Of a stretch of DNA of 63,816 nucleotides, positions 1 to 63,816 are shown one piece after another; within the stretch, counting starts at the first letter, position 1, and each line of letters starts with the position of its first letter. Origin of the DNA: a virus. The notes under the pieces are model-generated. The model was not told where the DNA came from, searched no databases, and was given only the letters and a program-made list of their open reading frames with translations. The stretch covers positions 1 through 63,816 of IMG/VR virus record IMGVR_UViG_3300032224_001028. One strand, written 5' to 3'. The translations under genes were made by a program, and so were the position numbers.

Positions 1-123
1 GCGCATGTTGCTCGAAAGGGCAGTGGATCCATCCCAAGCCGGACTGCCTACCGACGTAGAGGTGCGATCCGCCAAGTTGCTTGTCGAAAAGCTGGCACGT
101 AGGGCCATGACTTCGGGCGACGA
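1..123. repeat. terminal direct repeat, left copy
   Basis: These 123 bases are identical to 63694-63816. A giant reading frame crosses the join without a break in frame, so the contig is circular (or circularly permuted) with a unique length of 63,693 bp. The repeat is most simply an assembly overlap and not a biological terminal repeat, because it lies inside a coding region. Confidence 0.95.
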
Positions 124-2857
124 GAAGGCTCAACGAGAGGCTTCTATCTTGGCCTACGCCTACCGGCAGACCGGATCAGAGGTCGCAAGATCACTCAGGG
201 CCAGAATCGACGACTACAAGACACCGGCAGAACGACACAAAGCATTCCTGACAGACTTAATCTTTAACCCGACGAAAGAAATCGAGCGAAAGATTAAGTA
301 TGCCATCTCTCCTGCCGAGAAAAGCCGGAGGATCCAACAGCTTGAGGCCCAACTCCTAAACGAATCGAATCCGACTACGGAAGAAGAGCTAAAGAGGGTT
401 CGGAAAGAACCAGATTCGAACGACATTCTCCAAAGTGAAACTGCCAAAAGGCTAGCCAAGATTGAAACTGCCCTTGGTAAATGGGGGGTTACGCTCGCCG
501 ATCTCTTCTCCGGTGAAGTTCAAGTTTCACTTAAGACATCCAGCATGATTGACAACACCTTGAAGGGACTTAACCCAAGGGAAGTTAAGGCAATCCGGAT
601 GATTCAACAGAGGAACGACGTTTCGAAGATCAAGCGGATCACAGGACTCAAGGCCGAGGAAATTGAAGCACTCCGGAAGTCCGTAGCGGAAGAGATTCGT
701 CAAAAACTCATGCCTAAGACTCGTCGTGGAGCAACGGTCGAGGACTTGGCAACTGAAGAGCTAGGCGCAAGTGCATCCTACGGGAATCAGAACGTTTCCG
801 AGGCCGATGCCTTGCGTCAAGCAGACCGGATCCTTTCGGCCATGGGACTAGATGATGCTTACACAAAACCCAATATGTTCAGCCGACGCAGGGCCAAGGT
901 CGCTCCCGCAGGGCCGAACTTCCCACGTCCTGCACTTACGGAAGATGGATATACCTTTGACATCAACGACGCAATTCAAGTCAAGCGTGTTGCTAGGGCA
1001 ATCCAGACCGTAGAAGCATCTATGGACGATATTATGGTTGAAATGTGGGTTAATTCGATCCTTTCCGGAGCCAAGACATTCATCGCCAACTTATCTTCAG
1101 GGCCGTTTTCCGCTTACGAAATGACAGTTGGAAGAGGCATTCAGTCTATGGTGAATCTAGCTTTCAATGATCCTAAATCTGCTTCTTTCGGGGAGTTTAA
1201 GCCCTTAGTGGCGGGTATTTCACCGGCAATCAGTAGGGCATGGTCGAATGCGGTTGCCACTTGGTACACAGAATCAGGCTTCTTTGAAGAGGATATTTTG
1301 GATCAACCAATCAAACTCTTAGGAGAATTGGACAGGCAGGGTGGCGTAACCACAAGGGGAGTGAGTATTTCCGGAGCAAAAGGCAGATTCATACGGATCC
1401 CAAGCCGGCTTCTTTTGGCTACTGACGACTTTGTAAAGACCATGACGGCACAAATGGAGGTCGGCGCACAAGCCTACCGGATGGGTAAGGCAAACGGGCT
1501 TACCGGTCAGGACATGGAAAGGTTTATTAGGGAGCAAGTAAATACGGCAGGGAGCGATGCTTGGATTAAGGCGTCAGAGAAAGCGTATGCCTACACCTTC
1601 CAAACCGAACTTCCTACAATCGGAGAATCTAAGAACGTTATGGATGTAGTCGGGGCTTCTGCCCGTGCGCTCAACAAGTTCGTCAAGGCCCGTCCGGAAT
1701 CGGAAGTTGGTCGCATGCTCCTCCGGCCCTTCCAGCTAATTTTCCCATTCATTCGGACACCATTTAACCTTTTGAAAGAGGGAGTTAAGAAAAGCCCATT
1801 AGGACTTCCGGATGCCTTAATTTCCATCGGGAGAGGCATAAGGTTTGATAATGGCGGAGTAAGTTTATCTTCGGACATGAAGCCTGAAATCATTGAGAAC
1901 ATCTCAAATCAACTGGTTTCATCCATGGTGACTGCCGTGATATGGGGAATGGTCGAGGGAGACGATGACGACGATGAAAAATACATCGTCATCTCAGGAT
2001 CTAAACCATCCAAGCTAACCGGACAAGGGGAGAGGGATCTAGCCAACAGGACTCTTCCAGCTATGACAATTAGAGTCGGATCCAAGCAGTTTAGCTATGC
2101 TCGCATTGATCCGCTTGCCACTGCTCTAGGTACTACGGTGGATATGATTCGGGCAATCAAGAAGGGCCAGCAAGGACTCCCGCCGGCAGAGGTATTGGCG
2201 ATGTTCCAGTCCTACTTAATGCAAGCGATTGAAAGCAAAACATACATGAGGGGCATGGATGATCTTGGAAATCTTCTCAACGGACAGAACAACGTTGGGA
2301 CATGGACAGCAGGACAACTTGGTACAGTACTTGTTCCGAATCTTATTCGCCAACCTCTCAGAGAGATGGATCCTTACGTGCGGGATACTAAGACCGGAAA
2401 AGATACCCTAAAGGGGATGGCTTACTCCGTTCTCCCTGCTCCAATGCTTGCGCCTCCTCCTTTAAGGACGCCTGAGGGGGTCGAGATTAAGAAGCGTGGG
2501 AACGCACTTATCAGGGCAATTAGCCCAGTCTCCGTCGAGGATGCGCCCGAAGCGTCGAAACTTGACCAGTTCATGATGAAGTACAACCGCAAGAATCCTT
2601 CCGATCCGTTCTATGTATCTAGGCCGACTGCCTCATACAAGACACTGACAGGCAACGACAAGAAAATGACTCCCGAACAGTATAGCAGATTTACCAAGTC
2701 TGCCGGAGAAAAGACCAAGATGGCCGTAGCCCCATTGTTAGCCATGGGAAGAACCCCTGAGGCAAAAGACAAGATTTCTAGCGCAATCCAGAAGGCTAGA
2801 ACCGATGCAAAAAGGGAGCAGTTCGGGATCCCGTTGAAAGATTTATTAAAGGAATAG
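1..2857 (+). CDS. giant polyvalent protein, C-terminal part (continues from 48791-63816)
   Basis: This is the last ~950 residues (about 4970-5919) of the giant protein. Base 1 is the third base of a codon whose first two bases lie at the other contig end, so the ATG at 5 is internal and not a start. The region opens with charged helical sequence. From about 1030 it contains a segment of the type W-x-N-S-I-L-S-G-A-K-T, then F-P-F-I-R-T-P-F-N-L-L near 1750, then an acidic run D-D-D-D-D near 1965 and an I-R-V-G-S-K-Q-F-S-Y-x-R-I-D-P-L segment near 2075. From memory, such segments recur in the C-terminal parts of very large phage polyvalent proteins; their function is unknown. The stop is TAG at 2855, and the portal gene follows 41 bases later. 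Confidence 0.9.
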   Translation, partial: RMLLERAVDPSQAGLPTDVEVRSAKLLVEKLARRAMTSGDEKAQREASILAYAYRQTGSEVARSLRARIDDYKTPAERHKAFLTDLIFNPTKEIERKIKYAISPAEKSRRIQQLEAQLLNESNPTTEEELKRVRKEPDSNDILQSETAKRLAKIETALGKWGVTLADLFSGEVQVSLKTSSMIDNTLKGLNPREVKAIRMIQQRNDVSKIKRITGLKAEEIEALRKSVAEEIRQKLMPKTRRGATVEDLATEELGASASYGNQNVSEADALRQADRILSAMGLDDAYTKPNMFSRRRAKVAPAGPNFPRPALTEDGYTFDINDAIQVKRVARAIQTVEASMDDIMVEMWVNSILSGAKTFIANLSSGPFSAYEMTVGRGIQSMVNLAFNDPKSASFGEFKPLVAGISPAISRAWSNAVATWYTESGFFEEDILDQPIKLLGELDRQGGVTTRGVSISGAKGRFIRIPSRLLLATDDFVKTMTAQMEVGAQAYRMGKANGLTGQDMERFIREQVNTAGSDAWIKASEKAYAYTFQTELPTIGESKNVMDVVGASARALNKFVKARPESEVGRMLLRPFQLIFPFIRTPFNLLKEGVKKSPLGLPDALISIGRGIRFDNGGVSLSSDMKPEIIENISNQLVSSMVTAVIWGMVEGDDDDDEKYIVISGSKPSKLTGQGERDLANRTLPAMTIRVGSKQFSYARIDPLATALGTTVDMIRAIKKGQQGLPPAEVLAMFQSYLMQAIESKTYMRGMDDLGNLLNGQNNVGTWTAGQLGTVLVPNLIRQPLREMDPYVRDTKTGKDTLKGMAYSVLPAPMLAPPPLRTPEGVEIKKRGNALIRAISPVSVEDAPEASKLDQFMMKYNRKNPSDPFYVSRPTASYKTLTGNDKKMTPEQYSRFTKSAGEKTKMAVAPLLAMGRTPEAKDKISSAIQKARTDAKREQFGIPLKDLLKE
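1030..2560 (+). other. C-terminal polyvalent-protein-associated region of the giant protein
   Basis: This part has several amphipathic or hydrophobic stretches (around 1060-1110, 1730-1770 and 1900-1950) separated by charged linkers. The pattern resembles the conserved tails that I associate with large polyvalent phage proteins. A role in virion packaging or membrane passage is inference; no catalytic motif was seen. Confidence 0.5.
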
Positions 2858-2898
2858 CTTGTCGGCGAAACAACAACAAGGTATAGGAGTAGATCTTT

Positions 2899-5001
2899 AT
2901 GGCAGAACAAATCGAACAATTCTTAGATAAAACGGACGAATCAATCAAAGTCGCTGGGGTAGATCCGGCTTCACCACTCTCAGGTCAGGCCCAAAAAGTG
3001 CCTTTCCCAACTGCTTATTCCTTGTCGGCAGAGCAGGAAGATCGTCTTGTAAATCATATCTTAACCCGCCTAACTGCTCTTGAGCAGGAGAGTGGTCGCA
3101 ACATCGTCCGAGGAACCGGATGGTATCGAACAAGTGAAGTAGCGAGAGGATCCGCCTCATTTATGGGACGTAGGGAACTATTCGAACTTATGTACCACAA
3201 TCAGGTTGATTGGCGTCCAGCTTCGCTAGGAGGGATCTTTGAGGACAGTAACTTGACCGTACCGATCACCCGCCGAATTGCCCGTCAGATGGTAGCTAGG
3301 GCAAACAACTACTTTTTTAGTACAGATCCGTGGTTCTCGGCCTATCCGCAGGGGGCAAGGGACGCTCAGAAAGCAGATGCAGTTGAGCATTATGTCCGTT
3401 GGAAGCTAGATAAGTCAGACACGGCAACGAAACTACAAATGGCCGTAGAATTAGCCTTTATGCGTGGTGAATGTATCGTAAAGACCACACACGCATCTAA
3501 AGAGCAGATTTATAGGACTTTGGCTAAGGTATTGGTAGATCCAATCGGTAAGGATATTTTGGCACAGGACGGTGATTACATCCTTGAGACGGATGCTTTT
3601 GATACAAAGACAATCTCAGATGAAGCCGGCAATCCGGTGGGCATGCAGACTGTATTACGTAGGGATGGCGTTACAGAAATGCCGGCAACACCGATCTATG
3701 AGGAAAAGATTATAACCCGTAAGGCTACTATTATGCGTGGGCCTGATGTGGGACTTGTTTATTTCAAGGACTTTATATGCCCACTCAATGCACCATCAGT
3801 GGATGAGGCAGACATTGTGGCGCATTTTTATGATGTTCCGGTGGCAACTTTATCAGATCTATACCAACGCAAGAACCTATTGGACATGTCCACAGAGCAA
3901 AGCGTACTAGCGACAAAGAGTGCTATTGAGCTTATCAGGTCGCTTGCCGGTGAATCCGGAACACCTAAAGCCGGTATTAGTCAGGCTAAGACTGAGCGTG
4001 GAGAGACAACCCAAGCCCCGAACACTGAGAATCCTCTAGTTGAGGTTGCCGAAGTTTATATGACTTATGACGCAGACGGAGACGGGATCCTTGAGGAAAT
4101 CATGGTTCTAGTTGATGTTAAGAATCGTCGAGCCTTGTTCTATGACTATACCGCAAACCTTACCCCTGATGGTAGGCGTCCATTTACAATTATCCGGTGC
4201 AATCCGGTGGACGGTCGTTGGTATGGGATCGGGTCAGTTGAAATGTTCGAGCCAAGCCAAAACTTTGTAGATTTGACGATCAACCGGATCTCTTTTGCAC
4301 AGGGAGGATCCGGACGTGTTACGTTCTGGCAACCAGACGCTACGCTTGAGGGCAGATCCAATCCGCACCTTGTTCTGAACAACGGTGGTACTTACACACT
4401 GGCACACGGCAAAACCCCTAAAGATGCCCTTGAGTACGTGGCCCTTCCAGAAGTTAAGAGCGAATACCTATTTAAGATGGTTGAGTTCTTTCTTCAGGTT
4501 GTGCAACTCGAATCAGGGGTAGTAAATGCCGGAGATCAGCAGTTTGCAGGACTTGAGCCGGCCAAGCTAGCCACTGGCATACGTAACATTGAGAAATCAG
4601 GTCAGGAAATGTTTGCCTTGTACCTATCCCACTTAGAGCAAGGGGTTCAGCTAGTCTTAGACCGCTTAGTTAAACTGATTTTCAGAAATATGGACTCCAA
4701 AGAGGTGTTCACTTATCTGGAAGGAGACAAGGCTCAAATCGGATCCATTACGCCGGAGGAGGTTGCTAACCTTGATATGGATGTTCGACTGCTTCTGACA
4801 CGGTATCGTGGCGAGCAGATCCTACAATCTTCCACCCAAGGGGCTAACTTAGTCCAGCAATTCTACGCATATCCGCCGGTGATTCAGCAGAAGGTAGCAA
4901 GCCTTTACATTCAAATGCTAAAAGCTCTTCAAATTGCTGATGCGGAGACGATCATAACCCCCTTAGATCCTTCTCAAGTGCAACAGAATCCAAATGGATA
5001 A
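2899..5001 (+). CDS. portal protein
   Basis: At 700 aa this has the length and character of a podoviral (N4/P22-like) portal, the dodecameric ring through which DNA enters and leaves the capsid. Supporting segments are the strongly conserved-looking P-V-D-G-R-W-Y-G-I-G-S-V-E stretch around residues 435-447, followed by a helical region with polar Gln-rich sequence, and an acidic D-A-D-G-D-G-I-L-E-E segment before it. The start is ATG at 2899 with AGGAG about 10 bases upstream. The gene sits directly after the giant gene and overlaps the next gene by 8 bases. Its place before scaffold and capsid supports the call. Confidence 0.85.
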   Translation: MAEQIEQFLDKTDESIKVAGVDPASPLSGQAQKVPFPTAYSLSAEQEDRLVNHILTRLTALEQESGRNIVRGTGWYRTSEVARGSASFMGRRELFELMYHNQVDWRPASLGGIFEDSNLTVPITRRIARQMVARANNYFFSTDPWFSAYPQGARDAQKADAVEHYVRWKLDKSDTATKLQMAVELAFMRGECIVKTTHASKEQIYRTLAKVLVDPIGKDILAQDGDYILETDAFDTKTISDEAGNPVGMQTVLRRDGVTEMPATPIYEEKIITRKATIMRGPDVGLVYFKDFICPLNAPSVDEADIVAHFYDVPVATLSDLYQRKNLLDMSTEQSVLATKSAIELIRSLAGESGTPKAGISQAKTERGETTQAPNTENPLVEVAEVYMTYDADGDGILEEIMVLVDVKNRRALFYDYTANLTPDGRRPFTIIRCNPVDGRWYGIGSVEMFEPSQNFVDLTINRISFAQGGSGRVTFWQPDATLEGRSNPHLVLNNGGTYTLAHGKTPKDALEYVALPEVKSEYLFKMVEFFLQVVQLESGVVNAGDQQFAGLEPAKLATGIRNIEKSGQEMFALYLSHLEQGVQLVLDRLVKLIFRNMDSKEVFTYLEGDKAQIGSITPEEVANLDMDVRLLLTRYRGEQILQSSTQGANLVQQFYAYPPVIQQKVASLYIQMLKALQIADAETIITPLDPSQVQQNPNG

Positions 5002-5275
5002 AAACGAGGCACGGGATCGGTCGATAACAGTAGCGCAGGAAACGATAGCTGACATAAAGGCACTTCGGCAGAATCAGTCGTTTCAGCGATACTGGGTTCG
5101 GCGTCTAGGCGGGATTACGGCAGGAATTGCACAAAGCATCTTAGACGAAGAGAAAGATCAGAATGCGGTTATGATCAACCTAGAAAAGTACCGGCAACTT
5201 AAAGCATTGTCTCGCATGATGGATGAGGACGAGGCATCTGCGATGAGAGTACTTCAATCCGAGGTAAAGAAATGA
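4994..5275 (+). CDS. small helical protein behind portal, unknown
   Basis: 93 aa, charged and predicted helical, with no recognised domain. It begins inside the last codons of the portal gene and ends in an ATGA overlap with the next gene, so it is translationally coupled to both. Its position suggests a head-assembly or connector accessory protein, but this is only context. Confidence 0.65.
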   Translation: MDKNEARDRSITVAQETIADIKALRQNQSFQRYWVRRLGGITAGIAQSILDEEKDQNAVMINLEKYRQLKALSRMMDEDEASAMRVLQSEVKK

Positions 5276-5811
5276 GCGATGACATTCGAAGAATCCAAGA
5301 TGATATTCAACGGCAACGACAGGAATTAGAGAAATCCGCAAGCTTATTAAAGAATACCCAGCCTAGAGTGTTCTCTGGAACAGATGGAACTTTCAAGTCA
5401 CCAAATAAGAGATTTGCATTTTCAAGAACAGACAGTGCTTTATTGCCACCTTTTTCAATCGTGACTAGAGGTGCTGGCATAGGAGTTAGTGCAGGAACTA
5501 TAAATGGAATCCTTCCAACTAATCTCTTCTCTTTTGGTACTAGGAACAAAAACTGCACGATTATCTGCGAGGGAAACTCTCAGAACGGCGTCATAAAATC
5601 AGCAACACTAATTACTGGGCCAGCAGACGGGAAACCACAGGAATACATGATGGGAGCAGTGCCGGCCAAAATATATGCAACACTTGTTAGAATAGAAAAC
5701 GGAGAACCATACAGAACAGTATCGGGAAGCGTAGAAGCCTACCCTATCTTCGTTGGCGCAATGCTTAAGTATCCGCCTGAATACGCATTTAGTTGGGCTT
5801 ATTCGAGTTAG
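5272..5811 (+). CDS. putative virion or fibre-associated protein
   Basis: 179 aa. It starts with a ~25-residue charged helix, followed by Gly/Ser/Thr-rich beta-like sequence without a known domain. It overlaps the preceding gene by ATGA and ends two bases before the ATG of the large fibre-like gene. From here to about 8.5 kb base composition becomes AT-richer and GGATCC, common elsewhere, is absent, which points to an exchanged host-recognition module. Confidence 0.65.
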   Translation: MSDDIRRIQDDIQRQRQELEKSASLLKNTQPRVFSGTDGTFKSPNKRFAFSRTDSALLPPFSIVTRGAGIGVSAGTINGILPTNLFSFGTRNKNCTIICEGNSQNGVIKSATLITGPADGKPQEYMMGAVPAKIYATLVRIENGEPYRTVSGSVEAYPIFVGAMLKYPPEYAFSWAYSS

Positions 5812-5813
5812 TT

Positions 5814-7799
5814 ATGGGTGTCTTAGTTCAGTGGCCGATTAGTTGGAGACTGGCAACAGGAGAGAGTGGCATGGTTCGGGACAATGGAGTAACTGCTGAC
5901 AGGACTCAGAATGACCATGGTGGTGGTAATGCGAACCTTAATGCTGGCTATGGAGCTACTGCGAATGCGGATAACGTACAAGACGTAGCTAACTTAAAAG
6001 GTATAAATCTAACCAGCAATGCAAAAACAACGAGTAGCATTGCTGGGCAAATGCACGCACATTATCATTATGAGTATTGGTTTACAACCTATGACTTGAA
6101 TTATAATGGTCAGACTCAGGGGAATGGGAACACCAACAGAGTAGGTAAAACTGTAATAGGTCAAGGGATAACTGACACATATGATGCGGTGAGTGGGTAT
6201 GGAGCAAACAATCAATCGCCCAACGATGCCTTAAAGGGAGGAGGATATGGAGTTACAATTAAGTATGGAGGAGGAAGTACTGTCGTTTATAAAAAATATG
6301 CTTGGCCGGAAGAAGGATATAGTTCTACTTTTTTTATCAGTCAATCTGTTAGCCAAACAACCAGTCAAGGTGGTTGTCAGGGGGCATGCCTACCTCACAC
6401 TTGGGGGCCGAGTCATGGTCAAGCTACTAACTCACATACAGATGGCGGTTCAGGATCAGCAAGGGGAATCATAGCCCAAGGGTATTACAGTGGCCCACCA
6501 TTTTATTCAACGACGACATCGCAGTGGGGGTATGTCGTTGTAAATAAAAAACTTTCTTCATCAACGTCAAGAATGAACACAGTTATCATCGCTCCGGCGA
6601 TAAGTGCCTGTAAAACACAACCGGAAAACTTTGTATGGGTAGCGGGTGGATTACACGGATTTGAACCAATCGCTTACGGTGTTGCCGAGGTATTTATGCG
6701 TGAAGAATTTTACGCAGGTCAAGTCGGGCGAGTCAATTTCGGAGAGATCGGGAAAAGCTCATGGGAGACTATTGATAATCTTAGCATTATATCGAGCAGT
6801 TACGGAGTTTCAAATATCCCCACAAAGCAAAGACTGGTCAAAACAGTTAATGGTATAGAGTCAATAACGAATGTCGAGACTCCTACGGTTCAAGCGACTG
6901 GTTATTATATGGAATATAAGACCGTTCCAAAAAATACAAAACAAATAAGCTATAACCAGAGATATGATGACGAAGATAAGAATCCGTTTCCAAACATAAC
7001 AACAGTGCAAACCACTGTTGAGCAGGGTAGTTATCTTTGGACTGGAAAGTACACTGATGGAACTGCACAAGATATAAGCGTTTCTGGAACGGGACTTACT
7101 ACCACAAAGGACTACACTAATTACTTTTACACAACTGCAAAACTGTACCCTTTTGGGCCTGATTATTTCGGAGGAACGACGAATGGTAGAGCCATAAATA
7201 GTAACAAATATGGAACCACTAACCGCAACTACGGAACCACTAGATCATATATTAAGAAACAAGGCGTTTGGACGGCGAGCAAGGCAGTTGGTTATCTTTC
7301 TAGGGAATATGAAACAAACAAAACTGGCTATTTTTATACTAATCCCGATGATAGATACTTTAATGCCAAAGGCGTAAATACTGACTTTGATCGCAATACT
7401 TACCGATGCTACGATGCAATGTGCATAGACTTTCTGCGGTTTGCCAATGCTCAGGTCTTTCAGACGGCAACAACCATGGGGAATAACAAAGTATCAGTTA
7501 ATCGAAAATCACCTAGAGACGGAAGAAGATGGACTAAAAGTATAAATCAGTTGAGTGAACAAGACAATTTCAAGCTAACGGATACAGAGCAAATAGGTAT
7601 CAACCCTCATACTGGGTATCCAATAAATACGGTGTCACCGTATGGCAATACTGCAACTTACTATTCACAAGGAGTATCAGATGCAAAAGGAATAGCTAAA
7701 CATTCAAGAATTAAAGTTGGCCTAGATCGTTACAATTACCCGCATTTCCCCGCCCCCGCCCTCCAACGACCATACAATCAAAAACAAAATAGGCTTTAG
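5814..7799 (+). CDS. putative tail fibre or spike, Asn/Gly/Tyr/Thr-rich
   Basis: 661 aa, rich in Asn, Gly, Thr, Tyr and Ser, with no predicted helices of note. This is the look of a beta-structured receptor-binding or spike protein. A TTG at 5793 would extend the frame by 7 codons, but ATG 5814, just after the TAG of the upstream gene, is the better start. No enzymatic motif was seen. The neighbouring glycosyltransferase and epimerase genes suggest a surface-sugar-related host-recognition block. Assignment is from composition and context only. Confidence 0.6.
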   Translation: MGVLVQWPISWRLATGESGMVRDNGVTADRTQNDHGGGNANLNAGYGATANADNVQDVANLKGINLTSNAKTTSSIAGQMHAHYHYEYWFTTYDLNYNGQTQGNGNTNRVGKTVIGQGITDTYDAVSGYGANNQSPNDALKGGGYGVTIKYGGGSTVVYKKYAWPEEGYSSTFFISQSVSQTTSQGGCQGACLPHTWGPSHGQATNSHTDGGSGSARGIIAQGYYSGPPFYSTTTSQWGYVVVNKKLSSSTSRMNTVIIAPAISACKTQPENFVWVAGGLHGFEPIAYGVAEVFMREEFYAGQVGRVNFGEIGKSSWETIDNLSIISSSYGVSNIPTKQRLVKTVNGIESITNVETPTVQATGYYMEYKTVPKNTKQISYNQRYDDEDKNPFPNITTVQTTVEQGSYLWTGKYTDGTAQDISVSGTGLTTTKDYTNYFYTTAKLYPFGPDYFGGTTNGRAINSNKYGTTNRNYGTTRSYIKKQGVWTASKAVGYLSREYETNKTGYFYTNPDDRYFNAKGVNTDFDRNTYRCYDAMCIDFLRFANAQVFQTATTMGNNKVSVNRKSPRDGRRWTKSINQLSEQDNFKLTDTEQIGINPHTGYPINTVSPYGNTATYYSQGVSDAKGIAKHSRIKVGLDRYNYPHFPAPALQRPYNQKQNRL

Positions 7800-7807
7800 G
7801 CCAAGCA

Positions 7808-8863
7808 GTGAGAACTTGCATAATTCTTCCGTGTACAGAGTTATACGCTTATGCAATAGAGGAGTGTGTTCGAGCAATATATATAGCCCTTAAAGGTAAG
7901 CATGCAGATTTGTATCTTTGCACAGATAAAACGGGTTCAGTAATATCGAAAATATCAACTATACCTAAAGTAGATAATGTAAAAATAACAGAGATCGCTA
8001 TCGACGTATCGGATTACGGAAACAAGGCATACAATCAAAAGGCACAAGTCATAATTGCGAGATTACTTGGGGCTGGGCTGGATATAGCAAAAGATAGGGA
8101 CTATGACTTTTGCTGGATAGTTGAATCGGACGTAATTGTTCACCCCGATGCGCTTGATTGTCTGATTTGGGCGCAAAACTATCCTTCATCCCCTAAATAC
8201 GATGTTACTGTCGCAACTTACTATAATGGTTCTTTCTTATGCGGTAGGGGTACTCCTTATAACCATATTTCCGAGGATTATCTTCCCAGCGAGAAGATTG
8301 GGGGTGTTGAATTATCCAAAAAAATTAAGATGTTGGCTAAAAAACTTAATGCCTATGCCTCAAAAAGAAAGAATCCGCCCAAGGACATGATTAAGGAGAT
8401 GGATGACTTGCAGAAAAAACTAAAGGAATCCCCGCCAAAAGCGAATGTCTTTGCCTTAAATGCTAAGAAATGGAGGAAACGTGGCTGGCTGGATCAGGCT
8501 TACGCCGGATCTGCCGTTCAGGGTGCAGTTCTGCCTACGGACTGGTGTGGTAATGGTTGTACTCTACTTTCTAGGAAGGCACTGATGCTAAGTAACTTTA
8601 TTGGGTATGCCGGCCATGGTACTCAAGATCTATTTCTTTGCTGGAACAAATGGTATCCGGCAGGAATTAAGATTGGATTAGTTGTAGGTGTCCCAGCCTA
8701 CCACGTTAAAAAAGATCCGCAGGGCAACTTATTTGCTTGGGAACCGTATTTTGTGCCTGATTGCGAAGAAACTTCCGGACATCTAAGGGTACGTCAGATC
8801 CCATTCATTAAGTATAACTCAATCCCTCAAGCGAATGAGCCTGTGCCTAAAGACGCCACTTAA
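7808..8863 (+). CDS. GT-A fold glycosyltransferase-like protein
   Basis: 351 aa from a GTG start. The N-terminal half reads like a nucleotide-sugar-binding GT-A domain, ending in W-I-V-E-S-D-V at about residues 103-109. The E-S-D triplet is the candidate metal-binding DxD-like motif. A C-terminal part contains a Cys/Trp/Gly-rich acceptor region (around residues 240-275). It lies between the fibre-like gene and a sugar epimerase homologue. It may decorate the fibre or alter the host surface. The substrate cannot be deduced. Confidence 0.7.
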   Translation: MRTCIILPCTELYAYAIEECVRAIYIALKGKHADLYLCTDKTGSVISKISTIPKVDNVKITEIAIDVSDYGNKAYNQKAQVIIARLLGAGLDIAKDRDYDFCWIVESDVIVHPDALDCLIWAQNYPSSPKYDVTVATYYNGSFLCGRGTPYNHISEDYLPSEKIGGVELSKKIKMLAKKLNAYASKRKNPPKDMIKEMDDLQKKLKESPPKANVFALNAKKWRKRGWLDQAYAGSAVQGAVLPTDWCGNGCTLLSRKALMLSNFIGYAGHGTQDLFLCWNKWYPAGIKIGLVVGVPAYHVKKDPQGNLFAWEPYFVPDCEETSGHLRVRQIPFIKYNSIPQANEPVPKDAT

Positions 8864-9272
8864 GGTTATCGAGGACGGCAGGGGCCGGCTCATGGAAATG
8901 CTCAGAAATGATGAACATGGATTCACGGGTTTTGGGCAAGTGTACATGACTACTTGCAATCCTAATATAGTGAAGGCGTGGCACTTCCATAAGAAGCAGA
9001 CGGATCAGTTTGTATGCGTGAGTGGGACTCTAAAGGTAGGTATCTACGACGAGAAAACAGGGATAACAGAGACTTACTACATAGGTGAAAATAGCCCATA
9101 CAGGATTACCATACCTCCTAATCTATGGCATGGATTTATGGCATGCGGGACGAAGGAAGCGGTCGTTATCAATACCGTGGATCAACCATTCAACTACGCC
9201 AATCCGGACGAGTACCGGAGGCCATTTGACGATAAAAACATACCTTACGAGTGGGCGATAAAATCTTTTTAA
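8835..9272 (+). CDS. RmlC-like cupin, dTDP-sugar epimerase family
   Basis: 145 aa with the double-psi beta-helix signature of dTDP-4-dehydrorhamnose 3,5-epimerase relatives: A-W-H-F-H-K-K-Q-T-D-Q-F near residues 48-59 and I-P-P-N-L-W-H-G-F near 92-100. Family members act on nucleotide-linked deoxysugars. The protein is shorter than classical RmlC (about 180 aa) and could be a related isomerase. It overlaps the glycosyltransferase gene by 29 bases, so the two are probably made together. Confidence 0.75.
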   Translation: MSLCLKTPLKVIEDGRGRLMEMLRNDEHGFTGFGQVYMTTCNPNIVKAWHFHKKQTDQFVCVSGTLKVGIYDEKTGITETYYIGENSPYRITIPPNLWHGFMACGTKEAVVINTVDQPFNYANPDEYRRPFDDKNIPYEWAIKSF

Positions 9273-9280
9273 GATAGGTG

Positions 9281-9309
9281 TTGACAGGGCGACAACAACC
9301 TACATACTT
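9281..9309 (+). promoter_or_regulatory. candidate promoter ahead of scaffold and capsid genes
   Basis: A perfect TTGACA at 9281 is followed after 16 bases by CATACT. The ten bases TTGACAGGGC recur at 46125 ahead of the 679-aa virion gene. A GACAACAAC string overlaps the spacer. Confidence 0.5.
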
Positions 9310-9315
9310 CGATTT

Positions 9316-10329
9316 ATGGACGAAACGGAAGTGACTCCGGCGCAAGCCGAGCAACCTAACGCCACTACAACTAATTCAGGGGAGGCTCCAAAAGAGAATC
9401 CTGCTGAATCGTCGTTAAGCGTGGATGCACTTGATGCGGTTGGCTACGAAAAACTCCTAAAAGATTTAGACGTCTCCAAGGATGAAAAACCACCCGCCGA
9501 GGTAAAGGCTGAAGCAGAACAAGTAAAAGAAGAGACGGTTCCGGAGGAACCCCAAAAAGAAGAATCCACCAAGGTAGATGAGCCTGAAGATACCGAGGAT
9601 CCCAATAAGCTACCCGAACGGGTGCGAGTCGGAAACTGGTCAGAGGTAGAACGAAAGGCGATTGCTCTCAGGGCGAGAAACCCTGACATGTCACTTGACG
9701 AGGCACTTGCCAAAATCAAGGGAAATGAGCCTGAAAAGGCTGAAGAAACCAAGCAATCAGTACCTTCACTCGATGAAGTGGAGGCTCAGGTTGCAAAGGT
9801 TAAAGCAGATCGCAAACAGGCACTTAAGGACTTGGACTTCGAAAAATTGGGAGATCTGGACGAAACTCTTGACGGACTTAGGGAGAAACAGGCGCAACTT
9901 CGAGAATCCGCCAAGGAAGCAGAAGTTGAAGCCCGTGCAAGCTACCAAAGGTCAGTCGAGGATTCGAAGCGGAAAGCAGTCTCTTTTTATCCTGACACTA
10001 CCAACAAAGAATCTCAGTTGGTGCGCCGGATGGTGGAAATTGATAATGCTCTTAAAGAGCAGGATAACCCACTTTACTATTCCGCCGATAAGCCTTTCAA
10101 GATCGCTCAAATGGCCGGAAACGACTTGGGAATCGCTCCCAAGGATCCTAACCGGAAGGTTGAGAAGGTCGTCACCCCAGCCCCATCAAGTGCATCCCGC
10201 AAAGCGATACAAACCCCAATAGCGAGTGGAAACGCTCGCTCAAACGGGAGCAGTATCAAATCGTTGGAAACTGTACTCGACGGGATTAGTGACGAAGAAG
10301 CCTTCCGGTCTTTGATCGGCAAGATCTAA
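9316..10329 (+). CDS. scaffolding protein
   Basis: 337 aa, strongly acidic in the first 130 residues, Glu/Lys/Ala-rich and coiled-coil-like in the centre, and basic near the end, without a globular enzyme motif. This is the usual make-up of a phage scaffold, which guides procapsid assembly and then leaves. It lies immediately upstream of the major capsid gene, the standard position. A TTGACA promoter candidate precedes it. Confidence 0.75.
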   Translation: MDETEVTPAQAEQPNATTTNSGEAPKENPAESSLSVDALDAVGYEKLLKDLDVSKDEKPPAEVKAEAEQVKEETVPEEPQKEESTKVDEPEDTEDPNKLPERVRVGNWSEVERKAIALRARNPDMSLDEALAKIKGNEPEKAEETKQSVPSLDEVEAQVAKVKADRKQALKDLDFEKLGDLDETLDGLREKQAQLRESAKEAEVEARASYQRSVEDSKRKAVSFYPDTTNKESQLVRRMVEIDNALKEQDNPLYYSADKPFKIAQMAGNDLGIAPKDPNRKVEKVVTPAPSSASRKAIQTPIASGNARSNGSSIKSLETVLDGISDEEAFRSLIGKI

Positions 10330-10340
10330 GTTACTAATTC

Positions 10341-10378
10341 GGGGCGATAGCCCCAGTCAGCAGTCTCCGGCTACTGCT
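10341..10378 (+). promoter_or_regulatory. two tandem hairpins in the capsid gene leader
   Basis: GGGGC-GATA-GCCCC (10341-10354) and AGCAGT-N8-ACTGCT (10359-10378) lie between scaffold and capsid genes. No T-run follows, so they are more likely mRNA processing, stability or partial attenuation elements than full terminators. A strong AGGAGG (10393-10398) follows, 8 bases before the capsid ATG. Confidence 0.5.
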
Positions 10379-10406
10379 CCCTCCAAAAGAATAGGAGGAT
10401 ACGACT

Positions 10407-11906
10407 ATGGCATCAGCATTTAACCTTAGCGTTCCTAATGTAAATCTAACGTCCGAGCTTAACGCTCAGACGACTAACAGTGATTTTCTCCCTAAACTTT
10501 GGAAGAAGGGTGTGCAGATTAGCGAGGCTCAGGAGGATTACTTCAATGATTTTGAAGGTGGTTCTCAGAACTCTCCTATTATGTCTGTCACCGATCTTGC
10601 CAAAGGCGCAGGGCAGAAAATCACCTTCCGGACAATGGCCCAGTTGTTCGGTGACGGTGTTCAGGGCGACGAGATCGTAGGATCGAACGTCGAAGAGTTC
10701 CGAGTTGGGAGCTATACGCTCTCGGTCGATTACCTCCGGCATGCGGTTTCCTACAACATCCGGACAGAAGATCAAACCGGTTTGATGACCGAACTCAAGT
10801 CCAGCATCCCCAACTTGTTGGGTAACTGGCTTGGACGGAAAAAAACCGAACGTCTCCTGAAAATGTTCATCCACAAAGGCAACGCTGAAAACACCGTTCG
10901 CCCTAACAACAAAGCTAACACAGACGCACTTCGTTCTGCTGATACTTTGACTATGGATGCAATTACAACCTTCGGACAGCAGATGAGAACCCGTGGCGCA
11001 AAACCCGCCATGGTCGGCAAAGTCGGTAAAAATACCGTTAATGCCTTCACGTTTGTATCTACTGGCGAAGGATTGTTGTCGCTGAGAAACTCAGCCGACT
11101 ACAAACAAGCTACCCGTGATGCGGGGATCCGTGGTGACGAGAACTACATCTTTAAGGGTGGGTTCGCAAACATCAACGGCCACGTAATCCGGTCTTATGA
11201 CCCGATTGATCACGACGGATGGGGGCCGGTTGGCTCTCCTCTGAATCCTAAGGCTTACTTGGGTGCTGATCTCACCACTGCTCCGACTGCTTCCTTCGGT
11301 TTGAAGGGTGGCGGATCGACTTCTGCTGGTGATAAGACTGGGCCTAAGTACTTCGAGTTCTTCTCGAATTACGCCTACAAATGGTCGCCGGATGATGCTC
11401 TAAGTGCTGGAAGTGACGCAAAATACGTCCTCATTTATAACCTTTCGGGTACAAATGCTGGAAAGTATTGCCTCTATTCCTACACGACGAACAACGGAAA
11501 CCAACTCACGATCACAGGCGCACTTAAGACTACCGCCGAGTCTGCCGGAACCTATCTGAAGGCAACTATCGGTTCGGTATCTGCTGACGCCTCGACTGGT
11601 GTGTGGGCGAATGCCAACATTAGCCGGCAACACCCCGTTGGATCCTTAATTGTTGAAACTAACAGTTATGGTGTTCCGATTGGTCGTACCGTGGTTCTCG
11701 GAGCTTCCTCGGCCCTTCGTGGCTACGGACGCTTCACGAACGAGCGTACCGAAGAAATGTTCGACGGTGATTTCATCCGCAAGGTGTATATCACTTCGAT
11801 CTTCGGTCAGACTCCGTTCCAACGTCCCGACGGGCGTTACCCGAACTATGCAGTCGTAGAACATGCGATTGCCTACGCCGGTCTGAACCTCCCAGTGATC
11901 AGCTAA
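10407..11906 (+). CDS. major capsid protein, N4 gp56-like family
   Basis: 499 aa. The N-terminal third has the family pattern: the F-E-G-G turn near residue 50, M-S-V-T-D-L-A-K-G-A-G-Q then I-T-F, G-D-G-V-Q-G-D near residue 85, and a D-Y-L-R-H-A-V segment near 110. These match N4 gp56-type capsid proteins. The gene has an optimal AGGAGG, is preceded by the scaffold gene and is followed by a strong terminator, as expected for the most abundant virion protein. The Gly/Ser/Thr-rich middle (residues 270-400) may be a surface insertion. Confidence 0.85.
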   Translation: MASAFNLSVPNVNLTSELNAQTTNSDFLPKLWKKGVQISEAQEDYFNDFEGGSQNSPIMSVTDLAKGAGQKITFRTMAQLFGDGVQGDEIVGSNVEEFRVGSYTLSVDYLRHAVSYNIRTEDQTGLMTELKSSIPNLLGNWLGRKKTERLLKMFIHKGNAENTVRPNNKANTDALRSADTLTMDAITTFGQQMRTRGAKPAMVGKVGKNTVNAFTFVSTGEGLLSLRNSADYKQATRDAGIRGDENYIFKGGFANINGHVIRSYDPIDHDGWGPVGSPLNPKAYLGADLTTAPTASFGLKGGGSTSAGDKTGPKYFEFFSNYAYKWSPDDALSAGSDAKYVLIYNLSGTNAGKYCLYSYTTNNGNQLTITGALKTTAESAGTYLKATIGSVSADASTGVWANANISRQHPVGSLIVETNSYGVPIGRTVVLGASSALRGYGRFTNERTEEMFDGDFIRKVYITSIFGQTPFQRPDGRYPNYAVVEHAIAYAGLNLPVIS

Positions 11907-11931
11907 TAGACTGAAAAACTAAATCGTTGTA

Positions 11932-11972
11932 CCCCGCCTAGACGTAAAAATCTAGGCGGGGGCAACTTTTAA
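11932..11972 (+). terminator. rho-independent terminator after capsid gene
   Basis: A perfect 11-bp stem, CCCCGCCTAGA (11932-11942) with TCTAGGCGGGG (11951-11961), has an 8-base loop and is followed by a short T-run (TTTT at 11967-11970). It is the strongest hairpin noticed in the window. Confidence 0.85.
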
Positions 11973-11974
11973 CA

Positions 11975-12262
11975 ATGAAAGCAATTCTCTACATCTCAGG
12001 AGTTTCCCGCACAATTCACGGGCCTATTACCTATCTAAACGGGAAATCTCAAAGAGAGTACACATTTACTTGGTCTGAGGCTTATCAGAAGCACATCCTA
12101 AACGGTAAGGAGATTGGGATTGAGGATAATTCAATCATCCTAGATCTAGCGACCTCAGAGGAAATCACTTACCAGAAGGCAGTTGTCATGCTCTTGGACG
12201 AACCCAAGGAGGCCGTAGAAGAGGCTCCTAAGCGCAAGAAAGCAGTCAAAAATGACAGTTAA
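11975..12262 (+). CDS. small protein between capsid and adaptor genes, unknown
   Basis: 95 aa with a mixed beta/alpha N-terminus and a Lys/Glu-rich tail. No domain was recognised. It overlaps the next gene by 11 bases. In podoviruses this position often holds a head decoration or head-completion protein, but nothing in the sequence proves that. Confidence 0.65.
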   Translation: MKAILYISGVSRTIHGPITYLNGKSQREYTFTWSEAYQKHILNGKEIGIEDNSIILDLATSEEITYQKAVVMLLDEPKEAVEEAPKRKKAVKNDS

Positions 12263-12938
12263 AACCGTTTTTGACGATCTTTGGGGCAACTGGGGATTCG
12301 AAGCTGAAACAAACGTAACGGCATTCCTGAGGGATCGTACCGTAAATACCCTTAATTCGGCCATGCAACTCATTTGGTCAAACGCCAAAGAGATGTCTTA
12401 TTTCGCCCGTGAAACTATTACCGTGACTGTAAATAGCTCAGGGGTTGCTACTTTAGACGATAACATACAAACAGTAATCGGGCCGGTTCGGGTGGCTTCA
12501 ACAAGCCAACCGCTTTTACAGATTTCCAGCAGGGGAGCATACGAACGTTTTGGACTTCTCTTTGGGGATTCTCCTACGATTTCATCTGGAATACCACAAT
12601 TCTACTTTCTTGAGGAGAATCGTCAGGCCTCGGCAGATTCGGTAAGACTGCGGATCCTGACCGTACCGGCCCCGACATCTACCGCAAGCATTTCAGTGGA
12701 CGTCATTAAACAGCCCACACGTTATTCCTATTCCGATTATGACTCACAAACCGTTATTGCAGTGCCACATAACTACGAGGCAATCCTGCTTCCGGTAGTC
12801 CGTAAGCTGGGTCTAGGTACTAGGTTCTTTGTAGATAAAGGGCGTGAATCGTTTGTTGAGCAGGACTACCAAAATGCTCTTGCCGTGCTTTCCGGAACGT
12901 CGCCGAGAGTTACGCCAAAGGAGGCAAAGGCAAAATGA
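12252..12938 (+). CDS. head-tail adaptor, tail-tubular-A-like
   Basis: 228 aa. The helical N-terminus, beta-rich middle and Y-E-A-I-L-L-P-V-V-R-K-L helix near residue 180 resemble the small adaptor or gatekeeper proteins that dock under the portal (T7 gp11-like size and position after the capsid gene). This is inferred from order, length and general pattern and not from a decisive motif. The start codon overlaps the upstream gene and the end overlaps the next gene (ATGA). Confidence 0.55.
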   Translation: MTVKTVFDDLWGNWGFEAETNVTAFLRDRTVNTLNSAMQLIWSNAKEMSYFARETITVTVNSSGVATLDDNIQTVIGPVRVASTSQPLLQISSRGAYERFGLLFGDSPTISSGIPQFYFLEENRQASADSVRLRILTVPAPTSTASISVDVIKQPTRYSYSDYDSQTVIAVPHNYEAILLPVVRKLGLGTRFFVDKGRESFVEQDYQNALAVLSGTSPRVTPKEAKAK

Positions 12939-13786
12939 ACTCAGCCCAGTTAGCCCAGCGTCTCGTTCGATTCACGCCGGCCAAGGACGTAGCTTTACTT
13001 ACGGTTGAGGATGCGATCCGGTTCGTTGATATTATCAACTCCGGACTTTCGGCTTATCACCTAAGGACTCCTCCAAACTATCGTCATGCAAACGCTAGTG
13101 TGACGCTTCCGGCCCCTATTACAGCCTCATTTGGACTAACAAACGGTAGTCAAAACTTCACCGGCTACACTGCGACTGCTAGCCAAGAGGGATCCTCGGT
13201 TTTGTTTGCAGACAAGAACGATCCCCAACAAATCGTAAGCACAAACCAGTTTCTAGCAAGCTGGGGTGGAAGTACTGGTACTATGAACGGGACGATCTAC
13301 GGGGATGCAATTCAACTTCCATCCGGTGTAGCTAGGGTTGTCACGCATCCCACAATTAACGGGAACGTGCTGAAGAGGGAAGATGCCGAAATCTGGCTGA
13401 GTCCAACGGCAATCGGAAAGCCCTACGCCTATAAGCTAGAGGCAGTTGGATCTATCGGTGGTGCATTTCCTCCATTCTATCTGCGTGTTCACCCGCTTCC
13501 AGAGACGTCTTATATTGTGTCGATTACAGTAGAACTTGAGCCTTCTCAGTTAGTTATTACCGATCTTTCGGCTCAGACAACAATTCCAGTACGAAATGGT
13601 CATGTTGCTTCATTCCTTTTGCCTATTTGCGAAGGGGAGCTAGCGATGAGCGAGTTATGGAACTCCGAGTTTTCTAAAGATGGAGTCATGAAGAGATACG
13701 AGAATGCAATAATCGGACTCGGCCAACTTGAGTCTAATGACATGGCTTCTCCGGCAAACAGGGTGAAGTCTGCGAGGGGCTACTAA
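12935..13786 (+). CDS. tail or head-completion structural protein
   Basis: 283 aa, with an N-terminal helical segment and then long Ser/Thr/Pro/Gly-rich beta-like sequence. No enzyme motif was seen. Translational coupling (ATGA) to the adaptor gene suggests the two work in the same neck or tail structure. It is far shorter than T7-type tail tubular protein B (about 790 aa), so that name is not used. Confidence 0.55.
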   Translation: MNSAQLAQRLVRFTPAKDVALLTVEDAIRFVDIINSGLSAYHLRTPPNYRHANASVTLPAPITASFGLTNGSQNFTGYTATASQEGSSVLFADKNDPQQIVSTNQFLASWGGSTGTMNGTIYGDAIQLPSGVARVVTHPTINGNVLKREDAEIWLSPTAIGKPYAYKLEAVGSIGGAFPPFYLRVHPLPETSYIVSITVELEPSQLVITDLSAQTTIPVRNGHVASFLLPICEGELAMSELWNSEFSKDGVMKRYENAIIGLGQLESNDMASPANRVKSARGY

Positions 13787-13787
13787 A

Positions 13788-14480
13788 ATGGAAAACATCA
13801 TCCCTCTTTCAGACCTAGATAATCTAATCACTGAAACGATTCAGCAGATTAAGGTTGGTATTGTTGGTGCAAGGCAGTACGCAATCGCTGAACTTCCTGA
13901 GAAGGTTGATTTTGAGATGAACCTAGTAAGGGGATGGCAGGATTCGTCTTACGCACTTCAAAAGACAACGGCCAAAACGGGTTCGGCTAACCAAAACCAG
14001 ACATCAAACAATACAGGAAACCAGAACCAGACCAACACGGATACCGGAAGCACGAACCGAAACAGGACTGGATCTGAAAATAGGAACGAGAATCGGAACG
14101 AAAACCGGAACGAGAATAGGAACGAGAATAGGAACGAAAACCGGAACGAGAATAGGAACGAGAATAGGAACGAAAACCGGAACGAGAATAGGAACGAGAA
14201 TAGGAATGAGAATAGGAATGAAAACAAAAATGAGAATCGGAACGAAAACCGGAACGAAAACCGGAACGAGAACAAAAATGAGAATCGGAACGAAAACCGG
14301 AACGAGAACCGGAACGAGAACAAAAATGAGAATCGGAACGAAAACAAGAACGAAAACCGGAACGAGAACAAAAACGAGAACCGGAATGAGAACCGGAACG
14401 AGAATAGGAACGAGAACAAGAACTCAAACCAGAACAATAATTATGTTTACGGACAAGCTGACGGGATAATGGGGAACTAG
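13788..14480 (+). CDS. protein with a long Asn-Glu-Asn-Arg/Lys repeat tract
   Basis: 230 aa. The first ~65 residues are a normal-looking domain (I-I-P-L-S-D-L-D-N-L-I start, L-P-E-K-V-D-F-E-M near residues 41-49) faintly like DUF2589-type proteins. Residues ~65-95 are Asn/Gln/Thr-rich, and ~97-215 consist of about 28 copies of N-E-N-R or N-E-N-K. The tract comes from a 12-base repeat, so gain or loss of units keeps the frame. The minus-strand frames through it are repeat shadows. Position among tail genes suggests a flexible virion or assembly protein; the function is unknown. Confidence 0.7.
   Translation: MENIIPLSDLDNLITETIQQIKVGIVGARQYAIAELPEKVDFEMNLVRGWQDSSYALQKTTAKTGSANQNQTSNNTGNQNQTNTDTGSTNRNRTGSENRNENRNENRNENRNENRNENRNENRNENRNENRNENRNENRNENRNENKNENRNENRNENRNENKNENRNENRNENRNENKNENRNENKNENRNENKNENRNENRNENRNENKNSNQNNNYVYGQADGIMGN
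14080..14430. repeat. 12-base tandem repeat (NENR/NENK codons)
   Basis: The unit is close to AACGARAAYMGG and occurs about 28 times with scattered third-position changes. It is entirely coding and in frame. The accumulated synonymous differences suggest that the tract has been maintained and is not a very recent expansion. Confidence 0.9.
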
Positions 14481-14491
14481 AGGATAAATAT

Positions 14492-15061
14492 ATGGATGGA
14501 AACGATTACGTCTTAAAAAGCGAAAACCTTCAAAATCAGGATACTCAGACGAGTACTGCCACAAGCACTTCTACTAGCACTGGAACGAGTACAGGAACGA
14601 GTACAGGAACCAGTACAGGAACGAGTACAGGAACCAGTACAGGAACGAGTACCGGAACTAGCACAGGAACGAGTACCGGAACCAGCACAGGAACGAGTAC
14701 CGGAACCAGCACAGTAACGAGTACCGGAACCAGCACAGGAACGAGTACCGGAACCAGCACAGGAACGAGTACCGGAACCAGCACAGGAACGAGTACCGGA
14801 ACTAGCACAGGAACGAGTACCGGAACCAGCACAGGAACGAGTACCGGAACTAGCACAGGAACGAGTACCGGAACTACCACCGGAACCAACACGGGAACCG
14901 AAACGGAAAGTCGTAGCGGATCCGCTAGCACAACTTTGTCTAAGACTGATTCTGGTGTTCAAAATAGCAATTCAAACTCAAACGAGAACGCTACTGAGTC
15001 CGAAAGGGCCAATCTCGCTTGCGTATGCAAGTTCTCGGTAGCAATTAGAGGAGGGTTATGA
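14492..15061 (+). CDS. protein with a long Gly-Thr-Ser-Thr repeat tract
   Basis: 189 aa. A short N-terminus (~25 residues) leads into about 27 G-T-S-T units, then a polar tail ending in a Cys-containing segment (A-C-V-C-K-F near residue 178). Like its left neighbour it rests on a 12-base in-frame repeat, but with different composition. The end overlaps the tail fibre gene (ATGA). A flexible, possibly O-glycosylatable Ser/Thr stalk is conceivable given the phage's glycosyltransferase, but this is inference. Confidence 0.7.
   Translation: MDGNDYVLKSENLQNQDTQTSTATSTSTSTGTSTGTSTGTSTGTSTGTSTGTSTGTSTGTSTGTSTGTSTGTSTVTSTGTSTGTSTGTSTGTSTGTSTGTSTGTSTGTSTGTSTGTSTGTSTGTSTGTTTGTNTGTETESRSGSASTTLSKTDSGVQNSNSNSNENATESERANLACVCKFSVAIRGGL
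14560..14900. repeat. 12-base tandem repeat (GTST codons)
   Basis: The unit is close to GGAACGAGTACC alternating with GGAACCAGCACA, giving a 24-base higher-order period. It is coding and in frame. It is not a CRISPR array, because there are no spacers. Confidence 0.9.
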
Positions 15062-17850
15062 GCCTAAATACAACCGTACCAACGAACATCAATGACACCT
15101 ATGCAGTGCCGTCTTTGCCAGTTGAAAATATCTCAAACAAAGAAGATAAGGCAAACAAGGGCATAGCGAACGGGTACGCTCCTTTAGACGGAACTGGCAA
15201 AGTACCTGAAGCAAATCTTCCGGCTATTGATGTTTCTGGTCAGATTGCAACCCACAACTCCGCAACCACATCAGTTCACGGAATTGCAAATACGGGTGAG
15301 TTGATTCATTCGACTGTTATTGGCCCAAACACAGACAAGGTTGTTACATTTAATGAGTCTGGCGCAAACGGAGCTAATTCAGAAATAGGCGCATGGGGTT
15401 TTGGTGTAGCTGGCAATAATGCAGATGCCTACATCGAGCCAACTGGATTAACCGTAGAGGGTTCTGGAAAATCTATTTTTATCGGATCCGATAAGATTAC
15501 GTTTAACGGGTCAGGCAAAATCCATTTTGGAGGAAATTACGGAGGATCACTCGATCTATCTGGCGGGGGGAATGCAGATCCAAACTATGAAATCTATAAT
15601 GGTGACGGCATGGGAGCAAAAGGCGGGAGTATTGATCTTAGAGGAGGAAACGGAGGACAAGACGGGTGGGCTTCTTCGGGTGGCCTCATTCAGCTTCTCG
15701 GAGCAAACGGTGATGATGGAGTAAGCGGTAGCGCTGGGCAGATTATAATGAATGGGGGCACCCATCAAGGGAACGCTGGAAGCATTATAGCAAACGGAGC
15801 ACCCAACCGTTCAGCAGGGTCATTAAATATGTCGGCGTTCTATAATAATTTTAGTGGTCTTGGTGGAGCGGGTGGATCAATAAATACCTCTGGCGGTACA
15901 TCTGGATCTGGTGGCTCTATTAACTTGTCGGCAGGGGCGAATGAAGACGGAAATAATGGCGGAAGCATTATTGCAACCGCAGGAGAAGGCGGTGGGGCAA
16001 ACGGTGGAACACTTAACATGTCTGGAGGAACATTTAACAACACTTCTGGCGGAAACATAAATACATCTGGCGGTATTGGAGAAAATTCATTTGGCGGATC
16101 AATCAACACCTCAAATGGTGGCGGTTCAATCGATACCTCTAATGGTGGCGGTTCAATTAAAACGGGAGGCACAACCACGGACTATGTAGAAAGAATTGTT
16201 CTTCCTTCATCGTGCGGGGAGTATTCAGGAGACTACATTAATGGACGAACCTTTAGTCCTGATTATTACACACAGAATCCATCATTTCAAGATTGGTTCA
16301 AAGTCAGCAACAACAAAGTACTAATCACTTTAGAATTAGATTCGATGTTCTATTTGCGTGACACTGGGATCGAATATCCTTGGCCTGACGTTTATTTGGC
16401 GAGTTCATCTAATCTGACAAACTGGTCAGCACAAGGACAAATAACAAAAGTTACCGTTTCTGGATTTACTGGCGAATATAGCACTTCCAACGGAGTTTAT
16501 ATTTCTAGTGGGGATGGATATTTTAACAACAACAATGGTTGTATCATCGAATTTTCAGGAACTCAGCCTACGCACATATTGGGAGTTCCAAATCATGATA
16601 CAGGAAGTCAAGCAACTGTTGCGACAAAGGTAGGAGCAAATTGGGTTCTTTCAGCAGGAGTTACGGCAACTTCATTAACGGTAGCTTTGGATACCGGAGT
16701 TCCATCAACGTTCACAGCAACGCTTACCGATAACACAAAAGCTGGCGGATCGATTGTTACGAGTGGTGGAGGTGGATCTATAAATACTGCCGTGGGATAT
16801 ATCGACCTTGGAACACCTACCACAAGGACAAGGCTCAAGAACAGTCTTGTGAATGGGGTAACATCTGTATTGCCATCGACATCTGGAACTCTTGCTCTTC
16901 AAAATCACGTCCACGGCAACATAACTAATACTGGTTCAATAGGCTTTTTGGCTAACAAACCACTAATCACCACAACCAGTGGCGTTGTAACCACGGGAAC
17001 CTTTGGAACTACCGCAAACACCTTCTGCCAAGGTAATGACTCAAGGCTTTCAGACGCAAGAACTCCTGCTTCCCACACTCACGGCAATATAACGAATGAT
17101 GGTAAAGTTCTTGTTCCATACGGAGGAATCCTTTCCGCAACTGGCGTGGATGCAGGATCATTTTCAAATGACACATTCCCAATGATTCAAGGTAGCGGAA
17201 CTGGTGGCGTTATTACTGTACTCAATGGAGTAATTTCAGTTACAAGTGCTGGTAGTGGATATGTGGATGGCGTTGCCACAAAAGCTGGGGGAAGTAGATT
17301 TAACCTAGTAACTCAGTCCACTCAAAACGCCCCCGCAGATTTACCATTAGTCACCACAAGTGGAGGAGTGATCACTACTGGAGCTATCAGACCTTACGTC
17401 ATCACAATGGCTCATAGCTCAATTACATATTCCGCTAACGGATCCGTGCATTACTTTGGAAACTTTAATGATTCAGGGCTATCTGGCCCTTCGCAAAACG
17501 CTGATCAGAAAAACTTTATCCTGCCATACTCCGCTAAACTTGTAGGAGCCGGCCTGACATTCTATTCGCAGGGATCCACTCCTGCAAACACTACCAATAC
17601 TACTCAAGCTACAATAACATACGATATATGTGAGAAAGCGAGCGCAGATTCATCTTCAGTGACAACTACAGGGACAATAATGAGTGCAAATATACACGGC
17701 GCACCAACAGCAAAATGTTTTTCGACGACAGCAACGGGTCTAAACATTCAACTTACTGCCGGAAAACACTATGTAATCAGAATGACTGGTGGACAATTTA
17801 CAACATATCCCTCGCAATTTAGATCCGTACTTATGTTGTGGTTGCAATGA
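15058..17850 (+). CDS. tail fibre, glycine-rich
   Basis: 930 aa. The N-terminus holds a segment common at phage fibre attachment ends (G-I-A-N-G-Y-A-P-L-D-G-T-G-K-V-P near residues 38-53). Residues ~150-385 are Gly/Ser/Asn-rich with repeated G-G-S-I-N-T-S-G-G-type units, suggesting a stacked-turn shaft. The C-terminal third has beta-like sequence with two H-T/V-H-G-N-I-T-N repeats (near 617 and 675). It overlaps the previous gene and the lysis cassette (by 13 bases). Confidence 0.8.
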   Translation: MSLNTTVPTNINDTYAVPSLPVENISNKEDKANKGIANGYAPLDGTGKVPEANLPAIDVSGQIATHNSATTSVHGIANTGELIHSTVIGPNTDKVVTFNESGANGANSEIGAWGFGVAGNNADAYIEPTGLTVEGSGKSIFIGSDKITFNGSGKIHFGGNYGGSLDLSGGGNADPNYEIYNGDGMGAKGGSIDLRGGNGGQDGWASSGGLIQLLGANGDDGVSGSAGQIIMNGGTHQGNAGSIIANGAPNRSAGSLNMSAFYNNFSGLGGAGGSINTSGGTSGSGGSINLSAGANEDGNNGGSIIATAGEGGGANGGTLNMSGGTFNNTSGGNINTSGGIGENSFGGSINTSNGGGSIDTSNGGGSIKTGGTTTDYVERIVLPSSCGEYSGDYINGRTFSPDYYTQNPSFQDWFKVSNNKVLITLELDSMFYLRDTGIEYPWPDVYLASSSNLTNWSAQGQITKVTVSGFTGEYSTSNGVYISSGDGYFNNNNGCIIEFSGTQPTHILGVPNHDTGSQATVATKVGANWVLSAGVTATSLTVALDTGVPSTFTATLTDNTKAGGSIVTSGGGGSINTAVGYIDLGTPTTRTRLKNSLVNGVTSVLPSTSGTLALQNHVHGNITNTGSIGFLANKPLITTTSGVVTTGTFGTTANTFCQGNDSRLSDARTPASHTHGNITNDGKVLVPYGGILSATGVDAGSFSNDTFPMIQGSGTGGVITVLNGVISVTSAGSGYVDGVATKAGGSRFNLVTQSTQNAPADLPLVTTSGGVITTGAIRPYVITMAHSSITYSANGSVHYFGNFNDSGLSGPSQNADQKNFILPYSAKLVGAGLTFYSQGSTPANTTNTTQATITYDICEKASADSSSVTTTGTIMSANIHGAPTAKCFSTTATGLNIQLTAGKHYVIRMTGGQFTTYPSQFRSVLMLWLQ

Positions 17851-18104
17851 GTACTTCCGATAGAAAAAATATATCAGACGTCCGTGAGAGACTGGCTCGT
17901 TTAGAAGAGCGAATCATCACGATTCAGGCCGTACTGGAAAAGAATACATCTGAACTGGCTGAATGGTCGTCAAAGGTATCTGGCCGGATCGACTCCCTAG
18001 AGCGTCTCAAGTCGTATGCTCTTGGTTTTATTGCCTTTGCTTCTCTTGCCCTGAGCCTTACCTACGAATGGGTGAAGATTAAGTTTTGGGGGCAACAACC
18101 ATGA
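17838..18104 (+). CDS. XhlA-like small membrane protein, lysis-associated
   Basis: 88 aa. A charged coiled coil (R-L-A-R-L-E-E-R-I near residues 14-22, continuing to ~55) is followed by one C-terminal membrane segment (about residues 60-80), the layout of haemolysin XhlA/holin-accessory proteins. It starts the lysis cassette, overlapping the fibre gene, and shares an ATGA overlap with the next gene. Confidence 0.65.
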   Translation: MVAMSTSDRKNISDVRERLARLEERIITIQAVLEKNTSELAEWSSKVSGRIDSLERLKSYALGFIAFASLALSLTYEWVKIKFWGQQP

Positions 18105-18703
18105 AGAGCAAAAAAAAGCAGGATCTAAACTCTCTTGTGACGTTTGTTCTTAAGGAAAATACCCTTCTCAGGTCAGTGATTATGCACCTACACAGGATGT
18201 TGAAAGACGCCGAGGCCGGTGCGTCCGATGAAGTAGGTGAAGTACACGTAAATAAACTTACGGCATCCCTCAAGCGTCTTGAGCGTTTCTATTCGGCAAG
18301 GTTTAAGTCTTTCCCTCCGTTAGCTATCCTCTTTGTGATATGTATTGTCGGTTGTTCGACAACAAGTAGCAAGAGATCCGCCGGTGACTTTAACCGTGTT
18401 GACTTTTACCTAGAGCAAGTTGGGGAAGCTAAAACAGTAGAAGATGCCAAAAGGCTAGCGGATAAGGCAAAGGCCCAGCTTGTCTCGGCAAAGGAAGTAT
18501 GCGCCTCGAATACCGAAGAACTGGATCGTGTCACAAAAGAGCTAAATGAGGCTAATAAGAACGTCGATTATTGGAAGGGGAAGCAGAGGAAGGCACTAAA
18601 AGAACTCTGGTTCTGGCGGGGTGCTTTGATTGTCGTTGGCTTATTTGCCTTAAAGGGGCCGATCTTTTGGGTGATCCGGAAATTCGTGGGGATACCTTGG
18701 TGA
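18101..18703 (+). CDS. spanin-like protein with internal lipobox and C-terminal membrane segment
   Basis: 200 aa from ATG 18101 (ATGA overlap). Residues ~75-88 form a hydrophobic stretch ending in V-G-C-S-T-T-S, a good lipobox, but about 85 residues after the start and not at the N-terminus. Next comes a long charged coiled coil (~100-170) and a C-terminal membrane helix (~175-195). The pattern recalls spanins, which fuse inner and outer membranes at lysis, in a fused or rearranged form. No obvious internal start lies just before the lipobox. Confidence 0.55.
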   Translation: MKSKKKQDLNSLVTFVLKENTLLRSVIMHLHRMLKDAEAGASDEVGEVHVNKLTASLKRLERFYSARFKSFPPLAILFVICIVGCSTTSSKRSAGDFNRVDFYLEQVGEAKTVEDAKRLADKAKAQLVSAKEVCASNTEELDRVTKELNEANKNVDYWKGKQRKALKELWFWRGALIVVGLFALKGPIFWVIRKFVGIPW

Positions 18704-19044
18704 GATTTTTAAGGAAGATTCAGGGGTTTCGGGCATTCGTATCGGCCCTAGCCCTTTTCGTCGTTTCAAGGCCGGTTATTCAGAACCTAGATCCGAGTGC
18801 CGGATCTACTGATTTTGGTGTAGTTCATGCCCTTGTTTTTGGCGTATGCGTATTTTTGCTTTCCATCGCCTTAGCCTTTTTCGTCGTTAGCTCGGAGTTC
18901 CCGACTATCGATGAACACATGGACTCAGGCCGGTTTTTACAGGATTGGAGAGCAATTAACTCCCGCACACGGGTAATTGTGACGGTTTGCGTCGTGTTAG
19001 CACTTTTCTTTGGTGCGATCCTAGCAATCCGGAGTGGGTTATGA
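18700..19044 (+). CDS. putative holin
   Basis: 114 aa from GTG 18700 (overlapping the previous TGA). Three hydrophobic segments are visible at roughly residues 10-28, 40-66 and 92-110, with a basic N-terminus. Size, topology and position directly before the endolysin fit a holin that times lysis by opening the inner membrane. Holins lack conserved motifs, so this rests on topology and context. Confidence 0.6.
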   Translation: MRFLRKIQGFRAFVSALALFVVSRPVIQNLDPSAGSTDFGVVHALVFGVCVFLLSIALAFFVVSSEFPTIDEHMDSGRFLQDWRAINSRTRVIVTVCVVLALFFGAILAIRSGL

Positions 19045-19045
19045 C

Positions 19046-19549
19046 ATGCGATTACTCCTCAGGATCATGGTGGTCACGGCCCTCTGTGGATCGTGTTGGG
19101 CAGGAGAAAGGCAGGACGTCCTTAATTTCGCACGTTCGTTTCTTGGGGTTAAAGAAGCGACAGGAAAGAATGATGGCCCTGAGGTCGAGGCTTTCCTTGA
19201 GTCCGTTGGGCTTTCTAAGGGGGATCCTTGGTGCGCTTCATTCCTCTATTACGTTTTTTCCAAGAGCAGTACTGCGGTTGTACCGAGGTCTGGTTGGTCG
19301 CCTGATTGGGTATCCGGAGGCAAACGGCCAACTGCCGGAGTCCTTCCGGTTGCCGGAGTGTTTGGAATCTGGTTCGAAAGCCTACGACGAGTGGCACATG
19401 TGGGACTTATCGAAAAAAACGAAGGTCAATGGGTATTCACTATCGAAGGGAATACGTCGCCGGAAGGAAGCAGGGACGGGAACGGATGCTATCGGAGACG
19501 ACGCCTAGTTAAGCAGATCTACAAAGTGAAGGACTACCTCCATGAGTGA
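19046..19549 (+). CDS. signal-peptide endolysin, CHAP/NlpC-like cysteine peptidase
   Basis: 167 aa. The N-terminus is a typical secretion signal (residues 1-19, ending C-W-A before G-E). The catalytic domain has G-D-P-W-C-A-S-F with Cys63, a later His118 in V-A-H-V-G-L-I, and an E-G-N-T-S segment near residue 134, matching the TIGR02594/CHAP-type amidase-peptidase pattern. Export by the Sec route means it can act on periplasmic peptidoglycan with a holin that only depolarises the membrane. ATG 19046 is preferred over an in-frame GTG at 19034. Confidence 0.75.
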   Translation: MRLLLRIMVVTALCGSCWAGERQDVLNFARSFLGVKEATGKNDGPEVEAFLESVGLSKGDPWCASFLYYVFSKSSTAVVPRSGWSPDWVSGGKRPTAGVLPVAGVFGIWFESLRRVAHVGLIEKNEGQWVFTIEGNTSPEGSRDGNGCYRRRRLVKQIYKVKDYLHE

Positions 19550-20348
19550 TCGTCCAAGATTATTACTGGTTCTATCCGACATCCATTGTGGATCGGTCGT
19601 AGGACTTATGCCTCCGGAAACTGAGACTGTCACGGGCAACAAGATAGGTTTTGGCAGGAACATTCATCATGCGTGGCTATGGGACAAGTGGTTAGAGATG
19701 CAGAAGCGGTTTGCAAAAATCAGAGGGAAGAGTCCGTATGCGATGCTTTTGAACGGGGATCTTACCGAGGGAGTACACCACAACTCAATCGAGAATCTAA
19801 CCCAGTTAATTGAAGATCATGCAAACATGGCCGTTGAATGCCTTGAGCCTCTGGCAAATAAGGCTTGTCAGGTCTTGGTGACACAGGGAACAGAGTGCCA
19901 TACCCATAACATTGAGTCCTATATTGCCAAAAGGCTAAAGGCTCGATCTGGTAAGGCACTTCCTCAATGGTTGTTCAAGATTGCCGGCACACTTGTTTCG
20001 GCAACGCACCATATCAGTACGGCAGGACGGGCAGTAAGCGAATCGAGCGCATTAGGAGCCGAGCTAGGGAATGCCCGTTTGCAGTCGGCCCGATCCGGCC
20101 ATGAGATCCCAACGGTTTTCTTGCGGGGCCATAGGCACGTCGGGGGATGGTATTCGGATGGGGCCGGTCTTATGGGGATCACCGGAGGATGGCAGTTTTT
20201 GACCAGATACGGGCGCAAGGTTGTCCCGTCCAGTGTACCCCGCCCATCGGCCCTTGTGCTTGACTGGCGATCCGTTCCGGACGGATCCCTGCCGGTGGTA
20301 AATGAGATCAGTTTCCCATCACCACAAGGTGACATCGACGTTTTATGA
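19542..20348 (+). CDS. calcineurin-like metallophosphoesterase
   Basis: 268 aa with the metal-ligand series of the family in order: S-D-I-H (Asp13, His15), N-G-D (Asp72), E-C-H-T (His119) and G-H-R-H (His196, His198). The family hydrolyses phosphomono- or diesters with two metal ions; the substrate here is unknown. It overlaps the endolysin gene by 8 bases and the following HTH gene by 4. Confidence 0.8.
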   Translation: MSDRPRLLLVLSDIHCGSVVGLMPPETETVTGNKIGFGRNIHHAWLWDKWLEMQKRFAKIRGKSPYAMLLNGDLTEGVHHNSIENLTQLIEDHANMAVECLEPLANKACQVLVTQGTECHTHNIESYIAKRLKARSGKALPQWLFKIAGTLVSATHHISTAGRAVSESSALGAELGNARLQSARSGHEIPTVFLRGHRHVGGWYSDGAGLMGITGGWQFLTRYGRKVVPSSVPRPSALVLDWRSVPDGSLPVVNEISFPSPQGDIDVL

Positions 20349-20626
20349 GAAAACAACCTACCAAAAAGCAGTTAGAGGAAAGTGCAGACACCGCATGGAA
20401 AGATGCCATTCGGGATCACGTAAAGAAACGCTATGCTGAAAAAATCCCAAAGGGATGGTACACGGCAGATCAGATCTCAAAGCAGATCGGACATAACAAG
20501 GAGTACACTTCTCGCCACCTATCTGAATTGATCAGAGCAGGGAAGGCTGAAAGAAAGAAGTTTTCTCTATTGGTAAATGCGGAGCCACCCTACCACCGGC
20601 GACTACCCATGTTTAGGCTTCTATGA
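20345..20626 (+). CDS. small winged-helix DNA-binding protein
   Basis: 93 aa. Residues ~38-75 read as a helix-turn-helix (W-Y-T-A-D-Q-I-S-K-Q-I-G-H-N, then S-R-H-L-S-E-L-I-R-A-G-K), with a wing-like K-K-F-S-L-L. It is probably a transcription regulator. ATGA-type overlaps on both sides tie it to this operon. Confidence 0.6.
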   Translation: MRKQPTKKQLEESADTAWKDAIRDHVKKRYAEKIPKGWYTADQISKQIGHNKEYTSRHLSELIRAGKAERKKFSLLVNAEPPYHRRLPMFRLL

Positions 20627-20835
20627 TCGCAGTACTAGCATTCCTTGTCTGCTTGTCCGGATACGTTTTCGCTTTCGTGGTATGGAAAGCGGGTAAGGTT
20701 GAGGAGCAACAAAAGAAGGATTTTGAGAGGGACGAGGCTTGCTCAAAATACATGATCGCCAACCGGATCTTCTCTAGGGATCCGGAAAACTTCAAGGACA
20801 AGGATGAGGACGGGGTAGAGGACATACTCGAATGA
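20623..20835 (+). CDS. small membrane-anchored protein with an acidic tail
   Basis: 70 aa. One N-terminal membrane helix (residues ~2-22) precedes a charged region and a D-K-D-E-D-G-V-E-D-I-L-E tail resembling a calcium-binding loop. Function unknown. Confidence 0.55.
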   Translation: MIAVLAFLVCLSGYVFAFVVWKAGKVEEQQKKDFERDEACSKYMIANRIFSRDPENFKDKDEDGVEDILE

Positions 20836-21050
20836 GCGAAGGTCAAATCTCATCGTTTGCAAACGAAATGTCAAAGTTCGTGGTCAATGGCATGCCACTC
20901 GTAGAATCGGACAAGTACGAGGAACGCATAAAGATATGCCGGCAGTGCGAATTTTACGACCGCTACCAACGCAGATGCCGGAAGTGCGGTTGCTTCATGC
21001 TTTTCAAAGCACGGATGGCAACTGCCTCATGTCCTGAAAAGAAGTGGTAA
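20832..21050 (+). CDS. small zinc-ribbon protein
   Basis: 72 aa with C-x2-C, C-x2-C-G-C and a final C-P-E-K-K-W, giving the ligands of a treble-clef or zinc-ribbon fold. Similar short Cys-rich proteins are frequent in tailed phages without known function. It is the last gene of the plus-strand lysis operon and runs toward the XRE gene. Confidence 0.6.
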   Translation: MSEGQISSFANEMSKFVVNGMPLVESDKYEERIKICRQCEFYDRYQRRCRKCGCFMLFKARMATASCPEKKW

Positions 21051-21057
21051 AATAGCC

Positions 21058-21405
21058 TTATTTGAGCTTATAAGCCGATTCTAGCAGTGCCTTCTTGTTG
21101 GCAAGTAGGCGACGCACTAAACGCAACTCCTCTTTATTTAACCCCTTTGGAGGCTCAAACTGATTCACCCATACCGGATCCTCAGTTCCTAGTCTTTGCT
21201 TCGCCCATAGAGCTTGAAGTTCATTGGACTCCTGCTTTGTCAGGCCCATGGCACGAACTACCAATCGAAGGATTTCGCCTTTGACCGGACGCCCCTTCTC
21301 AATTTTCCAGATTGTCGAACGATGCAGACCGCACTTTTTGGCGATCTCGCCCATGGTCATTCGCTTTTCGGAACGCTTCCATGCAAACCATTGGTTTATT
21401 TTCAT
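21058..21405 (-). CDS. XRE-family helix-turn-helix regulator
   Basis: 115 aa. Residues ~15-50 form the HTH (M-G-E-I-A-K-K-C-G-L-H-R-S-T-I-W-K-I-E-K-G). The C-terminal half is charged and possibly dimerising. It is a candidate repressor of the lytic programme. It converges with the zinc-ribbon gene (8 bases apart) and is separated by an 79-base AT-rich gap from the next minus-strand gene, enough for its own promoter. Confidence 0.75.
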   Translation of the reverse strand: MKINQWFAWKRSEKRMTMGEIAKKCGLHRSTIWKIEKGRPVKGEILRLVVRAMGLTKQESNELQALWAKQRLGTEDPVWVNQFEPPKGLNKEELRLVRRLLANKKALLESAYKLK

Positions 21406-21484
21406 AGTGGTTATGATATGGCAACAAGTACAGGGCGCACTAGCATTTTATTCGACTGATTGATAGGTGTTTATAGAAAAACAA
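21406..21484 (-). promoter_or_regulatory. upstream region of the XRE gene
   Basis: The minus strand reads TACTTGTTGCCATATCAT before the XRE start. It holds a TTGTTG core related to the repeated promoter motif of this phage and a TATCAT -10-like hexamer, but the spacing differs. It is a plausible promoter or autoregulatory site and is not proven. Confidence 0.3.
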
Positions 21485-21583
21485 CTAAATGAGGAAGTCG
21501 AGCCAACTCAAAATCCCCATGCCAATCAGGATGCCGAATAATACCGATACGATCACAAGGCCAATCTTTTCACCCAAAGGGCC
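21485..21583 (-). CDS. possible single-membrane-helix peptide
   Basis: A frame of about 30 residues ending at 21485 contains one clear membrane helix (G-L-V-I-V-S-V-L-F-G-I-L-I-G-M-G-I-L). The upstream extension of the same frame overlaps the next gene and looks non-coding (Gly/Arg-rich), so a TTG or GTG start near 21580 is assumed. Weak call. Confidence 0.3.
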   Translation of the reverse strand, partial: GPLGEKIGLVIVSVLFGILIGMGILSWLDFLI

Positions 21584-21738
21584 GGCAGGGGTTTCCCCCC
21601 TGCCTCGGCGATAAACCGATCCGCCTTTCCTTTGGTAAGCTGAAGGACGCCCAACACTCGTCGGGCATCCCCCCGTGTTGCCACGGTATCGATTACCTTG
21701 CGCTCCTTTCCGCAGATTTGGATAATTTTGTACTTCAT
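21553..21738 (-). CDS. small basic protein, unknown
   Basis: 61 aa, M-K-Y-K-I-I-Q-I start, mixed helix/strand and basic, with no domain recognised. It lies 6 bases after the DUF932-like gene. Codon pattern and sensible amino-acid mix favour it over the overlapping frame in the other register. Confidence 0.5.
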   Translation of the reverse strand: MKYKIIQICGKERKVIDTVATRGDARRVLGVLQLTKGKADRFIAEAGGKPLPALWVKRLAL

Positions 21739-21744
21739 TCATGT

Positions 21745-22548
21745 TTAACTGGCGAGTGCTAGCTCGTCAGCAGTCCTCCATAGGGCCGAATTGATCCGGT
21801 GATCTGCCACAAGGGAACGCACTGACCCCATCCGGCGCATTCTGTTTTTGGGAGTCACTGCATTGGCAACCCTGACAGGGGATCCATAATCACCTCGAAT
21901 CACGTTTTCCTGTACTCGGTTCAGAACAACCCAAAGGTTGTCTCCCCGATCCTCTTCACGACGGACAATATCGACCACTCGACTAGGCTGAGTAGGCCAT
22001 TTCGTCCGATCCTCACCATAACGGGCAGTCAATCCCGTTTCAGCAAGCCGGATGGCCCCGTCCATACCGCAGGGGGTTTTCATCCAGTTCTGAATGCCAT
22101 TCTCAAGCAGGGGTAGGTTGTCCATGATCTTAGCGATAGCCTCTTGGATTCCTTCCACTGCTTTGATCGAGTGACGCACACGGTACGAAAACGAGGAGCC
22201 GGCAAAGGCCGGAACGCTCAATCCGTTCGTGCATATCAATCGTGTCAGGCCGAGCGAAACGAGAAAGCCACTCGTTCCATCGTGAGAATTAAAGAGATCC
22301 ACTGAAGGTGAAACCTCATTCAATATCACCGGCGCATTTTCCCGCCGGAACGTCAGCTTGTGTTTGCTAAACACACTGGCGTTACGACGTCCTACCTGAC
22401 GTGCGCTTGCGACTCCCCATCCGGTTTGAGCCAAACTCGTCACGATCTCACGGGTAGGGACGAATCCGTACCGGTTCGATAAGTGCGAACTTGGCGTCTC
22501 GGCGAATACTGCCGGAGCCTTAGTTGCGATTTGTTCTGTTGTTAGCAT
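21745..22548 (-). CDS. DUF932-like phage/plasmid protein
   Basis: 267 aa. The general pattern fits DUF932: an N-terminal S-N-R-Y-G-F-V-P-T region, F-N-S-H-D-G-T-S-G-F near residues 86-95, and I-C-T-N-G-L near 106-111. These proteins are common on phages and plasmids but their biochemical role is not settled. It is the largest gene of the minus-strand operon; its expression probably starts upstream near 23.55 kb. Confidence 0.7.
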   Translation of the reverse strand: MLTTEQIATKAPAVFAETPSSHLSNRYGFVPTREIVTSLAQTGWGVASARQVGRRNASVFSKHKLTFRRENAPVILNEVSPSVDLFNSHDGTSGFLVSLGLTRLICTNGLSVPAFAGSSFSYRVRHSIKAVEGIQEAIAKIMDNLPLLENGIQNWMKTPCGMDGAIRLAETGLTARYGEDRTKWPTQPSRVVDIVRREEDRGDNLWVVLNRVQENVIRGDYGSPVRVANAVTPKNRMRRMGSVRSLVADHRINSALWRTADELALAS

Positions 22549-22595
22549 GTGTATGTGTCCTTTCTTGGTTGGTTATTTTGTTTCTGATTGTCTAG

Positions 22596-22826
22596 TTAAT
22601 AAGTAACCCATTCGTGTCTTGAGACTTTGAATGGAATGCCCATTTCTTCCGCTTTCTTTTTTGCAAGTTTGAGCGTGGAGAACCGATCCCCAACCGGCTG
22701 GCCCACCTTGTTGAGCCAAGACGCAGACCAGACGACTTTTGAGCCGGCAACCTTATGGATGAACATTGTGTTGCGGGAGTCTGCCAAGTATGGGTTAGGG
22801 TTGTTGAGGTCTAGTGTTACCATCAT
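22596..22826 (-). CDS. small protein, unknown
   Basis: 76 aa with beta-rich N-terminus and a basic helix (L-K-L-A-K-K-K-A-E-E-M-G) typical of small host-takeover or accessory phage proteins. No domain recognised. Preceded and followed by short gaps with AAAGGA-type ribosome sites on the minus strand. Confidence 0.55.
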   Translation of the reverse strand: MMVTLDLNNPNPYLADSRNTMFIHKVAGSKVVWSASWLNKVGQPVGDRFSTLKLAKKKAEEMGIPFKVSRHEWVTY

Positions 22827-22858
22827 ATTACGTATCCTTTCTTTGTTGGTTGTTGTTA

Positions 22859-23080
22859 CTATTCATGACTTCCGACCAATTCGTTAAAGACATCTCCATG
22901 AACTATCTTTTCTGAGAGCGTGTGGATGGCCCCGTCGATCTCGTAGTCCAAGGCAACAATCGCAAGCGGACTGGTTTGGGTCTTGGGATAAAGCCGAATC
23001 ATCAGGCTTCGGTCTTTCCCATCGGCAGACCTTGGTAATTCAATCGACGCAAGATAGGTTCCGTCCTCAAGTTGTTTCAC
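22859..23080 (-). CDS. small protein, unknown
   Basis: 73 aa from a GTG start overlapping the upstream stop (GTGA). Predicted mostly beta (L-M-I-R-L-Y-P, I-V-A-L-D-Y-E-I-D-G). No known family recognised. Confidence 0.55.
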   Translation of the reverse strand: MKQLEDGTYLASIELPRSADGKDRSLMIRLYPKTQTSPLAIVALDYEIDGAIHTLSEKIVHGDVFNELVGSHE

Positions 23081-23391
23081 GATTCCTCCTCTTGAGCGAG
23101 ATTCGCCCAGTTCAGTGCCTCGTAAGCCCGATTTCCGATTGAAGAGCGAACCATGATTGATCCGCTTAATTGCTTCTCATCCTTGGTGATCCGCCCGAAC
23201 AAGGCCAAGTCCCTGATGTCACCCAACGCCTCACGATAGAGGGCGATCTCAGTCTTGAGTTCCTCGATTCGCTTGATCTGTCGAGCGCACAGAACTCGAA
23301 CTCTGCTCTCTGCCATCTTGTACGGGTCGTCACTGAGATAGCTGGCAATAATTCTGGATTTGATTCGATTGGTCGTGCTTCTGGCTATCAT
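23077..23391 (-). CDS. small helical protein, unknown
   Basis: 104 aa, basic N-terminus and a long amphipathic helix (I-K-R-I-E-E-L-K-T-E-I-A-L-Y-R-E-A-L). Coupled by overlaps to genes on both sides. Function unknown. Confidence 0.55.
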   Translation of the reverse strand: MIARSTTNRIKSRIIASYLSDDPYKMAESRVRVLCARQIKRIEELKTEIALYREALGDIRDLALFGRITKDEKQLSGSIMVRSSIGNRAYEALNWANLAQEEES

Positions 23392-23537
23392 GTTCGTGCC
23401 TCCTTGGTTTGAGTTTTTGGTGCAGGGAAGAGCAGTGGGATGGCGATTGAAGCGATGGAGGCCAGAAGCCAGCAGATCGCAAAGACGATCAACCGTGTTT
23501 TTCCCGCCGGAGAGAGAGGGGGGAGGAAGATTTTCAT
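23388..23537 (-). CDS. 49-aa single-pass membrane protein
   Basis: A short frame beginning M-K-I-F-L-P-P and containing one membrane helix (L-I-V-F-A-I-C-W-L-L-A-S-I-A-S-I-A-I) ends in an ATGA overlap with the next gene on the minus strand. It is the first gene behind the promoter-like motif at 23.57 kb. Function unknown. Confidence 0.5.
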   Translation of the reverse strand: MKIFLPPLSPAGKTRLIVFAICWLLASIASIAIPLLFPAPKTQTKEART

Positions 23538-23582
23538 GACAACTTCATTACCCCAGTTGTTGCCATTCTGACAACAAGTAAA
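23538..23582 (-). promoter_or_regulatory. degenerate copy of the TTGTTGTCA promoter motif
   Basis: On the minus strand TTGTTGTCA (23575-23567) is followed 17 bases later by GTAATGAAG, in the register where the five good copies have CTAT. It probably drives the minus-strand operon 23537-21485. Confidence 0.4.
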
Positions 23583-23610
23583 TCACGTTGAATGACAGTG
23601 GTTAAGGATT

Positions 23611-23859
23611 TCAACGCAATTTACCTCCTATTTTTTTGACCTTCTTGGCGCACGTTGGACAAGTCGGGATCCCGTTTTGATCCTCGATGGAAGTGTCCCA
23701 GCAGAGATATTTTCCAGAAATCTTGCAACCCATCTCACCATTGATTACCGCATGAGTGAGATAGGCCCACGTTTTATCTTTTTTGTAGAAAGGATGCTCA
23801 CTGGCATTCCCGCCAACTCCGTAGATCTCGATTGGGGCGTAGGTTCTGGACAGGCTCAT
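23611..23859 (-). CDS. small Cys-pair protein, unknown
   Basis: 82 aa from the ATG at 23859, which overlaps the upstream TGA (ATGA). An ATG at 23871 is possible. A C-P-T-C pair near the C-terminus and earlier Cys residues suggest a zinc site. No family recognised. Confidence 0.5.
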   Translation of the reverse strand: MSLSRTYAPIEIYGVGGNASEHPFYKKDKTWAYLTHAVINGEMGCKISGKYLCWDTSIEDQNGIPTCPTCAKKVKKIGGKLR

Positions 23860-24311
23860 CGCTTCCTCCATGCCCTGAGCCGGTTGATTGCGTAAGCCTC
23901 GGTGTCCACCTCGGAGGATTTGCCACGGGATCCCCAGCAGTAGCCTCGTTTGTTCTTTTGTTTGTACTGCCAGAGGTGGCGCAGTTCGTGAGCCATGATG
24001 ACAACCAGTTTCTCGACTCGGTTGTAAAGCCAGTACCTTTTATCCTTATGCTGGCCGTACTGGTACGGTTGGTAGTAACTGGGTTTATCAAGGGCATCGA
24101 TCCGGCAGACGACGAACGGACAACTCCGGTCGTGGAATCGACTGCGACGATAAGCACGACCGGCGACTCCTGCGCTTTTTGTATTGTCCCCGTAGTGCCT
24201 TCCAAGGTTGGAAACCCGCACGTCAAAGTTTTTCACTCCGGAGGGAACTGTGTGCCGGATTATCTCCCGCACCATCTCATCCGGAATTGTCGTGAAGTTT
24301 TTCAGTCTCAC
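23856..24311 (-). CDS. HExxH-type zinc metalloprotein (SprT/M48-like)
   Basis: 151 aa with A-H-E-L-R-H-L-W-Q (His-Glu-x-x-His) near residues 102-110 and a downstream S-E-V-D-T-E-A-Y-A, the arrangement of a short gluzincin. It may be a protease, but small phage members are uncharacterised. The GTG start (24311) overlaps the TGA of a 10-codon leader frame that begins at the GTG of the promoter cassette at 24338, and GGAAA lies upstream, so leader and gene may be coupled. Confidence 0.65.
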   Translation of the reverse strand: MRLKNFTTIPDEMVREIIRHTVPSGVKNFDVRVSNLGRHYGDNTKSAGVAGRAYRRSRFHDRSCPFVVCRIDALDKPSYYQPYQYGQHKDKRYWLYNRVEKLVVIMAHELRHLWQYKQKNKRGYCWGSRGKSSEVDTEAYAINRLRAWRKR

Positions 24312-24337
24312 TTTTTTTCCTTTCTCATTTTCTCATT

Positions 24338-24377
24338 CACACATTCAATAGTACAAACTAAGTATTTTTGACAACAA
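24338..24377 (-). promoter_or_regulatory. promoter-start cassette copy, minus strand
   Basis: TTGTTGTCA at 24377-24369, then 17 bases, CTAT at 24351-24348, 7 bases, and GTG at 24340-24338. It fires left toward the HExxH gene. Spacing is identical to the four plus-strand copies. Confidence 0.7.
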
Positions 24378-24419
24378 ATATATTTCACTGACTATCAACT
24401 AAATAAAAGATTAAAAAAG

Positions 24420-24459
24420 TTGTTGTCACTTTGCATTAGGGCCGGCTATGGAATGCGTG
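24420..24459 (+). promoter_or_regulatory. promoter-start cassette copy 1, plus strand
   Basis: TTGTTGTCA at 24420-24428, N17, CTAT at 24446-24449, N7, GTG at 24457. It sits back to back with the minus-strand copy, 42 bases between the two TTGTTGTCA elements, forming a divergent control region. Confidence 0.7.
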
Positions 24460-24672
24460 AACTTTCCAATCGGCAAAAGAAACTTTCGGAACCGGCGGGA
24501 GGCCGTCATCGCTCTCCGGTCTGCGTTCCGTGCAGTGGCGGATATAGGAGAAGTGCCGGATGTACCTAACAACATCGAATACACGACTGAGGTATCCAAC
24601 ACTACTCTCTATGCCCTCCTCTCCGGAACCAGCATTTTCTTCGGGACAATCAAACTAGAAGGAGGATCATGA
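24448..24672 (+). CDS. small protein, unknown
   Basis: 74 aa from ATG 24448 or 71 aa from the in-frame GTG 24457, which is at the fixed position of the promoter cassette. A basic N-terminus (G-K-R-N-F-R-N-R-R-E-A) precedes helical and polar sequence. It opens the 24.4-29.6 kb accessory operon. No family recognised. Confidence 0.55.
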   Translation: MECVNFPIGKRNFRNRREAVIALRSAFRAVADIGEVPDVPNNIEYTTEVSNTTLYALLSGTSIFFGTIKLEGGS

Positions 24673-25523
24673 GAACAATGCCATTTCCTCAGTACCGGAA
24701 ACCAAACGGAGATTACAATACTTTCCGAGAACTAAAGCACCTGAGCGAATCGGAAGTACGGGCAATCGTCGAGGAACTTACGGATGCTTACAAGAAAACC
24801 AAGAATAGCGATGAAAGATGGGAAGTTAGTCAAACACTCTACCCATACCGAAGTGCGCTTGAGAGGTTCGAAAAAGCGAGCAGGGCCAAGGCCCGTGAGG
24901 AAAAGAAAAACTCCAAGATGGCAGAGGAGCAGAGGATCAAAGAGCTAGCCTCCTCGCTACGGATAAATCTGATACCCGTCGAAAAAGCCCTAGCCAAGTC
25001 GATCATCAAACGGAAAAACGGGGATCTAAAAGATGGGATTGAGTTCTTCAAGAAACTCAAAAACAAGATCCGGATTGTTAGTTGCCGTGAGGCTTTCGAC
25101 TTTGATAAAGGTGTTTTCCAATACTCCCAGTTCAGGGAATGCTACGGGGATCTCTTCGAGTATGACTACGATGATTCCTACGGAAATAGGGGCAGTGCAA
25201 CAGTCTCCAAAAAGAAGGGGATTGAGGAGAAGATCGAGACAGACTCGAAAGACTATGCCAAGTCAGCTTGTGACGCCTTCAGTTGCAAAATCGTTCGCCG
25301 GACTGAGGAGGTGATCGAAGCCGGACGACTTGGTACGACTGAAAAGATCGTCAAGACTGCCTACGTCGGAGCAGTCGATCCGTGGGCCGGCGGGAAAGTG
25401 ATCGTGACGACGACTAACGGAAAGTACGTTTGGAACACGAAAGTCATCCTAAACTTCTCCAAGCTGGGCAACCCCTTCAACCAATGGCCCACCAGACTAG
25501 AGGGGAGCAACGAAGAATTATGA
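24669..25523 (+). CDS. hypothetical protein, Lys/Glu-rich
   Basis: 284 aa. Residues ~20-140 are strongly charged and helical (K-A-S-R-A-K-A-R-E-E-K-K-N-S-K); the C-terminal half has more beta-like sequence with a Trp/Gly region near residues 235-262. It overlaps both neighbours by 4 bases. No domain recognised; it is the largest protein of this accessory block. Confidence 0.6.
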   Translation: MRTMPFPQYRKPNGDYNTFRELKHLSESEVRAIVEELTDAYKKTKNSDERWEVSQTLYPYRSALERFEKASRAKAREEKKNSKMAEEQRIKELASSLRINLIPVEKALAKSIIKRKNGDLKDGIEFFKKLKNKIRIVSCREAFDFDKGVFQYSQFRECYGDLFEYDYDDSYGNRGSATVSKKKGIEEKIETDSKDYAKSACDAFSCKIVRRTEEVIEAGRLGTTEKIVKTAYVGAVDPWAGGKVIVTTTNGKYVWNTKVILNFSKLGNPFNQWPTRLEGSNEEL

Positions 25524-25741
25524 GTACTAAAAATAGTTGTTGTCAGAACGCCGGCGACCGTACTATGGAAACTGTGAACGAAAAAAACCTCTGGCCCCCC
25601 AATCGGTACGTTGTTGTGAGCAAATACACGGGAGCAAGTGAGGTTTATGAATCTCTTGTTGAGGCCGAACTCAACGGCAACGTGATAGGTGAGCTATTCT
25701 TTTTAGTGGGAAAAACCAAAAACCAAAAGGAGGTCACATGA
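25520..25741 (+). CDS. small cassette protein, C-C-Q-N type
   Basis: 73 aa from ATG 25520 (overlapping the previous TGA), or 55 aa from GTG 25574, the start predicted by the promoter cassette that lies inside the first codons. It shares V-N-E-K-N-L with the gene at 28855, and its K-N-Q-K C-terminus and AAAAGGAGG ribosome site with two other genes. Function unknown. Confidence 0.55.
   Translation: MSTKNSCCQNAGDRTMETVNEKNLWPPNRYVVVSKYTGASEVYESLVEAELNGNVIGELFFLVGKTKNQKEVT
25537..25576 (+). promoter_or_regulatory. promoter-start cassette copy 2
   Basis: TTGTTGTCA at 25537-25545, N17, CTAT at 25563-25566, N7, GTG at 25574. Confidence 0.7.
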
Positions 25742-25965
25742 GCTTAAGCGAACTAAACGAAAAGACGGGCATCTCAGAAGAGAGGCTGGAACAAATGTTC
25801 TTGTTCTTGTTTCGGCTTCGTGATTCGGCAGTAACGAACATGTTCGGGGCCGGATCCTACTTGGAGGGCCGGTTCTCCATCAAGCCACGGCAATCGACGC
25901 CGGTTCTGGTGTACTGGATGGAAAACTGCGAAACCTTGGCTGGAAAGATGGGGGTAACACTATGA
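25738..25965 (+). CDS. small protein, unknown
   Basis: 75 aa, helical N-terminus, overlapping neighbours by 4 bases at both ends. Its start is served by the AAAACCAAAAGGAGG cassette at the end of the preceding gene. No domain recognised. Confidence 0.6.
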   Translation: MSLSELNEKTGISEERLEQMFLFLFRLRDSAVTNMFGAGSYLEGRFSIKPRQSTPVLVYWMENCETLAGKMGVTL

Positions 25966-26357
25966 GCCTAAGCGGGATAATTGCAACGAAGATAGAGTTT
26001 GAAGAGGACAGATCCTCTAATTGCACTAGATTGCGTTCAGATTTGGTCGATTTGTCTCCATCAAAACGCACTAAAAACTACGGATATATCGTAACTTTCA
26101 GGCATCGCAGGAAGGCAAATAGATGTTCCTATGGAGGATGGAAGGCAAGGAAGGCAAGCGTTGATTTTGAATTGTATGTATGCGGAATGTATCGTCGTGA
26201 CGACAATACAAGGTGGACAAGGAGAAGCGACGTTCCATTAAAACACAGAAAAGTTTGGGACTTCATGGAAAACTCTGCTCCCGTTGTATGGGAAAAGAAC
26301 AAATGGTATATGTCTTTGTGGAGTGAATCGAAAAACCAAAAGGCGGATCTAGCGTGA
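25962..26357 (+). CDS. small basic protein, unknown
   Basis: 131 aa, Arg/Lys/Trp-rich, with beta-like segments (Y-G-Y-I-V-T-F-R-H-R-R-K-A). It ends in S-K-N-Q-K-A-D-L-A, sharing the K-N-Q-K end cassette. It shares M-S-L-S with its upstream neighbour, but little else. Function unknown. Confidence 0.55.
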   Translation: MSLSGIIATKIEFEEDRSSNCTRLRSDLVDLSPSKRTKNYGYIVTFRHRRKANRCSYGGWKARKASVDFELYVCGMYRRDDNTRWTRRSDVPLKHRKVWDFMENSAPVVWEKNKWYMSLWSESKNQKADLA

Positions 26358-26896
26358 GCGACGAGATCACCAAGCAGTACCACATCGAGTTTGTTCTAGG
26401 GATGAGTAAATCCACCCTGAAGCGCAAAATCTGGAATATGGCAAACAGTCCGGAAGCAATTCAGGCGTATAAGCTACTAAGTTCCAGAAGGAACGGACTC
26501 TTCACCTTGTCCGAGCTTTCCGGTTTGGCAGAATGGATTACTTGGGACGACGCATCAGCTAACGGAGAGCCGGATGCAGTTACCGGCCTAACCCTGTATC
26601 GAGATCGACGATGCAAACGCCGGTATGACCGAGCTTGCAGAACGATTCGTGAACTTGAAAAGATTGAGAAAGCAACCCAAGCAACCCAAGCAATTCAAGC
26701 AATGCAAGCAAACAGAATAGAAGTTTATATGTCCGAAAAGCGCATCAAAGAGTTTTCCAACCTTGATGATGCAATTATTTGGGCAAACCCTCGGCCTTGG
26801 TCGCATAGTCTTTTTTTTGAGTACTGGAACAGGAATGAATTAGTTCACAGTGGAATACTAAAACAAATCATAACAACCAATATGGAAGTCACATGA
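26354..26896 (+). CDS. hypothetical protein, possible HTH
   Basis: 180 aa. Residues ~38-110 have helical spacing (S-S-R-R-N-G-L-F-T-L-S-E-L-S-G-L-A-E-W then a Y-D-R-A-C-R-T-I-R-E-L helix) that could be a winged helix. A short A-T-Q-A-I-Q-A-M-Q-A repeat follows near residue 117. Function unknown. Confidence 0.5.
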   Translation: MSDEITKQYHIEFVLGMSKSTLKRKIWNMANSPEAIQAYKLLSSRRNGLFTLSELSGLAEWITWDDASANGEPDAVTGLTLYRDRRCKRRYDRACRTIRELEKIEKATQATQAIQAMQANRIEVYMSEKRIKEFSNLDDAIIWANPRPWSHSLFFEYWNRNELVHSGILKQIITTNMEVT

Positions 26897-27075
26897 ACCT
26901 AACCGAAGATATTCAAGATACGGACTGCCGGAAGTCTTTCGTGATGGTAAAAGGGGATTGGATCGATGCTTCCAAAGTCGAGTTCTTGGACATATCAGAG
27001 GATTTATACGGGCGAGATTGCATGACATTCATTTATGAGGGCAACCAATACGAAAGCGTTGTAGTGACAAAGTGA
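26893..27075 (+). CDS. small acidic protein, unknown
   Basis: 60 aa, overlapping neighbours by 4 bases on both sides; beta-like, with D-W-I-D-A-S-K-V-E-F-L. No family recognised. A GGAAGTCACATG ribosome-site region related to the repeated RBS cassette precedes it. Confidence 0.5.
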   Translation: MNLTEDIQDTDCRKSFVMVKGDWIDASKVEFLDISEDLYGRDCMTFIYEGNQYESVVVTK

Positions 27076-27356
27076 AAAATACTTGTTGTCAAAATCCAAG
27101 TACCGGCACTATTGAAGTCGTGAAACAAAGAAACCTCCCTGCCGGCCCCACAACTGCCAACAAAACTTGGCAGGAACGGGTGAACGAGCTTGAAGAGGAG
27201 GGATTTACCACCAGTGACGCACAAGGGGCCGTGGACGTCGAAATCATGGAAGGTTGGAGGCCCAGCGACTATCAACCTTGGATGAACCTTCCTCTTGGGG
27301 CCGATCTCTCCTACGAGGAAATGGGGAAATGGCTACGGAAGCAGGGGACAAAATGA
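27072..27356 (+). CDS. small cassette protein, C-C-Q-N type
   Basis: 94 aa from GTG 27072 (GTGA overlap) or 78 aa from the cassette GTG 27120. Its N-terminal stretch parallels that of the gene at 25520 (K-N-x-C-C-Q-N, then R-N-L-P). The rest is unrelated. Function unknown. Confidence 0.55.
   Translation: MKNTCCQNPSTGTIEVVKQRNLPAGPTTANKTWQERVNELEEEGFTTSDAQGAVDVEIMEGWRPSDYQPWMNLPLGADLSYEEMGKWLRKQGTK
27083..27122 (+). promoter_or_regulatory. promoter-start cassette copy 3
   Basis: TTGTTGTCA at 27083-27091, N17, CTAT at 27109-27112, N7, GTG at 27120. Confidence 0.7.
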
Positions 27357-27607
27357 GCGAGAAGATTACATTAGATTTGACTTTCCCTGCGTACCTAAAG
27401 GTTCTCAAGTTGGACAATACTCTTGTTGGAGGCCCAAGCTACATGGGCTTTGCCTACTTCTGGAATCACGAATACCGGCACTACCTAAGAGATGCCAGTG
27501 AGGTTGAAAGGGTCAGGGTTCACCGGAAACTCCTTAAGGCCGGCCTAGATGTCGATGGATGTAGCAAAAAACATGAAAAAATAATAATAAAGGAGGTAGG
27601 CGAATGA
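27353..27607 (+). CDS. small protein, unknown
   Basis: 84 aa from ATG 27353 (ATGA overlap). Contains Y-F-W-N-H-E-Y-R-H-Y-L, a His/aromatic helix, and a basic C-terminus. AAAGGAGG near its end serves the next gene. No family recognised. Confidence 0.55.
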   Translation: MSEKITLDLTFPAYLKVLKLDNTLVGGPSYMGFAYFWNHEYRHYLRDASEVERVRVHRKLLKAGLDVDGCSKKHEKIIIKEVGE

Positions 27608-27813
27608 AAACATATTTACTCAGATCAACTCGAAATGGAAATTACTACGGGTTAAGTAAGCCATACTTTTGCCCTTTCAATGGACAATTAAAAACCGTCG
27701 AAGGGTTCTTCGAGGGATGCTTCAAAGATGATGCGCTTCGCCTCACAAAACAGGAAGCAATCGATGCTTGGAAACGGTTTGATCCAACTAATCTTGAGAT
27801 TGTTGAACTATGA
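27604..27813 (+). CDS. small protein, unknown
   Basis: 69 aa, aromatic-rich N-terminus and an amphipathic C-terminal helix. Coupled by 4-base overlaps. Function unknown. Confidence 0.55.
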   Translation: MKTYLLRSTRNGNYYGLSKPYFCPFNGQLKTVEGFFEGCFKDDALRLTKQEAIDAWKRFDPTNLEIVEL

Positions 27814-27995
27814 GCGACAACGCCCCATTCCAAGTCGATGAAATTGTGATCATGCACAGTCCATTTACGGAGGAGGACGTGCTGGTAAATTACAGGGGCC
27901 GGAATGGTGCGAAAGCAGTCGTTATCCCAACCCCAAAGGGACTGCAAATGTCCGTGCCGGTGGAATGGCTACGGAAACAGGAGGAAAAGAAATGA
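27810..27995 (+). CDS. small SH3/chromo-like beta protein, unknown
   Basis: 61 aa with short alternating beta segments (V-D-E-I-V-I-M, V-L-V-N-Y-R-G-R, K-A-V-V-I-P-T-P-K-G, V-P-V-E-W-L). The strand pattern suggests a small barrel, but no family is recognised. Confidence 0.5.
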   Translation: MSDNAPFQVDEIVIMHSPFTEEDVLVNYRGRNGAKAVVIPTPKGLQMSVPVEWLRKQEEKK

Positions 27996-28225
27996 AAACC
28001 AAAGCAGAAAAGACGGGAATCAAGAAAACATCAGAAGCGACTAGGCGGAGGGTAGAGAAAATGATAACGCTCAAACTGTTCAAAAACCTTGGGCAAGCAG
28101 TTGCGCTAATTAATGACGCATCTTCGCTTATCGACTACGAGGATGAAAAGAATCCTAGCTACGGAATAAAATTCAGATGCGAGAAGTTTGTTAAGAAGAT
28201 GCTGAAGGAATGGCAAGGGAAATGA
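27992..28225 (+). CDS. small basic protein, unknown
   Basis: 77 aa from ATG 27992 (ATGA). Lys-rich N-terminus and helical body. Function unknown. Confidence 0.5.
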   Translation: MKTKAEKTGIKKTSEATRRRVEKMITLKLFKNLGQAVALINDASSLIDYEDEKNPSYGIKFRCEKFVKKMLKEWQGK

Positions 28226-28446
28226 AGTTTTACGAAGTACAATGGAGTGAAGGATTAGCCGGAAACATTCGACAATTTGCGACTACCCTAGCCGGAGTTA
28301 AGGAAATAAAGGCAAAAGCCAACCAGCGTAATGAAACCCCACGGGACTATTTCATTGTGACAAAGGTATCGTTTAAGAATCCTTCTGAACTGTGCAAATG
28401 GTTAAATAAGCATGCGAGAAGTGCAGAATGTTGTGGAGACGAATGA
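28222..28446 (+). CDS. small protein, unknown
   Basis: 74 aa from ATG 28222 (ATGA overlap), preferred over ATG 28210. Mixed alpha/beta; ends in a Cys pair (A-E-C-C-G-D-E). Function unknown. Confidence 0.5.
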   Translation: MKFYEVQWSEGLAGNIRQFATTLAGVKEIKAKANQRNETPRDYFIVTKVSFKNPSELCKWLNKHARSAECCGDE

Positions 28447-28775
28447 AAGCCATCCTAATTAACCCATCAGCTACGCCGGCCATACAAGAAGTCGAGATCG
28501 GCGGGGAACTCGAAGAGGCTCAAAAGCTAGTTGGGGGCTACATTGAAATGATCCGGCTAGGGGCCAAGGACGCTATTTTTATAGACGAGGATTGGAATAA
28601 TAAGGATCCCAAGAAACGCTTTTCCGGATCCTTTGAAATAGGTGCAGAAAAATACGGCAAGTTCACAATCGGAGGCAGGGGATTGATCGTCGGAATCAAG
28701 GGATCCGGCAACACTGACACGTCGCTAAACCTACTAAAAGCCTCCCAGTTGGTGACAGTACTCTCCAAAGTTTAA
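28443..28775 (+). CDS. DUF3846-like protein
   Basis: 110 aa from ATG 28443. The pattern I-G-G-E-L-E-E-A-Q-K-L-V-G-G-Y-I-E (residues ~19-35), followed by a D-A-I-F-I-D-E-D-W-N segment, resembles DUF3846, a small family found in phages and mobile elements with no settled function. Last gene before a short non-coding gap. Confidence 0.5.
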   Translation: MKAILINPSATPAIQEVEIGGELEEAQKLVGGYIEMIRLGAKDAIFIDEDWNNKDPKKRFSGSFEIGAEKYGKFTIGGRGLIVGIKGSGNTDTSLNLLKASQLVTVLSKV

Positions 28776-28792
28776 TTTCATTATTTACATAA

Positions 28793-28808
28793 AACGCTCA
28801 TAACGAGC
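28793..28808 (+). terminator. weak hairpin at end of a sub-operon
   Basis: CGCTC-ATAAC-GAGCG with AAATACTTTTG after it. It is a short stem and only a possible terminator, but it lies between a gene end and the next promoter cassette. Confidence 0.3.
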
Positions 28809-28817
28809 GAAATACTT

Positions 28818-28857
28818 TTGTTGTCAGTTTCGTTGCGTCACGACTATTGGAATCGTG
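28818..28857 (+). promoter_or_regulatory. promoter-start cassette copy 4
   Basis: TTGTTGTCA at 28818-28826, N17, CTAT at 28844-28847, N7, GTG at 28855. Here the region upstream of GTG has no usable start codon in that frame, which supports a DNA-level and not a protein-level reason for conservation. Confidence 0.75.
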
Positions 28858-29061
28858 AACGAAAAAAACCTCCCCGCCACCGGCCCCGCCAAGACGACCT
28901 ACAAAGTTAGCTTCAGCGACGGGGACGAAACCTTTTGCCACCTCTACAATAACCTTGCTGATGCGGAAGAAGCGAAACAATGGTGCATCGAAAATGAGGG
29001 GAATGGGAAATTGGAAATCTTCAGCCAAGAAACAAAAAACCAAAAAGGAGGACAGACATGA
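28855..29061 (+). CDS. small cassette protein
   Basis: 68 aa from GTG 28855. It begins with N-E-K-N-L-P and ends with E-T-K-N-Q-K, so both ends match the shared cassettes while the middle (beta/helix mix, D-G-D-E-T-F-C-H-L-Y) is different. No Shine-Dalgarno is visible before the GTG, so the mRNA may be leaderless. Confidence 0.6.
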   Translation: MNEKNLPATGPAKTTYKVSFSDGDETFCHLYNNLADAEEAKQWCIENEGNGKLEIFSQETKNQKGGQT

Positions 29062-29303
29062 AAACACGGAAACTGAAACTGCCGGCACTTAACAAGTACG
29101 CCAACCTCAAGGGCGATGACAGGGAGAACGTCGCAAAACTTCTCCTCGGTTCGCCACGGGGACGATACGTGATGGGTCAGGCTCTCGCCATCGGATACGA
29201 AACCCTGAAGAACACGGAACCCAGCAACGCCGAGGACATCGCCTTGATCGGCGACACGTTCTTCAAGCCCTTCTACCAGTTGAAAGTGAGTGGGGTTCTG
29301 TGA
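29058..29303 (+). CDS. small protein, unknown
   Basis: 81 aa, basic N-terminus and helical body; AAAAAGGAGG lies 10 bases upstream. Higher GC than neighbours. Function unknown. Confidence 0.55.
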   Translation: MKTRKLKLPALNKYANLKGDDRENVAKLLLGSPRGRYVMGQALAIGYETLKNTEPSNAEDIALIGDTFFKPFYQLKVSGVL

Positions 29304-29638
29304 AGTACCTGACCCTACTCCTCCTGACTGCCACCGGAGCCTTCGCCGACGGATACGAGGCATACAAGCGGGATTTCATGCTTAAGCAGTTGCCTCAGGT
29401 CATGTCGTCGAAGATGCCGGAGGAAGAGCGAAACGTGCGGATAGCGACGATGGAGTACCGGTGCTACCGGTACTACACCGAGCTAACAGATGAACGGAAG
29501 TTCTACTGGGAGTGGATGGATAAGTACGGCCTGAACGCAACAGAGTACGACCGAGAGAAACTTCGACGCTACATCGACACTCACTTCAGCTTGGGCCGAC
29601 GTACTTCCGGCCAGAGCTACGAGAACTTTGCTTTTTGA
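29300..29638 (+). CDS. small exported protein
   Basis: 112 aa from GTG 29300. The N-terminus is a signal peptide (M-K-Y-L-T-L-L-L-L-T-A-T-G-A-F-A, cleavage near residue 16), followed by a charged Tyr/Arg-rich helical protein. A periplasmic role is inferred. Its 3' half overlaps an antisense gene. Confidence 0.55.
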   Translation: MKYLTLLLLTATGAFADGYEAYKRDFMLKQLPQVMSSKMPEEERNVRIATMEYRCYRYYTELTDERKFYWEWMDKYGLNATEYDREKLRRYIDTHFSLGRRTSGQSYENFAF

Positions 29639-29782
29639 TTTCAGATTCGAGGCAACGAGCTTCGACAAGTAGGCAGACACACTAAGTTTTTCGAGACGGG
29701 CAAGACGCTGAAGGCTGAGTTTATTAGTTTGCGAAATCCATAATCCAACGAAAGTCCGTGTTGGATGTCGTTTGTTGGGCAT
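29483..29782 (-). CDS. ribbon-helix-helix-like DNA-binding protein
   Basis: 99 aa from ATG 29782 (AGGTAGG upstream; ATG 29839 would give 118 aa). Residues ~8-45 have the Arc/MetJ-type layout: a short strand (T-F-V-G-L-W-I-S) and two helices (K-L-S-L-Q-R-L-A-R-L-E-K then S-V-S-A-Y-L-S-K-L-V). The rest is poorly conserved-looking and antisense to the exported-protein gene. It faces two palindromes at 29828-29863 and may bind them. Confidence 0.5.
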   Translation of the reverse strand: MPNKRHPTRTFVGLWISQTNKLSLQRLARLEKLSVSAYLSKLVASNLKSKSKVLVALAGSTSAQAEVSVDVASKFLSVVLCCVQAVLIHPLPVELPFIC

Positions 29783-29827
29783 ACGGATACCTACCTGCTT
29801 CTCGGTAGAATCCAAGTAATTTAAGCC

Positions 29828-29863
29828 GGTGTAAAACACCGCATCTTTCTGGTGTTTAACACC
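29828..29863. promoter_or_regulatory. twin palindromic operators
   Basis: GGTGT-AAA-ACACC (29828-29840) and GGTGT-TTA-ACACC (29851-29863) are two copies of one 13-bp palindrome with centres 23 bp apart, about two helix turns. They sit in the divergent gap between the ribbon-helix-helix gene and the excisionase-like gene. Confidence 0.6.
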
Positions 29864-29910
29864 TTAGAAATAGCATTTACAATAAAGTGACATAATTGTA
29901 ATTAGCTTTG

Positions 29911-30207
29911 ATGGATCTCCCTGCCGGAAACGGAAGAGGACGAATTTCTGCTCACGAAAAGAGAAGATTAGATCTAGCCCTGAGCCTCAGGGAACTTTCG
30001 ATTGCCTACGGATTAACCTATGCCCGTATCTGCAAACTCAGAGAATGCGCCGGCTTTCCGATTTTGGAAGGAGTAGTTGTGCCGTCTGATTTTGACCGTT
30101 GGCGAGAGGAGTACTACCGGCGTCCACGTACTTCCTTAGATCTCCCATCTCAAACCGATCATACATTCGGTGAACTATTTCAGAACTATGATTCACCAGA
30201 CGCATAG
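29911..30207 (+). CDS. excisionase-like small DNA-binding protein
   Basis: 98 aa from ATG 29911. L-S-L-R-E-L-S-I-A-Y-G-L-T-Y-A-R-I-C-K-L-R near residues 23-43 is an HTH/winged-helix pattern as in MerR-type excisionases. It is followed by D-F-D-R-W-R. It runs into the 3' end of the integrase gene on the other strand (170-base antisense overlap). Role as a recombination directionality factor is inferred from position. Confidence 0.5.
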   Translation: MDLPAGNGRGRISAHEKRRLDLALSLRELSIAYGLTYARICKLRECAGFPILEGVVVPSDFDRWREEYYRRPRTSLDLPSQTDHTFGELFQNYDSPDA

Positions 30208-31117
30208 CCGAGGCACGGGGTACTTCGGCCCTACGCATTCGGCTCACACGGGTAATACGCAGACTGTGGAATGTATGGTTCGGCATACCAATTCGGTCAA
30301 ACATCCGGCGAAACCGGTAGGACGCCTTGCGGGGCATCAAGCAAGTAACCTTTGCCCCGCTTTCTACGATATGGGTCAGGAGGGGGAGGATCGATGCGGG
30401 GATGGGGATAAGGAAGGCTTTCGTTTCCCCGCCCTTAGGGTTAGGGAAAGTGACTGTTCGCCTTTCCAGATCGATACAAGAGGTGGGAATGCAACACTCC
30501 CTTAGCCGGCATCCGGTCGCCAAGCTGATCTCAAAGGCTACGCCCATCCAAGAGGGCTTTTTCATAAGTGCCATTCGGCACTTTTGGATCTCCTCATCGG
30601 TTAGCTCCGGACGGATTCTCTTTGCCGATTGTTGGCATTTATAGTCGTCCATGGGGCGACCTTCCATTTTCCCCAAAAGGCGTCCCTGCCGTTGGATAAT
30701 CTTCAGGATCTTCAACTCCTGAATCATGGTATTCCGAGAAAGTTTTTTTCTCGAAAGATTTTTCTTTACGTCATGTCTCCAAAGTATAAACAAGTTTGCG
30801 TGAATTGGCCCAAACTCATCCAGCCTAATTTTTCTCAGAGTCATAAATTGATTAATGCTTCGCCACGCCGAGAGGTAACGCTCACAAGTTCCAGTCATGA
30901 TCGGCATGTTTTCAATCATCGGAACAACCCAGTCGGTGCTTTTATTTTGGGGAACGCTAACCTCGCCAACGGAAAGGGTGGACGCATAAACTTTGGCACG
31001 GGCCGTAGCCAGTGGATCGGCAACAAGGTAGCGAGTAGCCTTAGCAACCCAGCGGTTGCCCTGCTTAATTCTAACGTACCAGAACTTCGAACGCTTTCTC
31101 TTATAGATACTCGCCAT
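30038..31117 (-). CDS. int: tyrosine recombinase integrase
   Basis: 359 aa from ATG 31117 (M-A-S-I-Y-K-R-K; an upstream ATG at 31147 is less likely). It has an N-terminal arm-binding-like segment, a core-binding helical domain (~60-160), and a catalytic domain with all key residues: Arg204 (G-C-R-L-R-E), His284-x-x-Arg287 (H-S-L-R), His310 and the nucleophile Tyr319 (R-M-Y-D-R). It catalyses integration into the host chromosome; the likely attP is just upstream of the gene. Good evidence that the phage is temperate. Confidence 0.92.
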   Translation of the reverse strand: MASIYKRKRSKFWYVRIKQGNRWVAKATRYLVADPLATARAKVYASTLSVGEVSVPQNKSTDWVVPMIENMPIMTGTCERYLSAWRSINQFMTLRKIRLDEFGPIHANLFILWRHDVKKNLSRKKLSRNTMIQELKILKIIQRQGRLLGKMEGRPMDDYKCQQSAKRIRPELTDEEIQKCRMALMKKPSWMGVAFEISLATGCRLRECCIPTSCIDLERRTVTFPNPKGGETKAFLIPIPASILPLLTHIVESGAKVTCLMPRKASYRFRRMFDRIGMPNHTFHSLRITRVSRMRRAEVPRASAMRLVNHSSEIVHRMYDRFEMGDLRKYVDAGSTPLANGQNQTAQLLLPKSESRRIL

Positions 31118-31189
31118 GTAACAAGTGTCACACGCAAATCTAATCAAATCAAATCGATAAGTGGCGGATTAAGTCACTATCATACAAAT

Positions 31190-31237
31190 CTTACCCTTGT
31201 ATCCTACCGTGGGTTCAAATCCCACCCCGTCCGAATG
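31190..31237 (+). other. candidate attP with tRNA 3'-end identity
   Basis: GTGGG-TTCAAAT-CCCAC followed by CCCGTCC has the exact form of a tRNA T-arm plus the 3' acceptor strand. No matching 5' half is present, so this is not a whole tRNA. An adjacent ATACAA...TTGTAT stem precedes it. Phages with tyrosine integrases often carry a tRNA 3' end beside int, so that integration restores the host tRNA. Confidence 0.6.
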
Positions 31238-31362
31238 TTACCAGTAAGTCAGTTACACTGCGCCAAGTATGCTTGTGGCATATGGGCGCATCTATTCACA
31301 CCAAAAATAAATAATTACCACGGGAGGCGTGTGCGCTTATCCCGTGCAAAGAAAGGCACAAA
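31238..31362 (+). promoter_or_regulatory. leader region before the recombination operon
   Basis: A non-coding gap with a CACGGGA...TCCCGTG stem (31319-31346). It must contain the promoter for the rightward recombination/replication operon, but no clear -35/-10 pair was seen. Confidence 0.35.
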
Positions 31363-31488
31363 ATGAACAAAATATACTACGCCCTATTTGAAGTTTTTAT
31401 CTTTTTGAAGGACTACTTCGAATACATCGCAAGGAAAATGGACGACCTCGCCGTGTGGTTCTACGAAAGGACGAACCAGCATGACTAA
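31363..31488 (+). CDS. 41-aa protein, unknown
   Basis: A short frame rich in aromatic and hydrophobic residues (Y-Y-A-L-F-E-V-F-I-F-L) overlaps the next short gene by 8 bases. An AAAGG site lies 10 bases upstream. Function unknown. Confidence 0.45.
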   Translation: MNKIYYALFEVFIFLKDYFEYIARKMDDLAVWFYERTNQHD

Positions 31489-31630
31489 TCCTAAACAGGA
31501 TAGTAAGGAGCCGAGTTGCGACCACGAACTAGACGTCAAAAAAGACATGAGCTTCCTCAACGTCCCTACCAGCACGAAGTCCCAATTACGGGAGGACGGA
31601 ATGGGATGGGAATACTTACACAACCAATAA
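31481..31630 (+). CDS. 49-aa protein, unknown
   Basis: A short polar frame (ends M-G-W-E-Y-L-H-N-Q) ending 10 bases before recT, with AAGGAG at its end serving recT. Function unknown. Confidence 0.45.
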   Translation: MTNPKQDSKEPSCDHELDVKKDMSFLNVPTSTKSQLREDGMGWEYLHNQ

Positions 31631-31640
31631 GGAGACAACC

Positions 31641-32363
31641 ATGAGCGACAAAGAAATTGCAGTAAAAAGCGAGAACACGATTCGGGAACTGATCGGATCC
31701 GACGAGTTCAAAAAGAAGATTTCCGATGCCCTGCCAAAGCACCTGACGCCGGAACGATTCGCACGGGTGGCACTGATGGCGATTAACAAGACGCCGGCCC
31801 TGCTGAATTGCACGAAGCCGAGCCTCTTTCAGTGCTTGGTAGATCTTGGGGCCATGGGCCTAGAACCGGATGGGCGACGGGCGCACCTGATCCCTTACGG
31901 CAACGTGGCTACTCTGGTGGTGGACTACAAAGGGATCCTTGACCTAATCATGCGCTCGGGCCACGTCCTATCGATCCATGCCGACGTAGTTTGCGAGGGT
32001 GACGTTTTTGAATACGACCTTGGGGAAATCAAACAGCACAAGATCGATTTCCGGAAGGATCGTGGGGCCGTAATTGCGGTCTATTGCATGATCCGCATGA
32101 AGGACGGATCAAACAAGTGTGAAGTCATGACAAAGGCCGACGTCGAATCGATCCGGTCACGTTCCAAGGCCGGTAAGTCTGGCCCTTGGGTTACGGACTG
32201 GAATGAGATGGCAAAAAAGACGGTATTCCGACGGGCATCCAAGTGGGTTCCCTTGTCGCCCGAAGTGCGGGATCAGATCGAACGTGAGGACGTCCATCAG
32301 TTTGCCGGTAAAGCGTCGAGCATACCGGTTGTTGCAACACCCATCTTTGAGGAAGCAAAATGA
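31641..32363 (+). CDS. recT: RecT-family single-strand annealing protein
   Basis: 240 aa. Typical RecT features are present: R-F-A-R-V-A-L-M-A-I near residues 39-48, C-L-V-D-L-G-A-M-G-L-E-P-D near 65-77, then A-H-L-I-P-Y-G and V-V-D-Y-K-G-I near 81-99. RecT proteins anneal complementary single strands during phage recombination and replication. The next gene encodes a Cas4/RecB-type nuclease, which would supply the resected ends. Confidence 0.9.
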   Translation: MSDKEIAVKSENTIRELIGSDEFKKKISDALPKHLTPERFARVALMAINKTPALLNCTKPSLFQCLVDLGAMGLEPDGRRAHLIPYGNVATLVVDYKGILDLIMRSGHVLSIHADVVCEGDVFEYDLGEIKQHKIDFRKDRGAVIAVYCMIRMKDGSNKCEVMTKADVESIRSRSKAGKSGPWVTDWNEMAKKTVFRRASKWVPLSPEVRDQIEREDVHQFAGKASSIPVVATPIFEEAK

Positions 32364-33415
32364 GCGACGAACGCAAAGGATTACCCAGCGCAAGCAACGC
32401 CAAACGCTTCCTGAACTGTGCCGGATCCTTTCGGGCAGAGTCCGGCTTTCCGGATACGTCCAATCCTGCATCAGAAGCCGGTACTAGGATCCATGACGTG
32501 CTAGCCGGCGAAGCACCTTGGACGAGCTTGAATGACGCTGAACGTGACATGGCCGAGACGCTGAACACGGAATCGGATTTGGTTCTGGCTAACTGGGAAT
32601 CTGAGAAGCCTCTGGTAGCTAGGGAAAAGCGGTTGTTCCTTGTGGAACAAGGCAAAGAACTAGCCTCCGGCAAGGGGGATTTGATGGCAATCTCCGCATG
32701 CGGTAAGCGGGGAATAATTATCGATTACAAGACGGGCAGGGGCGAAGTCGATAAAGCCGGAAAGAATCTTCAACTCCGATTCTTGGCCGTACTCATGGCG
32801 CAGGAGCATCCCAACCTTGAGGAAATTACCGTAGGCATCATCCAGATCGGCGCACCTACAACCCTGTGCGCTTATTCCAAAAGTGATATACGCCTATCCC
32901 GTGAGAACATTCTTACCGGACTTAAGGCACTGGATCAGGACAATGCCCCCCGCAAGAGTGGGACATGGTGCAAGTACTGTAAGGCAATCGGGGTATGCGA
33001 GACGGCCATGGGCGAAAGCATGCAAATCGTCCCTGCGGAGTCGAAGTTCGAGTTGGGCATGCCCTTTGAGGAATTGCTCATTAGGGCCGAAATCGTTGAG
33101 CAGATCATAGAAAGTATTAAGGAGAAGGCTAAGACGCTTCTAAAAGCCAATCCTGAAGCAATAAAGGGCTATAAATTGAGTTCTCCGATTCAACGTCGGG
33201 CGATTAAGAGTCCTGAGACTGCCTTTACCAAGCTATCGACCATCCTTAACGGATCCGAGTTTGCTTCATGTTGCTCAGTAAAGGTGGGCGATTTGCAGAA
33301 GTTGTTGGCAAAAAAACAACAACTCGGTGTGAAAGACTCAAAAGAGGCATTGTCGAATCTGTTAGGTGACGAACTAGAGGTGATTGAATCCGAACCGAGG
33401 TTGATGAAAAAATGA
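32360..33415 (+). CDS. Cas4/RecB-type PD-(D/E)xK exonuclease (DUF2800-like)
   Basis: 351 aa. The nuclease core shows His45, Asp107 (K-G-D-L), Asp122-x-Lys124 (D-Y-K-T-G) and Q138 (L-Q-L-R-F). Cys20 together with Cys204, Cys207 and Cys213 (W-C-K-Y-C-x5-C) matches the one-plus-three cysteine pattern of iron-sulphur Cas4/AddB nucleases. A helical C-terminus follows. Overlap with recT (ATGA) supports a RecE/RecT-like pair. Confidence 0.82.
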   Translation: MSDERKGLPSASNAKRFLNCAGSFRAESGFPDTSNPASEAGTRIHDVLAGEAPWTSLNDAERDMAETLNTESDLVLANWESEKPLVAREKRLFLVEQGKELASGKGDLMAISACGKRGIIIDYKTGRGEVDKAGKNLQLRFLAVLMAQEHPNLEEITVGIIQIGAPTTLCAYSKSDIRLSRENILTGLKALDQDNAPRKSGTWCKYCKAIGVCETAMGESMQIVPAESKFELGMPFEELLIRAEIVEQIIESIKEKAKTLLKANPEAIKGYKLSSPIQRRAIKSPETAFTKLSTILNGSEFASCCSVKVGDLQKLLAKKQQLGVKDSKEALSNLLGDELEVIESEPRLMKK

Positions 33416-33597
33416 AGATTAACAAAATGAAAACTAAGGCAATCAAAGAGATGATTGCCCGACTGGAAACTATGATCTCCGGCAACTTTACCAAGGAGCA
33501 GGACAAAAAGAATTGGACTCAGTTGCCAAAGGGCAGGGAAACCGGAAGTCAGTATTTCAAGCATCTCCGTGAAGAGCTTGGCCGGAGGAATGCTTGA
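33412..33597 (+). CDS. small helical protein, unknown
   Basis: 61 aa, Lys-rich. Overlaps both neighbours. Function unknown. Confidence 0.5.
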   Translation: MKINKMKTKAIKEMIARLETMISGNFTKEQDKKNWTQLPKGRETGSQYFKHLREELGRRNA

Positions 33598-34148
33598 GTA
33601 TTTACCGAGATCCACTCAAGGAGTCCGGTGACGAATGCCGTCCGGACAACCAGAGGCTTGAGCAGATCATAGCAGGATCCTTGCTATGCCTTATGCCACT
33701 GCCTAACCGGTCGTGGCTGGACATAGGGGCCGGACAAGCAAAGGCCGAGCAACGCATCACTGGGTTTGGCTTTACCTACATGAGCCAAGATCCGGCCCCG
33801 AATCAACCAGTGGACGTGACGATACCTTTCCACACGATCCGGACACATAAGTTCGGAGTGGTAAGCGCATTCCACGTAATCGAACACGTTCCTTGCTACG
33901 TCAATTTTCTAAAAGACATGAAAGGATTGGTTGAGGCCGGCGGGTATGCGGTTGTTTCGACGCCACTCAGAGTTCAAACGGAATACCATTATAGGGCATT
34001 CGCCAAGGGATCCCACGTACTCAATAGCCTAATCGCTTTGGGCAACCTGATTGCCTCGTTTGACATTCATGAAGATCGGTTTGTGAGAACAGATGCCATG
34101 GCCGGTATCACCGATCCGAAATCAATTTTAAGTATATGGAAACCATAA
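33594..34148 (+). CDS. class I SAM-dependent methyltransferase-like protein
   Basis: 184 aa from TTG 33594 (overlapping the previous TGA). W-L-D-I-G-A-G-Q near residues 40-47 is the SAM-binding motif I; H-V-I-E-H-V-P near 95-101 corresponds to the motif IV region of small-molecule-type methyltransferases. No DNA methylase D/N-P-P-Y motif. Substrate unknown. Confidence 0.65.
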   Translation: MSIYRDPLKESGDECRPDNQRLEQIIAGSLLCLMPLPNRSWLDIGAGQAKAEQRITGFGFTYMSQDPAPNQPVDVTIPFHTIRTHKFGVVSAFHVIEHVPCYVNFLKDMKGLVEAGGYAVVSTPLRVQTEYHYRAFAKGSHVLNSLIALGNLIASFDIHEDRFVRTDAMAGITDPKSILSIWKP

Positions 34149-34312
34149 CTCCTTTCGCATACGAGGTCTTGAAAGTCGTCGTATCCATGGCCGAGCTAAC
34201 TGCCTTCTGGCTGGGTGTGGCGATCCTATGGGGAATGTTAATCGTCGGTGTAGCAAGCGGAGGCGCAGTCGCCTTCTGGTTTATCCGGAAGTTATGGAGG
34301 GAGTTCTTATGA
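34136..34312 (+). CDS. 58-aa membrane protein
   Basis: A short frame with one or two membrane helices (A-F-W-L-G-V-A-I-L-W-G-M-L-I-V-G-V-A) and a basic C-terminus. Overlaps the neighbouring genes by 13 and 4 bases. Function unknown. Confidence 0.5.
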   Translation: METITPFAYEVLKVVVSMAELTAFWLGVAILWGMLIVGVASGGAVAFWFIRKLWREFL

Positions 34313-34650
34313 GTAAAATGATGGAAACCTTAAACGCAAAGATCGCAACGGAACGCAGGAGATCCGGAATGCTTGGTTTGGCCCTGAGTGCGCTAGCCAA
34401 GCAGAACGGAGGCCGGCTAATCATCCCAAGGAACGTACTGGGGATGGTGGCATTCGACGGAAAGATTGCCCCTCAGGTCGATGCAAGCGGGAACATGATA
34501 ATCAAAGTGGTGGAGGACAACTTCAACGAGGATTACTTCTTTTGGAAGAGGTGTTGTCGTTTTGGCATCAGCTACTTTGACGTGGCAAACGTCAAGACAT
34601 CCGGAAACTGGAAACATCTATTTTGGCGGATCTATTGGAGGACGGCATGA
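34309..34650 (+). CDS. small protein, unknown
   Basis: 113 aa from ATG 34309 (ATGA), with A-T-E-R-R-R-S-G helix and a beta-rich C-terminal half. No family recognised. Confidence 0.55.
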   Translation: MSKMMETLNAKIATERRRSGMLGLALSALAKQNGGRLIIPRNVLGMVAFDGKIAPQVDASGNMIIKVVEDNFNEDYFFWKRCCRFGISYFDVANVKTSGNWKHLFWRIYWRTA

Positions 34651-34997
34651 GACACCTCGAAAGCCAACTCCAACAGTCACTCGTTACCCTGCTTCGAATG
34701 GATCACCGGTGCAGGAATCTGTTTGCGATCCCCAATGGTGGGCTACGCAACATCCGGACTGCCGTTCGATTAAAGAAAGAGGGAGTTCTGGCCGGCGTAC
34801 CGGATCTATTCCTGCCGGTGGCACGGGGGAAGTTTCACGGGCTATTCATGGAACTAAAAACGGACAAGGGAACGCTTTCGCCATCTCAAAAGATCATGGG
34901 CGAAAACCTAATAGAGAGTGGTTATGCGGTCGTTGTCATCCGATCAATCGACGAGGGCCGGCTCAAGGTTGCCGAGTACTTGGGGAGCAAATCGTGA
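34647..34997 (+). CDS. VRR-NUC domain nuclease
   Basis: 116 aa from ATG 34647 (ATGA). It contains P-N-G-G (29-32), K-K-E-G-V-L-A-G-V-P-D (Asp53), M-E-L-K (Glu69, Lys71) and S-P-S-Q (Gln81), the complete VRR-NUC PD-(D/E)xK signature. Phage single-domain members act as structure-selective endonucleases, probably on recombination or replication intermediates. Confidence 0.85.
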   Translation: MRHLESQLQQSLVTLLRMDHRCRNLFAIPNGGLRNIRTAVRLKKEGVLAGVPDLFLPVARGKFHGLFMELKTDKGTLSPSQKIMGENLIESGYAVVVIRSIDEGRLKVAEYLGSKS

Positions 34998-35191
34998 AGA
35001 AAACCCACAAGGTAATCACCCTAGAGAAGCTGAAACGGGCAGTGGACAAGGCTTACGTCCACTCCTGCAAGAAGGGCATCGATCCTGCCAAGGTAAAGAT
35101 TCTCGTTGCGAACGAAGCACCACCTGAAAAGCCCAAGGTGATGATTCACTACATCATAAACACTCAAGGCTTACAGGCGGGGAGGAACTGA
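34994..35191 (+). CDS. small basic protein, unknown
   Basis: 65 aa from GTG 34994 (GTGA overlap). Lys-rich. Longer in-frame extensions upstream overlap the VRR-NUC gene and are not used. Function unknown. Confidence 0.5.
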   Translation: MKKTHKVITLEKLKRAVDKAYVHSCKKGIDPAKVKILVANEAPPEKPKVMIHYIINTQGLQAGRN

Positions 35192-35192
35192 T

Positions 35193-35486
35193 ATGAGCGA
35201 AGTCAAACCGGCCCCGACAATCGAGGATCTAGCCGAGCTAGCCGGACACGTAGTTCGGAAGGTCATGATTACCGGATCCACCAAGTCAGGACTGAACGAA
35301 TGGTGGACGAAGAACAACTGCGATTATCACGGTCTTAGGGCCATTAAACATGCCTCAATCTGCCTAATGCAGAAGGACGGTAATGCCCCCAAGGACGTGG
35401 ACGGAGAAAACAAACTAGACCATGCGGAAAGGGCCATCGTCAGGGCCGTTTTCCTATTGGCAAAACTGAAAGGACAAATGAAATGA
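35193..35486 (+). CDS. small protein, possible DUF5664-like
   Basis: 97 aa. Helices with H-G-L-R-A-I-K-H-A-S and D-H-A-E-R-A-I-V-R-A recall the His/Asp-bearing helices of phage dATP/dGTP pyrophosphohydrolase-like proteins, but the match is weak and function is open. Confidence 0.45.
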   Translation: MSEVKPAPTIEDLAELAGHVVRKVMITGSTKSGLNEWWTKNNCDYHGLRAIKHASICLMQKDGNAPKDVDGENKLDHAERAIVRAVFLLAKLKGQMK

Positions 35487-35605
35487 AGAAAACCAAGAAC
35501 TACCAAGGCCCATGTTGGAAGGGCTACGAAATGGTAGGAACAAAAAAGAAGGGCGCAAAGACTGTGCCTAACTGCGTACCCAACACAAAGGAGAAAAAGA
35601 AATGA
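35483..35605 (+). CDS. 40-aa conserved-type small phage protein
   Basis: A short basic frame with C-W-K-G-Y-E-M-V-G and V-P-N-C-V-P. Small proteins with this C-W-x-G-Y-E ... P-N-C-V-P pattern recur in tailed phages; function unknown. ATGA overlaps on both sides. Confidence 0.55.
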   Translation: MKKTKNYQGPCWKGYEMVGTKKKGAKTVPNCVPNTKEKKK

Positions 35606-35823
35606 GCGACACACAAACCACTGGAAACTCAACCAATCAACCTATCCCACAATATCCGCCAGCAATAAACATCGGTGGGGGAATGGGAGGATTGGGAGGG
35701 TTGAACCAATACGGATTACCGACGAGTGAAATCGTCATCGATACAGTAAACCAACTGCGGGACAAGGTGATTGAATTAGACGGAAAGATCCAAACCATTC
35801 TCTCACTCATGCGGAAAGTGTGA
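35602..35823 (+). CDS. small Gly/Pro/Gln-rich protein, unknown
   Basis: 73 aa. N-terminal half is disordered-looking (N-I-G-G-G-M-G-G-L-G-G-L); C-terminal half is a coiled-coil-like helix. Function unknown. Confidence 0.5.
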   Translation: MSDTQTTGNSTNQPIPQYPPAINIGGGMGGLGGLNQYGLPTSEIVIDTVNQLRDKVIELDGKIQTILSLMRKV

Positions 35824-36026
35824 GGCCGAGTAGCGAAAAACTTGGATGGATCATCGATATTCTGAAAAGGAATACAGAAGCCTTGTCGAACCTTCATGCA
35901 AGCGCACCAAGCACTATGCAAGCGAGCGTCAAAGAAGTTAAGCAAGGAGTCGATAGTTCAATCCTGATGTTGAAAGAGATTATAGAACAAAAGAAACGCA
36001 GAAGAGAAAAGGAGTTAGAAAAATGA
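35820..36026 (+). CDS. small helical protein, unknown
   Basis: 68 aa from GTG 35820 (GTGA overlap), amphipathic helix with a basic C-terminus. Function unknown. Confidence 0.5.
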   Translation: MRPSSEKLGWIIDILKRNTEALSNLHASAPSTMQASVKEVKQGVDSSILMLKEIIEQKKRRREKELEK

Positions 36027-36487
36027 AATATCAGTTCATGGATAGAAAAGGCGGGAACACCTTGCTACCGGAGGGCGACTACAAACTTCGCTTCGTCGGT
36101 GGCGAGTTCATGGTGTCCAGAGCAGGAAACGAAATGCTTAAGATCACGATGGAGGACGTGGATAGCGGGGCGCAGATCACCGATTTCCTGTTCTTCACTG
36201 AGAAGAGCGCATGGAAAACGGACGCATTCCTAAAGTGTTTCGGGGTAGCACCGAAACGTGGTGAAGAGTTCGACTTGGACGAGGCATTCTTGACCAAGAT
36301 TACGGGCAAGGAAGGCGAGGCACTGATTGGCGTCGAGGAATACAATGGTGTGAAGCGCAATCGCATCGGTGAGTTCCTAAGCAAGCCAATGGCAAAGGTT
36401 GAGAAGGATCCTGAGCCGGCCAAGCACAAGGCAAAGGCCCAACCCAAGGCGGAACCCAAGCCGGACAACGACGAAATACCGTTCTAA
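36023..36487 (+). CDS. SSB-like DUF669-type protein
   Basis: 154 aa. The beta-rich first ~110 residues (L-L-P-E-G-D-Y-K-L-R-F, M-L-K-I-T-M-E-D-V) fit DUF669-type phage proteins. Residues ~125-145 are Lys/Pro/Ala-rich, and the last seven residues, D-N-D-E-I-P-F, closely resemble the acidic peptide of bacterial SSB that recruits repair partners. Role in single-strand DNA binding beside the replication genes is inferred. Confidence 0.7.
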   Translation: MKYQFMDRKGGNTLLPEGDYKLRFVGGEFMVSRAGNEMLKITMEDVDSGAQITDFLFFTEKSAWKTDAFLKCFGVAPKRGEEFDLDEAFLTKITGKEGEALIGVEEYNGVKRNRIGEFLSKPMAKVEKDPEPAKHKAKAQPKAEPKPDNDEIPF

Positions 36488-37173
36488 TGCGTATTAGAAC
36501 CATCAAACCGTACTTCTGGAAGCACCCCCTAACGGGGAGGCTTTCAGGGGATGCGAAGTGGCTAGCGGTCGCACTGCTCAATGTGGCAGACGACGAAGGC
36601 TACTTCCATGCCGACGAGTACTACCTACGGGGTGAGGTGGATCCTTTTGCAAAGGACACCAAAACCATATCAAAAAGTTTAGAGGAATTGGCTAATATAG
36701 AGTTTATTAAAATAGTAACTCACCCCAAAATGGGGAAGATCGGTCGCATCTGCAAGTTCAAGGAACATCAGGTAATCAACCGGCCAACGGGCAGTACTAT
36801 AAAAGGTTATTACTTAGCGAGTAACACCCAAACTCACGGAGCGATCAGTGAGGACTCAGTGACGACTCACACACAACTCACTGACGACTCACTGCCGGAA
36901 GGGAAGGGAAAGGAAGGGAATGGAATGGAAAGGAATAGGATCCCATCACTTGAAGAATGGTTGTATTATTCAAAAGAAATCGGATTTGACGAAAGCAACG
37001 CTGAACAGACTTACAACTGGTATCAGTCAAACGGATGGAAAGTTGGCAAGAACCCCATGAAAGACTGGAAAGCGTGTGTACGCACTTGTCACCTACGCAA
37101 CAAACCAAAGCAAGTGAAGTCGCTCACAGCAATTAAACCACAAACCAAAACAATTCAGTACGAGGAGGCATAA
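36487..37173 (+). CDS. replication initiator, winged-helix O/DnaD-like
   Basis: 228 aa. It starts M-R-I-R-T-I-K-P-Y-F-W, typical of phage replisome-organiser-like winged-helix proteins, with a helical DNA-binding domain (residues 15-85), a low-complexity Thr/Gly/Asp linker (~112-145) and a C-terminal helical domain. It precedes the AAA+ helicase loader, the usual O/P-like pairing. The repeated GACTCA segments in the linker region (near 36.85 kb) could serve as an origin, as in lambda O, but this is speculative. Confidence 0.7.
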   Translation: MRIRTIKPYFWKHPLTGRLSGDAKWLAVALLNVADDEGYFHADEYYLRGEVDPFAKDTKTISKSLEELANIEFIKIVTHPKMGKIGRICKFKEHQVINRPTGSTIKGYYLASNTQTHGAISEDSVTTHTQLTDDSLPEGKGKEGNGMERNRIPSLEEWLYYSKEIGFDESNAEQTYNWYQSNGWKVGKNPMKDWKACVRTCHLRNKPKQVKSLTAIKPQTKTIQYEEA

Positions 37174-37177
37174 AACT

Positions 37178-37999
37178 ATGGGACGCATTCTAAACGCACC
37201 ATCAAAGTACTCGGCTCAGATCAAACACAAGCCTATGCGAGTCGAGAAGCTGATCACTGTCATGACCGGCGAACCTCACACCGGCAAGACCCACAGGGCA
37301 ATCGACGCCGGATACGCATGGATCTCAGACAAACCAAAAGCAACGGCATTGTTCCTGAACATGGAAAACTGGCTCAAAGACATCTCAGTGGCTTACCACG
37401 ACAACAAACCAATCCAGTCCGTGCTAGACCTACCCACAAAGGTAGATCTGCTTATCATGGACGACCTATGGGCCAATGATCGCCACTTGAAAGATCACAA
37501 TGGAGGCCGGATCTCAGACATGATCCGTAATCGCATGGACGCCGGCAAGACGACGATCATCACAACCAACTGCACGTTTGAGGATCTAACTAACCTGAAC
37601 GTAGATCAAAGGCTTCTCTCACGACTCGATCCATCCAACGAGCATGCCAAGTGGATCCTTTACAAGTCAGTCGATGCAACAAAGAAGGCACTCGAAGGAA
37701 ACTGGGAAATCAAGCAACCGCTCTGGTACTACGACGCAATCGCAGTCGCATCAGACGTGAAGAAAGGTCACTCCGGATGGTCGATAAGCCTACTTTGTCA
37801 TAAAATGCCCGAAGATGGGTGGATATGGCTCGAATCGATGCTTACCCCTAGCGAACTACAAACCGCACGGGAATCGGCATTGTTGCTCGATTCTGTGGCA
37901 TCTAATGAGAAAGATGTTGCCAACCTGACAACAACTGACATAGTGGATGAACTGGTAGCAGTCAAAGCACCAGCAAAGGAAGCAGAGGTAGTTTGGTGA
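37178..37999 (+). CDS. DnaC-like AAA+ helicase loader
   Basis: 273 aa. Walker A G-E-P-H-T-G-K-T at residues 31-38, Walker B L-L-I-M-D-D at 91-96, sensor-1-like T-T-N-C at about 125-128 and an arginine-finger region R-L-L-S-R. This matches DnaC/DnaI-type loaders that place the host replicative helicase at the phage origin. It directly follows the initiator gene. Confidence 0.8.
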   Translation: MGRILNAPSKYSAQIKHKPMRVEKLITVMTGEPHTGKTHRAIDAGYAWISDKPKATALFLNMENWLKDISVAYHDNKPIQSVLDLPTKVDLLIMDDLWANDRHLKDHNGGRISDMIRNRMDAGKTTIITTNCTFEDLTNLNVDQRLLSRLDPSNEHAKWILYKSVDATKKALEGNWEIKQPLWYYDAIAVASDVKKGHSGWSISLLCHKMPEDGWIWLESMLTPSELQTARESALLLDSVASNEKDVANLTTTDIVDELVAVKAPAKEAEVVW

Positions 38000-38454
38000 G
38001 CGAACCCGCAACGTTAGCTGAGAAGATTGCGAGCAAGGGCCGAGAGAAGGGTTTGACCCGTTTTGGCCCACACCGAGCGCATGTGCGTGAGGGGGTAATG
38101 AACCTTAGTCAAGCCGAGCTACAAGATCCGGAGATTCTTAGGAAGTGCTATAACGCTATCAATGAAGCACTTGAGGCTAAAGAATACTTGTGGAATAATA
38201 AGACACACACGTATGACGAAAGGCCCGATCATAAAACTCGTTTAAGATCTGCGGAACTATATCTAGGTTATGCAGTTGGGAAACCAGTCGAGAGAATCCT
38301 CACGACGACTAAGCACATCAAGACTGAGGACGATCGGCTCAAGGATTTGACCCCTGAAGCATTGGAGCTTTTGGCCGATAAGCTACGTAAGCATGGGCAA
38401 GCGCAAGCAGTTATAGAGAATGTTCCACGGGCCGAGGTCGAAAGTCCTAAGTAG
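37996..38454 (+). CDS. putative terminase small subunit
   Basis: 152 aa from GTG 37996 (GTGA overlap). H-K-T-R-L-R-S-A-E-L-Y-L-G-Y-A-V-G-K-P-V-E-R is reminiscent of phage small-terminase or related packaging proteins. A helical N-terminus could bind DNA. Large terminase is 4 kb downstream on the same strand, so the call is tentative. Confidence 0.45.
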   Translation: MSEPATLAEKIASKGREKGLTRFGPHRAHVREGVMNLSQAELQDPEILRKCYNAINEALEAKEYLWNNKTHTYDERPDHKTRLRSAELYLGYAVGKPVERILTTTKHIKTEDDRLKDLTPEALELLADKLRKHGQAQAVIENVPRAEVESPK

Positions 38455-38482
38455 TCTGATAATCAAGGAGTTCTGCGAGCGT

Positions 38483-39043
38483 ATGATACACTGTACATTG
38501 TGCGACAAATCACCGGCCTACCCCCCTCCGTTCCCCATTTTTGGCCGGCCTTTTTCCACAATACATACGAATAAAAAAAGGTCGGGTTCCCGTACCCCCC
38601 CCCTTCGCTTTAATTCAACATCTCGTTTCCTACGGCTAATTCCAGTTTTATTTTTTCTGAGCTTTTCATTTTCAAGTTCTACGTGCCGTTCCGCTTTCGT
38701 AGTGCCGAAGCCTAAGGTTCTCAAGAAGGTTTATGTGACTGCGTATTGGCGGGGCGAGGATCCTGACACGTCAAGGTTGCGTAGTGCCTCTGGCCGGCGT
38801 CTGGTTAGCGGTCGAAGCATGGCGTCGGATCCACGGGTATTTGATTATGGGACAAGGTTAGTGGTGGGGAACAGGGAGTGGGTAGTCGTCGATACCGGTA
38901 CGGATGTAATCGCTAGGAAGGCATCTAGGGTGAATGGGCATCGGGGGGTTCCCGTTGTGGATTGTTTCTTTAATACGGAACGGGAGGCCATGCGTTTTCT
39001 ACATGAGCTTCCATCAAAGTGTTTATATGCGGAGGTCAAATGA
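38483..39043 (+). CDS. exported 3D-domain protein
   Basis: About 186 aa from ATG 38483. A hydrophobic segment that looks like a signal peptide (L-I-P-V-L-F-F-L-S-F-S-F) lies ~50 residues inside, so the true start may be a non-standard codon downstream. The C-terminal ~105 residues form a 3D domain: V-Y-V-T-A-Y-W, G-R-S-M-A-S-D-P, V-V-D-T-G and V-V-D-C-F-F, with the three conserved Asp. These domains occur in cell-wall lytic enzymes; an outer-wall role is inferred. Confidence 0.6.
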   Translation: MIHCTLCDKSPAYPPPFPIFGRPFSTIHTNKKRSGSRTPPLRFNSTSRFLRLIPVLFFLSFSFSSSTCRSAFVVPKPKVLKKVYVTAYWRGEDPDTSRLRSASGRRLVSGRSMASDPRVFDYGTRLVVGNREWVVVDTGTDVIARKASRVNGHRGVPVVDCFFNTEREAMRFLHELPSKCLYAEVK

Positions 39044-39330
39044 GAGAGGGTTCTAAAGTGGTATGCGTCGATGACAGTTTTGAGACTGGGATTATCAACT
39101 TATACAAAATGCTTCCCATAAAAGATAAAGTCTATACCGTCCGTGGGATGAGCGTCGGCGTTTCGACAACAAGTGAGGCGGGGGAGATTGCCGTTTATTT
39201 AGTCGGCCTAGAGAATCCGTGTTCGAATGTCGCTCCGTTTCCTGAGCGTGGATTTAAGATTGAAAGGTTTCGTGAGATTGAGGAGCCGGTTGAGGAAGCG
39301 GTTGAATACGCCGAGGAGATGTCGAAATGA
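39040..39330 (+). CDS. small protein, unknown
   Basis: 96 aa from ATG 39040 (ATGA). The layout V-V-C-V-D-D-S-F, D-K-V-Y-T-V-R, then V-Y-L-V-G-L-E-N resembles small SH3-like phage proteins. Glu-rich C-terminus. Function unknown. Confidence 0.5.
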   Translation: MREGSKVVCVDDSFETGIINLYKMLPIKDKVYTVRGMSVGVSTTSEAGEIAVYLVGLENPCSNVAPFPERGFKIERFREIEEPVEEAVEYAEEMSK

Positions 39331-39539
39331 AAGTACTTCTTTCTAGGATTTTTTTCTGGATGGGGGATTGCGCTTACCGGTTGTTTGGATCCTTTGGATT
39401 TGGGGCATGGGCTTACCAGAAGCTAATGAAAATATCGGTGGATCTGGATAAGCACGGGGATGTGTGGGCATTCCGTCCCTCGAAGCGGAAGTTTGGCAAA
39501 TGGAAAACTACTCCTTTTGGAAAGAAGAAAAATAAATGA
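39327..39539 (+). CDS. small basic protein, unknown
   Basis: 70 aa, hydrophobic/aromatic N-terminal half and strongly basic C-terminus. Function unknown. Confidence 0.45.
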   Translation: MKVLLSRIFFWMGDCAYRLFGSFGFGAWAYQKLMKISVDLDKHGDVWAFRPSKRKFGKWKTTPFGKKKNK

Positions 39540-39739
39540 AAAAGAACAAGGACTTAGGAAACATCACGTTTGGCAAATCGAGGAAAGTGAAGATGGTCGA
39601 GGTGGATATTACTTTCAACAAAAAGTGCGGGGACAACCTTTACAAGTATGGGCTTATGGAACTGCGAAAAGACAGGGAAGCAGTGATCTCGTACATGGTG
39701 CGATTGGCGATTGAACGGATGGTTAGGGGCAATAAATGA
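39536..39739 (+). CDS. small basic protein, possible DNA binder
   Basis: 67 aa, basic N-terminus; the last 30 residues form a helix-rich segment (E-A-V-I-S-Y-M-V-R-L-A-I-E-R-M-V) like the second helix of ribbon-helix-helix folds. Unproven. Confidence 0.45.
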   Translation: MKKNKDLGNITFGKSRKVKMVEVDITFNKKCGDNLYKYGLMELRKDREAVISYMVRLAIERMVRGNK

Positions 39740-39963
39740 TTACCTATTTGCCGGCCTCCCGCTGGGTTCTGACTCCGTTCGGGGAAGCGTTATGGGTAGC
39801 AACGATTGACTACGGGATTTCCCATAACCCGATCTACCTAGTGGAAGTTGCGTCGAGTGGCGAACACCGGTGCATTGACATGAGGGAGATTCGGGGATTG
39901 GAAAACAAAACATTCAACATAGATCGTCCGATCATGAGTAGTGGTCGGGATCCAAAAATATAA
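39736..39963 (+). CDS. small beta-rich protein, unknown
   Basis: 75 aa, short strands with a W-V-A-T-I-D-Y pair. Function unknown. Confidence 0.5.
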   Translation: MITYLPASRWVLTPFGEALWVATIDYGISHNPIYLVEVASSGEHRCIDMREIRGLENKTFNIDRPIMSSGRDPKI

Positions 39964-39982
39964 AGAAAGGCAGGGAAAAGTA

Positions 39983-40495
39983 ATGAGTCTGTATCAGGCA
40001 TTCAATCGTAGCGTGGAGCAGGGCAGGACAGCGGAGCGCAGTAACGTGGTAAATCTTGAATTGGCTAGAGACGAAGCAATCATGGCAAGGATCAAGTTGG
40101 TGGAACGGGGGCTAGAGGCTATTACCGTTTTATCGCACCGGATCGCCGGCATGGAGGCTAGGATTGCAAGCATGACGGTAAATACTGCCGGAAGCTGGGG
40201 CGATAATTATATCAAAAATCTCAGTGCAGGAGTTAATGCGGATCCGGTTGAGAAAGTCGAGGGGCCAAAATTTGATATTCCGGAAGATCTTAACTTTGAT
40301 AGAAGCAACTACACTAAAAAGCCGGCAAACAAAACACCGGATAAAGTTGCTCGGAGATGGGCTATATGGAAGGCACAGCATGAATCCGGCATGCGGATCC
40401 TTCAGATTGCAAAGATGTGGGGTTGCGATCACGGATCAATCCTCTATGCCCGTTCGAAAAACTGGAAAGCAAGTACCGGATGGCATAAGCGATGA
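39983..40495 (+). CDS. DNA-binding protein with DnaA-like C-terminal HTH
   Basis: 170 aa from ATG 39983 (AGGGA upstream). The N-terminal coiled-coil helix (to ~75) is followed by a linker and by I-L-Q-I-A-K-M-W-G-C-D-H-G-S-I-L-Y-A near residues 141-158. This mimics the DnaA-box-recognition helix (D-H-S-T-V) or a related HTH. It probably regulates transcription or packaging. Confidence 0.55.
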   Translation: MSLYQAFNRSVEQGRTAERSNVVNLELARDEAIMARIKLVERGLEAITVLSHRIAGMEARIASMTVNTAGSWGDNYIKNLSAGVNADPVEKVEGPKFDIPEDLNFDRSNYTKKPANKTPDKVARRWAIWKAQHESGMRILQIAKMWGCDHGSILYARSKNWKASTGWHKR

Positions 40496-40953
40496 GGCCG
40501 TTGTATGAAACACAAGAGGATCTTTCACGGGAAAGGGAAGTTGGCGAAGCGATTGCCGAAAAGTGGAAGGTCGGTATCGAAAAGTTGCCGATCAAGTACA
40601 TCGTCGATTACGGGCTTACCCGTAACGAAAGGGTTGTTGCGTGGGCCGAGATTCGTTGCCGTTCGAAAGTATGGGAATGTCCTTTTATCTCAGCGCAAAA
40701 GTATTGGTCAGGGATCGATCTTTCAAAAAAGTCAGGACTCCCGTTCTTCCTCATATTCTCTTTTCCAAAACTTGTCTGCTACCGAAAGATCGAGGAAGGG
40801 GAGTTTCCGGACATTGTGTTTGGGGGAAGAGGTCAGATTCGGGACTGGCAGGATCGTGAGCCAATGGTGGTCATGGACATTCAGAGCTTTACTAAGGTGG
40901 ATGTTGTTGTTAATCTGACAACAACATGGAGCGAACATTTACATCAAGTCTAA
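40492..40953 (+). CDS. PD-(D/E)xK-like small nuclease or accessory protein
   Basis: 153 aa. W-A-E-I-R-C-R-S-K near residues 51-59 followed by a K-Y-W-S-G helix and F-F-L-I-F-S-F-P is the beta-beta-alpha-beta pattern of small PD-(D/E)xK proteins, but the expected Lys is replaced (E-I-R). The ATGA overlap couples it to the HTH gene. Confidence 0.45.
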   Translation: MRPLYETQEDLSREREVGEAIAEKWKVGIEKLPIKYIVDYGLTRNERVVAWAEIRCRSKVWECPFISAQKYWSGIDLSKKSGLPFFLIFSFPKLVCYRKIEEGEFPDIVFGGRGQIRDWQDREPMVVMDIQSFTKVDVVVNLTTTWSEHLHQV

Positions 40954-40962
40954 GGGGAACCA

Positions 40963-41364
40963 TTGAAGGCGAAAGGTCAATCTTCTATTTCTGGCCGAAA
41001 GACAAACCGAAAACGCACAAAAAAAAGCTACATCGCCGAAAATTGCGTAAAGCTGATCGAGGCGGTCGTCGCCGAGGCGATTCACGATTACCGTCATCTA
41101 AGGGCCGGAGGAATCGTCGATAAACTTAAGAAGGTTGGATCCCTAAGAAAATACGGGTTCAGTAAAGACAGCAAAGTAACGACGATGCGCCACGACGGGG
41201 AGGTGGTGGATCTCTTGAACTTCCTCAAGTCTCCTGACCTAGATCTACTGCTCAGGATGTGCCATTCGCCTATTGACGGATCCACGCTACGCAAAAGGTT
41301 GGATAAGCCTTACAATTCAGCATCCGCAAGGAACAGGGGGGCAGACGGGGCTTTCTATATATGA
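40963..41364 (+). CDS. small basic protein, unknown
   Basis: 133 aa from TTG 40963 with AAGGGG 9 bases upstream. Lys/Arg-rich N-terminus, helical body. No domain recognised; end overlaps the next gene by ATGA. Confidence 0.5.
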   Translation: MKAKGQSSISGRKTNRKRTKKSYIAENCVKLIEAVVAEAIHDYRHLRAGGIVDKLKKVGSLRKYGFSKDSKVTTMRHDGEVVDLLNFLKSPDLDLLLRMCHSPIDGSTLRKRLDKPYNSASARNRGADGAFYI

Positions 41365-42095
41365 TCTTTTCCCCAAGGATCCGGTTTCTTTGCGAGGAAC
41401 GTTTCAAAGGGGTTATCCCTGAGCCTTATCCAGCGAGTCAGTTTCTTCCGGATTGGTATAAGAAACTTCCGCACCGGATAGGCAATCAGGGGTTAAGCAA
41501 AGGAACAGTAAAGAGGTGCGCCCCATTCCTAGATTCTCTTTCCGCCGGCTTCATCATTCCTTTGGCCGGTGACGTCGAACTTGTCTCAACCGAGAAGGGA
41601 TCGATTGTCGCAACGGATAGTTCTTTCCCGACGAAAATCATAGGGATGCACCAACCTTGGCAGTTAGGTGGCGAGGCTCATCCATCCCATCCGGCCCAAC
41701 CGCTTAAGTTCTCAAACTTCTGGCATATCCATGTTCCCGCCGGTTGGTCGGTATTGTTCGTGCCTCCCCTAAATAGGGCAGATCCTAGATTTGAGTGTTT
41801 TTCGGCAATCGTTGAATGCGACAAGTTTAAGAATCAGATTAACTTCCCGTTCGTCCTTAAGGATCCCAAGTTTTCCGGAATCATCGAGCAGGGAACACCG
41901 TTGGTTCAGGCTATTCCCTTTAAGCGGTCGGAGATGGGCGGGAGACATTCTTGCGGAACGCTGAGTAAGAAGGATCTGGCTGAGATCAATAAAACAAAAC
42001 TCAAGATGGATGCTCACGAATCGTATTACAGGGATCGGGTTTGGAAAAAGGACGGCAAGAGTCGATGCCCGTTTCATAGGATACTCGGCTTATGA
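41361..42095 (+). CDS. uncharacterised phage protein, DUF6065-like
   Basis: 244 aa. Conserved-looking features are P-E-P-Y-P-A, V-K-R-C-A-P-F-L-D, K-F-S-N-F-W-H-I-H, V-L-F-V-P-P-L-N-R and I-E-Q-G-T-P-L-V-Q-A-I-P-F-K-R in this order. This is the pattern of a phage protein family widespread in marine phages that I recall as DUF6065, with no known activity; the His/Asp content allows an oxygenase-like fold. It overlaps terL by 4 bases. Confidence 0.55.
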   Translation: MIFSPRIRFLCEERFKGVIPEPYPASQFLPDWYKKLPHRIGNQGLSKGTVKRCAPFLDSLSAGFIIPLAGDVELVSTEKGSIVATDSSFPTKIIGMHQPWQLGGEAHPSHPAQPLKFSNFWHIHVPAGWSVLFVPPLNRADPRFECFSAIVECDKFKNQINFPFVLKDPKFSGIIEQGTPLVQAIPFKRSEMGGRHSCGTLSKKDLAEINKTKLKMDAHESYYRDRVWKKDGKSRCPFHRILGL

Positions 42096-43825
42096 GTCTG
42101 GATTCAGTAATCGAAACGAGTCCTGCTCTCTGGATGGCAACATCCGGAATCATTAAAAACAAGGCCGGCAATCTAGTTAGGCCCAAGCCGAATGATTTTC
42201 AGAAGTTCGTTTCGGAAGTGATTGAGTGGTGTATCGAAAATAACGAGCGTCCTAGAATAGTCATCCTTAAGCCTCGCCAAAAGGGATCCTCAACGGTTTC
42301 GTGCGCTTGCGTCTATACGTTCTTGCGTCGCTTCTCCGGAGCTAGGTGCGCCTTGATCGGGGATGAGTTGGATACGTCAAACAATCTTGCGGAAATCTTC
42401 AGCCGGTATGCAGACATGGACGATCACGCATGGGGCAACGAATGGCATAAGACTAAGTTGGCATTCTCAAACGATTCAAGTTGTCACAAGGAAACGGCAA
42501 ACGATCCACGGGCCGGCATGTCGTCCACCTTTCAAGTCGTCTTGGCGTCCGAGGTGGCACACTGGAAGAAGCGGGGAGAACGGAATGCCGAAAGCGTACT
42601 TCTTTCGATCCTGAATTGCGTACCCGATGAGCCGAAAACCCTAGTTATTGTTGAATCTACCCCGAACGGTGCGTCCGGTGCGTTTTATGAGAGGTGGCAA
42701 AAGGCAGTATGGTTTGAGGATTTCAAAAAAGGAAAGAAGGGGAACGGTTTCATCCGTGTCTTTTGGCCTTGGTATTCATTTGCGGATTCTGTCGAGACGT
42801 TGCCGGCTCAGAAAGAAGAGGAAATTAAGGAATCCCTCACGGATTCTGAGAGGAATCTGATGGGTTTGGGTGCGACGATACCGAATCTTGCATGGCGTCG
42901 CCGGATCGTGGGTGAGAAATGCGGTGGAGATGCCGAGCTTTTTAATCAGGAATACCCCACCGACGACGTTTCATGCTTCTTAACGTCTGGCCGGCCAAGG
43001 TTTGACCGGTCAGGGGTTGAAAGGATCGAGGTTCTTACCAGAAAGAAGCAGAGAACAGAGGGTGTTCTGGATCCTTCCGGTAATTCGGTTGTGTTCCGGC
43101 CTACCGGATCCGCCGAAGCGTGGCTATGGCTATGGGAAAAGCCTGAGTACGGTCGCCGGTATTTGATTGGTGTCGATACCATGACAGGGGCGAGTCAGGT
43201 AGCAGGATCCACAAGGGAGCCGGACTGTCATTCAGTGATAGTTTTGGCATCCGGAGCTTTCGTATTAGGCAAATGGATCCCGCCTTCCGTAGTTGGGAGG
43301 TTAAAACCACCTTGCAGGGTGGATATTGACGTTCTGGCCCTATTTGTGGACAGGCTTTCAAGGTTCTTTGGTGGTTGCATGGTCGTTCCAGAGGTAAATA
43401 ACTCCGGATTGGCCCTAATCGAACTACTTAAGGATGCTCAAACGCCGATTTACCAACGTGAAATCTTCAATTTACGTGAATCCAAGAAGGCGAAGGCACT
43501 TGGATGGCAAACAACCGAAAAGACAAGGACGCTAGCAATAGAAACACTAGCCACGGCAATCAGAGACGGGGATCTGGATGGTGGCGGAATCAATATCTAT
43601 TGCCCAAACATCCTTTCCGAACTTAAGACATTCGTAATTACGGACTCCGGCAAGGCCGAGGCGATGAGTGGGAATCACGACGACGATGTTTTGGCTTTAT
43701 CAATCGCAATAGCGACAATCGATGGCGCAACTCCCTATCTTGCACCGTCATCAACAAGAGGACTACCGAGAGATCTGCTCAACGCAGAGAAATCCATTCA
43801 GGCAAACCGCAGAAGCTATGCTTGA
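42092..43825 (+). CDS. terL: terminase large subunit
   Basis: 577 aa. An ATPase domain with a Walker-A-like L-K-P-R-Q-K-G-S-S-T (residues 59-68), a Walker-B-like L-V-I-V-E-S-T and a motif-III-like segment is followed by a nuclease domain: G-V-D-T-M-T-G-A-S (Asp) and the C-terminal H-D-D-D-V-L-A-L-S. It is the motor and nuclease that packages DNA into the prohead. The size is typical. Confidence 0.9.
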   Translation: MSLDSVIETSPALWMATSGIIKNKAGNLVRPKPNDFQKFVSEVIEWCIENNERPRIVILKPRQKGSSTVSCACVYTFLRRFSGARCALIGDELDTSNNLAEIFSRYADMDDHAWGNEWHKTKLAFSNDSSCHKETANDPRAGMSSTFQVVLASEVAHWKKRGERNAESVLLSILNCVPDEPKTLVIVESTPNGASGAFYERWQKAVWFEDFKKGKKGNGFIRVFWPWYSFADSVETLPAQKEEEIKESLTDSERNLMGLGATIPNLAWRRRIVGEKCGGDAELFNQEYPTDDVSCFLTSGRPRFDRSGVERIEVLTRKKQRTEGVLDPSGNSVVFRPTGSAEAWLWLWEKPEYGRRYLIGVDTMTGASQVAGSTREPDCHSVIVLASGAFVLGKWIPPSVVGRLKPPCRVDIDVLALFVDRLSRFFGGCMVVPEVNNSGLALIELLKDAQTPIYQREIFNLRESKKAKALGWQTTEKTRTLAIETLATAIRDGDLDGGGINIYCPNILSELKTFVITDSGKAEAMSGNHDDDVLALSIAIATIDGATPYLAPSSTRGLPRDLLNAEKSIQANRRSYA

Positions 43826-43858
43826 CGCACTAACGCACAAACCTAATTCATAGACAAA

Positions 43859-45766
43859 ATGGCCGATTTTCCCCCAGCCCAGTATATTGACGGTTACACT
43901 GCAACGGGTGATACAATATCTTTCACGATTGCGGGATACACCGGAAAGAAAGTTGCAAGCGTAACGGTTACTAATGGTGGATCCTATACAACTCCAACTG
44001 CTTCAGTTGCATTCTCAGGAGGATCCGGAAGTGGCGCAACCGCAACTGCAAACATGGGATTAAAAACCTTATCTTTTGCGTCGGTGGGCGCATCGAGCTT
44101 ACTGCAAACAAGCCAACCAGAGTCCGTCCAGATAACTACAAGTGATGGATTGGAGATAACCCCTCTCTTTGGCCTAGCGACAGTATCTCCTAACATAAAT
44201 ATGTTCTTCGACAGTGCCACAACCCCAACAGTTTCGGTGTCGGGAGAAAACGGGACATATTCAGATGCTTCGGTGTCGATTGATAGTTCATCATCACTAC
44301 ACGTTGCGAGTCTCTCTACTCCTTATACGCCAAACGGTGATGGTGACTTTGAGCAAGGAAATGCTGGTAGCGGAAGTTACCCAGTATCAGCGTCGGTACC
44401 GGTGCAGATTGTTAATGCTTCCGATACAAATACAGTGCTTGGGACTGCGACAATACACACAAATAGTGCTGGCCGTATCGACGCTCAAACGATATTTCCG
44501 ACTAGCTGGAATACTGCTCAATCTAAAAGCACTCTAAACGGGCTTTCGCTGAAGCTAAAAATGACGCAACCGTATTATTTAGTAACCGGATACGAGATTT
44601 ATCCGACTAACAGAACTGTTTATTTCAGAACAGATGGCGCACTTCAACCATCAGTATTTATAGGGGCTACAAGCCCATACGGAAGTTCTGCATCTTTCAC
44701 TGTAAATACGAACGACGTTTATCCTACGACATTCAAGGACATGAATACTGGGAACATTTATGTGCCAAATGCTGATATGCTAATAAAAACAACCAATGGT
44801 ACACACGTTGCAAACCTTGGCACAGGTGACTCTGAATGCGCATGGATTGCGTCCCCTATGACGTGGACTACTGCAAACTCAAACGTTACGTACAATGCCT
44901 TCCGTGAATCGAATCCGAATGGAAATCCAGTAGCTCAATTAACGATATATACAGCACAAAAAAATGGATCAACTGCCATAACATACAATGGAGGAGGAAA
45001 ATACGCCACTGATGTCGGTCAAGCCAGTGCTACTAATATATACCTGAATCCAGACGGCACAGGAGATATCGGCGGGGTTTTAGATGTTTATTCTGAGCCA
45101 ACCACAGAAATAAGCACTTCAGCGTTTGCTATCAAGGCATACAAGATGCCAATTTCAACAGCTTCAAGCAGAATAAGCGCAACTACCGCAGGATCCGGTT
45201 ATACTGAAAAGCTACAAGTTTCAAGCACCGGACTATATACAGAGGCAGAGCTTGTGAATGCCGTTGGAACGGAAAGCTATGATCAAATGTTGATCCTTAA
45301 TAACTCTAATGTACTCAGTTCCGGAAGTACCTACACTTCTTCATCGTCTATTACTATTACGGGTGGAGGATTAACAAACTCAAACATCGTAAAAAACGTT
45401 ATATTCAAAGTTAATAGCGTAACCATAACGAACGGAGGAACTGGATACACGACAAATCCAACAGTTGCAATTTCAGGTAGCATTTCTTCTGATGGCTCAA
45501 ACGCAACTGCAACATCGGCACTTTCGGCAACCCCAGCCATATCTCTTCCAAACCTTACCGGAACCGAGGCGGATCCAACAACGGGAGACTTCCGTGAGAT
45601 TTGCTATTCGATCTGCGAGTTGGTCAATAATATCGATACTCAAAGCGTTCGAACTAGCATAGAAACCAAACTTCAGACTGGTGGTGTTGGAATCATCGAC
45701 AAGTTCACCTTTGTCTTTGACCTAGTACCCGAAGCTGGTGTTCTTGCCGTGGAACAGGAGCCGTAA
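43859..45766 (+). CDS. large beta-rich virion protein with repeated C-terminal domain
   Basis: 635 aa, Gly/Ser/Thr-rich and beta-like, with two V-T-V-T-N-G-G-S/T-x-Y-T-T-x-P-T repeats (residues ~35 and ~527), common in phage structural proteins. Its last ~75 residues (T-E-A-D-P-T-T-G-D-F-R-E) match the next gene and the gene at 48212. A surface or fibre-type virion protein is inferred. Confidence 0.65.
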   Translation: MADFPPAQYIDGYTATGDTISFTIAGYTGKKVASVTVTNGGSYTTPTASVAFSGGSGSGATATANMGLKTLSFASVGASSLLQTSQPESVQITTSDGLEITPLFGLATVSPNINMFFDSATTPTVSVSGENGTYSDASVSIDSSSSLHVASLSTPYTPNGDGDFEQGNAGSGSYPVSASVPVQIVNASDTNTVLGTATIHTNSAGRIDAQTIFPTSWNTAQSKSTLNGLSLKLKMTQPYYLVTGYEIYPTNRTVYFRTDGALQPSVFIGATSPYGSSASFTVNTNDVYPTTFKDMNTGNIYVPNADMLIKTTNGTHVANLGTGDSECAWIASPMTWTTANSNVTYNAFRESNPNGNPVAQLTIYTAQKNGSTAITYNGGGKYATDVGQASATNIYLNPDGTGDIGGVLDVYSEPTTEISTSAFAIKAYKMPISTASSRISATTAGSGYTEKLQVSSTGLYTEAELVNAVGTESYDQMLILNNSNVLSSGSTYTSSSSITITGGGLTNSNIVKNVIFKVNSVTITNGGTGYTTNPTVAISGSISSDGSNATATSALSATPAISLPNLTGTEADPTTGDFREICYSICELVNNIDTQSVRTSIETKLQTGGVGIIDKFTFVFDLVPEAGVLAVEQEP

Positions 45767-45767
45767 T

Positions 45768-46121
45768 ATGGCATACGATAAATCTCCATCGTCCTTCTTT
45801 GGGACAGGCTATTCTTATTCATCAGCAAATAATAAAATCACACTTAGCACTTCTAACTCCACTCATGCAATCAAGCTGGATGAGCTTACAAATAGTGAAG
45901 CTAGCACAACTACGGGTGATGTAAGAAAGCTAGCTTATGCACTTATCTTGTTTATCGAGCAAAGAGTGACGGCACTCGCAGGAAATAAGCCAACGAAGAT
46001 GACAGTCACAACCACTACATCCAACGGAAGCGCACAGGCGTCAGCAGGAGGCTTGCTCAAGACATTTGCTATAACTTTTTATCGCAAAAACACGGCTCAT
46101 TTCGACGTTACTCCGGAGTGA
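45768..46121 (+). CDS. small virion-type protein, paralogue A
   Basis: 117 aa from ATG 45768. Shares M-A-Y-x-K, G-x-G-Y-S, E-L-T-N, T-G-D-x-R-K and K-M-T-V-T with the 114-aa product at 48212 and with the end of the 635-aa product. The family fold is unknown. Confidence 0.65.
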   Translation: MAYDKSPSSFFGTGYSYSSANNKITLSTSNSTHAIKLDELTNSEASTTTGDVRKLAYALILFIEQRVTALAGNKPTKMTVTTTTSNGSAQASAGGLLKTFAITFYRKNTAHFDVTPE

Positions 46122-46124
46122 TGC

Positions 46125-46158
46125 TTGACAGGGCTTGTTGTCCTTCTAACAACATTAT
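46125..46158 (+). promoter_or_regulatory. candidate promoter ahead of the 679-aa virion gene
   Basis: TTGACAGGGC at 46125, identical to that at 9281, is followed by TTGTTGTCC and a TTATATGG segment that runs into the start codon. The -10 assignment is uncertain. Confidence 0.4.
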
Positions 46159-48198
46159 ATGGCTGAAAATAGTAACTTCTCTGCGCCTATTTCGGATACC
46201 GGTTATGGGGCATATTACGAAAAGATACGAGCCAATAAGATTGCCCAGCGTCAAAACAGTACAAGCGAGCGCAGAAGGAAACTTACCGACTCTGAGGAGA
46301 GTGACATAGCCTCCAAGTCCTTGCAGTGGTACAAAGATCTTCCTGATAAGGCAAAAGCAAAATATCGATTCGACGCAGAAAAAGGAGCGACAGCTACCGA
46401 CGCAGAAAAAGAACAATTTCAGGCCGAGCTAAGTCAAAACTACGACATGCTTGGACGCAGGAGACAGTCTCCTCAAGAGCAGTGGAAGCAATACGACGAT
46501 AATGTTGGTCGCAGTGGTGACGTAATGATTACCAATTCGGACGGAAAGAGGGTTGTTGATCCAAGATACAATCAGGACATTATTGAAAACTACGGAAAGA
46601 AATATCCGACAACTGGGAACAATGCAAAACCCGTGCCTGAGCCTTCCTCTAATAATGGGGAAGTTCAGGTTGCAGGGGTGGCTAACGCAGAGGGTAAGGT
46701 TAGCGGATCTCAACCCGCAGGATCGCCCCAGCCGGCGGGATCATCTCCTGAACTTAATAAAGCCAAGCAGAACAATGATAAAGAAGGATTCGGTTACACT
46801 GATTCTGAGTCATATAATGCTTTCAAAAAGGGACGCACTTCTGCGGTAAGCGATTACAATACTCAATTTAATAAAGGCCCGATGGGTGAAAGGCTTAAGG
46901 ACATTCAGACTGCTCAGGACGGAATAGCGATGAATAGTCGCTACAATACTGATAACAGTGCAGGACGAAAAATGGCCGATGCAGAAGCTAGAAACTTGCT
47001 TCAAGATGAACGTGAAAAGATTAAAATGGAGTATGATAAAGGGATTCAGGCAAGCGCAAGGCGAGACGAGGATGCAAGGCTTTTGGCAAGCGGAAGAACA
47101 CTTAAATATGACAAGGAGCGTGAGAGCAACGAAAGAGGCTACATAGCTGATCGTACTCAGTTCGCAGACATCGACGAAAGAATGGGCGAGATGCGAAGAG
47201 TCGTTACAGGAAGAGAAGAAAAAGACGGCAGGACTACAACATTCCTAAGGAACAAGGATGGATCAACCGCATCCGTCTCAACGACGACTCAGGCGACTGA
47301 AGATAAGATTGACGCACTTAGGGCTACTAGGACTAAAGAATTGCTTGCTGGTGGCATGGATGAAAAAAGCGCAAAAAAGCAAGCCTCTCAGGATGTTCGT
47401 CAAATATATGCTGAAGGGAACATCGACGACTACAACACAACCAACGGCAGACCCGCCACAAAAAGAGCAGATTATACGGCTTTAGACGACAAAGACAGGA
47501 TTTCAGCTATGGCCCGTAATAATTACGACCCATCCAAGCTAGCTTCAGATAAAGAATACCAATCTGTATTGGCACGACGAAGTGGCGACAAGAAGATCCA
47601 AGATATGTCAAAAGACTTCGATAAGCAGAAAATGGAAATGGCGAATGCAAAACCAGAAGTGGCAAAACCTTATGACTTTTTTAAGAAAGATGGTTCTGTT
47701 GATAAAAGCGCATTTGCCCGTGTTAGCGATAAGCCTTTAGAAGTTCCATACAAAGAGAACGCTCCCGCAACAGGCTCGAATCCAATACAAGCACCAAAGA
47801 CTCCACAATATGAGGGCGATGTTGGCTACAAAGGGCCATCTGATACGCCTAAGGCCGAAATCCAAAGCGCATCCAAAGAACCGGAGTTAAATGATTTTCA
47901 GAAAATGTACGTTGAAGAGGCTCAGAAAGCTATCGCTAAGGATCCATCAGTCGCTCAAACGATGGCAACAAACCAATCCGGAAAAGCGGGTGGATTCAAG
48001 TCGGGCATAGATGCAGAACAAACTAAAGAGTTAATGGCGATAGATACAAAAGCAAACCAACCAACAATCTCTGCACCAAAACAAGTTGCCAGTACACCTA
48101 AATATGAGGGGCCAGATGCTTCTGGTGGAACTGCCGACGCAAACGATTTAGCTAGAAAGAAAAAGAAAAATCCAAACGAAGGAACAATGGTAGCTTAA
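46159..48198 (+). CDS. internal virion or ejection protein candidate
   Basis: 679 aa, highly charged (Lys, Asp, Glu, Arg, Gln) and Ala/Ser-rich, mostly helical or disordered, with Pro/Ala/Gly linkers near residues 160-195 and 525-660. There is no membrane helix or enzyme motif. Location between the small virion paralogues and the giant gene suggests a packaged internal protein, perhaps a partner of the giant protein. Codon use resembles that of neighbouring structural genes. Confidence 0.5.
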   Translation: MAENSNFSAPISDTGYGAYYEKIRANKIAQRQNSTSERRRKLTDSEESDIASKSLQWYKDLPDKAKAKYRFDAEKGATATDAEKEQFQAELSQNYDMLGRRRQSPQEQWKQYDDNVGRSGDVMITNSDGKRVVDPRYNQDIIENYGKKYPTTGNNAKPVPEPSSNNGEVQVAGVANAEGKVSGSQPAGSPQPAGSSPELNKAKQNNDKEGFGYTDSESYNAFKKGRTSAVSDYNTQFNKGPMGERLKDIQTAQDGIAMNSRYNTDNSAGRKMADAEARNLLQDEREKIKMEYDKGIQASARRDEDARLLASGRTLKYDKERESNERGYIADRTQFADIDERMGEMRRVVTGREEKDGRTTTFLRNKDGSTASVSTTTQATEDKIDALRATRTKELLAGGMDEKSAKKQASQDVRQIYAEGNIDDYNTTNGRPATKRADYTALDDKDRISAMARNNYDPSKLASDKEYQSVLARRSGDKKIQDMSKDFDKQKMEMANAKPEVAKPYDFFKKDGSVDKSAFARVSDKPLEVPYKENAPATGSNPIQAPKTPQYEGDVGYKGPSDTPKAEIQSASKEPELNDFQKMYVEEAQKAIAKDPSVAQTMATNQSGKAGGFKSGIDAEQTKELMAIDTKANQPTISAPKQVASTPKYEGPDASGGTADANDLARKKKKNPNEGTMVA

Positions 48199-48211
48199 CA
48201 AAGGAGACAAT

Positions 48212-48556
48212 ATGGCATACACAAAAACACCTACAACTTGGCTCGGAGCCGGCTATTCAGCCAACTCCGGATCAAATACCGTAACATTCACAACCGGTAG
48301 CGCATCTAGCAACGTAACAGTTGCAGAGCTTACCAACACCGAAGCAAATGCAAGTACCGGCGACATCCGGAAAATCATGCTGGCTTTTGTAGAGCAGTTT
48401 TATCGGGCCTACAACGCCACTGCGGTTGCAGATCGGCCATTAAAAATGACGGTCACAAGGAACATAGTTGCCGGTCAGGACAACGTGAATACGGCAAACT
48501 ACCAGTTCAGCTTTACTCTATCCCCCACTGTTCTCGAAGTAGCCGACGAGGTTTAA
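48212..48556 (+). CDS. small virion-type protein, paralogue B
   Basis: 114 aa from ATG 48212, with AAGGAG 11 bases upstream. It is the second full copy of the small domain seen at 45768 (shared E-L-T-N, T-G-D-I-R-K, K-M-T-V-T). Located just before the giant gene. Function unknown. Confidence 0.65.
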   Translation: MAYTKTPTTWLGAGYSANSGSNTVTFTTGSASSNVTVAELTNTEANASTGDIRKIMLAFVEQFYRAYNATAVADRPLKMTVTRNIVAGQDNVNTANYQFSFTLSPTVLEVADEV

Positions 48557-48559
48557 TCC

Positions 48560-48787
48560 ATGGATGGCGAATCGGGAGTTTTCTCGGTTCCTATCCTTAC
48601 GGATTTTCCGGAGGAGTGGAAACCGAAAAAGTGGAAAAAAGGGTTATCTGTCTCAGAAGCCAATAACCAAGGCGGGGATTGGTATGACAAAATGAAGAGT
48701 GCCGACAGGAAAGCCCAAAAAGAAGCAAAGAATGAGGCAAATAAACAGGCAAATAGAGAATCAGCACAGAAACGTGCAAGCCTATAA
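48560..48787 (+). CDS. small basic protein ahead of the giant gene
   Basis: 75 aa. A short ordered N-terminus with K-P-K-K-W-K-K-G-L is followed by a Lys/Ala/Asn-rich helix. Ends 3 bases before the start of the giant gene, so probably co-translated. Function unknown. Confidence 0.55.
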   Translation: MDGESGVFSVPILTDFPEEWKPKKWKKGLSVSEANNQGGDWYDKMKSADRKAQKEAKNEANKQANRESAQKRASL

Positions 48788-48790
48788 TCC

Positions 48791-51700
48791 ATGAGCCTAG
48801 AGAACATCTTCGATGACTCCAAGGGAGCTAGTCGCCTACCTGACTCTAAGAGCGTTGGGATCGACCCAGTTAAACTTGAGGATGTTAATTTTGACCCTAA
48901 AGAGGCGGATCCGGTGGAACCGACTGGTTCTGCCATGGCTTACGCTAGTCCGGTAAATCCAAACCCATCCGGAATCGATTTCAGGTTTATCAGGGATCCT
49001 TACGCCAGAAAGAACTTCAAGGGCGAGATCGATTACGCAAACAAAGCGGATCAATTCAATAGCAGGATTGAATCTGCTCAGGCCCAGCTAAAGGCTAGGG
49101 AAGAGAGAGCAAAGCAAGTAGCGGAGCTTAAGGCTCAAAAGCAACAGGAAGCAGATTTCAAGAAGGGAATGAATAGCGAAAAGGAAGGGCAATACAGGAA
49201 GGCAGGACAAAAGTTTTATACGGATGCTTTTGGTGACGTTCAGCCTCAAGTCAATGAAGAGAACAAGCCAATGTTTGAGCCTACTCCTTGGAAGATTCAA
49301 AAGGGGTTAGATGGGCGAAACGTAAAAACCCGTAGGAATGAGTTTGGGCAAATAGAGACTGAAGATCCTGACAAGGAAGCACCTATTGCAGAATCCAAGA
49401 TTAAACCAAACCAACTTTTCCGGAAGAACAAGCTATCGGAGGATCAATTTGTCGGAACAGTGGATGAAGGTCTTACCTCTGGTGACGAAACAATCCGAGG
49501 TGTGGCGGAACAGGCCAGAGAGAAGCAGAACGATAATCTTCTCAAAGAAACAAGGAACTCGTTTGTACGCCAAGAGCTTAAGGTTAAAGCAGATCTCGAC
49601 GATCATAAACTTCAGATGGCCCAGCTTGCCAAGGCGTCGCAGGAAAACGACATGCTTCCGGATTCGCCTGAGAAGCTAGCAAAGAAGGCTGAAATTGATA
49701 AGGCAATCGAGGACGGTGCGAAAAAAGCGCAAACAATTAGCGAATCACTGCTAGAGGCAAAAGCCCAGCGTGAGGATTTTGAGGCAAGCCAGAGTCTATC
49801 TGCATGGTCAAATGCTGAGAGGGCAAGACTAGATTTCTTGAGAAGCGACAGAGGCGCAGAATATCTAAAGCGAAAAGGAATTGATAGCCCTGAAAAGGAT
49901 CAGGTTTTAATTGATATTCGCAACAAGCTGAATGAGCAGGGCAGGAAAACCTTGGAGCAGTCTCAAAAAAAAACTGAAGATAGAACCCAGCTAGTCGGAA
50001 ACATGATGATTGACGGGGGGGCGCAACCCGAATCATCCAAAAAGAGTCCTGCTTTGCCGATGCAAGACACGGCCACGCTTAGAGAAGCCGATGACAAGTA
50101 CGAAAAACGGGTTAATGAAGCAAAAACGGTAGCAAACGAAATAGGCACAAAAGAAAATGAAAAAGTACGTGCATTATATTCGAATCTAAACGCTAGTGCC
50201 GATGCGGTTACTTCAATCGATAATCAACTCAAAGGATTGCAAGACCGGATGACGGAACTTAAGGCGATGACTGGCGGGAAGATGACTCCCGAAGTTGCCG
50301 GTCGAATCAATGCCTTGGCACAACAAGCAGAAAACCTTAACAAACAAAGGCAGGGGCATGTTGCCAAGTACGAGGAATCGAAGAGTATATTTGATAAGGA
50401 AGTAGGAACATTTGACGAGAAAGGCGGGTTCAAGTCGATTGGTACACGAATGGGGGCGATGTTTGACGCCCAACGCAGTCTTGAAATTGAAGCCAATAAA
50501 GCCGGACAAGAAAGAAACTCAGCCTACGAATCTTTACAGGCAAAGATCGAGCAACAGGCAAAGATTAAGCAGGATACTTTCAAGACAGTCGTAATGCCGA
50601 AGATCGATAGTGCGGTTCGGTCAATGGACGACAAGGCATTCGAGGCTTCAATGAAGGAAGCTACTGACCTTGGAATGGATAAGGAAGTTTCCGAATCGCT
50701 TCGGATGTACTACCAGCAAGCTAAGAAGAAGTATAACGGAAGCGATACAGATTTTTGGGATATGGATGTTTTCAACCTGATGCTTCGAAGTTCGCCGGCC
50801 ATGGGCATGCGTATGATTGGAGCTTTGGCAGATATTGTTGCTGGCGAGAACGATCCTAGAACTTGGTATGTCTTTGGTGAAACACACGAACAAAGGCAAG
50901 CAAGACTAACCTCGTTTGGCGGGGTTGGAGCAGAAACATTGTCACCGGACGTAAAGGCCGGATCCGTTTCAATGGGAATGGGTGACGGGGCAAGGGAAGT
51001 GAGTTTTGGGGAGCTTCTAAGAGAGGCAGAAAAAGCCAAGACAGGCAAATACGACAAGAATGCCGTTCCGGATCCATTTAATCAGGTAATGATTGGTGGA
51101 AGGACATACGATATTGGTACTACCAATTATTTTGTAAATAGCCTTCGCATGGCATCAGAGTATTTAAGAAAAGAAGCTAAAAATCTTGAAGAGGCTCTAC
51201 CGGTATCCGAACAGTTCCTATCAACGGACGTCGGGCAGTTTGCAAAAGGATTGGCAGAGCTTCCGGCTCAAATCGGGCCGGCATTTATTCCTTTTGTTGG
51301 CCCTGCGTTAATGGGAGGTACGGTTTCAGCAGGAATGTACGACGAATACATGCAGGATGCAGAACAAACTGCAATTAAGAACGGTACTGAGTTTGACAGG
51401 CTTTCGGCCCATCAGGGTGCATTAAACTATGTAGCAAAAGGCGCACCGGCTGAAATTGTCTCAAATCTATTAGAGATAAAACTTTTTAAGCTATTTAAGC
51501 CTTTGCTGAATAAAATTACCACAAAGGCACTTGCTGAAGCACTTGGCGGAACGGCAATTTCAGGACTTCTTGGTGGTGGCACTGAGGGATACCAGCAGTA
51601 CATGTTGAACCGCACCAAAAAGTATTTTGATAATATGCCAAATGTCGAACTCACAGATGATGTTTGGCAGAGCTTTAAGATAGGTGGAGCAGTGGAAATG

Positions 51701-54700
51701 TTTATTCCGGCTATGGTTGCCTTGGCTCAATCGGCTCAATCGCAAAACAAGAGATCTACTGATGTTCGTAAGATGATGGAGGATTTTGGGAAGGCTAAAG
51801 AAGAATCGTTGAATGCGCTTCCCGTTGGTCAAAGGGTTACAAATCCTGATCTTTCCGAATATACTCCTAAAGAGATAAGCAAACAGGAAACTAGATTAAA
51901 CTCCATTGATACACGGATTGCTTCTATCGAACTTGAGCTACCCAAGGCAAAGGGAGACAGGAAGCGGGATCTACTGAATGAGGGGGCGCAATTATACGCT
52001 CAAAGAAATCAGATTATCCCTACGGTTACTGTTGGTGCAGAGATGCAGAACCAGATTCAGGAAGAGCTTTCTAGGTTTCCGGCTCAGACCGTAACAGACG
52101 AAAAGGGCAAGGTTGTATCAGAAGCAAAGCTAGGCCCAGTACGGGCATTGGCTAAGTATGCCTCAGGAGCAGAGCTTTCGTTCGACGAAATGGCAGAAGA
52201 GCTTCCCGATGGATCTCCCGTATTCGGCAAAGACAAGAACGGGGCCGTCGTTGTGTCACAAAGGGCAATCGACCAGTATCGAAATACTGCCTCTACGATC
52301 TCTGCCCTAGCTCAAGGCAGGAGCGTACTGAACGCTCGGTCAATGCTTGAGGAAAAGCAGGATCAGCAAAAGGCAAAAACCACTTCAGTTGTCGCAAAAG
52401 ATCGCAAGGAGGAGTCCGGCAATCTGTTCAGGGTGCGGGTTACGGACACAGCAACGATGCAGGATCGTGAGGTAGATGTCCGTTCAGAATCTCCCGAAAG
52501 GGCTAGATTAACGATTGCGGGTAGTCCTAAGGATTACGGATTTGATGGTGGAATTAGGGTAGGGGAAGCAATCCCAGTGGGTGCGGGTGATAATAAACAG
52601 GGTGCAAATGTCGGCAAAGCGACAACAATGCCTCAAAATGCGTTCAGGAGGCCGATTACAGGCAAGGAAAGAACATCCTTGGTAAGATCCATTCTGGACG
52701 CCCCGCCTGAGCGTAGAAAGGCTTTACAGAAGATTTCTGAGTCCGTCGGTGGTCTTGTTGAAAACTACAAGAGCATGTTCGACTCGGTGGACTTCACCGC
52801 ACAGGACAATATCTCTGGTGGCGTACAGATCCGATTCTCACCTGACGGAAAGACAAGAAAGCTAGCGATTAGCCTTACCGGACTGCAAAGGGAGCTTCAA
52901 GGAGCCGAAAATCCCGATCAGGTACTTCTTGGGAAGTTTGTCGAGGAAGTTACTCATTCGGTTGGGGTTCAGGTTGTTTCGAGGGAGGAATCACAAAACA
53001 TTTCAAAAACGATGTCACCAAAACTCCGGAGAGCATTCGTTGATTCTTATTACGCATCAGAAAAATCCGCCGGCAAACAGGGCAAGATTAGCTCTGATAG
53101 CGCATTCTCTGGTGAGCTTACCGATTTAGAGCATTATGAAATAGGGCAAGAGTTCATACGAGCGATTGTCCAGAAGGATGAGCGTGTTTTGGGCTTCATG
53201 ACTGAAGAGGCTCAAACCAATCCGGAGTTTTTGCCCTACTTCATAAACGCACTTAAAAAGATCCTAGATGCGATAACTTCCGGTACGTACAAGATGGACG
53301 CTCCTTTAGCCAACGAAGCTAAAGAGCGAATCATCAGCATGATGGACAAGCTAGGAGCGTTAAACAAAATATCTGCGGATCGGGCGAAAATTGGCTATGG
53401 AAACAGTGCCAAGACAACCGACACTGCAACCGTTCAAGGGGTTCCCGCCACAGGATTACCTACTTCTGTTCCTCAGAATAGAAGTGGAGTTGGAACTGGA
53501 TCAGTTAGCCAAACGAATGAGGGAGGAACCACCGGAGCAAGTGGGTTGGCAGGATCTCCCGCTATTTCAACACAAGGACGTAGCTACAATGTAGCTACAC
53601 CAAAAAATACGATGAGCGTTCCCGTTCAAGGGAAACTCGTCGAATTGGGAGATCTAAAATCATCGGCTGGAACAAACCTTCAGCCACGGGATAGGACACG
53701 GGCGGGTAACAGGGAACAAGAGCTAAAAATTGCAAGGAATCCAAATCATGCGATGTGGGCTAGGCCGGCTTCAACTTCTGATACCGGTCTTACGATTGTA
53801 GGCAAGGATGGTCGTATTTATAGCGGTCACGGAAGGACAAACGCCAAGAACCTTGTCTATCAAATGGCCGAGACACCATCGGCAGATCAAGCATTAGGCC
53901 AAAAGAACGCTCAAGGGCTTAGGGATGAGATCAAGAACACGATGCGACAGATGGGCGAACCGGAATCGGAGATAGCAAAGGTCGATACAATGAAACGCCC
54001 CGACTACGTGGGTGTGTATCAGGGTGACGAGAATCCGAGCAAGATCCGGCAATTCGTCAGGGATTCAAACATCGAGGGGATGAGTGTAGCGGAACAAGCA
54101 TCATACGATGCGCTTGAGTTTATCGATAATCCCAAGCTGATCAGCAACCTACGGGCCGGATCGAATGGAGAGATACTTCTTAAGCGCAACGACAAGGTTT
54201 TATCAGATTTCTACAATGCAATCGGATCCCCTAGAGAGTTAAGGAAGAAAGATGGATCTTGGAGTAAGGCCATGGAAAGCAGGGTAATGGGCGCACTCAT
54301 GGCCCTTAACTTCGGTCAGAATAGCGATACTCTCATCACAACCCTTACGGAAGATGCTGAAAATCTCGGTCTTATTGGACTCCGTGCTGGACTTGTACAG
54401 GCTGGGCCTGATCTTGCGATTCTCGGTGATGGGGAATTGGACATTAAGCCAACCCTGACAAGGGCCGTGGAAGAGTTTGTTAAGTACAAAGAAAACGATG
54501 GGAAAATGGAGGACTTCTTAAGCCAAGGGAGACTCCAAGGGATTGAATCGGAAGCGTCACAAGAGACTGAGTTCATGATGAGAACCATCGCAGAGAATCC
54601 CACGGGCCGAGCGATTGGTGACTTCCTGAGAACCTATGCGGTTTCCGCAGTAGCCATGAAGCGAGAGCGTCAAGCCTACGGGGGTGGGATGTTCCCCGAA

Positions 54701-57700
54701 ACAGAAGTACCCCTCAATGTCATGGATGTTCTCAAAATGGCAACATCCATTGTATCAAAGGGTGATTCAACACAGACCCTTAGTAGTCCCGCAAGGAATA
54801 CCGCAGAGACGTTAGCCGGAAAACTTTCAGCATTTCTTGATCTTTCCAAGAATCCACAAAAGCAAAAAATCGCCCAATACGTTGCAAACTACCATAAAAA
54901 CGGTTTATACGGGCTAATCAATAAGATGCTTGAACCGGTTCCATCCGGAGCATCCCTGCCTCCTCAGGCATACCAATTTGAAGAGAGACTTGAGAAGATC
55001 CTTTCGGTTGGTGATCCGGCTATCGACATCACGCTTCCAGATGGCAACAAGGTAAAGCTGGACGGTGTAGGAGCAAGCAAGGTACTTGCGGGTTTCTTGG
55101 AAGGCGTAAGCAAGCAACAGGACAACTTTAGAGAACTGATTGGAAAGGTTACTGCCGGAAGAGACTGGGTTGCGCTAGTTGCCTCTCCCAAAAAGATGAA
55201 GAGGCTTGCCGAGAAAATAATTTTCGAAAAGAAGGGCATAGTTGCAGATGACGCAAAAGATATTCTTCGGGCCACGATTGCCGTCAATACATTGGATGAA
55301 ATGGATGAGGCGATTGCTGAAATCCAAAAATACGCAAGAGTAACGCAAGATAAGAAGAATCTTTATTTGGACACCGAGAACACTGGCTATGCCCACCGGT
55401 TAATTCTTATTCAATGGGACGGGTTAAATTGGGAGGCAGAAGTACAGATTAACTTACCCGAAATGTTGTTGGCTAAGGATATTGGACATCGTTTTTACGA
55501 AAAGATCCGTAGCCTTGAGGCTTTAGCTACAACTCTTCGAAATAATGAAGAAGTTCTGGCTATCGAACGTCAAATCGAAGAACTAAAAGAAAAGGTTAAT
55601 CAGGTTTGGCGAGGCGCACGGGACTTGATCACTAAACGCTTAAACGCATCCAAGGATCTTACCCGTGGAGCTTCAAACGTGGAGACAAGTGGAAATCGAG
55701 TAAGCGGAATATCATCGCAACGCCAAGCCCTTACTCCAAGTACTGCAACAGGGGTATCATCAACATCAAATAGTTCTGTTTTTGGATCCGAAATCAATTC
55801 TTCGAGATCCGGAGCCTTGGACGCTTCATCAGGTGTTGTTGGCATGACAACAATCAATAGCCAGAAATACGCAGTTCCGCAACCCGAAAGTATCGTTTAT
55901 GCAAATGTCGAGGATTTCAGGGGTACGGTGGATAGTTCTAGGTTGGCAAACGTTCCAGAAAACGAGGCTTCTCTTGGTACTATCTTCAATACAAAGGCAT
56001 CAGGATCATTCGTCGTTAAGCTAGATAAGCTGATTTCACCGGTAAATGAGCTTAACGACGAGGGATTTGTAGCAGGAAAGAAGGCGGATCCACGACAAAC
56101 AGCTATCAATCGCATGGTTTCAAACCTTGATGGAGAGACATTTACACCAAGAGAACCTATTGACCTTGCGGATAACGGTGATGGGACTTACACAATTATT
56201 GACGGAAATGCTACTGCCCAAGGACTTATGTTGGCAGGATGGCAAAATGCGGTTGGAGTTGTTAAGGAGTTTGCCCTTTCAGCCCCCCGTCGAAACACTC
56301 AAGACGCTAATCAATTAAGCCTATTTGACGAAACCGGAAGTGCTTCGGTGTTGTCAAACAGCAAACAAGGGGGTATTGAAAGTGGAGAACAATATGGACA
56401 ACCAAGAACAAGACAATCAACCGGAGAATCCGCCCAAACTCAGGACGGACTACGAGGGAGCGATGAGCTTTTTGGCGAATACGCCAACGGATCAACTCAA
56501 CCAACTAGCCAAGAATCCGGCACTCCTAGAGAAGTTTATTCTAGAGAGGTATCCGGAAACGGAATGGATTCAGTCGGACAACGAGGCGGAGTCGAGCCAA
56601 CAGGCGGAACTAGATCAGGAGACGGTGTACAAAGCGGAACGCAAGATGCTAATACTATCGACGGAGAATCCGGAAGAGTGGTCAGTAATCAAGACGGTGC
56701 TAGAGAAAATCTGCCCGTTCGATCTAAACCTACCGTAGAACGTCCTGCGGAGGGTTCGCCCGACAGAAATCACGAAATTGCCCCTGAGGACATACTTGCC
56801 CCAAGGGGTGACGTAACAAGACTCAAGACAAACATATCGGTAATTAAACTACTCAAGCAACTTGAGTCAGAGGACAGGAATGCAACGACTGAAGAGAAAA
56901 AGATCCTAGCTCAGTACGTAGGATGGGGTGGTTTGTCACAAGCCTTAGATGAAGATAAAGCAGAAAGAGCAAGTGACATGGATTTTCAGCGACGATACAT
57001 GGATGAGGAAACAATTAAGTCGATTGAAAACTGGAATAAGAAATACGGTAAGTATTACACTGAAGTAAAAGACCTTCTTTCTGAGGATGAGTTTAGATCT
57101 GCAAAGGCAAGTACAACTAATGCCCACTATACGTCGCCTCAGGTCATTAAATACATGTGGGATGCGGTCAGGAAACTGGGATTCGATGGCGGAACAGTAC
57201 TCGAACCCGCCGGTGGGGTTGGTCACTTCTTTGGGCTAATGCCGAAGGATATGGCCGATGCGTCCTACACAAAGGCCGTCGAGCTTGACTCTCTATCCGG
57301 AAGGATCATGCGGAAACTCTATCCCGAAACCGACGTTCAGATCACAGGATTTCAGGATGCAGAGATTCCTGATAATTCTATCGACCTTGCCATATCGAAC
57401 GTGCCTTTTGCCAATGTTGCAATATACGATGCCGGCCTTGAAGCGCAGGGTGCGCCCAAATTGTCACTTCATAACTATTTCTTTGCCAAGGCACTTGAGA
57501 AGGTTCGGCCCAGCGGGGTTATAGCCTTTATCACAACAAGCAATACTCTGGACGCCAACGTTGCTCAGAGGAAATGGATTGCAGACCACGGGGAACTAAT
57601 TGGCGCAGTAAGACTTCCAAACACTGCATTCAGCGAAAATGCAAATACAGAGGTCACCACGGACATTATTTTCATGAGAAAGCCGGACGGCAAGATGCCT

Positions 57701-60700
57701 AGCTTTAGTCCGGAGTCATTCAAAAGCACAAAAGAAGTGCCACTAGAGAACGGTGGAACAGTTAAGATCAATGAGTACTTCGCAAGCAATCCCGACATGA
57801 TTCTTGGCCGACTTGCCAACGACGGATCTATGTACGGGGGCAAGGAAGAGATGACGGTACATCCTTTTCAGGATGGCCGAACATTAGAGAGCGTTCTTAG
57901 TCAGTCCCTAGAGAAGTTGTCCGGAGACGTAATGGGCCAGAGCAAACCGGTCAATATGGACGCAGTAAGAAGCGAAGAAGCGATGAGGGGCAAGAAGGTT
58001 GGGACTCTGGCGATGCTTGAGGACGGGAAACTTGGCATAGCCGGAGTAGAAAACTCGGATGAAGAAATCCTTAGTCCAAAAAATCGGCCTATTGCCATGG
58101 GATTCATGCAAGTCAGGGACGCCCTGAATGAATTGTATCGGATGGAAATGGATCCGGAATCTCAGGACGCCGAGATTGAAGATCAACGGAAGGCACTAAA
58201 TGTTGCCTATGACAACTTTGTGGCACGGAATGGATCATTCCATGCAAATAGTAAGCTATTAGACTTTGATCCTGACTATTACCGGATCATAGGAGCCGAA
58301 AATGAGGTAAAGTCTGATAGCAAGGCCGAGAACGTTAAGAAGTTCCTGACTAGGAAAAAGAACTACACAAAGGGTGATATTTTCACAAAGCGGATCCTCA
58401 CCCCAAGGCAGGAGCCTACTTCTGCTTCATCCGTTGAGGATGCTATGGGCATATCCCTTGGATGGAAAGGCACTCTCGACACCGACTACATCGCCGGATT
58501 GGTTGGCAAGTCAAAAGAGGAGGTCGAGAAAGACATTCTTGGCAAGGGTATTGGGTTCAGGGATCCATCTACCGGTCTTGTGTCCACAAAGGAAGAATAC
58601 CTGAGTGGCAACGTAAGAAAGAAACTTAAGATAGCCGAGGAAAAGGCCAAAAAAGACAACAGTTACGAGGCAAACATTGAAGCATTAAAGAAAGTGCAAC
58701 CGGTGGATGTGCCATTCTCCGACATATCAATGAACCTTGGGGCGAACTGGATCCCGACGGACATTATTTCTGACTTTGGTAGAAGCATACTCAAGACACG
58801 GGTTACAGTAACGTACAGCAAGGGGGTCGGGGATGTTTCTTCAGATAGGTACACGGTTACTTACGGATCCGACGGCAAGGGCGCAAGATCAATGGCCGAT
58901 CTTCCCTCAGAAGCCACAAGCATCTACGGCACGGATAGAATGTCAGGAGTTCGACTGCTTGAGATGGCACTTAACATGCAAACGCCGATGGTATTTGACA
59001 CAATCGACGAAAAGAAGGTTTTGAATGCCGGTGAAACCGAAAAGGCAAAACTTGCCATGGAGAAGATCAAGGAATCTTTCGCCCAATACGCATCATCCAA
59101 GCCTGAAGTTTCTGAAGAACTCGCAAAACAGTACAACGAGAAGCGGAACTCCCATGCGTTACGTCAGTACGATGGTCAATTCCTCACATTCCCGTGGCTT
59201 GCTAAGGGATACGACTTATATCCAGACAAAAAGAACGTGGTTTGGAGGGCTATTCAGGACGGCAAAATGCTTATTGCTCACGGGGTTGGAGGAGGAAAGA
59301 CGGTCATCGGCACTGCTTTGACCATGGAACTTCGTCGCCTTGGACTAGCCAAGAAGCCGATGATCGTTGTCCATAACGCTACTTTGGAACAGTTTGCCGG
59401 AACGATTGGAAGAATGGCCCCGACTTCCCGTGTCCTTGTTGCCCGTAAAAAAGACTTCGAAAAGAGCAAGCGAAAGGAGTTTGTGGCGAAAATAGCCTCA
59501 GGAGACTGGGATGCGGTCGTGATGGCCCACTCAACATTTAACCAGATCAAAGACGATCCGGAATACGTAAAAAAGATTACCTATGAGCTTATAGATGAGC
59601 TTCGGGATGCAATCACTCAAACCATGAGTGAAAGCAACGAGGTGAGTCGTTACGGCAGGATCTCCAAAAAGAAAGATCCATCCGTAAAGGAGAAGGAGAA
59701 GCAGATCAAGAGGCTCGAAGAAAGACTCAAGCGAGTACAAGAGCGCAAGGTCGATGATGTCCTTACGTTCCAAGAACTAGGGGTGGACGCTATTATTCTG
59801 GACGAGGCGCATATCTACAAAAAGATGCCTTTCGTAACAAAGCTAAAGAATATCGCCGGCATCGATAATTCGCCCACCGAATCAGGAACAAGCTTATTAA
59901 CCAAAGCACGATTTATTCAGGAAAAGAACAAGGGCCGGAACATCTTCACGATGACTGGCACACCGGTAACAAATACCCTTGGTGAAGTTTGGAATCAGGT
60001 TCGCCTTATCGATCCCGAACTATTGGCCGAGTTTGGTTCATCTAGCTTTGATTCGTTTGTTTCTACATTTGCAGAGGTAGAGAGAAGTGCAGAGCTAAGG
60101 GCCAACGGAAAATATAAGAGCATCCAACGTCTATCGAAATTGGCTAACTTGCCTGAGTGGAACAAGATGTTCCGGACTAGAGCAGACGTCAAGATGGGCG
60201 GGGATATGGTCGTAAAGAACCGGCCTGAAATCAAAGATGGAAAACCTGACCTTATTGCGGTCGAGGCAACTCCTCAGGTAATCGAATACAAAAAGATTAT
60301 CGATAGAATCATCGATGATTTTGACAGCATGGATGGACGAGAAAAGAAGGAAAACAGTCATATTCCGCTAGTTACTTACAATGCTTGCAAACTTGCATCA
60401 ATCGACATGCGTTTGGTGGATGACAAGGCAAAGGATGAGGCGGGAAGTAAATCAAACACCATGATTGAAAAGGTGTTCGAACTTTACAAGAGAACGAATG
60501 ATTACAACGGAACCCAAGTAATCTTCTCTGATCGTTACCGGCCCATGAAAACGGAATCCTTGTCATTCAATGGATTGGATTCGGGCGTTGAAACTGATGA
60601 CAGTGAAGATTCGGGAATGGATCTTATTTCTGGTGCAAAAGAGGAAGAAAAAGAAGAGCGTGAAGCGGAATCCATGGGCGGATTCAACCTTTATACAGAC

Positions 60701-63700
60701 ATCAAAGAGAAGCTGATCAAAAAGGGAGTAAAGCCTGAAGAGATTGCAATTATTAACGATTTCAAGACCGATCAAGCAAAAGAGCAGTTATTCGAGAGGG
60801 TGAACAACGGAACTGTTCGTATCATTATCGGATCGACACAAAAGCTGGGAACTGGCGTGAATATGCAAGGCCGGATGATTGCCGGACATAACTTGGACGT
60901 GCCTTGGACTCCGGCAGAGATGGAGCAACGGGACGGGCGGGTAATCCGTCAGGGCAACATTCACTCAGAGCTTGGCATACCGGTCGAGATCTACCGGTAC
61001 GGTATGAAGGATACGTTGGATTCGGCCCTTTGGCAGAAGCTAGAGTTTAAGGAAAGATTCATTAAACAGGCATTGAGTGGCAAGATTAGCGGTCGTGTCA
61101 TTGAGGATGATTCGGGGCTACTCAGCCTAGCAGAGCAAAAGGCGATCTTGTCCGGCCCGATGGGGCTTGAGAAGTTTAACACCGAGACAAAGATCCGTGA
61201 GCTAGAAAATCAGGAACGGGCATGGGTGCAATCATCGTTCGATGCGATTCAGGCCGGCAAGACTGCCGAGCTTCAGGTTAAGGCATACGAAAACAGGCTT
61301 AACCAGACAAGGGAGTTCCTAAGCGAAGTATCAAACTGGACGCCTGAGCCTACGGCCATGATTGAAGGCGTAGCATTAACGAAAGAAAACGACATCCGTG
61401 ACGCTATTCAGGAGTACTTTGATAAGCGCAGAGATCAGGCCATCCAAACCGGAAAATCGTTCCGAGCATCAGTAGAAGCAAAGAAGCCTTTGGGAGAATT
61501 TACATACAATGGAACAAAAATAACTCTTTCGCCAGCTTCAGTAGATGAAGTGCTAGGTGAACCGGATCCCAAGAAAGCCATTAAGGTAGAAACCGGCGTC
61601 ATGGTCAATGGCCGTGACTTGGGTGCAAAGGTAAAGAGCGCAGGATACGTCGTGAGCGCATTAAGGGATCTCGTTAAGAACCTTAAGAGTTATGAGCAAC
61701 AGTTTATCAACGGCATGGGATCGGCCCAAGAAACGGCAGATTCAGCGACAATCGCATCCTCCAAGGCATTCCCAAGGAAGGAAGAGCTAGATGGTCTTAG
61801 AGCTAAATACGCTAAGATCATGGAGGATTACACGGACAAGGGTAAGACAAATAGGGTTGAAGCAGAGCAAATGCAGTTAAACGCTCCCGCCCTTACGCCA
61901 AGCAAGGCAAGCCTACTCTCCAAAGATGCTATGAACCTGATCGAGCCTATTGCTAGGTCGTTCGTTTCCCCGCAGACATCGCTAGACGAGGCTATTCAGA
62001 TTGGCCGGATCGCACTCATCAAAGCAGTGCAGGGATTCGATCCGAATGCCGGTGATTTTGATAAATACGCAAAGGCAGTAGTTCGGAACGCACTTAAAAA
62101 GAACTACTCAAGGAACGAGGCGTCGGCCCGTGAGATCTCCATGAGATCCATGAACATTGACTCTCCGGTGTCCGGAGAAAGCACGGCCCCGCTGGGTAGC
62201 ATCATTCCGGACGAAAACCAGAGCTTGCCGTCGCAGTCGGCGATTACAAACGACGCACAGAGGCTCATGCAAACCATGATTGACGGACTACCGGTGCGCC
62301 CACGGACGGTTGTATCGGCATACATGAACGGGGAAGGGGTTGCCCAAATCGCAGAAAAGATGGGCATTTCCCGCCAATACGCTTTGACGATGCTCAACAA
62401 TGCTCTCTCAGTACTCCGGAAAAGGTTGGCAAAGGTCGGGATCGAGGAAACCAAGGATCTCATCTCCGGATCCACACGGGAGATTATATCCAGACTGAAC
62501 GCACCGTTAAGAGCAATCACAACGGAAGAGGAGAAGGCTCAGGCCGAGTATCTCACCGAATTGGCCCAAAGCAGAGGATTGACGTTGGATCAGTTTGCCA
62601 CGGAAAGAATCGATGAGTTCCTAGATAGCGCAAAGGCATGGAGACAGGCGCATCCTATTCAAGATGATGACATGCAAGTACTTGGGGCTTCAAATAGGCG
62701 CATCAAATCAAAGTTCCTCACGCCAGTCAGCAAGAGATATGAGGCAGAACAGTTTGAACTAGCATTCGTTAAATCAATGGTAGAGGTGGCAGACAAAGAC
62801 CAAGCCGGAAAGCAGGACATGTCAGAAGAAGGCAAAGCATATCTAATCGATGTCCTTGCCGAGTATCTAGCGTCGAAAACGTCTTTGGATGAAGTGGCAA
62901 AGGGGCAGATCCAGACAGATAAAAGCTTAGATAAATACCCCGATCTCAAGTGGTCTTTTCAGAAGTTTGGTAAAATTGCAGATAAAAACTCTGCGTTTTA
63001 TGATCTCAGTCAGGAGAACAACAAGAAAATATGGGAAGCATATAAACTGCTTGAACAGAACGAAAATAACTCAGTAATCGCATTCGAAAACGACCAAGGC
63101 GACAAACTTCTAGTATCTAAAGCAATAATCAATCCTGAAGATAATGTCGGAATAAATGACTACAACTATAAAGAAGTTCCACTCACAGATTTCAGAAACA
63201 CCGCATACCGACTTACAAAATACACAAGCAGTTTTGGAATACTCGGTGCAATTACAAACCCAACGACAGTAATTACCCCCGAAGGAGACAGCATTACACC
63301 GGCTTGGCATTCATTCTTTCCAAATAAAACTCAGGCAGTGATGAGTGCGATGGGCATAAAGAACCCGCAAAGGGAGACGTACGACGATTACAAGCCTATG
63401 GAATCCTTATTCTCTCCCAGTCGGAATCCAGACATGGATGCAGTTGAGGAGTACATGGACTATCTAGGTAAAGAGTTGCCTGAAACGAATGAGCTAATCA
63501 ACAAGGCAGATAACGAACGTAACAGATTCAAAATCACAGGAAACCCAACGCTAGCCAACCCCGCTAAGGGCATGGGGCGCAACCTAGTGAATGCAGTGGA
63601 TGAGGCTCGAAAAGACATACTGCAACGCCGGCCAGACGTTATCGTGATGGCCGAGGCCCGTGCGCTACTCGCAAATGACGAGGAAGGCGTAAAGCGCATG

Positions 63701-63816
63701 TTGCTCGAAAGGGCAGTGGATCCATCCCAAGCCGGACTGCCTACCGACGTAGAGGTGCGATCCGCCAAGTTGCTTGTCGAAAAGCTGGCACGTAGGGCCA
63801 TGACTTCGGGCGACGA
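48791..63816 (+). CDS. giant polyvalent protein, N-terminal 5,000 residues (continues at 1-2857)
   Basis: From ATG 48791 the frame stays open to the contig end and resumes in frame at base 1, giving 5,919 residues in total. Order of parts: charged coiled coil (1-800); hydrophobic segment (~817-950); E-E-V-T-H degenerate peptidase-like motif (1385-1389); DdrB-ParB-like domain (~1617-1950); RelA/SpoT-like domain (~2120-2250); second ParB-like domain (~2410-2500); DarB-type N6-methylase (~2700-2970); SNF2/DEAH helicase (~3455-4115); sigma-70-like module (~4370-4550); unknown C-terminal region. P1 DarB and DdrB are known virion proteins ejected to protect DNA from type I restriction; the same function here is inferred from the shared domains. 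Confidence 0.92.
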   Translation, partial: MSLENIFDDSKGASRLPDSKSVGIDPVKLEDVNFDPKEADPVEPTGSAMAYASPVNPNPSGIDFRFIRDPYARKNFKGEIDYANKADQFNSRIESAQAQLKAREERAKQVAELKAQKQQEADFKKGMNSEKEGQYRKAGQKFYTDAFGDVQPQVNEENKPMFEPTPWKIQKGLDGRNVKTRRNEFGQIETEDPDKEAPIAESKIKPNQLFRKNKLSEDQFVGTVDEGLTSGDETIRGVAEQAREKQNDNLLKETRNSFVRQELKVKADLDDHKLQMAQLAKASQENDMLPDSPEKLAKKAEIDKAIEDGAKKAQTISESLLEAKAQREDFEASQSLSAWSNAERARLDFLRSDRGAEYLKRKGIDSPEKDQVLIDIRNKLNEQGRKTLEQSQKKTEDRTQLVGNMMIDGGAQPESSKKSPALPMQDTATLREADDKYEKRVNEAKTVANEIGTKENEKVRALYSNLNASADAVTSIDNQLKGLQDRMTELKAMTGGKMTPEVAGRINALAQQAENLNKQRQGHVAKYEESKSIFDKEVGTFDEKGGFKSIGTRMGAMFDAQRSLEIEANKAGQERNSAYESLQAKIEQQAKIKQDTFKTVVMPKIDSAVRSMDDKAFEASMKEATDLGMDKEVSESLRMYYQQAKKKYNGSDTDFWDMDVFNLMLRSSPAMGMRMIGALADIVAGENDPRTWYVFGETHEQRQARLTSFGGVGAETLSPDVKAGSVSMGMGDGAREVSFGELLREAEKAKTGKYDKNAVPDPFNQVMIGGRTYDIGTTNYFVNSLRMASEYLRKEAKNLEEALPVSEQFLSTDVGQFAKGLAELPAQIGPAFIPFVGPALMGGTVSAGMYDEYMQDAEQTAIKNGTEFDRLSAHQGALNYVAKGAPAEIVSNLLEIKLFKLFKPLLNKITTKALAEALGGTAISGLLGGGTEGYQQYMLNRTKKYFDNMPNVELTDDVWQSFKIGGAVEMFIPAMVALAQSAQSQNKRSTDVRKMMEDFGKAKEESLNALPVGQRVTNPDLSEYTPKEISKQETRLNSIDTRIASIELELPKAKGDRKRDLLNEGAQLYAQRNQIIPTVTVGAEMQNQIQEELSRFPAQTVTDEKGKVVSEAKLGPVRALAKYASGAELSFDEMAEELPDGSPVFGKDKNGAVVVSQRAIDQYRNTASTISALAQGRSVLNARSMLEEKQDQQKAKTTSVVAKDRKEESGNLFRVRVTDTATMQDREVDVRSESPERARLTIAGSPKDYGFDGGIRVGEAIPVGAGDNKQGANVGKATTMPQNAFRRPITGKERTSLVRSILDAPPERRKALQKISESVGGLVENYKSMFDSVDFTAQDNISGGVQIRFSPDGKTRKLAISLTGLQRELQGAENPDQVLLGKFVEEVTHSVGVQVVSREESQNISKTMSPKLRRAFVDSYYASEKSAGKQGKISSDSAFSGELTDLEHYEIGQEFIRAIVQKDERVLGFMTEEAQTNPEFLPYFINALKKILDAITSGTYKMDAPLANEAKERIISMMDKLGALNKISADRAKIGYGNSAKTTDTATVQGVPATGLPTSVPQNRSGVGTGSVSQTNEGGTTGASGLAGSPAISTQGRSYNVATPKNTMSVPVQGKLVELGDLKSSAGTNLQPRDRTRAGNREQELKIARNPNHAMWARPASTSDTGLTIVGKDGRIYSGHGRTNAKNLVYQMAETPSADQALGQKNAQGLRDEIKNTMRQMGEPESEIAKVDTMKRPDYVGVYQGDENPSKIRQFVRDSNIEGMSVAEQASYDALEFIDNPKLISNLRAGSNGEILLKRNDKVLSDFYNAIGSPRELRKKDGSWSKAMESRVMGALMALNFGQNSDTLITTLTEDAENLGLIGLRAGLVQAGPDLAILGDGELDIKPTLTRAVEEFVKYKENDGKMEDFLSQGRLQGIESEASQETEFMMRTIAENPTGRAIGDFLRTYAVSAVAMKRERQAYGGGMFPETEVPLNVMDVLKMATSIVSKGDSTQTLSSPARNTAETLAGKLSAFLDLSKNPQKQKIAQYVANYHKNGLYGLINKMLEPVPSGASLPPQAYQFEERLEKILSVGDPAIDITLPDGNKVKLDGVGASKVLAGFLEGVSKQQDNFRELIGKVTAGRDWVALVASPKKMKRLAEKIIFEKKGIVADDAKDILRATIAVNTLDEMDEAIAEIQKYARVTQDKKNLYLDTENTGYAHRLILIQWDGLNWEAEVQINLPEMLLAKDIGHRFYEKIRSLEALATTLRNNEEVLAIERQIEELKEKVNQVWRGARDLITKRLNASKDLTRGASNVETSGNRVSGISSQRQALTPSTATGVSSTSNSSVFGSEINSSRSGALDASSGVVGMTTINSQKYAVPQPESIVYANVEDFRGTVDSSRLANVPENEASLGTIFNTKASGSFVVKLDKLISPVNELNDEGFVAGKKADPRQTAINRMVSNLDGETFTPREPIDLADNGDGTYTIIDGNATAQGLMLAGWQNAVGVVKEFALSAPRRNTQDANQLSLFDETGSASVLSNSKQGGIESGEQYGQPRTRQSTGESAQTQDGLRGSDELFGEYANGSTQPTSQESGTPREVYSREVSGNGMDSVGQRGGVEPTGGTRSGDGVQSGTQDANTIDGESGRVVSNQDGARENLPVRSKPTVERPAEGSPDRNHEIAPEDILAPRGDVTRLKTNISVIKLLKQLESEDRNATTEEKKILAQYVGWGGLSQALDEDKAERASDMDFQRRYMDEETIKSIENWNKKYGKYYTEVKDLLSEDEFRSAKASTTNAHYTSPQVIKYMWDAVRKLGFDGGTVLEPAGGVGHFFGLMPKDMADASYTKAVELDSLSGRIMRKLYPETDVQITGFQDAEIPDNSIDLAISNVPFANVAIYDAGLEAQGAPKLSLHNYFFAKALEKVRPSGVIAFITTSNTLDANVAQRKWIADHGELIGAVRLPNTAFSENANTEVTTDIIFMRKPDGKMPSFSPESFKSTKEVPLENGGTVKINEYFASNPDMILGRLANDGSMYGGKEEMTVHPFQDGRTLESVLSQSLEKLSGDVMGQSKPVNMDAVRSEEAMRGKKVGTLAMLEDGKLGIAGVENSDEEILSPKNRPIAMGFMQVRDALNELYRMEMDPESQDAEIEDQRKALNVAYDNFVARNGSFHANSKLLDFDPDYYRIIGAENEVKSDSKAENVKKFLTRKKNYTKGDIFTKRILTPRQEPTSASSVEDAMGISLGWKGTLDTDYIAGLVGKSKEEVEKDILGKGIGFRDPSTGLVSTKEEYLSGNVRKKLKIAEEKAKKDNSYEANIEALKKVQPVDVPFSDISMNLGANWIPTDIISDFGRSILKTRVTVTYSKGVGDVSSDRYTVTYGSDGKGARSMADLPSEATSIYGTDRMSGVRLLEMALNMQTPMVFDTIDEKKVLNAGETEKAKLAMEKIKESFAQYASSKPEVSEELAKQYNEKRNSHALRQYDGQFLTFPWLAKGYDLYPDKKNVVWRAIQDGKMLIAHGVGGGKTVIGTALTMELRRLGLAKKPMIVVHNATLEQFAGTIGRMAPTSRVLVARKKDFEKSKRKEFVAKIASGDWDAVVMAHSTFNQIKDDPEYVKKITYELIDELRDAITQTMSESNEVSRYGRISKKKDPSVKEKEKQIKRLEERLKRVQERKVDDVLTFQELGVDAIILDEAHIYKKMPFVTKLKNIAGIDNSPTESGTSLLTKARFIQEKNKGRNIFTMTGTPVTNTLGEVWNQVRLIDPELLAEFGSSSFDSFVSTFAEVERSAELRANGKYKSIQRLSKLANLPEWNKMFRTRADVKMGGDMVVKNRPEIKDGKPDLIAVEATPQVIEYKKIIDRIIDDFDSMDGREKKENSHIPLVTYNACKLASIDMRLVDDKAKDEAGSKSNTMIEKVFELYKRTNDYNGTQVIFSDRYRPMKTESLSFNGLDSGVETDDSEDSGMDLISGAKEEEKEEREAESMGGFNLYTDIKEKLIKKGVKPEEIAIINDFKTDQAKEQLFERVNNGTVRIIIGSTQKLGTGVNMQGRMIAGHNLDVPWTPAEMEQRDGRVIRQGNIHSELGIPVEIYRYGMKDTLDSALWQKLEFKERFIKQALSGKISGRVIEDDSGLLSLAEQKAILSGPMGLEKFNTETKIRELENQERAWVQSSFDAIQAGKTAELQVKAYENRLNQTREFLSEVSNWTPEPTAMIEGVALTKENDIRDAIQEYFDKRRDQAIQTGKSFRASVEAKKPLGEFTYNGTKITLSPASVDEVLGEPDPKKAIKVETGVMVNGRDLGAKVKSAGYVVSALRDLVKNLKSYEQQFINGMGSAQETADSATIASSKAFPRKEELDGLRAKYAKIMEDYTDKGKTNRVEAEQMQLNAPALTPSKASLLSKDAMNLIEPIARSFVSPQTSLDEAIQIGRIALIKAVQGFDPNAGDFDKYAKAVVRNALKKNYSRNEASAREISMRSMNIDSPVSGESTAPLGSIIPDENQSLPSQSAITNDAQRLMQTMIDGLPVRPRTVVSAYMNGEGVAQIAEKMGISRQYALTMLNNALSVLRKRLAKVGIEETKDLISGSTREIISRLNAPLRAITTEEEKAQAEYLTELAQSRGLTLDQFATERIDEFLDSAKAWRQAHPIQDDDMQVLGASNRRIKSKFLTPVSKRYEAEQFELAFVKSMVEVADKDQAGKQDMSEEGKAYLIDVLAEYLASKTSLDEVAKGQIQTDKSLDKYPDLKWSFQKFGKIADKNSAFYDLSQENNKKIWEAYKLLEQNENNSVIAFENDQGDKLLVSKAIINPEDNVGINDYNYKEVPLTDFRNTAYRLTKYTSSFGILGAITNPTTVITPEGDSITPAWHSFFPNKTQAVMSAMGIKNPQRETYDDYKPMESLFSPSRNPDMDAVEEYMDYLGKELPETNELINKADNERNRFKITGNPTLANPAKGMGRNLVNAVDEARKDILQRRPDVIVMAEARALLANDEEGVKRMLLERAVDPSQAGLPTDVEVRSAKLLVEKLARRAMTSGD
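51241..51650 (+). other. hydrophobic segment of the giant protein
   Basis: Residues ~817-953 contain stretches such as I-G-P-A-F-I-P-F-V-G-P-A-L-M-G-G and L-A-E-A-L-G-G-T-A-I-S-G-L-L-G-G-G. Similar Gly/Ala-rich hydrophobic regions appear in large polyvalent phage proteins. A membrane-crossing role during ejection is speculative. Confidence 0.45.
53641..54660 (+). other. DdrB-type ParB-like domain of the giant protein
   Basis: L-Q-P-R-D-R-T-R at residues ~1629-1636, then a spaced R-x-x-E-x-x helix, I-V-G-K-D-G-R-I-Y-S-G-H-G-R-T (~1672-1686) match the DdrB-ParB superfamily core, where G-N-G-R is normally seen. DdrB is a P1 virion protein linked to DNA protection. Here the Asn of G-N-G-R is His. 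Confidence 0.75.
55150..55530 (+). other. RelA/SpoT-synthetase-like domain of the giant protein
   Basis: D-I-L-R-A-T-I with Asp2157, T-G-Y-A-H with Gly2199, and E-V-Q-I-N with Glu2217, followed by A-K-D-I-G-H-R-F-Y-E. They correspond in order and spacing to the D-I-A-G-x-R, G-Y-x-x-x-H and E-x-Q-I-R elements of (p)ppGpp synthetases; the acidic catalytic residues are kept, while the His after G-Y is shifted and the substrate-binding N-terminal motif is not obvious. Confidence 0.6.
56020..56290 (+). other. second ParB-like domain of the giant protein
   Basis: Residues ~2410-2500: K-L-D-K-L-I-S-P, a helix with R-M-V-S-N-L-D-G, P-I-D-L-A-D-N-G-D-G-T-Y-T-I-I-D-G-N-A-T. This is the ParB/Srx-type order ending in the D-G-x-x-T/H loop. 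It directly precedes the methylase. Confidence 0.6.
56870..57700 (+). other. DarB-type N6-adenine methylase domain of the giant protein
   Basis: Y-V-G-W-G-G-L precedes the core, then A-H-Y-T-S-P, motif I E-P-A-G-G-V-G-H-F (Glu2805) and motif IV S-N-V-P-F (Asn2870), with L-H-N-Y-F-F-A-K-A. It is a gamma-class N6-methylase as in DarB. Methylation of ejected or entering DNA is inferred. Confidence 0.85.
59160..61140 (+). other. SNF2/DEAH helicase domain of the giant protein
   Basis: Motif I G-V-G-G-G-K-T (3498-3504), DEAH box D-E-A-H (3671-3674), T-G-T-P-V-T-N-T (3722-3729) and motif VI Q-R-D-G-R-V-I-R-Q-G-N (4046-4056). All helicase motifs are intact. The methylase-helicase pair is the DarB architecture. 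Confidence 0.9.
61900..62440 (+). other. sigma-70-like module inside the giant protein
   Basis: Residues ~4370-4430 match sigma region 2: helix with E-P-I-A-R-S-F, then L-D-E-A-I-Q-I-G-R-I-A-L-I-K-A-V, G-F-D-P-N-A-G-D-F and Y-A-K-A-V-V-R-N-A-L. Residues ~4490-4545 match region 4: L-P-V-R-P-R-T-V-V, A-Q-I-A-E-K-M-G-I-S-R-Q-Y-A and a final L-R-K-R-L helix. Region 1 and most of region 3 are missing. Confidence 0.75.
63694..63816. repeat. terminal direct repeat, right copy
   Basis: Identical to bases 1-123; see the left copy. Confidence 0.95.

What the first reader, a model, noticed from the sequence alone, without database searches (positions are those of the whole stretch)
24338..28857. Five copies of a promoter-start cassette with fixed spacing
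TTGTTGTCA-N17-CTAT-N7-GTG occurs at 24377-24338 (minus), 24420, 25537, 27083 and 28818 with no spacing change. The N17 is unrelated among copies and two copies are not in an open frame, so conservation is at the DNA level. TTGTCA is -35-like with normal promoter spacing, but CTAT is a poor -10. The expected transcription start falls at the GTG, so these genes may be read from leaderless GTG mRNAs. It may be a promoter for a special sigma factor, or a repressor operator.
Basis: seen in the sequence. Interest (0 to 1): 0.8.

Follow-up and report, generated by a model that had tools for sequence, protein, structure and literature searches.

The report
Repeated leaderless promoters heading phage operons
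A bacterial virus, probably of Verrucomicrobiota, carries the same short start signal at the head of each block of its accessory genes, and the layout suggests that the messenger RNA begins right at the first codon, with no leader; the individual pieces have precedents, but this fused, repeated form was not found elsewhere.

Summary
TTGTTGTCA-N17-CTAT-N7-GTG occurs exactly five times at the stated places, and no 9+4 dyad reached five copies in 60 shuffles. A sixth, weaker copy lies at 23577-23538 (-). Four copies recur in each of two close relatives; none occurs in 21 further related records or 387 Verrucomicrobiota genomes.

Two facts carry the interpretation. (1) In 24457-29638, 13 of 16 gene junctions are 4-nt overlaps; the only three gaps each hold a cassette, so every cassette heads an operon. 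It lies where transcription should start and lacks a Shine-Dalgarno, which most other genes have.

Best reading: an operon-heading promoter making leaderless GTG mRNAs. TTGTTGTCA is also the half-site of a clade-specific dispersed palindrome, TTGTTGTCAnnnTGACAACAA, so the -35 block may double as a regulator site. Akkermansia, in the probable host phylum, has 10% leaderless starts (PMC4782308). No start site was mapped. Known neighbours: leaderless phage mRNAs, start-associated sequences, stoperators. New variant of a known kind.

The parts
24338..24377 (-). Cassette 1: TTGTTGTCA at 24377-24369, CTAT, GTG at 24340-24338; divergent from cassette 2
   Evidence: orthologues in G001 and G002
24308..24340 (-). 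10-codon minicistron VNEKMRKEKK* opened by the GTG of cassette 1; its TGA overlaps the GTGA start of the next gene by 4 nt
   Evidence: kept in both relatives as VNEKMRKEKR* and VNEKIRKEKK*
23856..24311 (-). 151-aa gene behind cassette 1 (only a sub-threshold DUF6782 metallopeptidase match)
24420..24459 (+). Cassette 2; GTG at 24457 starts a 71-aa gene
24457..25523 (+). Operon 2: two genes joined by a 4-nt overlap
25537..25576 (+). Cassette 3 in a 50-nt gap; GTG at 25574 starts a 55-aa gene (MNEKNL...)
25574..27075 (+). Operon 3: five genes joined by 4-nt overlaps; absent as a block from G001 and G002, joined there at the cassette
27083..27122 (+). Cassette 4 in a 44-nt gap; GTG at 27120 starts a 78-aa gene (MKQRNLPAGP...)
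27120..28775 (+). Operon 4: seven genes joined by 4-nt overlaps
28818..28857 (+). Cassette 5 in a 79-nt gap; GTG at 28855 starts a 68-aa gene (MNEKNLPATGP...)
28855..29638 (+). Operon 5: three genes joined by 4-nt overlaps; in G002 the body of the first gene is replaced while cassette, first 11-12 codons and tail are kept
23538..23577 (-). Degenerate cassette 6 (3 mismatches): ACTTGTTGTCA...GGTAATGAAGTTGTC, directly before the ATG at 23537; also a TTGTTGT-N7-ACAACAA palindrome
23388..23537 (-). 49-aa ORF headed by cassette 6; overlaps the next gene (start 23391) by 4 nt
40904..40924 (.). Best copy of the dispersed palindrome TTGTTGTCAnnnTGACAACAA (0 mismatches in the 14 scored positions), 2 nt before the ATG at 40926; other sites start at 2859, 9278, 18345, 23557, 33302, 37914, 46135, 55833
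21058..21405 (-). 115-aa HTH protein matching phage transcriptional regulator families; candidate binder of TTGTTGTCA (inferred, untested)

Best explanation
Each cassette is a phage promoter fused to a start codon. TTGTTGTCA acts as the -35 region (containing TTGTCA), the NRCTAT block and the GRA behind it as -10 and discriminator, and RNA synthesis starts at or within a nucleotide or two of the invariant GTG, so the first gene of each operon is translated from a leaderless GUG mRNA; the other genes of the operon are translated by 4-nt-overlap coupling, most with their own Shine-Dalgarno. Because the ribosome can read a leaderless message only downstream of its 5' end, the first codons are part of the signal, which fits the shared GTGAA (all five copies) and the shared first codons of copies 3-5. 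The cassettes give the accessory operons one common switch: the extra TTG and the dispersed palindrome with the same half-site suggest that a phage DNA-binding protein touches the -35 block. Shown: positions, spacing, operon heads, missing Shine-Dalgarno, conservation, palindrome excess. Inferred: promoter activity, start site, leaderless translation, the regulator.
For: Exact repeat far beyond chance. In 24457-29638, 13 of 16 junctions are 4-nt overlaps and the 3 gaps (50, 44, 79 nt) each hold a cassette; over window, G001 and G002 29 of 37 junctions are overlaps, and 7 of the 8 gaps hold a cassette. In 5 of 5 copies the GTG opens an ORF ending in a 4-nt overlap with the next gene, including the minicistron of copy 1 kept in two relatives. 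Anti-SD pairing upstream of the cassette starts is 0.4, -4.9, -3.3, -1.7 and -2.4 kcal/mol against a median of -6.4 for 55 other genes and -2.9 for random 20-mers. Cassettes 1 and 2 are divergent, and the cassette is the one element that I saw shared by both directions. In gaps 3, 4 and 5 the best sigma-70-like pair uses TTGTCA of the cassette. The CTAT-to-GTG distance equals the usual -10 to +1 distance, as in TA-led leaderless genes (PMC3160421, passages). The probable host phylum includes Akkermansia, with 10% leaderless starts against 0.4% in E. coli (PMC4782308, passages). Palindrome with the same half-site: 9 sites against a mean of 0.25 in shuffles.
Against: No start site, transcript or protein N-terminus is measured. 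By recalled E. coli sigma-70 weights the cassettes are weak: best scores with TTGTCA are 9.17, 6.22, 9.17, 6.5 and 6.48 for copies 1-5, where random 110-nt segments have a median best score of 4.65 and a 90th percentile of 7.23; in copies 2, 4 and 5 that best score uses TATKGR at 18 nt, not CTAT, as -10, which would not put the start on the GTG. A -10 ending in CTAT is 15 nt from TTGTCA. On the plus strand of the divergent region a better pair, TTGACA at 24368 with TATCAA or GACTAT, would give cassette 2 a leader. Copies 2 and 3 have an in-frame ATG 9 nt before the GTG, so GTG need not be the start in those two. Copy 1's downstream gene has its own AAGG, so the minicistron may be fortuitous. 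Copy 6 keeps the first block but not CTAT or the GTG position, and its start has an upstream pairing of -6.0. Distant relatives carry start-associated repeats that do contain Shine-Dalgarno-like bases, so a translational element is possible. One gap in G001 has no cassette. Counting TA...T before 167 candidate starts of one Verrucomicrobiota contig gave only a weak rise at 6-10 nt.
Confidence: 0.6

Rival explanations
1. A start-associated translational element: the mRNA begins upstream or reads through from the previous operon, and UUGUUGUCA...CUAU lies in the leader, where a phage or host factor acts on the ribosome, like the start-associated sequences of Cluster K mycobacteriophages.
For: Distant relatives with about 54% identical portal carry other repeats at fixed distance from start codons: 13, 12, 11, 4 and 9 copies of GCAACAC-N3-AGGACTCC-N4-TATGA (up to 3 mismatches) in G014, G016, G012, G013 and G030, and 11 of a second type (up to 4 mismatches) in G025. 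Cluster K SASs sit 3-7 bp before starts (PMC3203893, passages).
Against: Those repeats contain AAGGA-like Shine-Dalgarno bases and sit before many genes, often with a 22-nt gap; the window cassette has no Shine-Dalgarno, is 40 nt long, and sits only in operon-head gaps. The divergent pair needs promoters inside about 150 nt, and the cassette is the shared element there.
Confidence: 0.17
2. Primarily an operator: TTGTTGTCA is a half-site for a phage repressor or activator, and the promoter proper lies elsewhere or is only partly made of these blocks.
For: Dispersed palindrome TTGTTGTCAnnnTGACAACAA with 9, 9, 6, 6 and 5 sites in window, G001, G002, G031 and G032 and 0-1 in nine other sequence sets; the top-ranked palindrome of all half-sites in the three clade genomes ranked; 5 of 9 sites end 2-20 nt before a start; HTH regulator gene 21058-21405.
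Against: Copies 1-5 carry one half only (best right half 5-6 of 9 mismatched). An operator does not explain the fixed CTAT and GTG distances.
Confidence: 0.12
3. A relic of duplication: one promoter-gene unit was copied and its gene bodies exchanged, so the shared blocks reflect recent descent and recombination rather than function.
For: Copies 3, 4 and 5 share N-termini; the copy-3 protein resembles a G002 protein (E 1e-10) and weakly the copy-5 protein (E 0.002); operon 3 is missing from G001 and G002 with the join at the cassette; gene bodies behind copies 3 and 5 are exchanged.
Against: Copies 1 and 2 head unrelated genes. Spacers have diverged fully between copies while three blocks stay exact at fixed distance, which drift would not do.
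Confidence: 0.06

Closest known systems
Leaderless transcripts of phages, e.g. Thermus phage phiYS40 middle and late mRNAs (PMC3594737, passages seen)
   Same: Phage genes expected to be read from mRNAs without a leader
   Different: Here inferred only; GTG starts, an invariant 9-bp block, restricted to an accessory gene region, in a different phage group
TA-led leaderless genes of bacteria (PMC3160421; Deinococcus -10 motif, PMC12340547; passages seen)
   Same: A -10-like element about 10 nt before the start codon and no Shine-Dalgarno
   Different: The -10 here is CTAT-NGRA rather than TANNNT and comes with a rigid upstream block repeated within one genome
Start-associated sequences of Cluster K mycobacteriophages (PMC3203893, passages seen)
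   Same: Short asymmetric repeats at fixed distance from starts in the non-structural part of a phage genome, in front of different gene families
   Different: SASs contain Shine-Dalgarno bases and sit 3-7 bp before mostly ATG starts; the cassette has none and contains the start codon
Operators and stoperators of mycobacteriophage L5 and relatives (PMC9283540, passages seen)
   Same: One short sequence at promoters and dispersed in the genome
   Different: L5 sites are asymmetric 13-mers bound by a monomer; here dispersed sites are palindromes and the promoter copies are half-sites; no binding is shown
T4-type PeSLs, mobile regulatory cassettes (known to me only from a passage and references in PMC4503421; the original paper looked up was not held)
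   Same: Repeated early-promoter units at which accessory genes are gained, lost and exchanged
   Different: No consistent stem-loop or terminator upstream of the cassettes; the unit here includes the start codon

Membership tests
Sigma-70-type promoter | -35 like TTGACA | tested here: met
   TTGTCA in 5 of 5, 5 of 6 bases
Sigma-70-type promoter | -10 like TATAAT at 16-18 nt | tested here: inconclusive
   NRCTAT at 15 nt from TTGTCA or 18 nt from TTGTTG; not listed by the 16-18 nt scan, modest scores
Sigma-70-type promoter | Transcription start 6-8 nt after the -10 | not testable with these tools
   No transcript data
Leaderless gene | Promoter -10 about 10 nt before the start codon | tested here: inconclusive
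   CTAT-N7-GTG in 5 of 5, but the -10 identity is unproven
Leaderless gene | No Shine-Dalgarno | tested here: met
   Pairing energy of copies 1-5 like random sequence; copy 2 the strongest at -4.9
Leaderless gene | mRNA 5' end at the start codon | not testable with these tools
   Needs 5'-end mapping
Start-associated sequence (Cluster K type) | Repeat with AGGAG Shine-Dalgarno 3-7 bp before the start | tested here: not met
   No Shine-Dalgarno in the cassette
L5-type operator/stoperator | Many dispersed asymmetric sites oriented with transcription | tested here: not met
   Dispersed sites are palindromic
T4 PeSL | Early promoter joined to an upstream stem-loop/terminator | tested here: not met
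   Terminator-like hits in 23300-31700 not above shuffles (12 against 10.7); of cassettes 1-5 only cassette 5 has a listed hairpin directly upstream

The most novel reading that the evidence does not exclude
A family of about 64-kb Verrucomicrobiota phages controls its accessory operons with lineage-specific start cassettes; in this lineage the cassette fuses regulator half-site, -35, -10, transcription start, GTG start codon and an N-terminal segment of about 11 codons into one exchangeable leaderless expression module, so that any gene body recombined behind it falls under the same switch.
Probability: 0.33. Interest if true: 0.66.

Novelty: new variant of a known kind. Interest (0 to 1): 0.5.

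Why it matters
If true, it gives a sequence-recognisable leaderless promoter for phages of a phylum with few genetic tools, explains how small accessory genes can be swapped and be expressed at once, and warns that gene callers will misplace these starts (ATG or TTG upstream) and miss the 10-codon minicistron. It also makes a testable case for leaderless GUG translation outside Actinobacteria and Deinococcus.

Tried and rejected
Coding explanation of the upstream blocks (the GTG frame reads CCQ or CCH, then T[IM] or AM, then V): rejected because copies 2 and 5 have a stop and no usual start codon before the block. Phage sigma factor or RNA polymerase: none seen in the 41 different ORF products scanned against Pfam and/or PHROGs (not all genes were scanned). 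Motif in host: 0 of 387 Verrucomicrobiota genomes, but by my estimate less than one exact hit is expected by chance in that much DNA, so this says little. Host search with portal in genome contigs: 98 stretches, none a relative. Leaderless signal in a host contig: too few genes. A 15-kb stretch without listed ORFs looked like recoding; it is a 5,008-aa ORF running off the record's end. Excess of single TTGTTGTCA sites genome-wide (43 against 17.6 in dinucleotide shuffles) mostly vanishes under codon shuffling (mean 30.6, sd 4.4, maximum of 40 shuffles 43), so only the palindromes are claimed. Other viral hits of the pattern (L006, L008, L009, L013, all one sequence; L010) are single copies and taken as chance. 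With the looser pattern seven further contigs had one match each and were not examined. Breakpoint clustering at cassettes is described, not counted, because local alignments extend through any repeated sequence.

Papers: passages only of PMC3203893, PMC5312081, PMC3160421, PMC12340547, PMC4503421, PMC3594737, PMC4782308, PMC10783764, PMC9283540; none read in full. Searches behind 'not found in print'.
Full report
Observation. The pattern TTGTTGTCA-N17-CTAT-N7-GTG is present exactly at all five stated places. A blind count of every 9-mer/gap/4-mer dyad in the window (12-nt repeat array masked) found only dyads of this cassette with five copies, and none in 60 dinucleotide shuffles. A weight matrix from the five copies finds one further site in the window above a score of 8, at 23577-23538 (-), with a score of 21 against 62-72 for the five; the same site is found at the orthologous place in both close relatives. 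That sixth copy keeps TTGTTGTCA and TGAAGT but has GTAA where the others have CTAT and an ATG three nucleotides beyond the GTG position; five neighbouring spacer bases vary between the three genomes while both flanks are unchanged.

Where it recurs. The window is a whole virus record whose ends repeat 123 bp, so probably a complete circularly closed phage genome. A scan of the viral collection gave 8 stretches with the exact pattern: two contigs (G001, 64,634 b; G002, 39,233 b) with four copies each, and five others with one copy each. With up to 3 mismatches 6 of 11 related records matched, but exact copies only in G001 and G002. None of 21 further related records has it at up to 3 mismatches and none of 387 Verrucomicrobiota genomes has it exactly. 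So it is clade-specific. Two of those 21 (G031, G032) are close relatives whose fragments begin beyond the region and cannot tell.

Operon heads. From 24457 to 29638 there are 17 genes. Of 16 junctions, 13 are 4-nt stop/start overlaps; the three gaps (50, 44 and 79 nt) each hold cassette 3, 4 or 5. In G001 6 of 9 and in G002 10 of 12 junctions are 4-nt overlaps; four of the five gaps hold a cassette, and the fifth (37 nt, G001) precedes an inserted gene. Cassettes 1 and 2 stand back to back in the divergent region. Cassette 1 opens a 10-codon minicistron whose TGA overlaps the start of the 151-aa gene by 4 nt, and this is kept in both relatives although the start codon of that gene changes from GTG to ATG in G001. 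Cassette 6 heads a 49-aa ORF that also ends in a 4-nt overlap.

No ribosome-binding site. Upstream pairing to the anti-Shine-Dalgarno is 0.4, -4.9, -3.3, -1.7 and -2.4 kcal/mol at cassettes 1-5, against a median of -6.4 in 55 other genes of the window (73% at -4 or below) and -2.9 in random 20-mers. Cassette 2 at -4.9 is the exception; the only AGGG there lies about 16-19 nt before the GTG, too far for a usual site (my reading of the sequence). Cassette 6, not one of the five, gives -6.0.

Extent of the unit. Copies 3-5 and their relatives share the first codons (MNEKNL, mostly followed by PA.GP, or MKQRNLPAGP) although the gene bodies differ: behind the copy-3 position the three genomes have different bodies (those of G001 and G002 share a KTWQERV segment), and behind copy 5 G002 has another body with the same tail. 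In G001 and G002 the whole of operon 3 is missing, with the join at the cassette. This fits a unit that serves as a joint in gene exchange, as reported for T4 PeSLs in a paper of which I saw one passage (PMC4503421).

Promoter quality. By recalled E. coli weights the cassettes score 6.2-9.2, the best pair in gaps 3, 4 and 5 and on the minus strand of the divergent region, but on the plus strand there TTGACA at 24368 scores higher (8.76), and 10% of random 110-nt segments reach 7.23. The promoter reading therefore rests on position, spacing and conservation rather than on consensus strength.

Host. No named phage is close by DNA. A 32%-identical integrase lies in a Verrucomicrobiaceae MAG, and among 387 genomes of that phylum 5 have a portal match, one (G276) at 48% over most of the protein, on a 63,387-b contig; the same genome has an integrase match at 1e-40. 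In that phylum Akkermansia muciniphila has 10% of mapped starts at the start codon against 0.4% in E. coli (PMC4782308), and Akkermansia is listed as Shine-Dalgarno-scarce (PMC10783764).

A second layer. The block TTGTTGTCA is also half of a dispersed palindrome, TTGTTGTCAnnnTGACAACAA. With up to 2 mismatches in 14 scored positions the window has 9 sites (shuffle mean 0.25, maximum 2 in 40 shuffles; inside ORFs 5 against a codon-shuffle mean of 0.30, maximum 2 in 60). G001 has 9, G002 6, G031 6 and G032 5; seven distant relatives, the G276 phage contig and a G276 host contig have 0 or 1. Among all 7-mer half-sites and gaps 0-12 this element ranks first in window and G001 and joint first in G002, with 11, 10 and 6 sites against at most 5-6 for any palindrome in five comparison genomes (G002 is shorter, and its 6 does not stand out on its own). 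Five of 9 sites end 2-20 nt before a start codon, the portal gene's among them. Cassettes 1-5 carry one half only. A 115-aa HTH protein of the leftward genes matches phage regulator families and is the obvious but untested candidate.

Family context. Distant relatives lack the cassette but carry other start-associated repeats: GCAACAC-N3-AGGACTCC-N4-TATGA (up to 3 mismatches) 13, 12, 11, 4 and 9 times in G014, G016, G012, G013 and G030 (in one row each of G014 and G016 there is no ATG), and CGGACG-N6-GTTTAAKGGTATGA (up to 4 mismatches) 11 times in G025, one row without ATG. These contain Shine-Dalgarno-like bases and resemble Cluster K start-associated sequences. The window clade thus differs from its relatives in using a promoter-like cassette without one.

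Verdict. The finding is real and specific. Best explained as operon-heading promoters that yield leaderless GTG mRNAs (0.6), possibly under one regulator through the -35 block. Every piece has a precedent; the fused, repeated form in this phage group is a new variant. I found no report of it in the held library, which lacks most subscription journals.

Noticed in passing
window 2859, 9278, 18345, 23557, 33302, 37914, 40904, 46135, 55833: Dispersed clade-specific palindrome TTGTTGTCAnnnTGACAACAA; 5 of 9 sites end 2-20 nt before a start codon.
   Followed up: partly
L130, L134, L158, L143, L145, L146, L137, L139, L140 (distant relatives): Lineage-specific start-associated repeats, GCAACAC-N3-AGGACTCC-N4-TATGA and CGGACG-N6-GTTTAAKGGTATGA, at fixed distance from early-gene starts.
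   Followed up: partly
L181, L182, L197 (phage contig of G276): Repeat CGACAAAACGCG, several copies immediately followed by GTG or near ATG.
   Followed up: no
window 48791-63814: A 5,008-aa ORF runs off the end of the record and probably continues into the 950-aa ORF at 5-2857; a giant virion protein. Relatives hold ORFs of about 2,300 to 4,000 aa.
   Followed up: partly
window 25713, 26326, 29030: A second small repeat, roughly AAAAACCAAAAGGMGG, forms the ribosome-binding site of three coupled genes.
   Followed up: no
window 24368-24398 (+): TTGACA with GACTAT at 16 nt or TATCAA at 19 nt between cassettes 1 and 2, present in G001 and G002 too; a possible leadered promoter for operon 2.
   Followed up: partly
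window 14014-14900: Array of a 12-nt repeat inside two virion-region genes; similar arrays in G001 and G002.
   Followed up: no
L025 7897-8736 (G001): An extra gene of about 279 aa inserted just before cassette 5, absent from the window.
   Followed up: no
window 21745-22548 (-): DUF932 protein in the leftward gene block.
   Followed up: no

What the first reader, a model, noticed from the sequence alone, without database searches (positions are those of the whole stretch)
48791..63816. One 5,919-residue polyvalent protein gene fills 28% of the genome and crosses the contig junction
The frame opened at 48791 has no stop to the end of the window and joins in frame to the frame ending at 2857 through a 123-base identical overlap. 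By domain content it combines DdrB-ParB, RelA/SpoT-like, ParB-like, DarB methylase, SNF2 helicase and sigma-like parts. DarB/DdrB ejection and DNA protection are known for phage P1; so many different activities in one chain, in a small podovirus-like phage, is not something I recall. A linear gene caller would see only two fragments.
Basis: partly seen in the sequence, partly recalled or inferred. Interest (0 to 1): 0.92.

Follow-up and report, generated by a model that had tools for sequence, protein, structure and literature searches.

The report
Giant ejected phage protein carrying sigma factor
One virus gene, 28% of a 64-kb phage genome, encodes a single 5,919-residue protein of the known kind that short-tailed phages are thought to inject with their DNA; what is new is that it also contains a sigma factor (the subunit that aims bacterial RNA polymerase at promoters), which could let the virus seize host transcription as its DNA enters.

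Summary
The frame from 48791 runs to the contig end and joins in frame, through a 123-bp assembly overlap, to the stop at 2857: 5,919 aa, 27.9% of 63,693 bp. Independent contigs cross the junction in frame at 94-97% aa identity; a 64.6-kb relative closes with its own 127-bp overlap elsewhere in the same gene. dN/dS is 0.085 over 5,412 codons.

It is a phage polyvalent protein, a known kind. Giant DarB-like proteins of 3,640-5,145 aa are common in 38-64 kb podophages, and one is proven in virions, so size and multi-enzyme content are not new.

The second ParB-like domain is unconfirmed. Missed: the C-terminus belongs to the "internal virion protein D" family of T7-like phages, which points to ejection.

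The new part is the sigma module. It recurs beside the internal-virion-protein domain in four divergent lineages (plus a fragment of a fifth), mosaically, under strong purifying selection; I found no published precedent. Best hypothesis: the ejected protein brings a sigma factor that recruits host RNA polymerase to incoming DNA. Ejection and sigma activity are untested.

The parts
48791..63816 (+). 5' part of the giant gene (residues 1-5008 up to the contig end; residues 4969-5008 are repeated at 1-123)
   Evidence: purifying selection
1..2857 (+). 3' part of the giant gene (residues 4969-5919 and stop), continuous with 48791-63693
   Evidence: crossed in frame by L002-L007
63694..63816 (.). 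123-bp copy of bases 1-123: assembler overlap at the circular junction
52808..53380 (+). Residues 1340-1530: conserved segment with an EExxH motif (LLGKFVEEVTHSVG); possibly a divergent peptidase-like segment, function unassigned
   Evidence: motif; similar DEEFKH segment in L111 seen by eye; omega 0.03
53606..53923 (+). DdrB-like ParB domain (residues 1606-1711; SGHGRT motif)
   Evidence: Pfam PF18763 above cut-off
55058..55600 (+). RelA/SpoT-like nucleotidyltransferase-fold domain (residues 2090-2270)
   Evidence: AF2 plus Foldseek; homologue in G006 vs PF04607; omega 0.077
55958..56290 (+). Possible second ParB-like domain (residues 2390-2500; IIDGNATAQGLMLAGW)
   Evidence: sequence pattern, shared with L140; no library match; inconclusive
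56783..57790 (+). DarB-type N6-adenine methylase (residues 2665-3000; motif I EPAGGVGHF, motif IV NVPF)
   Evidence: phrog_10089/phrog_11801; motifs
59228..61120 (+). SNF2-type ATPase (residues 3480-4110; Walker A GGGKT, DEAH, motif VI QRDGR)
   Evidence: PF00176/PF00271 above cut-off; motifs; omega 0.026
61910..62125 (+). Sigma-70 region 2 (residues 4374-4445)
   Evidence: PF04542 32.2 bits (cut-off 24); PDB RpoS/SigA; Foldseek; omega 0.035
62258..62440 (+). Sigma-70 region 4 (residues 4490-4550)
   Evidence: PF08281 21.7 bits (cut-off 25.7); the homologue in L034 is above cut-off (38.4); omega 0.010
63407..63693 (+). Start of the internal-virion-protein-D-type C-terminal region (residues 4873-5919; continues at 2-2854)
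2..2854 (+). Internal-virion-protein-D-type C-terminal region (core residues ~5290-5780), with a possible LuxR/sigma-r4-like HTH near residues 5150-5205
   Evidence: phrog_6651 (all six tested homologues); hhalign E 3e-35 to Autographiviridae internal virion protein D; HTH weak
48560..48787 (+). 75-aa gene ending 3 bp before the giant gene's ATG
2899..5001 (+). Portal gene directly downstream (context)
   Evidence: phrog_1216
42092..43825 (+). Terminase gene upstream in the late block (context)
   Evidence: phrog_24361

Best explanation
One gene encodes one 654-kDa polyvalent ejection protein. Its C-terminal ~1,000 residues are the internal-virion-protein-D module that would place it in the virion and put it through the host envelope with the DNA (inferred from homology). 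The rest is a string of effector modules delivered at entry: an adenine methylase-SNF2 pair against restriction (as DarB), a DdrB-like ParB domain, a RelA/SpoT-like nucleotidyltransferase, and a sigma-70 region 2 + region 4 module. The sigma module would bind host core RNA polymerase and direct it to promoters on the entering DNA, starting phage transcription and possibly transcription-driven DNA uptake before any phage gene is expressed. It would do with host polymerase what N4 does by ejecting its own. Shown: the single frame, selection on every module, homologies, recurrence. Inferred: virion location, ejection, sigma activity, timing.
For: Single frame supported by independent contigs and selection. 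C-terminus: phrog_6651 in 6 of 6 homologues, hhalign 99.9%, E 3e-35 over 482 columns to the 'internal virion protein D' of CRP-403 and ProddE. Late-block context: terminase, head/tail-type genes, giant, portal, major capsid. Bcep22-like JC1 gp69 (4,515 aa DarB) is in virions with 51 unique peptides (PMC9144972); P1 DarB and DdrB are head proteins (PMC9024508). Sigma: Pfam r2 above cut-off; PDB hits are sigma factors; Foldseek top 50 are sigma-RNAP entries, E 1e-6 to 2e-4; omega 0.01-0.035; the same module beside the same C-terminus at ~25-33% identity in L034, L111 and G006/G007. No phage RNA polymerase among the genes scanned. T7 gp16-C is placed in the host cytoplasm next to incoming DNA, and host RNAP transcription helps pull T7 DNA in (PMC8954989).
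Against: No proteomics or activity data for this phage. Region 4 in the window is below Pfam's cut-off. The C-terminus has no detectable similarity to T7 gp16 itself, so the ejection argument rests on annotation of T7-like relatives. The sigma region 2 is absent from 11 of 16 related giants (some truncated), so it is not essential to the family. No phage-specific promoter motif was found in a crude scan. No classical HExxH protease was found that would free the modules.
Confidence: 0.6

Rival explanations
1. The sigma module acts late: newly made giant protein, before packaging, turns host RNA polymerase to late or structural genes, like T4 gp55 but fused to a virion protein; the virion-borne copy is incidental.
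For: Known phage sigma factors such as T4 gp55 act after infection (PMC5780444); the gene sits in the late block.
Against: Placing it beside the internal-virion-protein domain in four divergent lineages, rather than as a separate gene, fits delivery better. A structural protein made late in the cycle would be a poor regulator of its own gene block (inference).
Confidence: 0.2
2. The module is a sigma mimic rather than a promoter-reading sigma: it binds host RNA polymerase to shut off or sequester it, or it only binds DNA during packaging or entry.
For: Region 4 is divergent (below cut-off); phage proteins that blunt host RNA polymerase are common (general knowledge); no dedicated promoters found.
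Against: Both the core-binding region 2 and the DNA-reading region 4 are under strong constraint (omega 0.035 and 0.010) and both are above cut-off in L034.
Confidence: 0.17
3. Artefact: two genes or an assembly chimera joined by a chance overlap.
For: The frame crosses a contig end.
Against: Six contigs cross the junction in frame; G001 closes at a different place; selection runs across the join.
Confidence: 0.01

Closest known systems
Polyvalent proteins of phages and conjugative elements (Iyer et al. 2017, PMC5512222)
   Same: Many unrelated enzymatic and nucleic-acid domains in one chain in a late-gene neighbourhood; ddrB-ParB, RelA/SpoT and methylase-SNF2 are named domains of the class.
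   Different: The word sigma does not occur in that paper's main text; its transcription module is the N4-type virion RNA polymerase. Its zincin peptidase was not found here. It says RadC is confined to conjugative elements, but phage-type relatives L034 and L195 carry it.
DarB-like giants of Bcep22-like and similar podophages (phrog_10089; JC1 gp69, Pavtok gp27, 8P, LASTA)
   Same: Methylase-SNF2 core at 30-37% identity over ~1,500-1,700 residues; 3,640-5,145 aa; large share of a 38-64 kb genome.
   Different: Flanking modules differ: SLT, M15, cell-wall hydrolase, InPase, LPD37/38/39, ART there; sigma and internal-virion-protein-D here.
Internal virion protein D of T7-like phages (phrog_6651; CRP-403, ProddE, pelagi- and cyanophages)
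   Same: C-terminal ~480 columns homologous.
   Different: Those proteins are ~1,200-1,300 aa without the effector string; no similarity to T7 gp16 itself detected.
N4 virion RNA polymerase
   Same: Works-like comparison: transcription machinery delivered with the DNA inside a giant virion protein.
   Different: Here a sigma factor for host polymerase instead of a polymerase; no homology claimed.
Stand-alone phage sigma factors (T4 gp55, phiEco32-type ECF)
   Same: Phage-encoded sigma used to redirect host RNA polymerase.
   Different: Those are separate genes acting after infection; here the sigma is part of a predicted virion protein.

Membership tests
Polyvalent protein (Iyer 2017) | Two or more domains of disparate biochemistry in one polypeptide | tested here: met
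Polyvalent protein (Iyer 2017) | Phage-type: late/virion gene neighbourhood | tested here: met
Polyvalent protein (Iyer 2017) | Zincin metallopeptidase (common in the class, not required) | tested here: not met
   no Pfam match, no HExxH; only an EExxH motif
Polyvalent protein (Iyer 2017) | Injected with the DNA | not testable with these tools
   needs proteomics
DarB-like antirestriction (phrog_10089) | Methylase-SNF2 dyad with intact motifs | tested here: met
   motif IV reads NVPF instead of NPPF
DarB-like antirestriction (phrog_10089) | Protects DNA from restriction | not testable with these tools
   needs an experiment
Sigma-70 family | Region 2 | tested here: met
   PF04542 over cut-off in window, L034, L111, G006, G007
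Sigma-70 family | Region 4 | tested here: inconclusive
   below cut-off in window, above in L034; structure match covers both regions
Sigma-70 family | Binds core RNA polymerase and directs initiation | not testable with these tools
   needs an experiment
RelA/SpoT | Synthetase fold | tested here: met
   model mean pLDDT 65
RelA/SpoT | Pfam RelA_SpoT match above cut-off | tested here: not met
   no match in window; G006 homologue E 4.9e-4, below cut-off
T7-like internal virion protein D (phrog_6651) | Sequence homology to the family | tested here: met
T7-like internal virion protein D (phrog_6651) | Similarity to T7 gp16 itself | tested here: not met
   (two annotated members of the family also fail this test)

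The most novel reading that the evidence does not exclude
A third way for a phage to start transcription at entry: it neither waits for host sigma nor brings its own RNA polymerase, but ejects a sigma factor tethered to its DNA-delivery protein, so host RNA polymerase is captured at the entry site on phage DNA. The cassette has been gained or lost repeatedly next to internal virion protein D.
Probability: 0.45. Interest if true: 0.85.

Novelty: new variant of a known kind. Interest (0 to 1): 0.6.

Why it matters
If the sigma module works at entry, phages have an unreported strategy for taking over transcription from the first moment, with a portable, testable cassette. It extends the polyvalent-protein idea from defence-blocking to direct control of host RNA polymerase. 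A family of even larger predicted ejection proteins (up to ~6,600 codons, about 35% of a 56.6-kb contig) also raises the physical question of how such chains pass a podophage portal.

Tried and rejected
(1) Assembly artefact at the junction: rejected. (2) Uniqueness by size: rejected; cultured DarB giants reach 5,145 aa, and internal-virion-protein-D giants have open frames up to 6,618 codons. (3) The first phage-collection hits to the sigma segment (MT837418, MT838074) looked like sigma-bearing phages but are ordinary bacterial sigma genes beside other bacterial genes. (4) Sigma in cultured DarB giants: none of ten by Pfam on their flanking halves. (5) RNA polymerase module in giants lacking sigma: none seen in those scanned; they carry C5 methylase, GNAT, GHKL ATPase, Strawberry-notch helicase, InPase, zeta-toxin-like kinase, RadC. 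(6) Promoter signature: crude -35/-10 scan uninformative. (7) Direct link to T7 gp16: not found; PDB search with the C-terminal profiles gave nothing beyond a weak HTH. (8) Single origin of the sigma module: the tree needs 4 changes (at least 2 forced), no clustering beyond chance.

Full report
OBSERVATION. The frame opening at 48791 (ATG) has no stop to the contig end, and the frame from base 2 runs to a stop ending at 2857. The first and last 123 bp are identical; with one copy removed the two join to a 17,760-bp gene, 5,919 aa, 654 kDa, 27.9% of 63,693 bp. The longest other ORF in the stretch is 138 aa. An in-frame TAA two codons upstream fixes the start.

Independent contigs settle the junction. 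L002-L007 encode the junction region in frame with no stop at 94-97% aa identity; L006 (G001, 64,634 bp) is open from residue 1638 to 5919. G002 carries residues 1-5412 on one linear contig. G001 has its own 127-bp terminal overlap, at residues ~1440-1481 of the same gene, and holds the window's 123-bp repeat once, internally. The repeats are therefore assembler overlaps of circular or permuted genomes. Against G002, dN/dS is 0.085 over 5,412 codons; named modules range from 0.01 to 0.11, the 2390-2500 segment is 0.22 and the linker 2510-2660 is 0.97.

ANATOMY. Pfam gives ddrB-ParB (residues 1606-1711), SNF2/helicase C and Sigma70 region 2 above cut-offs, region 4 below it. PHROGs gives DarB-like antirestriction (phrog_10089) over residues ~2430-4380 and 'internal virion protein' (phrog_6651) in the C-terminus. 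Methylase motif I, Walker A, DEAH and helicase motif VI are present; methylase motif IV reads NVPF instead of NPPF. Residues 2060-2270 were modelled (mean pLDDT 65) and best match SpoT, small alarmone synthetases, CapRel and Tas1; a homologous segment in G006 matches Pfam RelA_SpoT at E 4.9e-4, below cut-off. A second ParB-like domain at 2390-2500 is only a pattern.

The sigma segment (4374-4550) matches RpoS/SigA/RpoD chains in the PDB (E 1.5e-5). Its model (two well-formed halves, pLDDT ~75-83, loose linker) has sigma-RNA polymerase structures as its top 50 Foldseek hits; low global TM-scores reflect the unfixed linker. The C-terminal region aligns by profile to internal virion protein D of the Autographiviridae phages CRP-403 and ProddE over 482 columns (E 3e-35) and all six tested homologues match phrog_6651 only. 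T7 gp16 itself is not detectably similar, nor do those annotated members match it, so the name rests on family annotation and gene position.

CONTEXT. Terminase (42092-43825), head/tail-type genes, the giant, portal (2899-5001) and major capsid (10407-11906) lie in one late block; replication initiator, DnaC-like loader, RecT, exonuclease, SSB and an integrase are elsewhere. No RNA polymerase was seen among the genes scanned.

RELATIVES. The methylase-SNF2 part has 115 hits among phage records. Ten cultured giants (3,640-5,145 aa) share essentially only that part with the window (one, Y7, also a short upstream stretch); their flanks carry lytic transglycosylase, M15, InPase, ART and LPD domains, but no sigma. 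JC1 gp69 (4,515 aa, 22.1% of its genome) is in virions (PMC9144972). So a giant DarB-type virion protein in a small podophage is known.

Searching with the C-terminal region found a second family of giants. Sixteen contigs have it at the end of open frames up to 6,618 codons. Five of them (four lineages: window species, G004/L034, G005/L111, G006/G007) hold Sigma70 region 2 in the same frame, and L138 starts within a region-4-like segment. Sigma segments are ~25-33% identical between lineages. The neighbours vary: DarB in the window, L034 and G006; MuF_C and ART in L111; RadC in L034 and L195; C5 methylase and GNAT in G012, a Strawberry-notch-type helicase in G009; InPase or a zeta-toxin-like kinase in others. 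On the C-terminal tree the sigma label needs four changes and is not clustered. G006 repeats nearly the whole order ddrB-ParB region, RelA/SpoT-like, methylase-SNF2, sigma, C-terminus at 25-40% identity.

MECHANISM. Polyvalent proteins are proposed to be injected at infection (PMC5512222). For phages the stated need is to start transcription, met in that survey by the N4-type virion polymerase; the word sigma does not occur in that text. In T7, gp16-C is placed in the cytoplasm at the entering DNA and host RNA polymerase transcription pulls DNA in (PMC8954989). A sigma module attached to a related ejection protein would put promoter recognition at the same place. That step is inference; homology, conservation and recurrence are shown.

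LITERATURE LIMITS. Searches for sigma with polyvalent, internal virion protein or virion-associated found no report of an ejected sigma factor. The library holds only open-licence papers, and supplementary domain lists were not readable.

VERDICT. Observation confirmed; domain reading largely right; novelty moved from size and multi-enzyme content (known) to the sigma cassette joined to an ejection module (a new variant).

Noticed in passing
L140, ORF residues ~1088-1453 (approx. L140:3263-4360): An intein-like insertion with a LAGLIDADG domain interrupts the Walker A motif (GGGK|T) of the SNF2 domain in a related giant from a Verrucomicrobiales MAG.
   Followed up: partly
L034, ORF residues ~2507-2540 and ~2975-3005: A ~30-residue direct repeat (KPGEQENTLNDTNSETIPSLASGERARGQ) flanks the inserted RadC module between SNF2 and sigma: a possible footprint of module insertion.
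   Followed up: no
L034 and L195: RadC-like JAB domains inside phage-type giants, whereas Iyer 2017 lists RadC only in conjugative-element polyvalent proteins.
   Followed up: partly
window 14492-15061: The encoded protein contains a long (GTST)n tandem repeat.
   Followed up: no
L030 (Pseudomonas phage Itty13) 8784-21119: The record annotates three hypothetical genes on the opposite strand of an open 4,112-codon DarB-type frame, so the giant gene appears mis-annotated.
   Followed up: no
L012, L014 (MT837418, MT838074): Records labelled Bacteriophage sp. carry bacterial genes, including SigE-like sigma factors; probably host contigs.
   Followed up: partly
window 30038-31147 (minus): Integrase, so the phage is probably temperate; no tRNA gene in the window.
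   Followed up: partly
giant residues 4580-4870 (window 62528-63400): The segment between sigma and the C-terminal module is the fastest-evolving long stretch (78% aa identity, dS above 1 against G002), suggesting recombination.
   Followed up: no
giant residues ~5150-5205 (window ~545-712): A possible second LuxR/sigma-r4-like helix-turn-helix in the C-terminal region, seen weakly in several homologues.
   Followed up: no
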